A DNA stretch of 38,574 bases, from NCBI GenBank assembly GCA_903852815.1, contig CAINRW010000058.1, positions 1-38,574 on the forward strand, given 5' to 3'. A model generated the notes under the pieces. That model ran no database searches and was not told the origin of the DNA. It saw only the letters and a program-made list of their open reading frames with translations. The stretch comes from an uncultured Actinomycetes bacterium. Lineage in GTDB: Bacteria; Actinomycetota; Actinomycetes; Nanopelagicales; Nanopelagicaceae. A program made the position numbers and the translations under genes. Below are positions 1 through 38,574 of this stretch, piece by piece. Numbering within the stretch: position 1 is the stretch's first letter; every line of letters begins with the position of its first letter.

Positions 1-199
1 CTAAACCAAAAAATCCCGCAAAACCTTGCAGAAACAACGCGTTATTAATTCCCCCGAGCATCTGCGAAATCTAATCCTTAGCCAGCAATATTTCTTTCTG
101 AAATAGTGCATTTTCCGACGGATATATCCACAGAGATAACCTATAAAACATCGGGCTCAACAAATAGTCATATCTCATGCTTCGTGCGTGGGACATGCG

Positions 200-226
200 A
201 AAAGCCCGCCGGAATAAATCCGACGG
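200..226 (-). terminator. Probable rho-independent terminator
   Basis: Read on the minus strand, an 8-bp stem (219-226 with 206-213, one G-U wobble) closes a 5-nt loop and is followed by GCTTTT. The wobble pairs only in the minus-strand RNA, which fixes the orientation. It lies about 110 bp downstream of the isochorismatase-family gene and probably ends its transcript. Confidence 0.55.
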
Positions 227-262
227 ACCCGATCAGTTAGCAGACTGAGTTCGCATAAGGCA

Positions 263-292
263 GTTGGGCCGGGATTGGCACCCCGGCTCGAC
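263..292 (+). other. Strong 11-bp hairpin, plus-strand RNA
   Basis: Positions 263-273 pair with 282-292 over 11 bp around an 8-nt loop. Two of the pairs are G-U in the plus-strand RNA and would be A-C mismatches in the minus-strand RNA, so the structure favours the plus strand. It is followed by TTCGTTAATT, a poor U tract. It could be a terminator for a plus-strand transcript with no recognised gene, or part of a structured RNA. Confidence 0.35.
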
Positions 293-333
293 TTCGTTAA
301 TTAAAGCAGAAAACTCCATTACGCAGAGTAGTT

Positions 334-900
334 TTAAACGAAAGCTTCGGCAGTGGTTACTACATTGGCGCCGCGGCCGGGAAGTTCGTATTCAGTAAAT
401 GATGCATTGAGATCATCAATTAAAACTTCTGCACTTACTGGCTGGCCTTCAAATGTGTAATCAGTGGTGGTGTGCGCATCTTCAATTAACGTCACGTCAT
501 ATCCACGATCTAGAGCCCCATGGCCGGTATGGCGCACGCAGTTATTTGTCTGCGCACCGCACGCATATACATGGCCAACATTTAGGCCCGCCAACACTTC
601 CTCTAAATTCGTTGCCTCAAATGAGTTGCGATAAAGCTTGCCAACTTTTGCCTCTAATTCCAGCGGACTGAGCTCTGGCACAATCTGCCAATCCACTGAG
701 CCAATTGGCATCCAATCATCGGAATGCTGCACCCATACAACAGGGACTCCAGCAGCTCGCGCCTTCTTAACGGCCTCGTTGATATTTGCGATAACCGCAT
801 CCTTATTAAATGCACCGGCGACAACTTGGTTCTGAACATCGATAACTAAAAGCGCTGAATTCGGGCGAGAAAGCGTTGTCATAGGTCGTATTTTAACCAT
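334..900 (-). CDS. Isochorismatase-family cysteine hydrolase
   Basis: A 188-residue protein of the isochorismatase/nicotinamidase-like superfamily, which hydrolyses amide or vinyl-ether bonds on small molecules in the cytoplasm. The catalytic triad is visible: Asp21 in LLVIDVQN, Lys88 in GKLYRNSF, and Cys121 in AQTNNCVRHT. Length is normal for a single-domain member. The substrate cannot be told from sequence; nicotinamidase or isochorismatase activity is not implied. The start could also be the ATG six codons in (MTTLSRPNS, position 882), since the first domain strand begins just after it. It appears to be a single-gene unit ending at the hairpin at 200-226. Confidence 0.9.
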   Translation of the reverse strand: MVKIRPMTTLSRPNSALLVIDVQNQVVAGAFNKDAVIANINEAVKKARAAGVPVVWVQHSDDWMPIGSVDWQIVPELSPLELEAKVGKLYRNSFEATNLEEVLAGLNVGHVYACGAQTNNCVRHTGHGALDRGYDVTLIEDAHTTTDYTFEGQPVSAEVLIDDLNASFTEYELPGRGANVVTTAEAFV

Positions 901-976
901 GAATCTTTACCTAACACCCACTTGCAATTAACCTGCAACAACCCAGCAAGTTAACTACTTGGTCAACAATCTACTC

Positions 977-1162
977 ATGGATTTTTCATCGTCACTTCTT
1001 ACTTTGTACACGCGTCTTAACCGTGATCAACATGAGGCCCACCAAAATCAAATGGAGCTTAACCAGCGGGCTATCTTTTCTCGCTCTCGCCGTGCGATTG
1101 AAAAATTCGATGAAACACTCCTCCACGAACGCGCTATAAAGGTGGAAGATAAAACCGCTTAA
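977..1162 (+). CDS. Small hypothetical protein
   Basis: A 61-residue, charged and probably helical protein beginning MDFSSSLLTLYTRL and rich in Arg, Glu and Gln. No family recognised. An in-frame TTG at 959 would add six residues, but neither start has a Shine-Dalgarno sequence, so the message may be leaderless. It is divergent from the isochorismatase-family gene. The antisense frame in the same place (992-1252) looks less protein-like. Coding status is moderately supported only. Confidence 0.45.
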   Translation: MDFSSSLLTLYTRLNRDQHEAHQNQMELNQRAIFSRSRRAIEKFDETLLHERAIKVEDKTA

Positions 1163-1187
1163 GAAACTAATCCTATAAAGGGAAGCC

Positions 1188-1219
1188 GGGCTGGAATGAC
1201 GGTTTATATATTCCAGCCC
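1188..1219. terminator. Perfect 10-bp inverted repeat downstream of small ORF
   Basis: GGGCTGGAAT at 1188-1197 is followed, 12 nt later, by its exact complement at 1210-1219. It begins 25 bp after the stop of the small plus-strand gene, where a terminator would be expected, but there is no U tract on either strand. It may be a weak terminator or a repeat. Confidence 0.35.
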
Positions 1220-1221
1220 TG

Positions 1222-1350
1222 CCCCTATTGATGTCCCTCGTACACATGGCACCCTCGAAGATGCTGAGCAGATTATTAACTTTGCAGGTTACGGCCAGTT
1301 GCTATTTAGTGAAACAAGCATGGAATTACAGGTGAAAACCTGCAACTAAT
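1222..1350 (+). pseudogene. Possible degraded coding remnant
   Basis: A frame bounded by a TGA upstream (about 1198) and ending at a TAA at 1348-1350 reads like protein (for example HGTLEDAEQIINFAGYGQ) but has no usable start codon except a Met near its end. It may be the 3' end of a decayed gene. Coding character was judged by eye only. Confidence 0.2.
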
Positions 1351-1377
1351 CTCCCAAGCCGAGCCTGCTAATTGCCT

Positions 1378-2568
1378 CTAAGCAATTTCTTTAGAACCTG
1401 CTCGGGCGACTGGTGCTAAAAGGCCGGCCACTATCAACAAACACATTGGCAGCAACATTGCAGTAGTCAATGAAGTGACATCTGAGATAGCACCAATCAA
1501 CGCGGGCACAAATGCAAATCCTAGAATTGCAATGAGCAAAGCACGTGAGAGTGCAACGGCGATTTCAACGCCTTCAATATTTCCAATTGCAGTAATAAGT
1601 GCTGGAAAGAGTGGACCAACCCCGGAACCTGCAAGGAAATAACCTAACAAAATCACAAAGTATGCAATGAGATGATGTGAAACTTTCAGATTTACGCCAA
1701 TCATCATCGAAAGAAACCACAGTGAACCGGCCAAAAATCCGCACAAGCGAATAACTTTTTCAGGTCCAAATCTGTGAATGTATTTATCGCCCATCAAGCG
1801 ACTCATGATCATCCCAAGTTCAAAGGCAATATAAGCACCCACATAGAACTGCCCAGATATATTCATGACATCGCGCAAGAAAAGCGCCGACCAATCAGTG
1901 GCACCAAATTCAGCGCTGTTAGAACAGAGCATTCCAACCCCTATGCCCCAAATAATTAAGGCCTTACCTCCAAACCACGGCAGATTTATCTTTGCCGATT
2001 TCTCTGCGCCTTTAACTTGCCCGGTAAAAGTTCGCGCCGAAAGAATCAAAACCACAAATGAAATTACGGCCAAACCAGTCAAGTGGTACGAATATTTCAC
2101 GTGGCCAATTAGGAAGGAGCCAAAGAATGCGGCCGACAAAGTGCCAATAGACCAGTAAGCATGAAATCCCGACAAATACTTTCGATCACTTTCGCGCTCA
2201 AGCTCCTGCGTCATGATTGTCATTGGATTATCTAAAAACATATATCCCTGGGCGAAAAAGAAAATACCTAAGAAAATAAAGAAGGCGTTTGGCGCATAAG
2301 CAACTGTTAAGTAACCCAAGGGAAACACTGCAGTTCCTACATAAAACACTCGCTTTGGTCCTAGTTCTCGGACCAACCAGCCAATCATTCGAGAAGATAA
2401 AAACGCGCCCGTTGCCGCTCCCATCAATGTGCGACCTAAGACGGCATCGCTCATATGCAAAGCAGATTTAATTTCCGGAATTCGCGTTGACCAACCACCC
2501 ATCAATATGCCCAACATGAAAAAATTCAACCGAAGCGCCACTGCCTTGCGCGCAAGAGATACCGCCAT
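1378..2568 (-). CDS. MFS transporter, YbjJ-like
   Basis: A 396-residue integral membrane protein of the major facilitator superfamily with about 12 hydrophobic segments. The N-terminus (FFMLGILMGGWSTRIPEIK) and the loop after TM2 (GWLVRELGPKRVFYVG) resemble the YbjJ/FucP-like branch. It sits in the cytoplasmic membrane. The substrate is unknown; sugars or drug-like molecules are both possible for this branch. Length is typical and the frame is intact. It seems to be transcribed alone, with terminator-like structure upstream (2649-2679) separating it from its neighbour. Confidence 0.85.
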   Translation of the reverse strand: MAVSLARKAVALRLNFFMLGILMGGWSTRIPEIKSALHMSDAVLGRTLMGAATGAFLSSRMIGWLVRELGPKRVFYVGTAVFPLGYLTVAYAPNAFFIFLGIFFFAQGYMFLDNPMTIMTQELERESDRKYLSGFHAYWSIGTLSAAFFGSFLIGHVKYSYHLTGLAVISFVVLILSARTFTGQVKGAEKSAKINLPWFGGKALIIWGIGVGMLCSNSAEFGATDWSALFLRDVMNISGQFYVGAYIAFELGMIMSRLMGDKYIHRFGPEKVIRLCGFLAGSLWFLSMMIGVNLKVSHHLIAYFVILLGYFLAGSGVGPLFPALITAIGNIEGVEIAVALSRALLIAILGFAFVPALIGAISDVTSLTTAMLLPMCLLIVAGLLAPVARAGSKEIA

Positions 2569-2648
2569 CGCATTACCTTCTCTCCAAGGTGTTGCCTGCT
2601 ACCGAGTGTAAATCCTTTACTTAAATTCTGACATCAGAGTTCCATATA

Positions 2649-2679
2649 AATAAGGCCCCACACTGTGAGGCCTTATTTA
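2649..2679 (-). terminator. Rho-independent terminator
   Basis: AAATAAGGCC at 2649-2658 pairs perfectly with 2670-2679 around an 11-nt loop. The stem is GC-rich inside and AT-rich outside, so it can work on both strands. On the minus strand it lies 11 bp past the stop of the 107-residue gene at 2690-3013 and probably ends that transcript. Confidence 0.75.
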
Positions 2680-2689
2680 TTAGAAAGTC

Positions 2690-3013
2690 TTACAGAGTTT
2701 CCATCTTGTGCAAGATTGAATAACTCTTGATATTGAGCACTGGGGACTTCTGCCACTTCTCAACAAGCAGATCATATTTACCTGGAGCCTTGTAGTACTT
2801 ATCCATGGAGGCACCTAGGGCGGTTGCACTCTTGTGGTGAACTGAAACCAACCAGCAACCAGCGTTATCGCCTGAGCCAATCTCCCAAATATCTACTTGA
2901 TCTGCGCCATTTGTAAGTGCAGCTTTTTTCCATTCCTTAAGACGTGCGATTTGCTGAGCACGAGTCTTTTTTTCCATACCTTCTACAACCATAGTTTCAA
3001 TTGTGTGTGCCAT
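2690..3013 (-). CDS. Hypothetical protein, 107 aa
   Basis: A soluble protein starting MAHTIETMVVEGMEKK, with a charged helix near residues 15-35 followed by WEIGSGDNAGCWLVSVHH. No family recognised. The frame stays open upstream to 3202, but I chose the ATG at 3013: it has a good GGAGAG ribosome binding site six to seven bases upstream, and the longer version would overlap the divergent DUF2087 gene. It is followed by a clear terminator, so it is probably a single-gene transcript. Confidence 0.7.
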   Translation of the reverse strand: MAHTIETMVVEGMEKKTRAQQIARLKEWKKAALTNGADQVDIWEIGSGDNAGCWLVSVHHKSATALGASMDKYYKAPGKYDLLVEKWQKSPVLNIKSYSILHKMETL

Positions 3014-3109
3014 TTGTTCTCTCCTATATTTAAATGGGCTGCGATTTTCGTGAAATCTAGTCGCAATTTTCCTGCTTGTATATAGACACCCTTGGAATAT
3101 TATTAATCC

Positions 3110-3367
3110 ATGAGCGAACAGATTGACCAGTTCTTCCGCCCCGACGGCACGCTGATAAGCATCCCCGTTAAGCCCGCAAAGAAGATTGCCGTTCTCAATC
3201 ACATCGCCAAAGAGTTAGCGCCTGAAACTAAATATCCAGAAAAAGAACTCAATACCGTGATTGCCAAGTACCACGATGACACTGCAGCTATTAGACGCCA
3301 CATGATTGAGTTTGGAATCTTGCAACGCAATTCAGAGAGTGTGTACTGGTTAGCGCCGACTGACTAA
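3110..3367 (+). CDS. DUF2087 domain protein
   Basis: An 85-residue protein consisting of one DUF2087 domain. The characteristic order is visible: FF..DGTLISIPVK, then KKIAVLNHIA, then YPEKELNTVIAKYHDD and AAIRRHMIEFGILQR, ending in a Tyr-Trp strand. DUF2087 is a winged-helix-like domain often found at the C-terminus of ArsR- or GNAT-type regulators; here it stands alone. The gene is divergent from 2690-3013 and its stop codon overlaps the stop of the convergent gene 3364-3981. Confidence 0.85.
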   Translation: MSEQIDQFFRPDGTLISIPVKPAKKIAVLNHIAKELAPETKYPEKELNTVIAKYHDDTAAIRRHMIEFGILQRNSESVYWLAPTD

Positions 3368-3981
3368 ATCTTTAAGACCTGTACTTTCCAATTAGGCCGA
3401 GACCTTTTCGCCACCAATTTTTCAAACTCTTCAACCGGGTCACCCTGATTTTTTGCCCACTCCGATGTGGGATCTTGCCATTGCCAATCAACTGGCATCG
3501 CCCTAACAATCTTTCGAACATTGAGAAAACTGAGCACCAAAACATGGCCCTCGTAATCACCATCGAGTTCGAGTTGGGAAACTTTGCACCGCTCGCACCA
3601 CCACGTGAAGCACTTTAGATTTCCGGCTTTCATTTTGTCAGCAAGGACATCAAAAGTTCTCTCAACAATTGATTTTTCAAAGGCCACACCAATTAGCGAG
3701 CTTCCAATCAATCGAATTGCATATTCCCCAGAATCGGCTGCAAAAACCTTTTCAAAGTTCTGGGGCTCAAATGCTTTCGGAAACTTCTCACGTGCAAAAG
3801 CTTCGCTAACCTCATCAAGATCTGGCTCGCCAATCATCAAGTAGCCAACAATCAGGGCATGTTTATCCCAGACCCATGTAGAGCCATCCCAATACTCCTC
3901 AAGTATTTTCTCTGGCTGCACTTCAAATCTATAAATCCTTGAGACGTTGTCCTGCATATCGATTTTCGCGAAATATCGCAT
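3364..3981 (-). CDS. Hypothetical protein, 205 aa
   Basis: A soluble protein starting MRYFAKIDMQDNVSRIYRFE. It contains a possible metal site, CFTWWCERC, at about residues 124-132, and a Trp-rich tail (VDWQWQDP). No family recognised. The start is supported by an AAGGAGA ribosome binding site 6 bases upstream. It lies 17 bp downstream of the HDAC-like gene's stop (coding on the same strand), so it may be co-transcribed after it. It ends overlapping the DUF2087 gene's stop. Confidence 0.7.
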   Translation of the reverse strand: MRYFAKIDMQDNVSRIYRFEVQPEKILEEYWDGSTWVWDKHALIVGYLMIGEPDLDEVSEAFAREKFPKAFEPQNFEKVFAADSGEYAIRLIGSSLIGVAFEKSIVERTFDVLADKMKAGNLKCFTWWCERCKVSQLELDGDYEGHVLVLSFLNVRKIVRAMPVDWQWQDPTSEWAKNQGDPVEEFEKLVAKRSRPNWKVQVLKI

Positions 3982-3998
3982 TGCATTCTCCTTCTCTC

Positions 3999-4973
3999 TT
4001 ATTTCGAAAGTTCACAAGCAAACTGCGCCCACACCTCGGGTGTTCTGGTATCAGGCAAATACCCACCGGCTCCCCCAAGCAATATCGGCGCATCTGGATA
4101 CAGCTTGCGCATCAAAGTGGCAATGCCGACATATCCTTCAACGCTGTATTGCAAGTGACTGAGTGGATCTTCTGCGTGTCCGTCTGCGCCACAAGTGATA
4201 AAGAATATGTCTGGCTTGAAAGCATCGAGTTTGTGTACAAACTCAGCGACTCCACTTTCAAGACCATCATCACCTTTACCGACTGCTGCCCCACCATCGA
4301 TTGCTGAAACCAACGGATAGTTGTAGATGTTTTTCTCTGGGTTACTTTCATTTCCGGTTCCAGGGAATATTCCTTTCTCGTGAATTGAAAAGGTAAGCAC
4401 CTTTGGATTATCGGCCGTTAAATTCTCGGTGCCATCTCCGTGATGTGCATCGATATCTAGAATCGCAACGTTTAATCCGTAATCCTTAGTTGCAATATCG
4501 GCAGCGATTGCAAAATCTGCGAAGATGCAAAAGCCTGACGAGTGATCGAACTGTGCATGATGCTTTGCTCCAGGAAAGTGAATTGCTGTGCGGGCTCCCT
4601 TATTTAACAGCGCATCTAGCGCCGTTAGCGTGCCACCAACAAAGATCGATGCCAGCTCTGCCATATCACTTCGCACGCCGCGCCACTCATCACTGATGTA
4701 TTGATTTAAAACTTCATCAACATAACCCGGTGAGTGCACTCGCAATAACTCTTCCAACTTTGCCGGCCTTGGTTCTACTTCGGTAAATGAAGCTCCCGAA
4801 TCTTTCATTAGATCCACAAAGAGCCGCTGCGCATTGATAAAGCGCCGCCCTTGTGTTGGATGAGTTGGATCAAAGATCCAGTTGGCGTATTGGTCACTGT
4901 GGACCAGGACCGTATCTGTGGCTTTGTTTTGTGTCTTTGCGTCGCTCTCCTTAGTAATTAGCCCATGGATCAT
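3999..4973 (-). CDS. Histone deacetylase family (AcuC-like) protein
   Basis: A zinc-dependent deacetylase-fold protein of the class I/II HDAC, AcuC and acetylpolyamine amidohydrolase superfamily, acting on acetylated lysine or small acetylated amines in the cytoplasm. Counting from the chosen start, the tandem active-site histidines are in PGAKHHAQ (138-139), the zinc motif DIDAHHGDGT is at 173-182, a second zinc Asp is in GADGHAEDPL, and the catalytic Tyr is in GGAGGY. The ATG at 4973 overlaps the upstream VWA gene by 23 bp and has an AAGGA upstream; the frame also extends to an ATG at 5024. The overlap implies co-transcription with the VWA gene. Confidence 0.85.
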   Translation of the reverse strand: MIHGLITKESDAKTQNKATDTVLVHSDQYANWIFDPTHPTQGRRFINAQRLFVDLMKDSGASFTEVEPRPAKLEELLRVHSPGYVDEVLNQYISDEWRGVRSDMAELASIFVGGTLTALDALLNKGARTAIHFPGAKHHAQFDHSSGFCIFADFAIAADIATKDYGLNVAILDIDAHHGDGTENLTADNPKVLTFSIHEKGIFPGTGNESNPEKNIYNYPLVSAIDGGAAVGKGDDGLESGVAEFVHKLDAFKPDIFFITCGADGHAEDPLSHLQYSVEGYVGIATLMRKLYPDAPILLGGAGGYLPDTRTPEVWAQFACELSK

Positions 4974-6294
4974 TTGGATCCTTGGGTGCGTTTGGATCAA
5001 TAATGTTTCGATCATTTTTCCCACGACTAGATCGTGAGAATGATTCAGTCATTCGCTTTGTTGAATAAAGGATTTCATTTTCTTCCGCAGTCTTTGCCAA
5101 TTGATCCATTACAACAGCTTCAGCATTAATCTTTTCTCTAGATTCAACGCCGCGCTCATCATCGCCGGTAATAGATTCAGCCACAAAGCGCAGATTTCTA
5201 GCAGCTTCTTTCAAACGCTTTGCCGCATCTGCAACCTTGCCATCGAGCAGTTCCTCAGTTGCCATTGCCTTGGCGCTTTGGGCAGTAATAATCAAACGCT
5301 CTGCCCGCACCACAGAATCTGCAACCCGACCTGCAGCAACATCCCCCGGCACAACATTGACGTTGACTGGAATAGAAACTGTGATCTCTTGTCGATCCGC
5401 CAAGTTCAAATACTCGATTGTTAAATCAGCAATCGTGCACAGCCCAAGTGCCGCAATTTCTGGCACCGAAATATCGATTACAAAGCGCCGGTTTTCTCCG
5501 CTAAATAGATCACCTAACTGCAACACATATGTCGCGCCATCCATCCAATATGGCAAGCGCTGCAAGATTTCAATCGATGGCGCACCAGCAACAGCTTCCG
5601 TTGGCGTAAAGCGAAGCACAGCATTAACAATTGCCTTATCCAGCAAGTCATCAACTTCGGCAGCAATTGCCCCTATCGCTTCATCGATTGAGCCAGCAAA
5701 GCGATGTGCTCCCCCGCCGCCCTGTGCCAGAGCTTCCAAAATACTTTCGTCATAGCCAGTACCCAAACCAATGCTGGATGTTGTCACTTTGCCCATTGCA
5801 GATTTACTTGCAACATCTGAGAAAAACTTAGGATCTCTCTCGCCCGCATTTGCATGACCATCAGAGATCAACAACAAAGTTGACCCACCACTTGCCCCAA
5901 CTCGATTTAATTCGCGCAGCCCTAATAAATATCCAGCACTAATATCTGTTGACCCACCTGTTTCCAAACGCGAAATTGCTTGACGAAGCGATGGCATATC
6001 GTGATCTGCCATCGTGCGCGTAGGCGCAGCCACATATGCGTTGTCATCAAATATGACCAGACCAAATAGATCTTGCGGAGCCAAACGTTCAATTAACTTA
6101 AGCAAAGAGCCCTTAGCCGCTTCAAGTGGAGCCCCTTCCATCGAGCCCGAGCGATCCAACACAATCTGCACCGCTTGCCCAGGCCGATTAGCTGCCAATG
6201 GATTAGCCGGAGCCGTGAGATCCAACATCAACGTGAGTTTGTCACTTGATTCCAACGCCACCATATCTACATCTAAAACCGCTTTAACATCCAT
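4951..6294 (-). CDS. VWA domain protein
   Basis: About 447 residues with a von Willebrand factor A domain near residues 40-220, a metal-dependent protein-interaction fold. The MIDAS motif is intact: DRSGSM near residue 47-52, then a Thr in GGSTDIS and the Asp in LLISDGHANAG. No signal peptide is visible, so it is probably cytoplasmic. The C-terminal half resembles the region after the VWA domain in bacterial YfbK-like proteins but is not diagnostic. The second ATG (6294) is preferred because the GAGGAG ribosome binding site abuts the first one (6300) with no spacing. The first 12 codons and leader are repeated at 8430-8524. Confidence 0.8.
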   Translation of the reverse strand: MDVKAVLDVDMVALESSDKLTLMLDLTAPANPLAANRPGQAVQIVLDRSGSMEGAPLEAAKGSLLKLIERLAPQDLFGLVIFDDNAYVAAPTRTMADHDMPSLRQAISRLETGGSTDISAGYLLGLRELNRVGASGGSTLLLISDGHANAGERDPKFFSDVASKSAMGKVTTSSIGLGTGYDESILEALAQGGGGAHRFAGSIDEAIGAIAAEVDDLLDKAIVNAVLRFTPTEAVAGAPSIEILQRLPYWMDGATYVLQLGDLFSGENRRFVIDISVPEIAALGLCTIADLTIEYLNLADRQEITVSIPVNVNVVPGDVAAGRVADSVVRAERLIITAQSAKAMATEELLDGKVADAAKRLKEAARNLRFVAESITGDDERGVESREKINAEAVVMDQLAKTAEENEILYSTKRMTESFSRSSRGKNDRNIIDPNAPKDPNDPWANY

Positions 6295-6352
6295 GCGCAT
6301 CTCCTCTATCTCTGCCTACTTAAGGAGGATATAGAAGGGGACTGACAAATTT
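6258..6352 (-). repeat. VWA 5' end and leader, left copy of 95-bp direct repeat
   Basis: This stretch covers the first 12 codons of the VWA gene, its ribosome binding site and about 55 bp of leader. A diverged copy in the same orientation is at 8430-8524. In the first 47 bases (6258-6304 against 8430-8476) I count 42 identities without gaps; the rest is more diverged and needs small gaps. The two copies bracket the first DUF262 gene. Confidence 0.8.
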
Positions 6353-6375
6353 GGGGGTAAATAAATTAGGAAGAC

Positions 6376-6403
6376 TTGTCAATCTCTTCACGGCATCTAT
6401 AGA
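6376..6403 (+). promoter_or_regulatory. Candidate sigma-70 promoter of the first DUF262 gene
   Basis: TTGTCA at 6376-6381 and TATAGA at 6398-6403 are separated by 16 bp, close to the consensus spacing. A start near 6410 would give a leader of about 43 nt containing the ribosome binding site CGGAGGA at 6445-6451. Confidence 0.5.
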
Positions 6404-6453
6404 AAAAGAGACTCCGCCCGTATTGTTAGCGCACCATTACATTCGGAGGACGC

Positions 6454-8388
6454 ATGGCGACACTTGATTCACTACTTAGTCAGATTGATTCTGGCTCAAT
6501 GCTTCTTCCTGAATTTCAAAGAGGATACGTGTGGAATCGTGACCAAGTTCGTGGACTCTTACGTTCTCTCTACCTTGGATATCCAGTAGGTGGGCTACTT
6601 GTTTGGGAGACTGAAACGACCGCAGATGACGTCAGAGGAACTAGTGAAGCTGCTGGAAATCGAACACTTTTGCTAGATGGTCAGCAACGTCTAACCACTT
6701 TATATGGCGTCATTCGTGGGCATGCCCCAAAATTTTTCGAAGGAGACAAAAACGCGTTTCTTGGACTTCGTTTTAGTGTTGAAGAGGAATCCTTTGAATT
6801 TTATTCACCCGCCAAAATGAAGGGCGACCCCACCTGGATTGACGTGACGAAGCTTTTTCAAGAGGCCGGTTTAACGCCTTTTATTGACGAATTCAGCGAT
6901 CCGAAATACAAAGAAAAATTCCCAGAATATCTCAAGCGACTTTCCGAACTCTCGAGTATCTCTAAGCGCGAATTCCATCTAGAGAAAATTGTTGGTAAGG
7001 ACAAAACAACTGATGTGGTCGTAGATATTTTTAATCGAGTGAACTCTGGTGGAACTAAATTGAGTAAGGGAGATCTTGCTCTTGCCAAAGTTTCAGCTAA
7101 AGCGCCTGACCTTCGCAGCCAGATGAGGAAAGAGTTGTCCGTTTGGGAATCAAATGGATTTGATTTCAACCTTGACTGGTTTCTCAGAAATATTAATGCT
7201 GTGGCTACCGGAAAAGCGCTCTTTGTGCATTTAGACGATGTTCCAATTTCCGATTTTAAGAAATCATTAGAGTCAACTACAAAATACATAAATTTTTTAC
7301 TAAATCTAATTTCAAGTCGATTAGGGTTGGATCATGCACGAGTATTAATGGGAAGGTTTGCACTTCCAGTTCTTTCGCTTTATCTGAATGAAAATGGCGG
7401 TAAATTCCCAAGTAAGGCCGAACAGGATAAGGCTTTATTTTGGTACATACATGTTGGATTGTGGGGGCGATTTGCAGGTTCTACCGAGTCTATGCTGGCT
7501 CTGGATTATGAAATTTTGAAAAAGTCTGGACTAGATGGCTTAATTAAAGAGATTGAACGTGTTCGTGGTGGAAATCTAAATATTTCTCCGAGTGATTTTA
7601 AAGTTAATACGATGGGATCGCGTTTTTATCCCCTGCTTTATTTACTTACACGCGTAGGTTCAGCCCAGGATTTGCTAACTGGAATAACACTTCGGAAACA
7701 ACTTCTAGGGAGCCTTTCCTCTCTCCAAGTGCACCATATTTTCCCTAAAAAGGTTTTGCGAGACGCGGGAGTTCGTAGGCGTGAAATAAATGCTGTTGCG
7801 AATTTTTGCTTCTTAACTCAGGAAAGTAACCTAATCATTTCCAAGCGTGAACCTAAAGACTATTTTAAACAAGTCATTAAAGAGGCTGGAGAAGAGGCTC
7901 TTGCTTCTCAGTGGATCCCACTTGATAAGAAATTATGGGAGATAGAAAACTACGCCGAATTCCTTGAAGCCAGGCGCGAACTTTTGGCTGAGGCTTCAAA
8001 TACTTTTCTTGACTCATTGCTAAATGGCCAAGCGGATGAATTGTCGTTGCCTCGTCTTAGTGCCCCAGAAGATGAAGACTCCAAAGAACGTAAGGCTGAC
8101 ATCGACAAACTAATTCTTGAATTGGCAGAGTACGGAGTTGTTCCACCTTTGACTGATGTTGAAATTTTCCATCCAGAAACTTTAGAACTACTAACTATTG
8201 CTGAAGCGTATTGGCCTGATGGACTTCAGCCCGGTATGGGGGAACCAATTCTTTTAGAGCTTGATAAAAGAGATGTTGATGAAGAAAAAATGGAAGACCT
8301 TGAAATGAAAGTCTTTTATTCGATTTCCAGATTGAAACGGTTTGTGGCTGCTCAAGCGAAGATTTCTTCAGGGGAATCAAGTGCTTGA
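6454..8388 (+). CDS. DUF262/DUF1524 (GmrSD-like) nuclease, first copy
   Basis: A 644-residue single-chain protein of the DUF262 (ParB/Srx-fold NTPase) plus DUF1524 (HNH) type, the architecture of GmrSD and related modification-dependent restriction enzymes. Motifs: PEFQRGYVW (19-27), DGQQR (75-79), FNRVNSGG (193-200), then the HNH element HHIF (427-430) with Asn450 and Asn459 downstream. A C-terminal 150-residue tail is acidic and charged. It has a good ribosome binding site (CGGAGGA) and its own promoter candidate. It is the only plus-strand gene in the left part of the island and is bracketed by the VWA-leader repeat. By family it may cleave modified phage DNA; specificity is unknown. Confidence 0.88.
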   Translation: MATLDSLLSQIDSGSMLLPEFQRGYVWNRDQVRGLLRSLYLGYPVGGLLVWETETTADDVRGTSEAAGNRTLLLDGQQRLTTLYGVIRGHAPKFFEGDKNAFLGLRFSVEEESFEFYSPAKMKGDPTWIDVTKLFQEAGLTPFIDEFSDPKYKEKFPEYLKRLSELSSISKREFHLEKIVGKDKTTDVVVDIFNRVNSGGTKLSKGDLALAKVSAKAPDLRSQMRKELSVWESNGFDFNLDWFLRNINAVATGKALFVHLDDVPISDFKKSLESTTKYINFLLNLISSRLGLDHARVLMGRFALPVLSLYLNENGGKFPSKAEQDKALFWYIHVGLWGRFAGSTESMLALDYEILKKSGLDGLIKEIERVRGGNLNISPSDFKVNTMGSRFYPLLYLLTRVGSAQDLLTGITLRKQLLGSLSSLQVHHIFPKKVLRDAGVRRREINAVANFCFLTQESNLIISKREPKDYFKQVIKEAGEEALASQWIPLDKKLWEIENYAEFLEARRELLAEASNTFLDSLLNGQADELSLPRLSAPEDEDSKERKADIDKLILELAEYGVVPPLTDVEIFHPETLELLTIAEAYWPDGLQPGMGEPILLELDKRDVDEEKMEDLEMKVFYSISRLKRFVAAQAKISSGESSA

Positions 8389-8466
8389 CGTTTTTTTCAT
8401 GTTGTTAACTACCATTGAGTGATTAGTCACCACCATATATAGATCTAAAACCGCATTAACGTCCAT
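8377..8466 (-). pseudogene. Remnant of a second VWA gene 5' end
   Basis: An ATG at 8466 opens MDVNAVLDLYMVV, which matches the first 12 residues of the intact VWA protein (MDVKAVLDVDMVA) with three or four changes, then loses similarity and stops after 29 codons. A ribosome-binding-like AAGGAG lies just upstream as in the intact gene. It overlaps the DUF262 gene's 3' end in antisense. It is best read as a truncated leftover, not a functional gene. Confidence 0.65.
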
Positions 8467-8524
8467 GTGCATCTCCTTCTGCCTCTACCTATTTAAACGC
8501 GAGATTGAAGGAGACTCACAATTT
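8430..8524 (-). repeat. VWA 5' end and leader, right copy of 95-bp direct repeat
   Basis: Same orientation as 6258-6352. The coding half is the better conserved half (42 of 47 bases by eye); the leader half is more diverged. The divergence means it is not a fresh duplication; it either came from a related strain or has been drifting without selection. Confidence 0.8.
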
Positions 8525-8567
8525 TTTTGTACAACCAAAACGTAAATAGCACGCAGCGAATCAGCCC

Positions 8568-8876
8568 CTAGAAGCGAGTTTCGTTTATCGCCAATTTCTT
8601 TCGAATTACTTGAGCGAGATCAACATCCAACACGTCCGCTAATCGGATTAAGTAAATCGCAACATCTGCCATTTCAAGTTCTATATCTGATTTCTTCTCA
8701 GGCGATAGTGAACCTGCCATTGATTCCTCAGCTGTCAGCCACTGAAACTCAGCAACTAATTCCCCAGCCTCCCCCGCCACAGCCATAGATAAATTCTTTG
8801 GTGTATGAAATTGCTCCCAATTACGGTCATCAGCAAATGCTCGAATTTCAGTTCTTAATGCTTCTAACTCGTTCAT
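8568..8876 (-). CDS. MazG-like nucleotide pyrophosphohydrolase
   Basis: A 102-residue all-helical MazG/RS21-C6 (dCTPase-like) protein that hydrolyses nucleoside triphosphates to monophosphate and pyrophosphate. The metal-binding motif is complete: Glu36 and Glu39 in GEAGEL and Glu68, Asp71 in ELEMAD. The N-terminal FADDRNWEQFHTPKNL is typical of the family. The protein ends soon after KKLAINETRF, slightly shorter than usual. It follows the DUF2075 gene by 9 bp on the same strand, so the two are almost certainly co-transcribed. Nucleotide-pool depletion or sanitation linked to the partner helicase is an inference. Confidence 0.88.
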   Translation of the reverse strand: MNELEALRTEIRAFADDRNWEQFHTPKNLSMAVAGEAGELVAEFQWLTAEESMAGSLSPEKKSDIELEMADVAIYLIRLADVLDVDLAQVIRKKLAINETRF

Positions 8877-8885
8877 GATTGCCCC

Positions 8886-10742
8886 TTAGTTAGGTAGTAA
8901 CTTCTTAAAGTGCGCAGCAGTTTCTGGATCAACAAAATATACATAGCAACCCTTCATTCCGCGGCTCATTAAAGTTCGATAGGTGTTTCGGATAATTTCA
9001 TCAGCCTTTATTTCGGCAGCCACTGGGTCTTCTTTAAACTCCTTTTTGAACCCTGACAGCGATTTGTCTGTCTTGGCACGGGCTGAAGGGTCAGTGCGCA
9101 AAATCCCATCTCGGGCAATTAGATCCCTACCAATAATGACTCCCACATAATCTACTTCTAATCCCTGGCATGTATGAATGCATCCAACTTCTTCGACCGA
9201 ATTAGGGCTCATAATCCATTCGCCACCATCAGCAGTTAGGTTCCAGGTTGCCTTGTAATTAAATTCGCTAATAACGATGTCAGATAATTTCGGATTATTC
9301 TTACTTATCCAATCCCAGCAATACCCGGCAACTACCCGTGATTTATTGTTGAGCTTGTTCTTTTCTTTAATCATGTTGTGAAGTTCTACTGGATTATCAA
9401 ATATCTGAAAATCAAACTTATCTTTTGAAAAGTAGTGGTTGGAATCTGGGTGCACGCCAAGAGTTTCATCAAGCCAGGCCATGTAATCATCAGATCCCGA
9501 ACAACGAAATTGTGAGGTCAGTTCTAACCGCTCAACCAAAGCACCAGCCAAACCTGCCTGCTCCTCAATCATAGAAATCTCACCGACATCTGCCCAGGTA
9601 ACCTTTTGGGCTTCATCAATAAAGAAAACTGACGTATGCGCAGAGTTGATGATTTCCTTTACCTGATTCTCACCAAGGTTTCTAAACATTCCGGACTTCA
9701 TCTTTAATCGATGTGCCTCGTCGACGATTAAAGTATCAAAGCTCTCCGCAGAGGTTTCCGTAAAAGACCCAGATCCACTAAAAAGACTCCTAATGTCTGC
9801 CTTACCAAATATTTTTTTGAGTTTTGCTTCAAACACGGCTCTAGGCGCAGCATTTGGAGTTACATATCGGGCGTTCAATCTTTGACCCGTCAAACGCGCG
9901 AGTGCATTAATCGAAATTACTGATTTGCCGGTACCTGGACCACCATTAATTACTAATACTCTTTTTTGCCCAATTAATGAATCATTTGTAGCTTTTATAA
10001 TTTTTTCCAAAACTGTCTTCTGTTCATCCAACAACACATATTCTTCATGTCCTTTTAGCATTGATCCCACAGAATCTGCCAACTGTTGCGATGGACGGAT
10101 GACAGCAGTATCTATGCGCTCAAGTAATGCAGTACCAGTACCCTCTGCAATATTTGAACTAATGAGATCCCGTAATTCCTGACTTTGCCCTTTAATGAAG
10201 ACTGGAACTTCGCGCAATTTTTCTTCGTAACGTGAATCATTCACTACTTTCGCGTCTGTACAGTTGTGCAAGTATGCGCATGCATTCACGGATACATCTG
10301 TTTCATAGATATATTCGTTGTACATTTTCAAGTGGCTTAGATAGCTCCATGCTTGATATGCAGGGTGCGTCGTATCTCGCTTGCTACCGCCTAGATATGT
10401 GCTCACATGTTCTGCTAAATCTGAGAATTCAATATCTGTCCACTGTTTTAACTCAATAATAAATAATGATTCTTTGCCACTCGCATTCTTTCCAGAAAGC
10501 ATAAAATCGATTCTAAATGCCCGCCCATTCACTCGGTATTCAATTGCTACACCTGCATCACCAGGTATTGAAGGTGTATTCAGTGCATGGAACATGTTAT
10601 TTCCGAGGGAATTACGCCAAGAGGAATATTCAGATTCACCTACGTTATGCCCAAGTTTGCGCTTCACTTCAGCACGAACCTTGTCTTCAATTTCAGGTGC
10701 ATCCAAGAGAAATTGATCCTTGGTGGCTAAGTAGGCAAGCAT
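8886..10742 (-). CDS. DUF2075 nuclease/helicase
   Basis: A 618-residue protein of the DUF2075 (schlafen group 3-like) P-loop NTPase family. The C-terminal two thirds is an SF1-type helicase: Walker A GGPGTGKS (267-274), Walker B DEAH (341-344), a second FFIDEAQ motif, and HTCQGLEVDYVGVIIGRD near the end. The N-terminal domain has FRIDFMLSG with Asp79 and IIELKQW with Glu97-x-Lys99, a PD-(D/E)xK nuclease pattern. Its start ATG at 10742 follows a gap of 152 bp that probably holds the promoter. It pairs with the MazG-like gene downstream. Likely a defence or repair enzyme acting on nucleic acid ends; substrate not deducible. Confidence 0.87.
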   Translation of the reverse strand: MLAYLATKDQFLLDAPEIEDKVRAEVKRKLGHNVGESEYSSWRNSLGNNMFHALNTPSIPGDAGVAIEYRVNGRAFRIDFMLSGKNASGKESLFIIELKQWTDIEFSDLAEHVSTYLGGSKRDTTHPAYQAWSYLSHLKMYNEYIYETDVSVNACAYLHNCTDAKVVNDSRYEEKLREVPVFIKGQSQELRDLISSNIAEGTGTALLERIDTAVIRPSQQLADSVGSMLKGHEEYVLLDEQKTVLEKIIKATNDSLIGQKRVLVINGGPGTGKSVISINALARLTGQRLNARYVTPNAAPRAVFEAKLKKIFGKADIRSLFSGSGSFTETSAESFDTLIVDEAHRLKMKSGMFRNLGENQVKEIINSAHTSVFFIDEAQKVTWADVGEISMIEEQAGLAGALVERLELTSQFRCSGSDDYMAWLDETLGVHPDSNHYFSKDKFDFQIFDNPVELHNMIKEKNKLNNKSRVVAGYCWDWISKNNPKLSDIVISEFNYKATWNLTADGGEWIMSPNSVEEVGCIHTCQGLEVDYVGVIIGRDLIARDGILRTDPSARAKTDKSLSGFKKEFKEDPVAAEIKADEIIRNTYRTLMSRGMKGCYVYFVDPETAAHFKKLLPN

Positions 10743-10894
10743 GATTGGATGGTAACTTAGAAATTAGGAAAATGTCGATATTGCTTCAAAATTAATAGGA
10801 AATAAACAGTCATAAAATGCAATGTCTAGGGAAGGAATAAACAGAGTTTAATGAAGAGATTAGAATCCATCCATTATCAAAAACTCAATATTTA

Positions 10895-12829
10895 TTAAAA
10901 GGGATAATACTGGAGAAAATTTGTTAATAACATCTCCGCTCGTGCATCAATTAACTCAGGTGTCCATTTTCCAATTCTCTCCGCCTGCCAGTTTTCATTC
11001 AGCGACAGTTTCACAAATCTATTTTCAATTAAAATTTCTTTCTTTTTTAAAAATCTCTCATTGGACATTTCTGTATTTATTGACTTAGGTATAACAGCCA
11101 AGTTACCGAGAGTGTGCAGACGATTCTTTAAAGCACTTGTAGATTCCTCCCACTTGCGGATATCTGCTTTCCATTTATCTGAAGATTGAGGGAATATATG
11201 GTCGATTGTTAAAACGTCAGATTGTGAGCTGCGTAGTAAATTAGAACAATGCTCACCAACTAGGTTTCTTTCAATTCCTTGAAATAGAGCAAGTATCTGC
11301 CGCGAAGTTCTATTTTCGTAAATGTTTCCATTTGAACTGTATGGATCAGTTTTGCTCACTCCTGATGGAAGTAATCTCTTCTTCAAATCTAAATCATTAT
11401 GCTTAGTCTGCTGCAATAAATCTTCCAAGCGCTCCAGTGTGTAATCGCCTCCAAGTTGCCCGCAGATATTCATGATTGAGGCACGTAGAGGGGAAAGAGG
11501 ATCGCCAGAGATAATATATCGCCCCAAATAGTTTTCCACCAAACTAATTCCCCGTTGTAAATCTTCCTTCGCAAAATTTTCAAAGTAGAACCGATTAACC
11601 AAATTCAATAGAAGTGGAACGACTGGGCCGCTTGACATCCATTCCATTGTCAATAAGGATGTTTTTACCTTGTCGGGTAACTCTTTGGTTTCCCGTCCAA
11701 TTTCAATTGGTGTTCCATTTTTCTTAATGCTCGCCCAACTTACTAAATTAGTTAGAATAACTTTTTCGGCTATAGATTTGGCAAGTAAAGTATTACGATT
11801 CGAATTGTAATATTTTGCAAACTGTCGGGCTGTTTTATCCTTACTTACCAATTGGAAACGTCTTTCACCTAACGAAATCAAAAGATCGTATAGGAAAGTG
11901 TCGAATGCCGAGGAACCCTTTACACCAATTTTCAATTTTGCTACTTGACGTTCAACATTCTTCCATGAGTTTTCATACAATTCTGATCTTAAATCAGGTT
12001 CTTTAATATTTGCAAAAATAAAATTCCTTAAGTGGTCAAATTGCATCATTTCTGTTCGCTGACCATTCAATGCATTAAAAATATCCGCTGGATCTTCATC
12101 TTGATTATTCACTTCAAGAACCAGCAAGGAAAGTTTGTCTACAGTTGACTTCAATAAATCTGCTGAGCTATATCCGGTTGATTTAGATATTCGTAAAGAT
12201 GTTCCATTTGCGCTTTGGCTAGTGTTCCTCTTTATTAAACAATCTTTCCAATATGTCTCTATTTCAGAAAAGCTGGTCATGGATTCTTGGTTTCTCGAAA
12301 GTTTAGGCGTTTCATGAGGTTCCTGCTCATTCATTGCATCCTTCCCGAGCCACAAAATCCATCTGAAATACGTGTATGCATGGAGTAATCCACTCTCTTC
12401 GGCCTTGAAATTCCTATAATTGTGAATCCACTTCTTATTCATCACTAAATCCCAGTTTTCTAAATCAGTCTCCTGGCAATAGACGTTGGTAAATTTAACA
12501 TTTAGATCAATACCCTCATCTTTTGAATGATCCAAAATAGCTTGCAACCAAATTCGCAATGTTAGGAGTCTCTGCTGCCCGTCAATAATGTCTATATGTT
12601 TATGCAGCAGTGGACTATCTGCTTTTGAGCACTCAGGTTTGCTCTCCGTCGTTATGGCGACACCAATAAAGTGACTTTCTCGCTGATTTGTCGTTCCTTC
12701 AGCAATATCTCTAATAAGACTCTGCCAGCGGTCTCTAGTCCACTCATATGGGCGCTGATAAGGAGGAATAACCAAACACGTATCTTGACCAAGTAACAAG
12801 TCTCTGACTAATCCAATTTTTGGTTGCAT
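10895..12829 (-). CDS. DUF262/DUF1524 protein, second copy
   Basis: A 644-residue DUF262 plus DUF1524 protein, the same architecture and by chance the same length as the gene at 6454, but with little sequence likeness, so it is not a recent duplicate. Motifs: IPPYQRPYEW (21-30), DGQQRL (83-88), IFNALNGQ in the middle, and the HNH element DHIFP (543-547) with TLGNLA (574-579). The N-terminal half is the ParB-like NTPase domain and the C-terminal third is the HNH nuclease. It is transcribed divergently from the methyltransferase at 13051 across a 221-bp intergenic region. Confidence 0.87.
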   Translation of the reverse strand: MQPKIGLVRDLLLGQDTCLVIPPYQRPYEWTRDRWQSLIRDIAEGTTNQRESHFIGVAITTESKPECSKADSPLLHKHIDIIDGQQRLLTLRIWLQAILDHSKDEGIDLNVKFTNVYCQETDLENWDLVMNKKWIHNYRNFKAEESGLLHAYTYFRWILWLGKDAMNEQEPHETPKLSRNQESMTSFSEIETYWKDCLIKRNTSQSANGTSLRISKSTGYSSADLLKSTVDKLSLLVLEVNNQDEDPADIFNALNGQRTEMMQFDHLRNFIFANIKEPDLRSELYENSWKNVERQVAKLKIGVKGSSAFDTFLYDLLISLGERRFQLVSKDKTARQFAKYYNSNRNTLLAKSIAEKVILTNLVSWASIKKNGTPIEIGRETKELPDKVKTSLLTMEWMSSGPVVPLLLNLVNRFYFENFAKEDLQRGISLVENYLGRYIISGDPLSPLRASIMNICGQLGGDYTLERLEDLLQQTKHNDLDLKKRLLPSGVSKTDPYSSNGNIYENRTSRQILALFQGIERNLVGEHCSNLLRSSQSDVLTIDHIFPQSSDKWKADIRKWEESTSALKNRLHTLGNLAVIPKSINTEMSNERFLKKKEILIENRFVKLSLNENWQAERIGKWTPELIDARAEMLLTNFLQYYPF

Positions 12830-12880
12830 AAGCTAAGCGTATTCACTTTGTTCTAAAAATCTAAGCACCAACTCAATTTT

Positions 12881-12983
12881 CCAAAAGGCGCAAAATGAGG
12901 ATTGTAGGCGACTTTTCTCATTCCCGGAGCGAAAGCGACTTTTCCGTATGAAAATCCCTAAGCCAAAAGGCGCAAAGTTATGA
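12881..12983. promoter_or_regulatory. Nested direct repeats in the methyltransferase promoter region
   Basis: CCAAAAGGCGCAAA occurs at 12881-12894 and again at 12963-12976, each followed closely by TGA. Between them GCGACTTTTC occurs at 12908-12917 and 12935-12944. Two pairs of repeats, one inside the other, lie between the divergent DUF262 and methyltransferase genes. They could be operator sites; no binding protein is known. Confidence 0.45.
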
Positions 12984-12988
12984 ATTTT

Positions 12989-13009
12989 AAGCTGAGTCGA
13001 TCCCAGCTT
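12989..13009 (+). promoter_or_regulatory. Inverted repeat around a GATC site upstream of the methyltransferase
   Basis: AAGCTG (12989-12994) and CAGCTT (13004-13009) flank a 9-nt spacer containing GATC at 12999-13002, 42 bp upstream of the GTG start. GATC is the likely target of the neighbouring restriction-modification pair, so methylation here could feed back on expression. That is inference. Confidence 0.4.
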
Positions 13010-13050
13010 TTGTCGGCGGATGTTCCTATGCTTCTCACTGGAGGTGCCAA

Positions 13051-14307
13051 GTGGCCTATAAATCCAAGGGTTATAAAGAACCGGTTAACCCGGTTGGCAA
13101 TGTCGCAGAATTATTCGCAGGCGTTGGTGGGTTTCGCATTGGCCTAGCTCGGGCGGGCTGGAAAACTGTATTTTCAAATCAGTGGGAACCTGCCACGAAA
13201 GTTCAACATGCATCTGACGTTTACGTTGCCCGCTTTGGTGAGCATGGCCATAGCAATGAAGATATTGCAAATGTTGAATCTCTTCCTAGAAATATTGATT
13301 TATTAGTCGGCGGGTTTCCTTGCCAAGATTACTCAGTCGCGAAAACACTAAATAGCGCAAAGGGCTTAAAAGGCAAAAAGGGAGTCTTGTGGTGGGAAAT
13401 CCTTCGATTAGTGAATGGTCAAAAGCCCAAGTTTATCTTCCTAGAAAATGTGGATCGATTACTTAAGTCACCTTCAAATCAGCGTGGAAGAGATTTTGCC
13501 GTTATGTTAAAAACCTTGGGCGATGAGGGCTACACCATTGAATGGCGAGTAGTAAATGCTGCTGAATATGGATTTCCTCAAAGACGAATACGCGTATTTA
13601 TCGTGGCAACAAAGAAGAAAAAGGGTGCAAAAAAACAGACACCTGAAAGCATCATAGGTAAGACTGGAATTTTGGCACGCGCGTTACCAATTGGAACAAT
13701 AAATTCAGAACTCCAACAAATTGAATTACTCGATGAAGTCGATCAAGTCAGTACTCGCTTTAATAAAGGCGGTGGCAAAAGCCCCTTCCTGAACTCTGGT
13801 TACTATGTAGACGGAATCGCTTACACTGTTAAATCTGAAGCAAAACTTTCTAACTCTGCAATGGTTCTCGGTGATGTCTTGCAACCAGATTCTCAAGTTT
13901 CCGATGAATATTGGGTCGAAGAGAAGCGCATCAAGGAATGGAAATACCTGAAAGGCGCAAAGAGTATTGAGCGAACTCACAAAGGGTCCGGCACTTCTTA
14001 TACCTACGCAGAAGGAAAAATGGCATTCCCAGATCTACTAACTAACCCCAGTCGCACCATTCTTACGGCAGAAGGTGGCAATACACCTTCTCGTTTTAAA
14101 CATATTATTCAAACAAAGAATGGTTACCGGCGCTTAACGCCGATAGAGCTTGAAAGGCTTAATGGGTTTCCTGATAATTGGACACAATTAGATAATCAAG
14201 GAAAAGTAGTTGCAGACAGTAAACGTGCTTTTTTTATGGGTAATGCCCTTGTCATAGGCTTAATAGAAAAAGTTGGAAAGGTCTTGGCTGACGAATTAGA
14301 CAAATGA
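13051..14307 (+). CDS. C5-cytosine DNA methyltransferase
   Basis: A 418-residue C5-cytosine methyltransferase (Dcm/M.Sau3AI-like) that transfers a methyl group from S-adenosylmethionine to cytosine. Motif I is ELFAGVGGFRIG (20-31), the catalytic motif IV is GGFPCQDYS with Cys91, motif VI is ENVDRLL (132-138), motif VIII is PQRRIRVF, and motifs IX-X follow a target-recognition region, ending RRLTPIELERLNGFP and MGNALVIGLIEKV. It starts at GTG with a strong GGAGGT ribosome binding site seven bases upstream. The convergent Sau3AI-type endonuclease 37 bp away is the partner; from that family the target is predicted to be GATC, methylated at C. Confidence 0.92.
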   Translation: MAYKSKGYKEPVNPVGNVAELFAGVGGFRIGLARAGWKTVFSNQWEPATKVQHASDVYVARFGEHGHSNEDIANVESLPRNIDLLVGGFPCQDYSVAKTLNSAKGLKGKKGVLWWEILRLVNGQKPKFIFLENVDRLLKSPSNQRGRDFAVMLKTLGDEGYTIEWRVVNAAEYGFPQRRIRVFIVATKKKKGAKKQTPESIIGKTGILARALPIGTINSELQQIELLDEVDQVSTRFNKGGGKSPFLNSGYYVDGIAYTVKSEAKLSNSAMVLGDVLQPDSQVSDEYWVEEKRIKEWKYLKGAKSIERTHKGSGTSYTYAEGKMAFPDLLTNPSRTILTAEGGNTPSRFKHIIQTKNGYRRLTPIELERLNGFPDNWTQLDNQGKVVADSKRAFFMGNALVIGLIEKVGKVLADELDK

Positions 14308-14344
14308 CCCTCTAATTTCTAATAACCTTCACTAACATAAAGAA

Positions 14345-15676
14345 TTAAGCTAATTCGCGGACTACGCCTGCGATATATCCTTTGTTTAGCCAAAAACACT
14401 TTTTAACCTGGAAATCACCTTGTGGCGTCGGCAATTTATCCGCACCGTCACGAGCTTTTGGGCGTACATGGGCAACGGGGCTTTCACTCGAGCGTGGTAA
14501 GTCACTTGCATCTATAGAAACTCTGCGTTTAGTTTCTTCCCAAACACGTTGCGCCTCTACGCGATCGGTATATGGCATATTCCAGTAGGAGACTTTTTCC
14601 AGTCTCTCCACATCAAATTCATCTAATTGGAATATTACGAAAAGGAATTTGTGTTCTATTTTGTCAAAAAAACTGGAATCTTCCCAGTTCTCATCCACAA
14701 TATCCAGGTACTTGAATCCAGGAAACGACATAGCTTCGCGCGGACTACCCAATTTCGTTAAACGGACCGTCTTTATTTCAATTCCCGCTTTGTCCAATTC
14801 AAGTGGGAGCTGCTCTTCGTTTACAAGTATTCGATTCACTACATCTTTCAGAAAACCTTTGTGGTTCGCGCTCTTTTGGAAATAGTTAAGGGCGACTGAA
14901 ATTTCCTCCACTGATTTTCCTAAGTAGGGTTGGAATTTTGATTTCGTCACTTCCTCAAACGTCGCACCTAGATTAATGCCTAATACCGGCTGGTTAGCAT
15001 ATTCTCTGTCTATAAGTTTATTAACGTAACTTTGCTTGAAAGAAAAGGCTCTCGCCTTAGCCCTTTCAGTAGAAAAAGGTTGTTTCTTTAAAGCTTCACT
15101 CTCCCCACCAGATCCTTTGCGACAGGCTCCTAAATAGAAAGTGTCCCCTTCGGAGAGTTCATGGGCTTTCCCATCCAAGACGCGCTGTCTAATAAACTCC
15201 CAGTCACGCCTTATTTGTTCTGCATCATTTTTTGGGATTTCATATAGCAGGGGCGATAGCACAAATTTGCGGTCAATGACAGATTTCTCTTTTGTGTATA
15301 AGTACAAAAGAATCAACATCAATTTGCATTTATTATGGAAAGTTGAACTCTCCCAGCTTTCTTTGACGATTGCTTCATAATCAATCATTGTAAGAACAAG
15401 TCGTTCTTTGGCTCTAAATTTTTCCGATTTAAACAAGACGCCGGTAGTTTTAAGCTCGAGACCAGCTTCCTTAAAATCTGGATCATGATTATTTGGTGGC
15501 GTGTGTTCAAAGTAGTACTTTTCAACCAATGAACCCAAATCTCCTCGGTTCCTAGTATTCGTCACGCCTTCAGGAAGATTTACTGCTTCGGCTAAAGTCT
15601 TGCCGATAAGCTTTACCGCAAATTCATAGATGGATGTGACTGAAGTTTTGTCATACTTTGATTCATTATTTGTCAA
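14345..15676 (-). CDS. Sau3AI/MutH-type restriction endonuclease
   Basis: A 443-residue type II endonuclease of the Sau3AI/MutH family. The N-terminal nuclease motifs are visible: GDLGSLVEKYYF with Glu52, DPDF with Asp67, and ELK with Glu74-x-Lys76, followed by KERLVLTMIDY. Sau3AI (489 residues) has a catalytic and a second, inactive MutH-like domain; the C-terminal half here is long enough for the same plan. Family members cut at GATC, and cutting is blocked by C5 methylation. It converges on the methyltransferase gene with a 37-bp gap. The 137-bp gap upstream should carry its promoter. Confidence 0.9.
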   Translation of the reverse strand: MTNNESKYDKTSVTSIYEFAVKLIGKTLAEAVNLPEGVTNTRNRGDLGSLVEKYYFEHTPPNNHDPDFKEAGLELKTTGVLFKSEKFRAKERLVLTMIDYEAIVKESWESSTFHNKCKLMLILLYLYTKEKSVIDRKFVLSPLLYEIPKNDAEQIRRDWEFIRQRVLDGKAHELSEGDTFYLGACRKGSGGESEALKKQPFSTERAKARAFSFKQSYVNKLIDREYANQPVLGINLGATFEEVTKSKFQPYLGKSVEEISVALNYFQKSANHKGFLKDVVNRILVNEEQLPLELDKAGIEIKTVRLTKLGSPREAMSFPGFKYLDIVDENWEDSSFFDKIEHKFLFVIFQLDEFDVERLEKVSYWNMPYTDRVEAQRVWEETKRRVSIDASDLPRSSESPVAHVRPKARDGADKLPTPQGDFQVKKCFWLNKGYIAGVVRELA

Positions 15677-15813
15677 TCAATACCTCAATTCCAAACCATT
15701 TTCAATATAACTCACTTTTTCGCCTTCCAACTCGAAATTGAAGTGCCCTTCTAGTTTGTAATAATGATAGTTCCTTCTAGCATTTATTTCTGCCTAATTT
15801 TTGCGCATCTGAT

Positions 15814-17541
15814 TCATTCACTAATATTCATAACTAATGCTTCTGGCTTTTCAAAATCTAGAAGAATCCTAATCTCTTCTCCCTTTATATACTGATGCTC
15901 ATTCATAGCATGTTTAATTGCGGCAGTGAAACCGGTCCAAAAATTTGGAGGGCGAAGTCGGAGTTGCTGTATAGATTCCATACGCCCACAATTACACCCG
16001 ACAGGGAATACGATGTCTTTAATCATCGCTCGCAATTCCAATGGTGGAAATAGCACCCCTGCGGTCATAGTGTTGAGATTAGGGGTTATTCTTAAAAGTA
16101 TATTTGCCCCACTAAATTCAAATTCGACGTGCGTCTTATCTTCGGCAGCATTCGCGATGTTTGCATATCGCTTTACGAAGCCCGGATCAGTTTTCACATT
16201 TGCCAATGCCATAACAGATGAACCCACAGGTCGTATCAAGGGATTGAATAATAAGAAAACACTTACGGAATTGAGATTTTTGCCATCTCGAAGTGCTGCT
16301 GAAGTTAGTTCATTTCGGTGCATCATTCCATTTGGCGAATCCTGAAAAATCTCGAGGAACCAAATGTCGGTGGGGCTGAGTTCTGGTTCTTGATTGGTAT
16401 TTTCTTTATAAGTTTCATATGAAGGGTTTTCTCCGGCTACCTCCTTTATTAGAGCAATTTGATCAGCGTTTGTACCAAAAAGCACGGTTTGGCGATAACT
16501 TGCTTGACGCTCAATTCCAACTAAAACAACTTCTGGTTCTAAATGCCCAAAAACTTTGAGCTGTTTGCCAATTGCGTTCTCAAAGGCCGTATCTAATCGC
16601 GCTGTGCGCGCTAAGACCAAACGTCCTTTAAGCATTGAACGTGGATAAGCCTTCTTTATGGCTTCAAATGCTTCGACATCGCTAGATCTTGTTTCGGCGG
16701 TGTATACGGCAAGGTCTATAAGGCCAAATTTGTTTCGGTACTTTTGCGCTATTTCGCTGAGTGCGCCTTTTGCATCCAGTTGTGCATCCCAGGCTGTTTC
16801 AAGGGCTTCCACGCGGGCGATTAGATTTTCGAGTCCCAAAACCCATAAAACGGATTTTAGCTTTGAGACCGTGATTGTCTCTTTACCTAACAAATCTGCT
16901 TCTGTAAGGATAGAAATGAATTCTTCTTCATTTGCGCACAATTCAAGAGTTTCAACGAAGCCGTTAAGGAGCGAATTTTCTATTTTGAATGGGTCTATTT
17001 GTAAGCTGATGTACTTACTTTCAATTTGACGTATGCGTTCCCTCGTAACGGAAAACTCTAATCCGATATCGTCTAAGGTGCGAAGAGACGTCAGAAATGC
17101 TGGTACACGTCCGCGGAGAATCGCCATTGCCCGGTCGTCTACGCGTCGATATGCGTTATAAACCTGGATAATTCCGGAGATAAGTTCTTCGAAATTAGTT
17201 GCGTCATCAATTGAATCCGGATAATCGAAGTCTTCTACATCAAGTTCGGGAGAAACGAGGAAGGCGTCTCCATCATTCTCAAATGCACTAAAAACTCCAA
17301 TTAACTCTTCAAGTATTTGAACTTTACGTAGTTCTCCCACATTTGGCGTATCCATCAAGTCGGAAAGGTAAAGCCCTTCAATGTGTTTATAACAAATACC
17401 CTCACGCCAAGAGTCACCATATACATGTTGGGAGAGCATTCGATAAAGAGAATTAATCACTGGGTTCGAAAAGTTCTCCCAATGAAGGAGAATCTCTCGA
17501 TTCCCGTTGAAAGGTACCAAATCTGTTAAAAGTTGGTCCAT
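15814..17541 (-). CDS. HhH (alpha-CTD-like) plus sigma region 4-like HTH protein
   Basis: A 575-residue protein with two transcription-machinery-like elements. Residues about 57-82 (YLSDLMDTPNVGELRKVQIL) resemble the helix-hairpin-helix of the RNA polymerase alpha C-terminal domain. Residues about 138-178 (LDDIGLEFSVTRERIRQIES) match the sigma-70 region 4 helix-turn-helix closely. The remaining 400 residues are not recognised; they contain a possible metal pair CNC near residue 518 and a predicted winged-helix stretch (ELSPTDIWFLEIFQDSP). No sigma region 2 is present, so it is not a complete sigma factor. It is the last gene of a tight set, 3 bp after the GHKL ATPase stop. Confidence 0.72.
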   Translation of the reverse strand: MDQLLTDLVPFNGNREILLHWENFSNPVINSLYRMLSQHVYGDSWREGICYKHIEGLYLSDLMDTPNVGELRKVQILEELIGVFSAFENDGDAFLVSPELDVEDFDYPDSIDDATNFEELISGIIQVYNAYRRVDDRAMAILRGRVPAFLTSLRTLDDIGLEFSVTRERIRQIESKYISLQIDPFKIENSLLNGFVETLELCANEEEFISILTEADLLGKETITVSKLKSVLWVLGLENLIARVEALETAWDAQLDAKGALSEIAQKYRNKFGLIDLAVYTAETRSSDVEAFEAIKKAYPRSMLKGRLVLARTARLDTAFENAIGKQLKVFGHLEPEVVLVGIERQASYRQTVLFGTNADQIALIKEVAGENPSYETYKENTNQEPELSPTDIWFLEIFQDSPNGMMHRNELTSAALRDGKNLNSVSVFLLFNPLIRPVGSSVMALANVKTDPGFVKRYANIANAAEDKTHVEFEFSGANILLRITPNLNTMTAGVLFPPLELRAMIKDIVFPVGCNCGRMESIQQLRLRPPNFWTGFTAAIKHAMNEHQYIKGEEIRILLDFEKPEALVMNISE

Positions 17542-17544
17542 GCC

Positions 17545-19698
17545 CTATCGATTTACCAAACCCGCTTGTAGGGCAACTACGAAATCAGGAACTAATTGCT
17601 GCTGACGGGCAAAATACATCGCTGCATCGCTAAAGCGTTCTGGATGCATTTCGGCTTCACGTTCAACAACATATGAAGCGAGTTGTTGAGCCAGCGTTTC
17701 TGAGATTGTTGCGCTTGCCTCTGGGGAGTTTTCATTCTCAAAACCATCTGTTTTATAAGCACCAAAAATGCTTTTAAGTGAACGATGTTTTCCGTACATG
17801 CGAATCATCAATCGGCCTTCTTCGATGCTCGCTGTAACTCTCTGCGGTGGGTTATCACGGCCACTTAATTCGAAGTCCAGTTTTGGATTTCTTTTGTGCC
17901 CTGCTTCAGTAATTCTCACAGTAACTTTAGCCACGGCACTCCCAACAGTTGCGTTAACAACTTCTGTACCCTCGGTTCGACCCGCAACACATACAACACG
18001 TGCTTCGCAGGCAGTTCCTGAAGCATTTGGCTTGAGAGTTACAACAGATTGAGCATCTAAGAGTCCTTCAGTAACTGTCATGTGCGCTCGTTCACCCGCA
18101 TAGGTGATGGGTGCTCTAAGTATGAGAACTTTACGTTTTTCCGGCGCAACACTCACTGTATCTGGATCAAAAACAAGCGAATCGGGAATGGCATCTTCAG
18201 GCGGATCAAAGTCAATAACTGTAACTTCACAAGCTGCAGAAACGTCACTTCTTGTGGCAAAGACTTTTGCGGTACCTATTGATGTCGCTTTGAATCTGAT
18301 TGTGTTGCTTACAACCGGCAAGCGCTCATGCTGGACCCATTTAGATGGATCAGGAATGTCAATAATTTCAATGACATTTGTTCCGGAAGTGATAGAAACT
18401 TGAAGAGGACCCAGATCCATACCTTCTGGTGCGCGTACTGTGAGTGATACTACCTCGCCCTTTTTACAAATGCGCCGCGGAGGAATAATTGTAAGGTCTT
18501 GGAAAAAGTCTTCTGTCCCTGTCTCTGTAGGGATTTCACCTGAGTCACTTGCATCGAGCAATTCCTGTAACTTGTTTGCCAAAGTGTTGCTTAGGGCATT
18601 GAAGCGATTACGTAACTTCTCTCCTTCGCGACGTTGTGCGCCTTCTTCCTCTGCGACAGCTTCTATTAAGGGTTTTAGGTAAGGTTCAACTGCTGCACAA
18701 AGTGCACGCCAATAAGGGTGCTCGCGAACCAATCCTTCTCGACTTCGGCTAATCACACGAGTTGGGTTGTATTCATCCATGCCCCCTTCATCATCAATCG
18801 CACGTGATAAGTCATGTATCTCTGGTGCTTCAAGACGCCCACAGAACCAGCCAACCTCTGGGCGATTAGAAAGATGTAAAAATGTGTTCTCGTAAGTTGC
18901 ACCGCGTCCGCTTACAACTAATCCATGTCGCGAATACCCATTTATAGATCCCAACTCCTTCGTTGGCAAGCGATAAACACTTAGACGTACTGGAAGCTTA
19001 AAATTTGGGACTGCAATGGTCTGATCAAGAACTAATTCGCCAGTTGGAGTCAGACCTTCTAAACGCTTTTTAGTCTTAGTGCGCTCGTCAAAGTAGGTAA
19101 CTTCATTTCGATTGATTAGATCTCGAAGTTGAACGTTTGTTTCCAACTTCTCAACCATTTCAGATGCTGATGGGACACGGTGGCGTTCGTGTAGATAAAG
19201 TTCTGCTGTTAAGCCAGATTCCGCTTCAGATAAGCCCGTTTCTAAACGTGCGTCTGCCGTGGGTGAATCATCGAAGAAGTCCATTTCATATTCTCCTCGA
19301 TGATTAATTTCAAGAGTGCTGTATTTACTATCGCAAATTGAAACAAATCGCGCTCTGCCTAGAGCAGCAATATCTTTTGCACCACGTCCAAAAAGTCCAC
19401 GAGTACCCATTTCGGCGACAGCTTTTTGATTTTTGTCTCCTAGGTTTGTGAAAGCTTCTTCCATACGAGAACCTTGTAGTCCTCCAGCTTTATCACGAAC
19501 GATGAAAACACCTTTATATGGATCAGTAGATTTGATATAACTAATCTCGATATAGCCATTGCCTTTGCCATCATAAGCATCATCGGCATTGGTGATAAGT
19601 TCGATAAGAGCGCGCATGACATCGCCCTTCATGGCTTCTTCGGCATCTTGCTGAAAACCGCGTTGTGTGTATTTAAGTTGACCTTGGCGTTTACTCAT
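17545..19698 (-). CDS. GHKL (Hsp90/MORC-like) ATPase with Ig-like repeats
   Basis: A 717-residue protein. Residues 1-250 form a GHKL ATP-binding fold: N-box Glu33, Asn37 and Asp40 in ELITNADDAY, the G1 element VRDKAGGL (67-74, with Lys where DNGxG is usual) and the lid GLFGRGAKD (101-109). Residues about 345-385 are a charged coiled coil. Residues about 405-610 look like two or three bacterial Ig-like beta domains (KKGEVVSLTVRAPEG; VTVIDFDPPEDAIPDS), uncommon in a cytoplasmic ATPase. The C-terminal 80 residues are helical. Start has GGAGAAG upstream. It sits between the wHTH-like gene and the sigma-4-like gene with 2-3 bp gaps, so the three are expressed together. Confidence 0.82.
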   Translation of the reverse strand: MSKRQGQLKYTQRGFQQDAEEAMKGDVMRALIELITNADDAYDGKGNGYIEISYIKSTDPYKGVFIVRDKAGGLQGSRMEEAFTNLGDKNQKAVAEMGTRGLFGRGAKDIAALGRARFVSICDSKYSTLEINHRGEYEMDFFDDSPTADARLETGLSEAESGLTAELYLHERHRVPSASEMVEKLETNVQLRDLINRNEVTYFDERTKTKKRLEGLTPTGELVLDQTIAVPNFKLPVRLSVYRLPTKELGSINGYSRHGLVVSGRGATYENTFLHLSNRPEVGWFCGRLEAPEIHDLSRAIDDEGGMDEYNPTRVISRSREGLVREHPYWRALCAAVEPYLKPLIEAVAEEEGAQRREGEKLRNRFNALSNTLANKLQELLDASDSGEIPTETGTEDFFQDLTIIPPRRICKKGEVVSLTVRAPEGMDLGPLQVSITSGTNVIEIIDIPDPSKWVQHERLPVVSNTIRFKATSIGTAKVFATRSDVSAACEVTVIDFDPPEDAIPDSLVFDPDTVSVAPEKRKVLILRAPITYAGERAHMTVTEGLLDAQSVVTLKPNASGTACEARVVCVAGRTEGTEVVNATVGSAVAKVTVRITEAGHKRNPKLDFELSGRDNPPQRVTASIEEGRLMIRMYGKHRSLKSIFGAYKTDGFENENSPEASATISETLAQQLASYVVEREAEMHPERFSDAAMYFARQQQLVPDFVVALQAGLVNR

Positions 19699-19700
19699 AT

Positions 19701-20315
19701 TTACTTCTCTTCTCCGTTCAATACTTTACGCTCGACTAGTTGGGCGAATGACATTAATTCGTTGTCTGTTAGAACATCTGCTGCTCTCTTTACATCATGA
19801 ACACGAGATGCCCAGGTGACAGGTGAGCTTGCTGCAGAACATTGAAGTACTGAAGCAAAATCAACAATCGTCAATGAATTTGAATCTGTTTTATAAAGAT
19901 TCCATACATCACTACTCTTTATCTCATGACGCTTTCTTTCGTACATATTTGTTGTTTTCGATGCTTGTACGGGTGAATTTGAATAAACTTTTTCAAGAAT
20001 AGGTAGATAGGTTTCTACCCATCGAACGCCATCCAGTGTTAGGCGACGTGCATATTGGTTTGTGTGATGGAAGAGCCCAACATGAGTCGATGCTTCAACT
20101 GATTGAAGAGCTTTGGAAACCTTCTTGTAGTCAGGGATATCGGGACGCGTACGCCAACTCAACCGTGCAGGGGCTAACTCGTGACACTTCAAGAACATCT
20201 CTTCAACATCTACATCTTTATCTGCCCCGTTGAGAAGATAGAGAGCAAATACGAGTGCATCTTGATTGTTAGCAGTATCACTCGGAGGATCGGTACGGAC
20301 CGTTTTGTTACTCAT
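19701..20315 (-). CDS. Hypothetical winged-helix-like protein
   Basis: About 204 residues from the chosen ATG at 20315 (MSNKTVRTD), which has GGGAGA eight bases upstream; an in-frame ATG at 20345 adds ten residues. The first 110 residues (ALVFALYLLNGA; DYKKVSKALQSVEAS; YARRLTLDGVRWVE) have the helix-helix-strand pattern of a winged helix, suggesting DNA or protein binding. The C-terminal part is helical. No family recognised. It ends 2 bp before the GHKL ATPase start and is the first gene of that trio. Confidence 0.7.
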   Translation of the reverse strand: MSNKTVRTDPPSDTANNQDALVFALYLLNGADKDVDVEEMFLKCHELAPARLSWRTRPDIPDYKKVSKALQSVEASTHVGLFHHTNQYARRLTLDGVRWVETYLPILEKVYSNSPVQASKTTNMYERKRHEIKSSDVWNLYKTDSNSLTIVDFASVLQCSAASSPVTWASRVHDVKRAADVLTDNELMSFAQLVERKVLNGEEK

Positions 20316-20348
20316 AGTAATAAGTCTCCCACTTACGTCTGACATTCG

Positions 20349-20375
20349 GAAAGGGGAGGACTAAGCCCCTCTTTC
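20349..20375 (-). terminator. Weak hairpin between the GIY-YIG gene and the GHKL trio
   Basis: On the minus strand GAAA-GA-GGGG pairs with CCCC-TTTC around a 9-nt loop (8 bp with a 2-nt bulge), with no U tract after it. It may be a partial terminator, so the trio downstream could be read through from the GIY-YIG gene. Confidence 0.3.
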
Positions 20376-20420
20376 GAGAAATGGAGGCAATTTGTGAAAC
20401 AACCTTTGAAGAGTTCAATA

Positions 20421-21452
20421 TTAGTGCGCCACCTTTGGCTCGACAATGAGGGCAATAGTTTCTGCTCCTTGAATCACGCAAGCGTTGTACTCCACTGGAT
20501 ATGCAGCTTGGAGAGATGTCTTGTCAAAGGAAATTGTTTCCTTCTTCTCGCGCTTCCATGTGCAGATATATTCAATGCCATCTGCACTACCGGTCATAAC
20601 TCGGAGCTTTACGTTGGCAATATCTACTTTCCACTCTGCATACTTTCTTATTTCATGCACACCTAGATGCTTCTCGTGCAGCGCAAATCCAGTATCCATA
20701 GAATGATCTGCATTCAGTAACTGATCTTTGAAGGATGCAATTAGTTCAACCTGCTCTTCGCCAAGAAGACCTAAATCAGGAATCCAGTCCTTGGCAGGCT
20801 TAATCCTGAAAGAGCCCTTGATTGGATAAGTTGTCGTTGAGTACTTCTTGAATAGTTCTGGGTACTTGGAGGCAAATAGTTTTTCATCAAATCGTTTAGC
20901 GCCAGATCGAGTTTGAACAGAGGCACGACCCGAAACGTCGATGCCCTGCTCAATAGCTTGATAGATGTAATTGTCATATTGAATCAAAGCTTCATCACAT
21001 GCATCAAGAATGACCTTGAGGTCTTGAATCTGTACGTACCAGTCTTCAGCTTCCTCGGTGGCTTCAATCTTTGAGCCATTGCTAATGGTCGTCTTCAATA
21101 CCTTGGCAGTCTTATAGTCCTCGATATTTTCACTCATTTCAGCAGCTAACTCTTTAGCCTTCTTTATTGCGCTTTGTAATTCGGCATCGTTGAAATGCAT
21201 CCACTCCCCCATCACGCGATTACGGGCAAAGAGGTAGTGCAGATTGGTTTCAACAGCTTCAACGGCAGGCATAGATAACGCTTCAACTATGCATAACTTG
21301 CGTGGGTTTCCGGTTTGGTGTTCGAGCAATCGATTCTTTGAATCACGTCCGTCGGCATCGCGCACAATACCTATTTTGTAATAACTAGACCGTGATCCAG
21401 TTTTCACATCTTGCTCGTTAATGAAATAGAGCTGACCTGGGGTTAAAATCAT
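20421..21452 (-). CDS. GIY-YIG nuclease-domain protein (T5orf172-like)
   Basis: A 343-residue protein. Residues 1-95 match the GIY-YIG fold of the T5orf172 type: LYF (8-10), YKIGI (25-29), Arg41, His45, then VETNLHYLF with Glu68 and His72, and GEWMHF (82-87). These are the positions expected for an active metal-dependent nuclease. The C-terminal 200 residues are not recognised; they have a helical stretch and a beta-rich end (LRVMTGSADGIEYICTWKRE) that may recognise DNA or partners. An AAGGA motif lies eight bases upstream of the start. It follows the 171-residue unknown by 48 bp. Confidence 0.8.
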   Translation of the reverse strand: MILTPGQLYFINEQDVKTGSRSSYYKIGIVRDADGRDSKNRLLEHQTGNPRKLCIVEALSMPAVEAVETNLHYLFARNRVMGEWMHFNDAELQSAIKKAKELAAEMSENIEDYKTAKVLKTTISNGSKIEATEEAEDWYVQIQDLKVILDACDEALIQYDNYIYQAIEQGIDVSGRASVQTRSGAKRFDEKLFASKYPELFKKYSTTTYPIKGSFRIKPAKDWIPDLGLLGEEQVELIASFKDQLLNADHSMDTGFALHEKHLGVHEIRKYAEWKVDIANVKLRVMTGSADGIEYICTWKREKKETISFDKTSLQAAYPVEYNACVIQGAETIALIVEPKVAH

Positions 21453-21500
21453 TTATCAATCCTTCCGATATACGGCTGTAAATACAATGCTTTTCGGGTC

Positions 21501-22016
21501 TTAATCATCAATACCCCCAAGTGATTCTTGGTCGGGGTGCTTGCGAGCCTTCTTTCGTGCTGTTTTCTTTTCAACAGGCTTAAGCATCAAGTTGCGAGTT
21601 TGATAAGTCCCTTCGATAGCTGACCGAATAATGTCCTCCATGCTTGATTCATGAAGTGTGTATGAAAAAGTAGTAAAACTGTCATCCTCCTTCGTGCTCA
21701 CGATTTCTACATGAGCGCGAATAGTTTCTTTGATTGTTGGCTGGGTAGCCTTATTGCCGATTCGTGCCTGTTGTACACGAACAAATGTGACGAACTCTTT
21801 GCGTCCTCCAGGTCCAACATCTACGGCGCGTATCCGCATTACATAGTGCGTTGTCATGGGAATTTCGATTACAAGCTCATGCTTTACGCGACGCTTAGTA
21901 AAGATGATGCCAAGTGCGCGCAGTTGATTGATAACGAAATCTTCCTCCATGCGTGCTGCAACTTCTGGCAAGAGTTCGCGTAACTGACCTGCTGATGGTG
22001 TGATTTCAAATGACAT
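21501..22016 (-). CDS. Hypothetical protein, 171 aa
   Basis: An alpha/beta protein starting MSFEITPSAGQLRELLPEVA, with repeated beta strands in the middle (VIEIPMTTHYVMRIRAVDV) and a very basic Lys/Arg-rich tail near residues 147-162 (KKTARKKARKHP). No family recognised. Its start overlaps the end of the preceding 69-residue gene by 11 bp, which suggests coupled translation and a complex with fixed stoichiometry. Confidence 0.7.
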   Translation of the reverse strand: MSFEITPSAGQLRELLPEVAARMEEDFVINQLRALGIIFTKRRVKHELVIEIPMTTHYVMRIRAVDVGPGGRKEFVTFVRVQQARIGNKATQPTIKETIRAHVEIVSTKEDDSFTTFSYTLHESSMEDIIRSAIEGTYQTRNLMLKPVEKKTARKKARKHPDQESLGGIDD

Positions 22017-22215
22017 TGACTAATCCTTTCTTCATGAAACTCTTAACTACAACGCCATCGCGGACGATTTCGGTAATTGTGGTTTTGCGAATCATCTGAC
22101 CTTGTGGGTACTTATAAGTGGTTGTAACGTCAAATTCCTTTAGCGTTAGTCTCCCGAATTTAATGCCTAGGTGACTACGGATGGCTTCTTCGATAAGTGA
22201 TATCTCAGGCAGCAA
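22006..22215 (-). CDS. Small hypothetical protein, TTG start
   Basis: About 69 residues, beginning LPEISLIEEAIRSHLG after an initiating TTG at 22215. I chose this start because GAGGGGAG lies seven bases upstream; the frame also runs back to 22272 but that version overlaps the previous gene by 68 bp without a ribosome binding site. Contains a strand pair (EFDVTTTYKYPQGQMIRK). The ends overlap the neighbours by 11 bp on both sides. No family recognised. Confidence 0.6.
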   Translation of the reverse strand: MLPEISLIEEAIRSHLGIKFGRLTLKEFDVTTTYKYPQGQMIRKTTITEIVRDGVVVKSFMKKGLVNVI

Positions 22216-22681
22216 GTGAGAACTCCCCTCTCTTGGTTGAGTCAAAGAGCTCTGAATATTCCTCGACTCCAAGTTTGGTCAGGTGGTACTGAGGAACTGC
22301 ATGCTTGTGGCACTCGTAATAGCGCTTCTCGGATCGATGGCTCGTACGGCCTTCTGACTCAGCCTTGTGGCGGGTTCTACGCGCTTTACTCACTCGCATC
22401 TTTGCCACTTCGATGTCGCGAATTGAGTCTTTTTTGCACTCAGCCGCAAATTTAATTAGCAGGGCATTCTTGGGCTTCTCTCCCTTTTTCCTATGGACAA
22501 ATTTGCCAGGCTCCCTTTTTTGGGATTTGTCCTTGGCTACCGCAAATCGACGATCCCATTTGAAGTCTTCTTCTACATAGTTTTTAACCATTTGCAGTGC
22601 CTCTCGTAATCTTTTAACTGGCCTGACAACTTGTAAAACCAGCGTCTTACTTATGTTTTTTGAGCTTTTTACGTCTCGCAC
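22205..22681 (-). CDS. Basic hypothetical protein, GTG start
   Basis: A 158-residue strongly basic protein, starting at GTG with AAGGAA about ten bases upstream. The middle (KRYYECHKHAVPQYHL, and the Arg/Lys-rich SKARRTRHKAESEGR) suggests nucleic-acid binding; the C-terminus is LTKLGVEEYSELFDS. No family recognised. It is the first gene of the set leading to the GIY-YIG gene and is divergent from the plus-strand gene at 22884. Confidence 0.65.
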   Translation of the reverse strand: MRDVKSSKNISKTLVLQVVRPVKRLREALQMVKNYVEEDFKWDRRFAVAKDKSQKREPGKFVHRKKGEKPKNALLIKFAAECKKDSIRDIEVAKMRVSKARRTRHKAESEGRTSHRSEKRYYECHKHAVPQYHLTKLGVEEYSELFDSTKRGEFSLAA

Positions 22682-22742
22682 GCTTTTGATTCCTTCGAAT
22701 CTAGGGCGGGTGCTTTACTAACTAGGGAAACCATACCATACC

Positions 22743-22756
22743 TATAGAAATCTATA
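22743..22756. promoter_or_regulatory. Palindrome in the divergent promoter region
   Basis: TATAG and CTATA form a perfect inverted repeat around AAAT, and a further CTCTAT half-site follows at 22761-22766. On the minus strand a promoter-like pair, TTGTAT and TATGGT with 18-bp spacing, overlaps the palindrome. It could be an operator controlling the GIY-YIG gene set and perhaps the divergent gene. Confidence 0.4.
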
Positions 22757-22883
22757 CAACTCTATGTCTTCGTCCATTCTGGTATTTTGCGCTCATGACG
22801 TGTAACCTAAGAGCACTATAAATTATTCCTGTCAGAACTAATGAAATGGGTCAGCTATCAAATTCCCGATAGAAGGTGAAGCT

Positions 22884-24032
22884 TTGGCGGTCGCCACGAA
22901 GCGATATGTGGAGACCGCTTATAACGAAGTGCGCTCAGAACTGGAATGGAGTTACCTTCCGTCGGCGATTCTCGCGATCTGGGGGGAATCTCCCTTATCG
23001 GCATCGGACCGAAAGGCCTCAATGAGCGCCCAATTAGAGGGACTCAGGGACATTTGCCAGATCATTGCAACATTTCCCGGGTCAACGGCTGTCAGGAAAA
23101 TTCACGAGGTGCTTGTACGAACAGACGCAATGGCGAACTCGCATAACGAAAAAGCTATGGCAGAAGAGTTTTTCAATCTAACGATTTACTATGTGCGAGT
23201 TCAAAATTTCGCTCGTCACATGAAAACATCCGTGAATAATCACTTGCGAGCATTAGGAATAGATCCTCGAAGTGAGTCAACATTTTCCTCCTACGAAACA
23301 TCGCTGTTTGAGATGGAACAGATTGGAAAAATTGCTACAGCCCTTAAGCAACAAACACTCAACAATGCTGACGAAGTCAACACTTGGGCAGATAATGTCG
23401 CCGCCCTCCTTGTGAGTACTAACGAGAATGAAAGGACGCGTCGCTCTCAAACAAGTGGCGATTATTCATTCATGCAAGCTGGCAGTCGAACTCGTGGCCT
23501 AGTTGCAAGCGGGGGTTTAGTTTCTTATAAACTTAGGTTTAAGCAAGCCATCGCAGCCACTTTGGGCATAGATTTGAATATGCCAGACACAAAACTCGAA
23601 AGAACGATTACCAAGTCAATTTCGGATCAACTGAAGGCACTCGGTGAACTTCCAAGTTCTAGTTCACCACTTTATAAGAAACTAGTGGAACTACAACCTC
23701 AACGAATTTCAAAATCGAAGTCAAATTCATCTAACTTCTTATGGGAACTAAAGACAGATAGAAATGAAAATCCTAAGAAGAATTTACACAAACATGTACT
23801 CCAGCTTGATGGTCGCAATCTCATAATTGAGGCTTCTTCACAGGCCTATACGACAGAATTGATTGATGGAATCATGAAAACTGTAAGTATCCAAATGGAA
23901 TTGAATCCAACTGCTAAGGAACTACTTGCTACTTTTGAGAGTAAGGACCAATTAATCCGAATTACACTTGAAAAGCCACAACGGGTGGATCAACGCAAAA
24001 TTGCGCAGGTCCTTGCTCAGCTTGCAAAGTAG
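22884..24032 (+). CDS. Hypothetical protein, 382 aa, TTG start
   Basis: No family recognised. It begins at TTG (22884) with AGAAGGTGA eight bases upstream. Residues 1-190 are helical (SAQLEGLRDICQIIATFPGS; EEFFNLTIYYVRVQNFARH). The middle contains RTRGLVASGGLVSYKLRFKQ. The last 80 residues form an alpha/beta unit (LIIEASSQAYTTELIDGIMK; QRKIAQ-like end) that could be a dimerisation domain. It is the only plus-strand gene between 14.3 and 38.5 kb, divergent from the basic-protein gene and convergent, 1 bp apart, with the PLD gene. Co-inheritance with the GIY-YIG set is plausible. Confidence 0.7.
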   Translation: MAVATKRYVETAYNEVRSELEWSYLPSAILAIWGESPLSASDRKASMSAQLEGLRDICQIIATFPGSTAVRKIHEVLVRTDAMANSHNEKAMAEEFFNLTIYYVRVQNFARHMKTSVNNHLRALGIDPRSESTFSSYETSLFEMEQIGKIATALKQQTLNNADEVNTWADNVAALLVSTNENERTRRSQTSGDYSFMQAGSRTRGLVASGGLVSYKLRFKQAIAATLGIDLNMPDTKLERTITKSISDQLKALGELPSSSSPLYKKLVELQPQRISKSKSNSSNFLWELKTDRNENPKKNLHKHVLQLDGRNLIIEASSQAYTTELIDGIMKTVSIQMELNPTAKELLATFESKDQLIRITLEKPQRVDQRKIAQVLAQLAK

Positions 24033-24033
24033 C

Positions 24034-25368
24034 CTAATCCTTTGGAATTAGATCTAGCCTCATAGGTCTTCCCTGATTTGTACATTCTTCCATCATAAGA
24101 TTAAATCGCTTTTGGACGACATTTGCATTGGTTCGCATTTCACCAATTTCTGTACGGTATTTTCGCCGCTTATCTCCCATAAATGAAAGCCAGTTAAAAC
24201 TTGTTGCAATATAGACATCATCATAAATCAAGATCTTGGCGTGGCTCTCATTTAACTTTATAAATTGAAAGTTTTTTGGATACTTTTCTGACAATTTAAA
24301 AAGCGCCTCGAGTGGGCGTTTACTACTTTTGTTTGCCTCGCTTGGGCGATCGGTTCCAAATCCCCAGGCAATGACTACGTTCACATTTCGCTTAAGCAAG
24401 CTTTCTAGTTTTCCCAGGAAAAGCGAGGTAACAACTCTTTCATTTACCCATGGAGACATAATTAGCAAGCGCTTTGAGGCTGTATCCAAGGCCTCTTCTA
24501 AGAGAGGGGCGTGTTCATAAGGACCAATTGGGCCCCCGTCCTCAGTCGTTTGCGGTGCATCTACAGGACTACTTAAGGCTTTTAAAGTGGCAAGCGCCTC
24601 GCTCGCTCCAACTTTTTCAAAGTCTATGCCTAAAGACTCAAGTCCACCCGCTGCTCGAAGAATTGATTCATGTTCCATAGAGCGCTCATCATTAATCACA
24701 ATAATGAAATCAGATTCTCCGGTTTCTGAATAAAAAATCATTAGTTTGGCTATCTTAAATCCGTATCTGCGTTTTAAAACTCTATGTATGTGGTGTACTT
24801 CGAATTTGGCTCGCTTATTCTGCTTTTCAAGAACTCGATTAATTTGAATTATGTCAAGATCTGCCTGACCAATTGTGTGTTTTTGTGTCTTACCCATCTC
24901 ATAATATGAGGTTTTAGTTTTGTCGAGTGAACTCTTGGTCTCAAAATCACTAAATGGCCAAGACTTAATTTGCCATTGCGCATTGTCGAAAATAATCTGC
25001 TTAGTCGTCGATTTTGGCGTTTCCGCTTGTTTTGTTCGTAAGGTCTCACGGCCTTGAGGCCTAATCGCAATTTTGGTCGGGCTTCCCGAATAGCTCAAAT
25101 TACCCGCTAATTCTTCTAGAGCAATGAGGTCCATTATCAGGCTTTCAGAAAAGCCTAGCGCCTCAGCTAAACCTTCAATCGAATCAATACCTAAATCCAC
25201 AAATCTCAAAATGTATTCTGTGGTCGGCAAAATTTCATCTGTTTGCTGCCCTAACACATCGATATCTAATTTGGATATTGGAATAGCAATATTTTCTATA
25301 GCCAACAATTTTAGATGTTGGTGGACAGATGCATACCGCGCTTCGAGGAATTTATATCGGTCAATCAT
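24034..25368 (-). CDS. PLD-superfamily nuclease-like protein
   Basis: A 444-residue protein with one phospholipase D (PLDc_2-like) domain in its last 160 residues. The catalytic motif is His376-x-Lys378-x4-Asp383 in HAKILIYDD, followed by ATSFNWLSF; MSPWVNE marks the start of the domain. One HKD motif means it would act as a dimer, as Nuc/BfiI-like nucleases do. Residues 1-270 are unknown and include a helical region and an alpha/beta region (EVHHIHRVLKRRYGFKIAKL). The ATG at 25368 overlaps the stop of the kinase-helicase gene by 8 bp; longer in-frame starts lie well inside that gene. The overlap points to a two-gene system. Confidence 0.82.
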   Translation of the reverse strand: MIDRYKFLEARYASVHQHLKLLAIENIAIPISKLDIDVLGQQTDEILPTTEYILRFVDLGIDSIEGLAEALGFSESLIMDLIALEELAGNLSYSGSPTKIAIRPQGRETLRTKQAETPKSTTKQIIFDNAQWQIKSWPFSDFETKSSLDKTKTSYYEMGKTQKHTIGQADLDIIQINRVLEKQNKRAKFEVHHIHRVLKRRYGFKIAKLMIFYSETGESDFIIVINDERSMEHESILRAAGGLESLGIDFEKVGASEALATLKALSSPVDAPQTTEDGGPIGPYEHAPLLEEALDTASKRLLIMSPWVNERVVTSLFLGKLESLLKRNVNVVIAWGFGTDRPSEANKSSKRPLEALFKLSEKYPKNFQFIKLNESHAKILIYDDVYIATSFNWLSFMGDKRRKYRTEIGEMRTNANVVQKRFNLMMEECTNQGRPMRLDLIPKD

Positions 25369-28300
25369 AATCTTTACCCATAACTTGGAATGCTGGATTC
25401 TTCTGCTCGTCGATATAGCGTGCGACACCAGATAAAGCTGAGGACGTGCCAGTCCAGAAATCTTTATCACCAATGATGTGTAACGAATAACGTGCTCGAG
25501 ACAACGCTACATTTATACGACGCCAATGCTTGGCACCCAAGAATCCAACCTCGGAACGATCATTTTGTCTAACACATGAAAAATAGACTATATCTGCTTC
25601 ACGGCCTTGAACTGCATCGATTGAATTAAACTCAATGCTAAAAGGATATTCCTTAACATTGGTAATAATAGATTTTGCCTGGATAATCTGAGCAGCGTAT
25701 GGCGCAATAATCAAGACTTCAAACGGTTTTTCAGGTTTCAGTAGTCCCAAATCAATAAAGTTCCGCAACTGCTTTAATTTATCTCGAATGATAAGTATTT
25801 CATTTCTATTGGAATAGGATAATTTGTCACGGAATTCTGTCTTTTCGCGGTTGGGATAATTGGACGTGTCGTCCCATGAAACTGCAGGGAAAAATGAGGC
25901 AATCTTCGAATCCAGCTTCGGCCCTTTGGATTCTAGAGCATTCGGGTAGAACAAATCAGCAATCATTTGTCCTATCTCGTCCCGCATGCGGTACTGAACA
26001 TTTAAAGAAGTTTTTGCGCTCTCTGGTAATTCTTTATCAAGGAATGAAAATATTGATTCTTCAACTTCATCCGCAGATATCTCATACCTGTTTAAAATTT
26101 CTTTACTTTCCTTGCTTTTCAACTCAATCTCGGATGTAGATAGCTGATTGCTGTCACCGACTACAATCCACTTAGACGATCTGACCATGGAGACAAGCGC
26201 TTGACTAATAGTTGCCCGAGAAGCTTCATCAATTATGCAGATATCAAATTCTAGTTCCCTGACGGCTGGATGAGACATAAATCCGAGACATGTGCCCGCT
26301 AATACTCTACGAGTCTGCAGAAAAACTGAAGTTAGCTGACTCGAAGATCCCACTCGCTCTAACCACTTTGCCTGCGTATCCACCAATTTAATAAACTCTT
26401 TTGTAACTCTCTTGGAACCCAACAAGGCCCCTCTTATTTGTTCTATGTCGAGTCCATCGTAATTCTTAGGGATTGTCAATTTACTTGCCAACTGGTCACG
26501 CAATCGAAGAAACATACGCTCTTCATCTTCGGTTTTCTTTTTTAAGAGTTCCACCGTAGTCAGAGATGATTCGCGACTTAAATCTAAATCATTATAATTG
26601 GATAATTCTGGCTCAGAAACTTCCTTTTTAAGATCTTCTATACTTGTACGTATCTCATCGAGCTCATAAAGAGTTAGAAGTGCGCGTGCATCATCCAAAT
26701 TTATCCCCAAGTTTTGTGCTTGACGGTCAATGAATCCGTTCGAATTGGAACGTAAATCTTTCATCCATTCTTGCATCTGTGTATCAATCAAAAGCTTTTT
26801 ACTTCGTGTTGCGATGCGTATGTCATCAGCCGCACCCAACCGGACACAATCTGAAATATCGCTGTCCATGAGTCGATCTAAAGCATTATCAAGAGCTACG
26901 TGTGTTTGACTCACTAGTAAAATTCTTGCATTCGGATTTCTTTTTAACTCTTGATGCACATATTCAGCAATAAAACTAGTTTTTCCAGTTCCGGGAGGGC
27001 CTTGCACTAAGAGGAAATTCTTAGCACCTAAAGCCTTCTCCACCGTTAACCGCTTGGATTCGTCCAAATTCTTATTTCTCCAATGTTGCACCGTCTTTGG
27101 TGTGAAACTTGGCACCTGAGAAAGGTTTGCCAATAAATCGCCCAACTTTGGTTGAATTGATGAACGTTTTAAAAGTGAGTTAATAGCATCCCGTTGCTTA
27201 CGTAACTGCGAAGCTTCCCCCGCTTCCAATTCTGGAATCAGGAGTCCCGCCTTTCTAATCTTTCCTCGGGGCGCACGGACTAAGAGAAGTTCCATTTCAC
27301 TTCCAATATGAGCCATAACTTCACCAATTTCAGGATTTCCAAAATCCATTTTCCAAAATGTTCCCTCGAGTTCATCGTCAATTGGGTCTTCAAGCTCTAG
27401 TGATATGCGTGATCCCTCGATGGATGCATTCTTATACTTCAATGTTGTGAAATTTTGAATTGCAGCTTCCTCGCGAGCGTCCAAAATCTTGTTCCATCTG
27501 CTGGCCAACTTCTCGATATCCTGGTGAACATACTCCAACATTTCTCCATCGGGACGTCCACTATTTATCCATTCTGAAAATTTATGTGTGATAAAGATAA
27601 AGCCTTCCGAATATTTCTTAGACTCATTCATATTGGCATTTACTCCCCAGTCGATACCAAAATTTCCAAGTTCGAGACACGTTCTACGGTAAAATTCCAA
27701 CTCCTCTGATGTAGCTACATTTCCATGCACCGCAGTCCAGCCTGACTTCTGGCTATTTGCCACTAAGTGCAACTTCATCTGATCAGAAATTAGCCAGAAT
27801 TCCTTTTTATTGTATGTTCCATCTTCATTTTGAATTGGGGAGGCATATAGATTTTTTGATAACTCTTTTCTCAAAGCAACTTCTAAACTAGGAAATCCAT
27901 CGGCAAGTGGCGCAAGTTTGGTACGAACTCTGTCGTCAAGTTTAATCCATGCGAAATACTTATTTTTGTTTTGTAATTTAAGTACGTTCTGACCTCTCTG
28001 TACTAAAGCATAGTTGAGTTCAATCGCACTTGAATATCTGTCCTTTGGGTCAAGTTCAAGACATTTCTTGATTATGTCCTTTGTTTCTTTACTCAAAATT
28101 TCCTTACCATTAGATTTTGTGTCGAGCAATGAAAGTGCATTATCTCTATTCATTGGTCTAATTTTTGTTAGAATTTCAATAGCGAGCACACCAAAAGAGT
28201 AAACATCATGCTGCGCGGATGATCCTTGTACTTCCGGAGTGAAAACGCCAGAGGTCCAATGTAAGTTTGTCATTTCAGTTTCTTGCGGTCCGTACAATTT

Positions 28301-28753
28301 TGCTGCACCGAAATCAGAAATTATTGGGCTTAATATAAAATCATCAATCATGATATTGCTTGGCTTAATATCTCTGTGAAAAACTTTGTTCTCATGGGCA
28401 TATGCAAGGGCGCTGGCGATTGGCATGACTAGGCTCATGAGTCGATTAACAGGAGTTAATCCATTATTCGCAAACAGATACTCTTCAAGATTATTCTCAA
28501 ACCATGGCATCACAATAATGCCAAAATCATTTTCTATGTCGTGATCAAGAATTTGTATGACACCACTATTATCTAAACGCGAGAGAGCCTTGACTTCGCG
28601 TTGATATGACTGTGCTAGTTGAGGATTATCTAATTTTGTAGTTTTAACCGCAACTCGCTCTTCCGTCTCGGTGTCGATACATGCAAAAACTTTAGCCTGC
28701 CCGCCTTGTTGGATTCGCTCTTCATCGATAATTTCAAATCTTTCGAGGAACAC
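25361..28753 (-). CDS. Ser/Thr protein kinase fused to SF1 (UPF1-like) helicase
   Basis: A 1130-residue fusion. Residues 1-255 are a Hanks-type kinase that keeps its catalytic set: Lys37 (VAVKT), Glu53, HRDIKPSN (126-133) and DFG (147-149). Residues about 270-560 are not recognised. Residues about 565-1110 are an SF1 helicase of the UPF1/SMUBP2 type: GPPGTGKT (585-592), Walker B DEAS (842-845), GDSNQL (866-871), QYRM (920-923), then AVQGREADIVYF and VALSRARYSLHII. No transmembrane segment is seen. The start is GTG with GGAG six bases upstream. It overlaps the PLD gene. Kinase control of a helicase-nuclease pair is inferred from the fusion. Confidence 0.9.
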   Translation of the reverse strand: MFLERFEIIDEERIQQGGQAKVFACIDTETEERVAVKTTKLDNPQLAQSYQREVKALSRLDNSGVIQILDHDIENDFGIIVMPWFENNLEEYLFANNGLTPVNRLMSLVMPIASALAYAHENKVFHRDIKPSNIMIDDFILSPIISDFGAAKLYGPQETEMTNLHWTSGVFTPEVQGSSAQHDVYSFGVLAIEILTKIRPMNRDNALSLLDTKSNGKEILSKETKDIIKKCLELDPKDRYSSAIELNYALVQRGQNVLKLQNKNKYFAWIKLDDRVRTKLAPLADGFPSLEVALRKELSKNLYASPIQNEDGTYNKKEFWLISDQMKLHLVANSQKSGWTAVHGNVATSEELEFYRRTCLELGNFGIDWGVNANMNESKKYSEGFIFITHKFSEWINSGRPDGEMLEYVHQDIEKLASRWNKILDAREEAAIQNFTTLKYKNASIEGSRISLELEDPIDDELEGTFWKMDFGNPEIGEVMAHIGSEMELLLVRAPRGKIRKAGLLIPELEAGEASQLRKQRDAINSLLKRSSIQPKLGDLLANLSQVPSFTPKTVQHWRNKNLDESKRLTVEKALGAKNFLLVQGPPGTGKTSFIAEYVHQELKRNPNARILLVSQTHVALDNALDRLMDSDISDCVRLGAADDIRIATRSKKLLIDTQMQEWMKDLRSNSNGFIDRQAQNLGINLDDARALLTLYELDEIRTSIEDLKKEVSEPELSNYNDLDLSRESSLTTVELLKKKTEDEERMFLRLRDQLASKLTIPKNYDGLDIEQIRGALLGSKRVTKEFIKLVDTQAKWLERVGSSSQLTSVFLQTRRVLAGTCLGFMSHPAVRELEFDICIIDEASRATISQALVSMVRSSKWIVVGDSNQLSTSEIELKSKESKEILNRYEISADEVEESIFSFLDKELPESAKTSLNVQYRMRDEIGQMIADLFYPNALESKGPKLDSKIASFFPAVSWDDTSNYPNREKTEFRDKLSYSNRNEILIIRDKLKQLRNFIDLGLLKPEKPFEVLIIAPYAAQIIQAKSIITNVKEYPFSIEFNSIDAVQGREADIVYFSCVRQNDRSEVGFLGAKHWRRINVALSRARYSLHIIGDKDFWTGTSSALSGVARYIDEQKNPAFQVMGKDYD

Positions 28754-28846
28754 TTCAAACTCCTTCGCGTTCGGATTGAAAGAGAAATGAATAGATTTCC
28801 AAAATAGGAGATAGTAAGCAATGGAAAATAGTGTTTATAGTAAAAT

Positions 28847-29053
28847 TCACTTTTCACCTAATTTTATTGTCTCGACAAGCTCTGAATGATTCCACGATAA
28901 CCCTTTCTTTCCATTTACTAATTCTCGCCCACAAGCAGCTTCAATATCTAGGGTATTCAATGGATTTTTCTTTTTCGATTGTCGGAAGCCACCTTGTTTC
29001 ACGGTCACGGGCAGATACATTTTTTCGCTCTCGGCACGGACTGTTTCACACAC
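28847..29053 (-). CDS. Small hypothetical protein, GTG start
   Basis: A 68-residue frame from GTG 29053, with text that reads like coding sequence (RQSKKKNPLNTLDIEAACGR; WNHSELVETIKLGEK). It starts 2 bp after the stop of a 28-codon frame (29056-29142), in a different register. The two could be one gene split by a frameshift, or two tiny genes. No family recognised and no strong ribosome binding site. Confidence 0.4.
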   Translation of the reverse strand: MCETVRAESEKMYLPVTVKQGGFRQSKKKNPLNTLDIEAACGRELVNGKKGLSWNHSELVETIKLGEK

Positions 29054-29055
29054 AT

Positions 29056-29142
29056 TTATGGCTTCACTGCCTGCACAGATAGTTTTGGATCAGAATTAAT
29101 GATGTCCAAACCAAAGCGATGCTGATGTATTTGATAGCGCAT
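29056..29142 (-). CDS. Tiny ORF coupled by TAATG
   Basis: A 28-residue frame, starting MRYQIHQHRFG, whose ATG overlaps the stop of the previous gene as TAATG and has GAGGAG four bases upstream. The coupling and ribosome binding site argue that it is translated. Together with 28847-29053 it may be a frame-shifted remnant of a single protein of about 95 residues. Confidence 0.35.
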   Translation of the reverse strand: MRYQIHQHRFGLDIINSDPKLSVQAVKP

Positions 29143-29696
29143 TAATCTCCTCGAAGCCTTGGTCCATAAACAAGCTCATGGACTGGACCGGGTAAAGGTG
29201 AAATTGGACTTAGGCACCCAAGAATCAACGGGACTTCAGTCGTACCGCCGAGGTAACCCATCTCCTGAGCAAGCTTTTCAAAAGAAGTAAGTGAGCCAGC
29301 ATCTCTTGGGCTTATTATCTTTAGGAACTCATTTGATGCCGCAAGCAATAGGGATTGCTTCACCTTTTCTTTTCCTGTCATTTTAATGACATCAAACAAT
29401 TCAGCTCCAACACTCATTTGATGTCTAAAAGTAATTCGAACCCAGGTATCCCCTTTGCGATATCGAGAATTATTTCCTTCCCAGTCATTTGCCGGAAATC
29501 GTTCATCAATGATTTCATTCAAATATTTCTGAATCCCAAATGCAGTTATTTTTCCTTTAGAGCTTTGAATAGCTCTGATAGTCGTAAAACGTGTAGCAGC
29601 CTCATTCCAGATGCCGTTTAATAAGCTCAAAGCTTCAATTGACTCAGGTGAAGGATCTTGGGTGTACCAGGTTGGTCGCTTCAAATCAGCTTTCAA
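29142..29696 (-). CDS. Hypothetical protein, possibly restriction-endonuclease-like
   Basis: A 184-residue protein starting at TTG (29696), chosen because AAAGGAG lies six bases upstream and the start overlaps the stop of the PLD-SNF2 helicase gene by 11 bp. The core DWEGNNSRYRKGDTWVRITF, then SVGAELFDVIKM, then EVPLILGCL vaguely recalls BglII-type endonucleases, but I cannot point to a clear catalytic D..ExK or ExQ set. Translational coupling to the helicase is the firmest evidence for a joint role. Confidence 0.6.
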   Translation of the reverse strand: MKADLKRPTWYTQDPSPESIEALSLLNGIWNEAATRFTTIRAIQSSKGKITAFGIQKYLNEIIDERFPANDWEGNNSRYRKGDTWVRITFRHQMSVGAELFDVIKMTGKEKVKQSLLLAASNEFLKIISPRDAGSLTSFEKLAQEMGYLGGTTEVPLILGCLSPISPLPGPVHELVYGPRLRGD

Positions 29697-32600
29697 TATT
29701 GGCTCCTTTAACTTTTCCCAAGATTCTAAAGCGCACGCCTTCTGTATTAATCTGATGGAAAGGCTTAACTGACAGGTTTTTAGTTGTTACTCCACTTTGG
29801 TGCTTCGGAACTAAGTATTCGGAATTTAGTGCCTCTCCCATTGCCCAGGGCAGCTTTTCTTCAGTGAAAGTTTCCGTTGAATAATGAGATTCTTCGATAT
29901 TTGAAATTCCCGAAGCAGCCAGTAGAAGAGCACCAATAGCATTCGCTTTGAGAAGTCTAAAAGATGAATTCGAATCTCGAATCGCAAAAACTAAGGGGCC
30001 AACTTCGTTTTCGAATACACCAACTTCAAGCCAGTCAGATTCTACAATTGGCGCAGTACCTATTTCCGAAGCTGCATGTAGAGCGGGCGACTTCAAAGTT
30101 AGGGATCCTCTACGTCCTACCTCTGAGGTATATACGAAACTTGAAAATACACTCGGCGCATAACTGGCTACTGCCTCAATAAATTTGAACAAGTCTTCGC
30201 GCAATGCTTTCGAGGGAGGTAAATCTAATGATCCACGTTGCCAAACCTCTTCCAAAGCCACCCGTTGAAAATGGTTACGCATGGCTTTTAATTCAGTTAA
30301 AGGGTCAGCGACTATTCCGGTATTCGACAATCTATCGGATACAGCTGCCTTAATCGCTGATCCAAATATTTCGGGAAACTCTCCTACTGCTATTTGATAT
30401 TCGTCTCTTCGTTCTAACAATCTGCGATACATCTGTGCTTCCACGCTTCGTGGGTACCAGAGGTTAACAATTTCAACTTCTGCTGCTTTTTGGCCAAGAC
30501 GAGCGATACGACCAATTCGCTGCTCTAGCCGTGCTGGATTCCAAGGGACATCAAGATTGATGATGGCCTGGGCAGATTGAAGATTCAAACCTTCCGATGC
30601 AGCGTCTGAGCAGAACACAATCTTAATTCGACCATCTTCTAAGGCATCGGTTACATCATTCTTGGTTGCAACAGTGACTGTGCCACCGTTTCTTATCCAG
30701 ACATCACCGCCCGAATATAAGGAATATCCATCAATTTCATTTGCAAGGCTGGACTTTTCAAAGTATTCGAGAAATCCATCCAAGGTGTCGGTGTATCTCG
30801 AAAAAACAAGCACAGGTCCGATTTTAACCTTCTCATTTAATTGACTAATTGCTTCAATAAACTTCGGATCATTGGCCGATAAATCTTCACCTATAGCATC
30901 TAATTCTCGCACTAAGTCCGTTAGGGTCTGGACTTCTAATGAAATTTCATACTTAACGTTCTCTAATATTTGAATAAGTCTTTCACTTTCTATTGCAAAT
31001 CCATCAAGACGCTCGTAGCCTTCATCGAAACCATCATCATCATCAGCCAGTAAATTAAAATATTGACTGATTACTTCGTAGTTACCGTTTATAAGTTCAT
31101 TTCGAATTTGCGACAGTTTTTCTTTACGCCTGGAAAGACTTTTGTGCGCGGCAAAAAGTGATGACACTAGTCGCTGATAGTAAGTTGACTTAGCAAATCC
31201 GATTGGAAATGAATCATCAGGACGAATCGCCATTTCAGAACGACCATATCCATTCGATAAATAGGACTCTAAATGTGTCTCGAATCGAATGTGTGCAGGT
31301 GTCATGGAAACCGCAGGGGCGGTGAACTTGCGTGCTGGAAATTTGTAACCAAATTCCTCTAGACCGGTCTTAGTATTTCTACAGGTCAAGAAATTTGCTG
31401 GATGTATTTTCATTAAGATACTTCGATACTGATCAAAACTCTTTTGTATCAAACTAGCTCTGTCGAATTGTCCAGCTTCTGCTAAACCTACGAGTTTCAA
31501 GATGTATTCATATTCATCATTCGTGAGAACCTTAGGAAGCCATTCACTATTTTGATAGGTTGAGAGCACAAGCGTTGCGAGGTCAGCCGCATCTTGTAAT
31601 GTAGGTTTCGGATTTACTTTTGCAATAATTTGTAAGGACTTTTCATACATAGTAAATGAATCCCATGGCGAAGGAAGTCCTAAAATCTTCAAAAGGCTGT
31701 GATACTCACCTGGATGTATCTGCATAGGTGTGGCCGTCATTAAAACGATATGCGAGACATCATTTTTTACTCTATCTAAAAGTCTCCACAATAAAGTAGC
31801 TTTATGGCTACCATAATTATCTATTTGGACTCGAGCAGCATGGGCTTCATCCACAAACAACATTTCGGGTAACGACTGCGAAAACAAATCAGGATTCTGT
31901 CTAGCCCATTGAGCTGAAACTAGTTGTAACTGTGGCGCCCCGGCGCCGCCGAACCCGTGAGATTTACTCCAATTATTACCATTTGCAACATAAGTTTTTG
32001 TTCCGGAATTCCATTTCCAGAACATTAAATCAAAATGTTTTGTCATTTCATCTTGCCATTGCGAAAGCAAACCAGCTGGGGCCAAAATTGTAATCTTAGA
32101 AATTTTTTGGACCCTATGCATGTAGGAGATCACCGCACCAGCTTCTAAAGTTTTTCCTAGCCCAACCTCATCAGCCATTAAAACCCTTACTGGCCATCTA
32201 TTTAGAGATTCAACATAAACACGTTCTTGATGGGGGTAAAGCGCCGCAGTTACAATGTTGTTTGGAGTAAATAGTGGAGACTTTAGCGCTAAGTCCAAAA
32301 TTTCAGATGTGATGTTTTGAGTTGTATCCGTAGGCTCTTTTTCAGAAATTAGTGGATTCTCGGGATTACCCAATGTTCTCAAAAGATTGGTCACAAAGCC
32401 TTCATCCAATTCGTGAATTTCAATCGATTCCTCTTGCCCGTTCCAAATTTGCTCAAAACTCGTAGCTAGAGGTTCAATCATCGAAGGATCTGAATTCCAG
32501 GAAAAATTAAAATGCATTTCTTCAATATTGTCTTGGCCGCCGCGCGTCTCATTTAAACTTCCAGTTCCAGCGATGACGTTTCCAATTTCGTCTCTAAAAA

Positions 32601-33048
32601 TCATGCGTTTTTGGTGATAGATACCAGTTGAATGACGTGGCGCGGCAATTTTAACTTCCAAATAATTGAGTTTCATCATCCAGCCGATTGTGGTTATTGC
32701 ATTTCTTTCCACTTCGGAGACGAGATACCCAATTTCATTCAAGAGCCGTTTCTTGCACTCATTGACCAATTCAGTCGGAAGTATATTTCCCATAGTCCAT
32801 GCCGCAACCAAATCAACTGGTACGTCATGAATACCTATCACGAGACGCATCTTTCCGTTGCGTCGAAAAAGTTCTTCTAAGCCTTCTGCAACTGAAACTA
32901 AAGCATTTACTGAAAAATAGCCTGTGAGCCGATCATAGGAAACGGACTCGCGTAGAACGGGTTTGACGAAATTATCTAAAATTTCACGACCTGGGGCAGA
33001 ATAGAAATTCCTTATTTGTAATTTTGTAAAATCGCTAGCTGGTTGCAT
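29686..33048 (-). CDS. PLD-SNF2 helicase fusion
   Basis: A 1120-residue protein. Residues about 30-205 form a PLD-like domain with His145-x-Lys147 and Asp153 (YHQKRMIFRDE) followed by GTGSLNE. Residues about 265-880 are a complete SNF2/RapA-type SF2 ATPase: DEVGLGKT (293-300), DEAH (400-403), TATPM (438-442), then VLVFSRYTDT, SDAASEGLNLQSA and QRIGRIARLGQ in the second lobe. The C-terminal 240 residues are unknown. It starts 3 bp after the stop of the 220-residue gene and overlaps the next gene by 11 bp. Likely a double-strand DNA translocase that delivers a nuclease. Confidence 0.9.
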   Translation of the reverse strand: MQPASDFTKLQIRNFYSAPGREILDNFVKPVLRESVSYDRLTGYFSVNALVSVAEGLEELFRRNGKMRLVIGIHDVPVDLVAAWTMGNILPTELVNECKKRLLNEIGYLVSEVERNAITTIGWMMKLNYLEVKIAAPRHSTGIYHQKRMIFRDEIGNVIAGTGSLNETRGGQDNIEEMHFNFSWNSDPSMIEPLATSFEQIWNGQEESIEIHELDEGFVTNLLRTLGNPENPLISEKEPTDTTQNITSEILDLALKSPLFTPNNIVTAALYPHQERVYVESLNRWPVRVLMADEVGLGKTLEAGAVISYMHRVQKISKITILAPAGLLSQWQDEMTKHFDLMFWKWNSGTKTYVANGNNWSKSHGFGGAGAPQLQLVSAQWARQNPDLFSQSLPEMLFVDEAHAARVQIDNYGSHKATLLWRLLDRVKNDVSHIVLMTATPMQIHPGEYHSLLKILGLPSPWDSFTMYEKSLQIIAKVNPKPTLQDAADLATLVLSTYQNSEWLPKVLTNDEYEYILKLVGLAEAGQFDRASLIQKSFDQYRSILMKIHPANFLTCRNTKTGLEEFGYKFPARKFTAPAVSMTPAHIRFETHLESYLSNGYGRSEMAIRPDDSFPIGFAKSTYYQRLVSSLFAAHKSLSRRKEKLSQIRNELINGNYEVISQYFNLLADDDDGFDEGYERLDGFAIESERLIQILENVKYEISLEVQTLTDLVRELDAIGEDLSANDPKFIEAISQLNEKVKIGPVLVFSRYTDTLDGFLEYFEKSSLANEIDGYSLYSGGDVWIRNGGTVTVATKNDVTDALEDGRIKIVFCSDAASEGLNLQSAQAIINLDVPWNPARLEQRIGRIARLGQKAAEVEIVNLWYPRSVEAQMYRRLLERRDEYQIAVGEFPEIFGSAIKAAVSDRLSNTGIVADPLTELKAMRNHFQRVALEEVWQRGSLDLPPSKALREDLFKFIEAVASYAPSVFSSFVYTSEVGRRGSLTLKSPALHAASEIGTAPIVESDWLEVGVFENEVGPLVFAIRDSNSSFRLLKANAIGALLLAASGISNIEESHYSTETFTEEKLPWAMGEALNSEYLVPKHQSGVTTKNLSVKPFHQINTEGVRFRILGKVKGANIES

Positions 33049-33051
33049 GAA

Positions 33052-33714
33052 TTATTCTTCATCCAGGGCATCAAGAATTTGATTACAAATTTCCGAATCT
33101 CCATCTTTCGAATTGCGCGAAACGGCTCCACCTTTAGCCAACTGTTGAAGTAAATCTTTTGCAAATGCAATTTGCGCTCCGCTTAGTGATCCGGCAGATC
33201 TTTTTGTTCTCTCAAAACCTTTTAACGCTTTGCGACTTTTCTCAGTTAATAACTGAAAAGCTTCGGCTTTCTTCGCTGCATGACCAAATACTTCCGATGG
33301 TAGAGCGCCAACTTTTTCCAAAACTGATGGACCCGTTATGTTCCTAATCGCCGCCTCAACTACAGATGATGGGGAATGTTTTGCTTCTGGAGAATTGAGT
33401 GCTTCCAGCGCAGCTTTGATTGCACCGGTAGATGCCGAAGCCAGACTAAACCAAGTTGTAGGAGGCGGGTTTTGTCCAGCGAGAAGCAAAAGACTTTCTT
33501 CATCAAGTGACGCTAAATTTAGCGCCGCTTGAAGCTCTGCAGGTCTAACATCCAGAGCGACCGCGCCTATTTTTAATGTCATACCTGCTGATGCAAACGC
33601 ACTGGAAATATTAGTAAGCCACTGATCAAAGGATAATTCTTCGACATTCTGCCAAGCATTTATTAACTTGGTGAACTTATCTTCTGAGTAGTTATCTAAT
33701 GATTCACTTGTCAC
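33052..33714 (-). CDS. Hypothetical helical protein, 220 aa
   Basis: A helical, Ala/Leu-rich protein. Residues 30-75 contain a possible helix-turn-helix (FASAGMTLKIGAVALDVRP; AELQAALNLA) and residues 155-190 are basic (KSRKALKGFERTKRSAG). No family recognised. Its start overlaps the end of the GHKL ATPase gene by 11 bp and its stop lies 3 bp before the PLD-SNF2 gene, so it is bound into that operon, perhaps as an adaptor between the ATPase and the helicase. Confidence 0.7.
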   Translation of the reverse strand: MTSESLDNYSEDKFTKLINAWQNVEELSFDQWLTNISSAFASAGMTLKIGAVALDVRPAELQAALNLASLDEESLLLLAGQNPPPTTWFSLASASTGAIKAALEALNSPEAKHSPSSVVEAAIRNITGPSVLEKVGALPSEVFGHAAKKAEAFQLLTEKSRKALKGFERTKRSAGSLSGAQIAFAKDLLQQLAKGGAVSRNSKDGDSEICNQILDALDEE

Positions 33715-35173
33715 TCTTGGCTCCTACCTGAACTCTTTGGACTAACGAACTGTGCAACCAACTGTCGCGATTCTCTTTGGCTTTATCGTACGAATATCCA
33801 TGATACTTAATCATAAAACCGATCAAAATTTCGGAAATTGCAAGAGTCATGACTAAGGAAGGATCTGTTGAATACATATAGACACGAGATTGCGTATTTA
33901 TAATTATCTGTAAATCTCTAGTTGGCTCATCATAAATGTAGTCCCAAGGCAGCACTTCATCTGATAAATCCTCTAGGCGAGTCGACAGAGTATACGTAGT
34001 ATTGTCGAACTGTATATCCCCTAAAGTTCCATGCGCTAATGGATTAGGAACGCTTTTCGGAGTCTTGCTGACATCCGGCGATTCTTTTCCTGTGGTTAAA
34101 TCGGAAGGCAGGCAAGTTACAATTGCTCCATAAGCTTGTTGCAAACCTGCAAGCGCTTTTGCGCCACGAGTTGGATCTTTTTTATTTTTAGCCATATCTC
34201 CTGATGCTTTAACAGCAGGTTTCAATAATTCCGTCATCGCAGCTTTGACTGTTTTCCACTCGACCGTGCCCTTGTTTAAACCATTCTTATGAAAATTTGC
34301 GTTAACAAAAGGTAGTTCAATTTCTCCAACAACACGTGAGCTCATAAGGTGAGCTCGAATAAAGTCTTTGTTCCATGCATCGACTAATTGTTTTTCCCGG
34401 TAAATATTTATTCCGTAGTTACCATCATTGTGTGTTTTCTTATCTATTCCAACCCAGCCTGTTACGACTGAATCCCCTATCGGTAAATTGATAGGGATTT
34501 TTGATCCCTCAATCAATTCGTAATGTTTAGGATTCACTTCAAAGCCATTTACGAGGATTTTATCCCCCGATTCAAGATGAGGCTTGTAGGCCATTCCTAA
34601 CAATTCAGTAACGGCTGTTGGGATGGTAAAAGTTTCGCGTAGACGTTTAACAACGATTGACGTTCCGTGTTCACGTGAACCTAACGGGCTAGTTGCCAAC
34701 TCAAACTTACGCTTCTCAACTCCCATTTTCCATTCGGTTCTGTTTTCGTTTTTTAACCACTGATCAAGATCCACCTCAACAACGTATTCATAATCATCAT
34801 TTGCCGGTCTAGATGTAATTTCCCAAAGCATTCCCAAGCTAGCGCACGCTGCCTTCATGCCTAAGCCGTACATACCTTTTCGAGTTCGGGTATTTCCAGT
34901 AACAGAATCCATAATGGCAGATAGTCGCATCGCCTCACCAAGAACTCGACGCTCCATCCCTTGTCCATTATCAATTATCGAGACACTGTCATCGCCTATA
35001 AGGATTTCAATTTCAATCGGTGAAATTTCAAATTCATTTACTTCAACTTTTGCGTCCATACAGTTCGCAACAAGCTCTGCTATCGCTTGTGGGACCGTGT
35101 AGTTCGCTGCACCAATATCTACAAGAAGGCGTCGATCTGGAGTAGCATCAAATAGCTCAACGTCTTTACTCAT
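33704..35173 (-). CDS. GHKL (MORC/MutL-like) ATPase
   Basis: A 489-residue protein with an N-terminal GHKL ATPase: N-box Glu33, Asn37 and Asp40 in AELVANCMDA, G1 IIDNGQGM (66-73), and lid RTRKGMYGLGMKAA (96-109). A second domain follows (about 200-320, containing GINIYREKQLVDAW). This matches the MORC/MutL-like ATPases described in bacterial restriction-type operons. The C-terminal 150 residues are unknown. It has a GGGGGAG ribosome binding site. It is probably ATP-gated and dimeric, working with the downstream helicase. It is distinct in sequence from the other GHKL ATPase at 17545. Confidence 0.87.
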   Translation of the reverse strand: MSKDVELFDATPDRRLLVDIGAANYTVPQAIAELVANCMDAKVEVNEFEISPIEIEILIGDDSVSIIDNGQGMERRVLGEAMRLSAIMDSVTGNTRTRKGMYGLGMKAACASLGMLWEITSRPANDDYEYVVEVDLDQWLKNENRTEWKMGVEKRKFELATSPLGSREHGTSIVVKRLRETFTIPTAVTELLGMAYKPHLESGDKILVNGFEVNPKHYELIEGSKIPINLPIGDSVVTGWVGIDKKTHNDGNYGINIYREKQLVDAWNKDFIRAHLMSSRVVGEIELPFVNANFHKNGLNKGTVEWKTVKAAMTELLKPAVKASGDMAKNKKDPTRGAKALAGLQQAYGAIVTCLPSDLTTGKESPDVSKTPKSVPNPLAHGTLGDIQFDNTTYTLSTRLEDLSDEVLPWDYIYDEPTRDLQIIINTQSRVYMYSTDPSLVMTLAISEILIGFMIKYHGYSYDKAKENRDSWLHSSLVQRVQVGAKSDK

Positions 35174-35258
35174 AAAATTCTCCCCCTAAATTCGGTAAAG
35201 CGTAGCGATACACCTACTAATAAAGCTATAACTTGAACATTCAAATATGGTTAATTTC

Positions 35259-35522
35259 TCAATTTCTATAATCTGGACAACAGTTTCTGCATGGCCTTTT
35301 TGAGGCGAATGCGACTCTCCACCCAACTGGATTAATTGGGTGAATATTCATACCTTTTTCACCTGCCTCCTCTTGGCCAGCGGCCAAAGTTTCACAATTG
35401 GGACGATTGTGAAAGGCTAATCCGCCACTGGTTATGTATACGATTTTGTTTATTCCTACCGGTGGCATTTTGCAATGCGAGCACTCCCCGAACATAAAGT
35501 CATGAATACATCTATCCGTCAT
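35259..35522 (-). CDS. Small Cys/His-rich, probably zinc-binding protein
   Basis: An 87-residue protein. Cys5, Cys14 and Cys17 (GECSHC) form a first likely zinc site, and His38, Cys43, Cys78 and Cys81 (RPCRNC) a second; Cys82 follows. The segment VYITSGGLAFHNRPNCETL between them is typical of small domains seen next to DNA-processing enzymes, but I do not recognise the family. It starts 3 bp after the stop of the SF2 helicase and lies 85 bp before the GHKL ATPase, all on one strand. Confidence 0.65.
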   Translation of the reverse strand: MTDRCIHDFMFGECSHCKMPPVGINKIVYITSGGLAFHNRPNCETLAAGQEEAGEKGMNIHPINPVGWRVAFASKRPCRNCCPDYRN

Positions 35523-35525
35523 AAA

Positions 35526-38243
35526 TTATTGACCTACATTTTCTTTGGAAGAAGGTAGAAGTTCTTCGAGGTATTGGGCGATTCTATTTGGTTCATCGAA
35601 ATCACAAATTCGAAAATTAGCACAGTGCTTAGACATGACCGAAAATTGTGAGTCAACAAAAATATTCTCACCAAATTTTCCGGGATCTTCACGTGTATAC
35701 ATACCAACTGCTAAAATTAGTAATGCTTTCCCATCATGTTCTTTCTTTCGAAGCACGCGTCCCATTCTCTGAACAGTCTGTCGATACTTGCCATTTCCTT
35801 TTCCCAGGAAAAGTCCGATCTGTGCATTCGGTATATTTACTCCTTCATCGAGAATTTGAGGTGAAATAATTGCCTTAGTTAAATCATTCTGTAGAGCCTT
35901 GAAAGCATCAGTTCTTCCAAATTGTTCTGTGTCGGAATCAATATAAGTAACTGGAACATTAAGTGATTCTAAATCATTGTGTAGGTCTTTACCCTGAATT
36001 TTTGTGTTAGCAAATGCCAACGTGCGCCCGTACTTCTTTATTTTTGGCGCAATCAATTCAAGAACGCTAGATTGCGACTCAAATTTACGTGAAATTTTGT
36101 CATATTCACTTCTGGCTCGCAAATACTTCTTTGCTAAAGGCATAAATTCTGGATGCTTTGAAAGAATCACATGGTCTAGAACTGCGTCGAAATCTTCCTT
36201 GGGGTCATAGGGGAATTTTAATTCAGGGTTAAGTATTTCAGACAATATTGACGTAACTCTCTTATCGGCTGTATCCAAATCATTCTGCGTATATTCCTTT
36301 GCAACTTTTCTATTTAAATCAACTTTTTGAAGTGTCCCTCCGAAGCCACGCACTGGTTGATAAGGAACACGAATTGTTAAAAGATTGTATTCACATATCA
36401 CTTTGTCACGAAGTGCCTTATAAATTGGGTAATCAGCTACTTTGATTCCACCAAAGTATGGAAGTAAGCCATAATCATCAAAACCGCTTACTGTTGCCGA
36501 AAGTCCAAGTCTACGATCAAATGCGCCTTCTAAAATCACTCGTCCAGTTGGATCGTTGTACTGATGCACTTCATCGGCAACTAGAAGTCCTGGAAGTAAT
36601 TCATCGGGTAAAAGCTCAGGTCTATCCGAAAGTGATTTATCCAGTGCTATGAGAATTCTTCCTGGTTGTGCATTTGGTGGATTTATCTCTGAATAATGAT
36701 CTTCGCAACTTAATTCCCTAACATTTTGTCCAAGTTTAAATAACTTGTCCTCTTCAGAAAGCGAAAACCCCATAATGTCGCTTTCAAATGTGCTGAGCAG
36801 CTCGTCTTTTTTCCATTGACCTTTAATCGCAAGTCTATGAGTGAGTAGAACTACTGGGAGTCCATCTTCATACGCCTCGATAATTGCGGCTACGCCTATT
36901 CGTGATTTACCTGTTCCAGTTGCGGCAGCAATAATTCCTTGACGTCCATGTGCAGCCCAAGAGTCGATTGCAGATACCTGCCAGGGAAGTAGTCCTTTAG
37001 AGTCACCGCGCGTCAAAAAGTTCATCCCTTTTTTTGAAATCTGAAATTTCTTTGTTGTTTTAGCTAGACCAAGAAATTTTTGTGTGGCGAATCGATTGGT
37101 CTTCAGCCTTTTATCTGAAGGATTATTTGGTTCAACCAAGTAACTCTTAACAAAAGTTAATGAGTCTGTGGGGTCACAGTTATGAACCGGGCACCATTGA
37201 TTTTTAGGATTCTTTACTTGTTTAAAGACTTCTTCTCTTGATTGATTCCAATCTTTCATAAGGATTCTCAACAATTTGATTTGAGCAAGTCGACAAGGTT
37301 GTCCGTAAAGCCGATTATCTGTGTGATTTCCGAAAAATTCAAGATTAGAATTTAGAATTGAGTCATCTAACCAATCAGTTAGTGACAGGGCAGTAACAAT
37401 TTCTGGAGTAGTCGAAGGCTCATCCACATTTGTGCTTAAGAACTCCTCAAATCCCAACCACTCAGGTGATTTCTCGTTCTGTAATTTTCTTGAAAGATAT
37501 TGCATTGTTAATTCCTGTATGTAATTACTATCCAAATTATAAATTTCATGCCAAATCTCTATGACCCTTTTCGTACCTTTCGCCAATGAAACTTTCTTGA
37601 TACCTGCTCTTAAGGTTTGGCAATAGCGATTTGTTTCAATTAGCCCAGTGTCATAGTGATGGCGACGTAGTCGCTCAAGATATTTGATTGGATCACTATT
37701 GAAAAGATGAGAGATTAGAGGAGCAACTTCTGGTGAATCAATTTTTTCCAATGCTTCAAGAACCAATTCTCCAATAATGGAATCATTTCGATTATTCCAA
37801 TATCGATGAAGCAATTGTGCATAGAGTTGAAGATCTCCAACTGATTTGGCATTCACTGCTTGCACAATTTCAATTAAGTTTTCTCTAACTAAATCCTTTG
37901 CACCCAGTGGAATATTAAATACACCTGTTAAAGCATCGGGGTGTGCGTGCACAAGAATCGCCTTAACCACATCTCTGTACCACCTTAGACCCGTATCATT
38001 TCCATGAACATTTTCACCAAACGTGCACGCCAATGTACTTACAGCGCTCCAAAACCACTCTTGCCCAAATACGAGCTCTGCAGCCGGAAGATTGCAAACT
38101 CTTTCGTCTGGATTATGCGGAAATATTTTCCGTAATCTCTTGCGCTGGTTTGCTGTTACTTGATAAGGATTATCTATTAAAGATTTTCTTAGAGAAATTA
38201 CCAGATCACTAAGGTTCAATTCATTGGTTGACTCAGTCATCAT
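35526..38243 (-). CDS. SF2 DEAD/DEAH-type helicase
   Basis: A 905-residue protein. Residues 1-340 are helical and not recognised. Residues about 415-860 are an SF2 helicase of the XPB/UvsW (type III restriction-like) kind: Walker A ATGTGKS (441-447), DEVH (557-560), SAT (582-584) and motif VI QRMGRVLRKK near residue 840. No nuclease motif was found in it. It is the first gene of the right-hand operon; the 96-bp gap to the TPR gene must carry the promoter. The start could be either of two adjacent ATGs. Confidence 0.85.
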   Translation of the reverse strand: MMTESTNELNLSDLVISLRKSLIDNPYQVTANQRKRLRKIFPHNPDERVCNLPAAELVFGQEWFWSAVSTLACTFGENVHGNDTGLRWYRDVVKAILVHAHPDALTGVFNIPLGAKDLVRENLIEIVQAVNAKSVGDLQLYAQLLHRYWNNRNDSIIGELVLEALEKIDSPEVAPLISHLFNSDPIKYLERLRRHHYDTGLIETNRYCQTLRAGIKKVSLAKGTKRVIEIWHEIYNLDSNYIQELTMQYLSRKLQNEKSPEWLGFEEFLSTNVDEPSTTPEIVTALSLTDWLDDSILNSNLEFFGNHTDNRLYGQPCRLAQIKLLRILMKDWNQSREEVFKQVKNPKNQWCPVHNCDPTDSLTFVKSYLVEPNNPSDKRLKTNRFATQKFLGLAKTTKKFQISKKGMNFLTRGDSKGLLPWQVSAIDSWAAHGRQGIIAAATGTGKSRIGVAAIIEAYEDGLPVVLLTHRLAIKGQWKKDELLSTFESDIMGFSLSEEDKLFKLGQNVRELSCEDHYSEINPPNAQPGRILIALDKSLSDRPELLPDELLPGLLVADEVHQYNDPTGRVILEGAFDRRLGLSATVSGFDDYGLLPYFGGIKVADYPIYKALRDKVICEYNLLTIRVPYQPVRGFGGTLQKVDLNRKVAKEYTQNDLDTADKRVTSILSEILNPELKFPYDPKEDFDAVLDHVILSKHPEFMPLAKKYLRARSEYDKISRKFESQSSVLELIAPKIKKYGRTLAFANTKIQGKDLHNDLESLNVPVTYIDSDTEQFGRTDAFKALQNDLTKAIISPQILDEGVNIPNAQIGLFLGKGNGKYRQTVQRMGRVLRKKEHDGKALLILAVGMYTREDPGKFGENIFVDSQFSVMSKHCANFRICDFDEPNRIAQYLEELLPSSKENVGQ

Positions 38244-38339
38244 TTACCCCATCCGAGAATGATTATTGGGAATCCGAGTAATCGAACAGCACTTGAAGTC
38301 CTAACTAGCAACAACATGCGAGGACCAATGATTTCCTGA

Positions 38340-38574
38340 CTAGTCATCCCCCGCTCCAATAATCTCCTTCAGATTAGCCAGCCGGCGATTAATCTCCGCA
38401 GCCTCTTCTTCCCTACCCAGTGCCGCATACAGATTCGCGATCTCGGTTTCGGCTTCAAAGGCTAGGTCCCAGTCTTGGTGACAGCCATTGGCATTCATCG
38501 AAAGGGATGTGCGAAGTTCTTCTTCAGCAGATTCGAATTCACCGATTAATACTTTGGCACAGCCCATGCGAAAA
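38340..38574 (-). CDS. TPR-repeat protein, C-terminal end only
   Basis: The last 77 or so residues of a helical repeat protein that continues past the window edge. The pattern AEEELRTSLSMN and ETEIANLYAALGREEEAAEINRRL is typical of tetratricopeptide repeats. An ATG at 38567 lies in the frame, but the repeat probably starts further upstream. It looks like ordinary chromosome on the right side of the island. Confidence 0.6.
   Translation of the reverse strand, partial: FRMGCAKVLIGEFESAEEELRTSLSMNANGCHQDWDLAFEAETEIANLYAALGREEEAAEINRRLANLKEIIGAGDD

Follow-up and report, generated by a model that had tools for sequence, protein, structure and literature searches.

A winged-helix protein, a GHKL-S5 ATPase and a sigma-4 protein encoded side by side in an actinobacterial defence island, and their possible role in immunity

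In the 1.63-Mb draft genome of an uncultured Actinomycetes bacterium (GCA_903852815.1), a contig of 38.6 kb (CAINRW010000058.1; the whole stretch of 38,574 nt is referred to as the window) carries on its minus strand three closely spaced genes for a winged-helix (wH) protein, a GHKL ATPase and a protein carrying sigma factor region 4 (gene 3). We asked whether this trio belongs to a known defence system, and what such a combination of parts might do in the cell.

Domain composition of the three genes

The genes follow one another on the minus strand in the order wH (19701–20315), GHKL (17545–19698) and gene 3 (15814–17541), with intergenic gaps of 2 and 3 bp. These boundaries had been given in an earlier note made from the sequence alone and proved correct, including the start at 20315: an upstream ATG at 20345 would yield a wH protein of 214 aa in place of 204 aa, and the homologue in a genome of the same genus (G472, locus L011) starts at the methionine equivalent to 20315. 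None of the three proteins showed a nuclease or any other killing domain.

The wH open reading frame belongs to a family of 52 aligned sequences (A3) and was matched by no family model, and Foldseek returned no significant match for the whole protein. Its AF2 model (pLDDT 89) consists of an N-terminal winged helix followed by helices. The winged-helix domain (residues 22–124 of the 214-aa frame; 19974–20282) aligned best with SSV1 F-93 in VIA-align (Z 9.5, rmsd 2.5, 85 residues aligned), in agreement with the winged-helix-like protein of the earlier note. The C-terminal helical part (residues 130–209; 19719–19958), delimited by the secondary structure of the model, shows conserved columns across the 52 relatives.

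The second gene encodes a protein of 717 aa with a weak Pfam match to HATPase_c (6e-4). In an alignment of 59 homologues (A4), E33, N37, D40, D69, G73, R100 and G106 were identical in all 59 sequences, and the N-box (E..N..D), G1 (DxGxG) and G2 motifs were intact; given this alignment, we regard the GHKL assignment as certain. The AF2 model (pLDDT 88) contains a GHKL and S5 transducer module (residues 9–354; 18637–19674) that aligned with MORC2 (9cdh, a structure that includes DNA; Z 22.2, rmsd 3.4, 303 residues aligned) and also with Hsp90, TRAP1 and SMCHD1 in VIA-align. Since the module is common to Hsp90 and other proteins, the match is not specific to MORC. The S5 domain of MORC proteins carries a GhXhhpXXRhl motif (PMC2292703), and at the position of its arginine, as assigned on alignment A4, arginine was not among the common residues and alanine occupied 48 of the 59 sequences. 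The protein was therefore not assigned to MORC despite its fold. Two Ig-like beta domains follow (residues about 403–495 and 514–596; 17911–18492), visible as strands in the AF2 model and matched by Foldseek to the Ig-like repeats of LigA, so that the intact ATPase motifs and Ig-like repeats noticed earlier both stood up to closer analysis. The C-terminal alpha+beta domain (residues 606–714; 17557–17883) is common to two GHKL subfamilies, the Ig-type proteins of A4 and a second subfamily without Ig repeats (alignment A9): hhalign joined the C-termini of the two alignments with a probability of 93.9 (E 1.6e-7), and the two subfamilies aligned over their full length (99.8).

Gene 3 encodes 575 aa, and its open reading frame has a sister copy in L011 and homologues in four further genomes (L124–L127). 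Region 4 (residues 126–184; 16990–17166), detected with Pfam and NCBIfam models, matched SigA region 4 at an E-value of 1.7e-8 with a two-sequence profile (A5) and retains the SigA recognition helix VTRERIRQIE, in which the window copy and the same-genus copy of G472 agree at every residue of TRERIRQI; on these matches we consider the presence of sigma region 4 certain. Sigma region 2, responsible for core binding and −10 recognition, was not matched in Pfam and NCBIfam scans of the protein. The alpha-CTD (PF03118) gave no match at E<=1 on the protein or at E<=10 in the genome, and a profile built from the alpha-CTDs of the homologues reported no domain in the window copy. A degenerate alpha-CTD-like stretch may lie at residues about 46–85 (17287–17406), as judged by the position of the homologues' alpha-CTD in alignment A10. 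Among those homologues, Pfam detected alpha-CTDs at 4.4e-14 (L126), 7.8e-16 (L127) and 6.3e-22 with two copies (L124), and none in L125. The alpha-CTD of L127 aligned to bacterial alpha-CTD structures and kept the R..NC residues, which we take to be the UP-element face. The earlier note had described a protein with a sigma-4 HTH and an alpha-CTD-like HhH but no region 2, and had proposed profile searches as the check: sigma-4 and the lack of region 2 stood, whereas the alpha-CTD failed in the window copy but holds for homologues. In L125 (7489–10281) and L124 (6102–8816), the gene-3 homologues are 904–930 aa long, with several alpha-CTD-like repeats ahead of sigma-4.

All of these homologues matched the window protein at sigma-4, and those of L125 (8.5e-9) and L127 (5e-7) also matched it at a separate C-terminal region (residues about 389–460; 16162–16377), which, judging by its sequence, is probably of winged-helix nature. 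In promoter recognition by RNA polymerase, sigma-4 touches the −35 element and the alpha-CTD touches the UP element. Gene 3 is thus predicted to carry promoter-touching parts but not the parts by which a sigma factor binds the core enzyme.

Distribution of the wH–GHKL pair and of the full trio

Scanning a genome collection yielded 80 loci. In a set of 80 loci that includes the window, a wH gene adjoined the GHKL gene in 53, across many bacterial phyla and archaea; it lay directly upstream in 52 and downstream in one (L062), with a spacing of −107 to +20 nt. Six-frame re-scanning of the remaining 27 loci revealed no hidden wH gene. On a tree of 75 GHKL proteins, the label for wH presence or absence changed 6 times, compared with 21.7 times in shuffles, and 21 of the wH-less rows fell into a nearly pure clade centred on Gemmatimonadota, Rhodothermota and Acidobacteriota; loss of the wH gene is clustered on the tree. 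The phyla were otherwise intermixed, with archaea among the members. The wH–GHKL pair is an ancient unit and forms a widespread family that none of the libraries used (PADLOC, NCBIfam and Pfam) names. L023–L058, of the Gemmatimonadota/Rhodothermota clade, represent an Ig-type GHKL clade that lost its wH partner.

Nearly all Ig-type loci contained the pair without gene 3, which indicates that gene 3 is dispensable for the pair, and no recurrent third gene was found beside Ig-type pairs. Relatives of the GHKL protein were absent from the plasmid, phage and E. coli collections, those of gene 3 from the plasmid collection, and those of GHKL, gene 3 and the second-subfamily GHKL from viral contigs. 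Generic GHKL matches in a Rhizobium plasmid, G214 and G190 had no wH or gene-3 neighbour and were set aside.

The very broad distribution, archaea included, would suit a pair for chromosome structure or repair that serves general physiology and lies in a defence island by chance, as would the weak likeness of the wH protein to the winged helices of MukE/MukF and ORC. We consider this very improbable: presence is patchy (2 of the order's 201 genomes and 5 of the phylum's 396), phyla are mixed on the tree, defence genes are found among the neighbours, and the genes diverge faster than core genes.

The search for the full trio covered the phylum, plus the surroundings of Ig-type loci in other phyla. 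The trio was found in the window, in the same-genus genome G472 (L007) and in four further genomes (L124–L127), which represent two other classes of that phylum. Within the order, it is present in only 2 of 201 genomes. In G472 the order is that of the window and the genes overlap by 1–4 nt. Identity between the two copies was 58% for wH, 45% for GHKL and 31% for gene 3, against 71–73% for core genes near the island. The trio has therefore diverged far more than nearby core genes, the pattern that a conflict unit would show if it moved horizontally or evolved fast.

The more distant trios were reached with the wH profile, which gave 8 matches over 296 genomes of the phylum, 5 of them in genomes without an Ig-type GHKL. 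In all five, the wH gene stood beside another GHKL-type or Ig-bearing protein, and in four also beside a gene-3 homologue; our initial candidate conclusion that gene 3 is limited to the same genus was accordingly rejected. The GHKL of these four loci (L124–L127) belongs to the second subfamily and has no Ig repeats; in L127 the contig ends within it. Their order is gene 3–wH–GHKL in L126, L127 and L124, and gene 3 is divergent in L125, giving three arrangements in all; in the window, L007, L124, L126 and L127, successive genes overlap or are separated by 2–3 bp. The earlier note had asked whether the three genes stay together in the defence islands of other genomes, and the same-genus genome together with the four genomes of two classes, with another GHKL subfamily and other gene orders, answers that they do.

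The fifth genome holds a third architecture (L128, 4520–8077), where, in reverse order, the wH gene has two neighbours: one encodes a HARE-HTH-like protein of 182 aa, the other a protein of 808 aa that weakly matches Big_2 (Ig) and appears by eye to be a GHKL. One match of the gene-3 profile (L021), located beside a DnaG-type primase, was discarded as it looks like a housekeeping RpoD.

Relation to named systems and proposed mode of action

No named family in PADLOC 2.0.0 or NCBIfam 20.0 was matched above its cut-off by the trio, in keeping with the earlier note, which had not recognised a named defence system. The literature searched, which covered few subscription papers and preprints, held no paper describing the trio. 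Its nearest kin appear to be parts of PglW of type-2 BREX, MzaA/MzaB, BbrUII-type restriction ATPases and MORC.

MZA (mzaABCDE) is a validated defence operon with a sigma-4-bearing MzaA and a GHKL ATPase, MzaB, according to PMC9523054, which cites Gao 2020. Both systems thus combine a sigma-4 protein with a GHKL ATPase, and gene 3 and its homologues match MzaA over sigma-4. However, the similarity to MzaA is confined to sigma-4, none to MzaB rose above the cut-off, the trio lacks Z1, AIPR and the other Mza partners, and a wH partner is absent from MZA as described there. Testing for the five-gene operon revealed no match to MzaB–E in the trio or its direct neighbours.

PglW has an alpha-CTD-like domain followed by wHTH modules (PMC12839542), and the gene-3 homologue of L126 matches it over 796–951 at 3.6e-9. 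PglW, however, also carries a NERD nuclease and kinases and acts together with BREX proteins; in the trio only the DNA-reading half is found, with wH and GHKL alongside. The type-2 BREX set (NERD and kinase PglW, PglX, PglZ and BrxC) was not found among the window proteins scanned.

MORC and paraMORC families sit in restriction operons (PMC2292703) and share with the trio the GHKL and S5 module, the island context and, for MORC2, the best structural match. The trio GHKL differs in lacking the motif arginine, in its Ig-like repeats and in a C-terminal domain of its own, and its partner is a wH protein, not an SFII helicase. For the paraMORC extensions (RE fold, TIR and ExxxH motif), Pfam gave no nuclease or TIR match; the extensions of paraMORC1 and 5 lie outside this comparison. 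Type I-D Shedu (VcSduA, a paraMORC3) likewise has a GHKL ATPase, which is required for anti-phage activity (PMC12137116), but its DUF4263 nuclease domain had no Pfam match in the trio. BbrUII/HgiDII enzymes resemble the second-subfamily GHKL (8e-20) in their own N-terminal GHKL, but the match stops after the GHKL part, and the corresponding model NF050001 scored 70.8 bits for L124, far below its curated cut-off of 550, and did not match the window GHKL. Finally, CapK/CapS pairs a GHKL kinase with a wHTH repressor ahead of immune operons (PMC13373217), which resembles a GHKL protein and a wHTH protein adjoining immune genes; the trio has no STAS domains by Pfam, and its ATPase module is of the S5 type, not that of an anti-sigma-type kinase. 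Since the defining set of none of these systems was found and no curated cut-off was reached, we classed the trio as an island system built on a GHKL and having partners of its own.

Recurring within defence islands of distantly related bacteria, the trio looks like an unnamed immune module. We tentatively read it as a three-protein, DNA-acting defence module that loads a clamp on promoters of incoming DNA, and give this reading a little under an even chance. Observations behind it are the tight gene unit, the folds, the invariant ATP site, the sigma-4 recognition helix, the alpha-CTDs of homologues, the repeated occurrence of the trio and its setting among defence genes. Against it count the lack of a nuclease in the trio, the pairs that do without gene 3, the degenerate alpha-CTD of the window copy and neighbour tallies made with no matched control. 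The complex that we infer would be directed to promoters with specificity for foreign DNA, would act as a clamp and would have an anti-phage outcome. In line with the suggestion of the earlier note, the unit may sense or block transcription of invading DNA, with regulation of the island as a rival reading. Gene 3 would read promoter-like DNA through sigma-4 (−35 element), the alpha-CTD in homologues (UP element) and further HTH domains. The wH protein would serve as a near-constant DNA-binding partner and is likely the adaptor of the GHKL-S5 ATPase, which, like MORC, MutL and Hsp90, is expected to form a dimer with ATP and to clamp shut around DNA. The promoter reader would then load this MORC-like clamp via the wH adaptor at promoters of incoming DNA or next to them; once loaded, the complex could block or compact that DNA there, or deliver it to a nuclease encoded by another gene of the island.

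A further, rather unlikely reading is silencing immunity, in which a portable reader made of alpha-CTD and sigma-4, parts taken from RNA polymerase, directs the ATP-driven MORC-like clamp to invader promoters and shuts them without cutting. By analogy, this would be a bacterial parallel to MORC-mediated transposon silencing in eukaryotes. If the trio is a defence system, invaders would be recognised by promoters that the host polymerase can read, which every phage needs and would find hard to lose, and a bacterial GHKL-S5 system with no evident nuclease would be added for comparison with eukaryotic MORC silencing. The trio also ties PglW, MzaA and MORC-type operons together through common parts.

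Defence-island setting and alternative roles

The window is a dense defence island, comprising a Sau3AI-type restriction–modification system, two GmrSD-type genes, a Schlafen-group helicase, Mokosh and a cluster of MORC, PLD-SNF2 and helicase genes. Elsewhere, defence genes are frequent beside the pair: a PADLOC tally of 290 pair neighbours, made with no matched control, included restriction methylases, specificity subunits, Hma, DrmD/BrxH-type helicases and DpdF, as well as AbiE, SoFic, PsyrT and DndB-type proteins. Past the trio, a Sau3AI-type restriction enzyme gene follows at 137 bp in the window and a Dsr1-type SIR2 gene at 55 bp in L126; L125 has a type II methylase and a candidate restriction enzyme as neighbours, and the next same-strand gene of L124 looks like a transposase. 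In G472 (L007/L011), a GmrSD gene directly follows the trio, 61 bp on.

Such neighbours raise the alternative that the trio controls transcription of adjacent defence genes, with gene 3 binding promoters, wH as the regulator and GHKL as a switch responding to infection or DNA damage, a role comparable to that of CapK/CapS or CapW. Gene 3 mimics promoter-recognition parts, the wH fold resembles that of MarR-type regulators, and the three co-directional cases in which the contig continues for another gene (window, L007/L011 and L126) all have a defence effector next. However, whatever lies next to a gene within a defence island will probably have a role in defence too, the transposase-like gene of L124 departs from the pattern, and for most wH–GHKL pairs at other loci the downstream gene varies and is often on the opposite strand. 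The S5 ATPase transducer also differs from the STAS-GHKL kinase layout of CapK, and the wH protein, modelled as a winged helix plus helices, has no STAS domain by Pfam. We therefore judge a regulatory role somewhat unlikely; even so, it would mean that promoter-reading parts of RNA polymerase have been reused to control immune islands.

A restriction-type system, in which the complex marks or loops DNA and an outside nuclease cuts it (e.g., the adjacent Sau3AI-type enzyme or GmrSD), seems quite unlikely to us. It would fit the GHKL-part match of the second subfamily to BbrUII/HgiDII, the methylase and candidate restriction enzyme beside L125, and the MORC/paraMORC families of restriction operons (PMC2292703), for which the same role has been proposed. 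Nevertheless, no nuclease is a constant neighbour, and the Sau3AI enzyme, which is paired with a methylase of its own, comes from a self-sufficient family. The clamp-loading module remains our preferred, still tentative, reading.

Several other features of the island were recorded. Directly downstream of the trio, positions 13051–15676 encode the Sau3AI-family restriction enzyme (above the NCBIfam cut-off) and a convergent C5 cytosine methyltransferase, and further on lie two different GmrSD_N (DUF262) genes (6454–8388 and 10895–12829), one with no GmrSD_C match. On the other side, positions 24034–28753 hold a Mokosh-like pair, the kinase-helicase MkoA (6.7e-176) and MkoB (7.8e-53). The cluster at 29142–38243 contains a second MORC-like GHKL (33704–35173; HATPase_c_3 and Morc6_S5) with a PbeA-like helicase, and resembles the MORC–SFII–HKD restriction operons of PMC2292703; within it, the PLD/SNF2 helicase (29686–33048) matched NF042964, a phospholipase D-like anti-phage protein, below the cut-off. 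Finally, core genes of the window (a VWA protein and its neighbour; 3999–6300, L007/L129) are 71–73% identical in G472, and the defence islands of the two genomes flank opposite sides of this core segment, which suggests an integration hotspot.

What the first reader, a model, noticed from the sequence alone, without database searches (positions are those of the whole stretch)
25361..28753. Active Ser/Thr kinase fused to a UPF1-like helicase, overlapping a PLD gene
Seen: all key kinase residues (Lys37, Asp128, Asp147) and all main SF1 motifs are present in one 1130-residue protein; the PLD gene overlaps its stop by 8 bp. Known: kinases occur in phage defence (for example Pgl/BREX type 2 and Stk2) and PLD nucleases in others, but I do not know a named system with this exact fusion. 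Inference: phosphorylation may switch a helicase-nuclease effector.
Basis: partly seen in the sequence, partly recalled or inferred. Interest (0 to 1): 0.78.

Follow-up and report, generated by a model that had tools for sequence, protein, structure and literature searches.

The report
Mokosh type I phage defence pair
The kinase-helicase fusion and the overlapping nuclease gene are real and look intact, but together they are a two-gene bacterial antiviral system already described as Mokosh type I, so this locus is one more copy of a known system.

Summary
The minus-strand gene 25361-28753 encodes a 1130-residue Ser/Thr kinase fused to a UPF1/IGHMBP2-type SF1 helicase. The ATG of the next gene (24034-25368) overlaps its stop by 8 bp. 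The second protein has a winged-helix domain and a single-HKD PLD nuclease domain. The claim that no named system has this architecture is wrong. PADLOC's MkoA model matches the fusion nearly end to end (585.6 bits) and its MkoB model matches the PLD protein (179.1 bits). This is Mokosh type I. The pairing is conserved: 72 of 80 MkoB loci from other species have the fusion in one open frame upstream, and all 17 plasmid fusion loci inspected have a gene in the MkoB position. Kinase, Walker A, DEA and HKD residues are invariant among the homologs aligned. Nothing sets this copy apart except ordinary divergence. How the kinase acts in Mokosh is unknown, so the phosphorylation-switch idea is open, not refuted. 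A possibly undescribed detail lies outside the window: alphaproteobacterial Mokosh loci carry a third gene for a PP2C phosphatase, some with a degenerate PLD motif.

The parts
25361..28753 (-). mkoA: Ser/Thr protein kinase fused to UPF1-like SF1 helicase, 1130 aa, GTG start
   Evidence: PADLOC PDLC03920 MkoA 585.6 bits, residues 4-1118 on profile 8-1101/1112; Pfam Pkinase, AAA_11, AAA_12; AlphaFold model mean pLDDT 85.1
27980..28753 (-). kinase domain, residues 1-258; K37, D128, D147 present
   Evidence: Pfam; fold matches PknB 5u94 Z 26.0, rmsd 2.5 over 237 residues; residues invariant in 38 homologs
27542..27979 (-). middle region, residues 259-404, predicted alpha/beta, no domain assigned
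   Evidence: no Pfam match; outside the aligned range of most fold matches, so barely tested
25463..27541 (-). UPF1/IGHMBP2-type helicase region, residues 405-1097, including the helical stalk and barrel before RecA1
   Evidence: IGHMBP2-RNA complex 4b3g Z 31.8, rmsd 5.3 over 493 residues, model range 411-1130; AAA_11/AAA_12
24034..25368 (-). mkoB: winged-helix plus PLD nuclease, 444 aa, ATG at 25368, overlapping mkoA by 8 bp
   Evidence: PADLOC PDLC03922 MkoB 179.1 bits, 5.7e-53; start and overlap read directly; model mean pLDDT 87.6
25027..25236 (-). winged-helix domain of MkoB, residues 45-114
   Evidence: matches MarR-family structures, Z about 12-13, rmsd 1.6-1.7 over about 69 residues
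24049..24546 (-). PLD-like nuclease domain of MkoB, residues 275-440
   Evidence: Foldseek top hit Nuc 1byr 5.2e-08; SauUSI nuclease domain Z 16.0, NucT 14.6, BfiI 14.1
24193..24243 (-). single HKD motif HAKILIYDDVYIATSFN, residues 376-392
   Evidence: H376, K378, D383, S390, N392 invariant in 29 homologs

Best explanation
The two genes are a complete, apparently intact Mokosh type I antiviral system, probably acquired by horizontal transfer and sitting in a defence island. Shown here: gene pair, domains, catalytic residues, predicted folds and conserved adjacency. Inferred mechanism: MkoA is the sensor/motor. Its UPF1-like helicase engages phage RNA (or an RNA- or ssDNA-containing intermediate) and recruits or activates MkoB. 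MkoB, bringing one HKD half-site per chain, dimerises like Nuc or BfiI to form an active nuclease that cuts the bound nucleic acid. The kinase most likely regulates the complex by autophosphorylation or phosphorylation of MkoB; its substrate and the sign of its effect are unknown. I put about 0.5 on the helicase-guided nuclease step and about 0.3 on phosphorylation being the on/off switch. The confidence given below is for the identification as Mokosh type I.
For: MkoA and MkoB profiles are the best hits and MkoA is matched nearly end to end. In 72 of 80 MkoB loci a kinase-helicase fusion frame lies upstream, and several of the other eight are truncated or split frames; all 17 plasmid fusion loci inspected have a gene in the MkoB position. 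Catalytic residues are invariant across 38 MkoA and 29 MkoB sequences aligned. The MkoB C-terminus folds like nucleases that use one HKD per chain (Nuc, NucT, BfiI, SauUSI). The helicase folds like IGHMBP2, UPF1 and DNA2. PMC10925250 places MkoA and MkoC in the SF1_Upf1 family. Neighbouring genes are defence genes. No same-genus genome listed has a full-length relative.
Against: The best MkoB stretch covers profile positions 7-386 of 610, so this MkoB is a short or divergent member. Identity to the relatives found is only about 24-32%. No activity data exist for this copy. The RNA-targeting step rests on helicase family and on one paper's statement (PMC11291487), whose source I could not read.
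Confidence: 0.95

Rival explanations
1. A separate, unnamed defence system that only resembles Mokosh, because the fusion and PLD pair arose independently.
For: Low identity (24-32%) to other members; MkoB profile only partly covered.
Against: Near end-to-end match to the MkoA profile, the same gene order, invariant motifs along the whole length and the same MkoB winged-helix plus PLD layout in actinobacteria, cyanobacteria and proteobacteria.
Confidence: 0.03
2. The genes serve RNA quality control or DNA repair of the host, as UPF1/IGHMBP2 helicases do in eukaryotes, not defence.
For: The helicase fold is closest to IGHMBP2, UPF1 and DNA2.
Against: Sporadic distribution: absent from the same-genus genomes sampled, found on plasmids, and here inside a run of restriction and other defence genes.
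Confidence: 0.05
3. Same Mokosh system, but the kinase phosphorylates host or phage proteins (a Stk2-like abortive kinase) and is the effector itself, with helicase-PLD as the sensor.
For: The kinase is intact and conserved; relatives in alphaproteobacteria keep kinase and helicase but have lost the PLD HxK motif and gained a PP2C phosphatase, so the PLD nuclease is not always the effector.
Against: In most loci, including this one, the PLD motif is kept (78 of 80; the scan pattern included the SFNWLSF motif, which favours such loci), which argues that its nuclease activity matters.
Confidence: 0.2

Closest known systems
Mokosh type I (MkoA + MkoB; my recollection: Millman et al. 2022, Cell Host & Microbe, not held in the library)
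   Same: Kinase fused to a UPF1-like helicase followed by an adjacent PLD gene; PADLOC MkoA and MkoB profiles match; gene order conserved.
   Different: Divergent sequence; short MkoB (444 aa against a 610-position profile); no NERD domain found by Pfam, which PMC10952713 lists for Mokosh type I.
Mokosh type II (MkoC)
   Same: UPF1-like helicase and PLD; the MkoC profile hits both proteins weakly.
   Different: Type II is a single protein (my recollection); here there are two genes and a kinase.
Nuc / NucT / BfiI / SauUSI nuclease domains
   Same: MkoB residues 275-440 share the single-HKD PLD fold.
   Different: MkoB carries a winged helix and, by inference, depends on a helicase partner.
Stk2 and PD-T4-6 defence kinases
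   Same: Intact Ser/Thr kinase in a defence setting; PD-T4-6 profiles hit the kinase domain.
   Different: As I recall these are defence kinases without a helicase; here the kinase is fused to a helicase.
Eukaryotic piRNA factors MOV10L1 and PLD6/Zucchini
   Same: UPF1-type helicase plus single-HKD PLD (MOV10L1 from memory); mouse and fly Zucchini appear among MkoB fold matches; domain homology of Mokosh to the piRNA pathway is noted in PMC11291487.
   Different: No kinase and no guide-RNA system seen here; the link is by domain only.

Membership tests
Mokosh type I | MkoA: Ser/Thr kinase fused to UPF1-like RNA helicase | tested here: met
   PDLC03920 585.6 bits over 4-1118; Pfam domains; folds
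Mokosh type I | MkoB: PLD-domain protein | tested here: met
   PDLC03922 179.1 bits; PLD fold; HKD intact. Pfam alone does not detect it
Mokosh type I | The two genes adjacent and in the same direction | tested here: met
   8-bp overlap; fusion frame upstream of MkoB in 72 of 80 loci
Mokosh type I | Protects bacteria against phage | not testable with these tools
   needs a phage challenge
Mokosh type II | Helicase and PLD in one polypeptide, no kinase | tested here: not met
   two separate genes and a kinase domain
Pgl / BREX type 2 | Kinase PglW with PglX, PglY, PglZ | tested here: not met
   the PglW model scores 43 against a cut-off of 990 and hits only the kinase; no PglX/Y/Z match shown among the island proteins scanned

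The most novel reading that the evidence does not exclude
Mokosh type I is a phosphorylation-gated helicase-nuclease: MkoA autophosphorylation, or phosphorylation of MkoB, holds the PLD nuclease off until the helicase engages phage RNA. The PP2C phosphatase that accompanies MkoA/MkoB in alphaproteobacteria would be the counter-switch of the same circuit.
Probability: 0.25. Interest if true: 0.5.

Novelty: already known. Interest (0 to 1): 0.13.

Why it matters
As a locus it is ordinary: another Mokosh type I, useful mainly as a divergent, compact member. The mechanism of Mokosh is still unresolved in the papers I could read, and the role of the kinase is a real open question. The conserved residues listed here, and the PP2C-bearing relatives, suggest clean mutants to test it.

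Tried and rejected
Single-protein related-loci scans with the fusion found no relatives in genome contigs or viral contigs, because the peptide patterns taken from this divergent copy are not shared; an MkoB alignment solved this. No phage record holds the fusion at 80% coverage or more. A PDB sequence search for MkoB found nothing at E up to 1; only the fold search showed PLD. A family search with the MkoA profile in relatives is swamped by ordinary kinases, so it was not used as a prevalence estimate. A plan to count PP2C-bearing loci in alphaproteobacterial genomes failed because no genome handle was available as a centre. Pgl/BREX type 2, MADS, Hhe and PD-T4-6 were considered and dropped: their profiles match only one domain. 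The library searches returned no paper devoted to the Mokosh mechanism and none on Mokosh with a protein phosphatase.

Full report
What is there. The minus-strand frame 25361-28753 (GTG start with AAGGAG about eight bases upstream) encodes 1130 residues. Pfam finds a protein kinase at 11-242 and the AAA_11/AAA_12 pair of UPF1-like helicases at 562-1097. The kinase has K37, D128 and D147, and the helicase has its Walker A (GPPGTGKT), DEAS and VALSRAR motifs.

What it is. PADLOC's MkoA profile PDLC03920 matches the fusion over residues 4-1118 (profile 8-1101 of 1112) with 585.6 bits, and MkoB PDLC03922 matches the second protein with 179.1 bits. These are the two genes of Mokosh type I. PMC10952713 lists a PLD-like domain in Mokosh types I and II, and PMC10925250 places MkoA and MkoC in the SF1 Upf1 helicase family. 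That type I is defined as kinase-helicase plus PLD, and that it comes from Millman et al. 2022, is my recollection; the paper is not in the library. Its functional guess of phage defence is right.

Conservation of the pair. Among plasmid records, 19 hold the fusion at 80% coverage or more. I inspected 17 fusion loci; in each, a gene of 434-617 residues follows the fusion directly, most often with a 4-bp overlap. From an MkoB alignment, a scan of the 84,980-species genome collection returned 80 loci. In 72 of them an open frame holding both kinase and helicase lies upstream of MkoB, almost always directly so, and 78 keep the HxKx4D motif. The others include contig ends and split frames. The scan used motif patterns from MkoB, so the 78 of 80 is biased towards intact motifs, but the fusion count is not. 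The adjacency is far beyond chance.

Active sites. In the 38 MkoA sequences aligned K37, H126-R127-D128, N133, D147, GPPGTGKT and D842-E843-A844 are invariant. In 29 MkoB sequences H376, K378, D383, S390, N392 and E407 are invariant. Against the plasmid set, this copy departs from the canon mainly in its glycine-rich loop (QQGGQAKV) and in motif III (QLST for QLPP). Nothing suggests a dead copy.

Structures. AlphaFold2 models made only from window and genome-locus sequences were good (MkoB mean pLDDT 87.6; MkoA 85.1). MkoB has a MarR-like winged helix at about 45-114 and a PLD domain at 275-440 resembling SauUSI, NucT, BfiI and Nuc. From established knowledge, Nuc and BfiI have one HKD per chain and need two chains for one active site, so MkoB should act as a dimer (inference). 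MkoA's first 258 residues match PknB and other kinases, and residues from about 409 to the end match IGHMBP2, UPF1, DNA2 and senataxin. Residues 259-404 were not assigned a fold.

Setting. The island holds a type II methyltransferase with a MutH-like restriction enzyme, two GmrSD proteins, a Schlafen group 3 helicase, a GIY-YIG-type protein and a second helicase/ATPase cluster. Same-genus genomes listed lack a full-length fusion and an MkoB, which suggests horizontal acquisition. The host has a small genome (1.63 Mb), probably a streamlined actinobacterium judging from its small same-genus genomes and large-genome class mates; that is inference.

Mechanism. Shown: intact kinase, helicase and nuclease sites and conserved pairing. 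Inferred: MkoA senses and moves along phage RNA and delivers MkoB, which cuts. PMC11291487 states that Mokosh degrades viral transcripts, citing a source I could not read; a 2026 review, PMC12926258, lists Mokosh among systems of unknown mechanism. The kinase's role is open.

A side finding. In alphaproteobacteria a third overlapping gene follows MkoB and encodes a PP2C phosphatase (Pfam) with its metal-binding motifs present. In the five inspected plasmid loci the MkoB HxK motif is gone, while in L093, L108 and L113 it is kept. In Microvirga, Agrobacterium and Sinorhizobium the kinase loop reads HRDLNPRN. No paper in the library joins Mokosh with a protein phosphatase. This is outside the window but is the more novel lead.

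Verdict. A correct and careful observation of an already described system. Interest is low for the locus and moderate for the kinase question it illustrates.

Noticed in passing
L032:7837-8562, L034:7930-8739, L035:7870-8652, L039:7870-8655, L040:7837-8655; also L093, L108, L113 downstream of MkoB: Alphaproteobacterial Mokosh loci have a third gene directly after MkoB, a PP2C phosphatase with intact metal-binding motifs. The five plasmid loci inspected have lost the PLD HxK motif, three genome loci keep it; this may be an undescribed subtype.
   Followed up: partly
L030:6399-8252 and L029:6372-8141: Mycobacterial MkoB proteins carry an extra C-terminal S1 RNA-binding domain, which fits RNA targeting; the M. 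marinum pRAW copy lacks the His of the HKD motif.
   Followed up: partly
window 29142-38243: A same-strand cluster next to Mokosh: SNF2-type helicase with PbeA/DrmD-like profile hits, a MORC-like GHKL ATPase, a helicase resembling the dnd_restrict_1 restriction protein, and two proteins of unknown family. It looks like another multi-gene defence system.
   Followed up: no
window 13051-15676: Convergent type II cytosine methyltransferase and MutH-like restriction enzyme.
   Followed up: no
window 15814-22681: Minus-strand cluster with a protein resembling the MzaA sigma-like C-terminus, a GHKL-ATPase protein and a GIY-YIG-type (MUG113/T5orf172) protein; possibly a divergent Mza-like system.
   Followed up: no
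window 6454-12829: Two GmrSD-family proteins and a Schlafen group 3 helicase side by side.
   Followed up: no
window 22884-24032 (+): 382-residue protein convergent with mkoB, ending next to its stop, without any family match.
   Followed up: no
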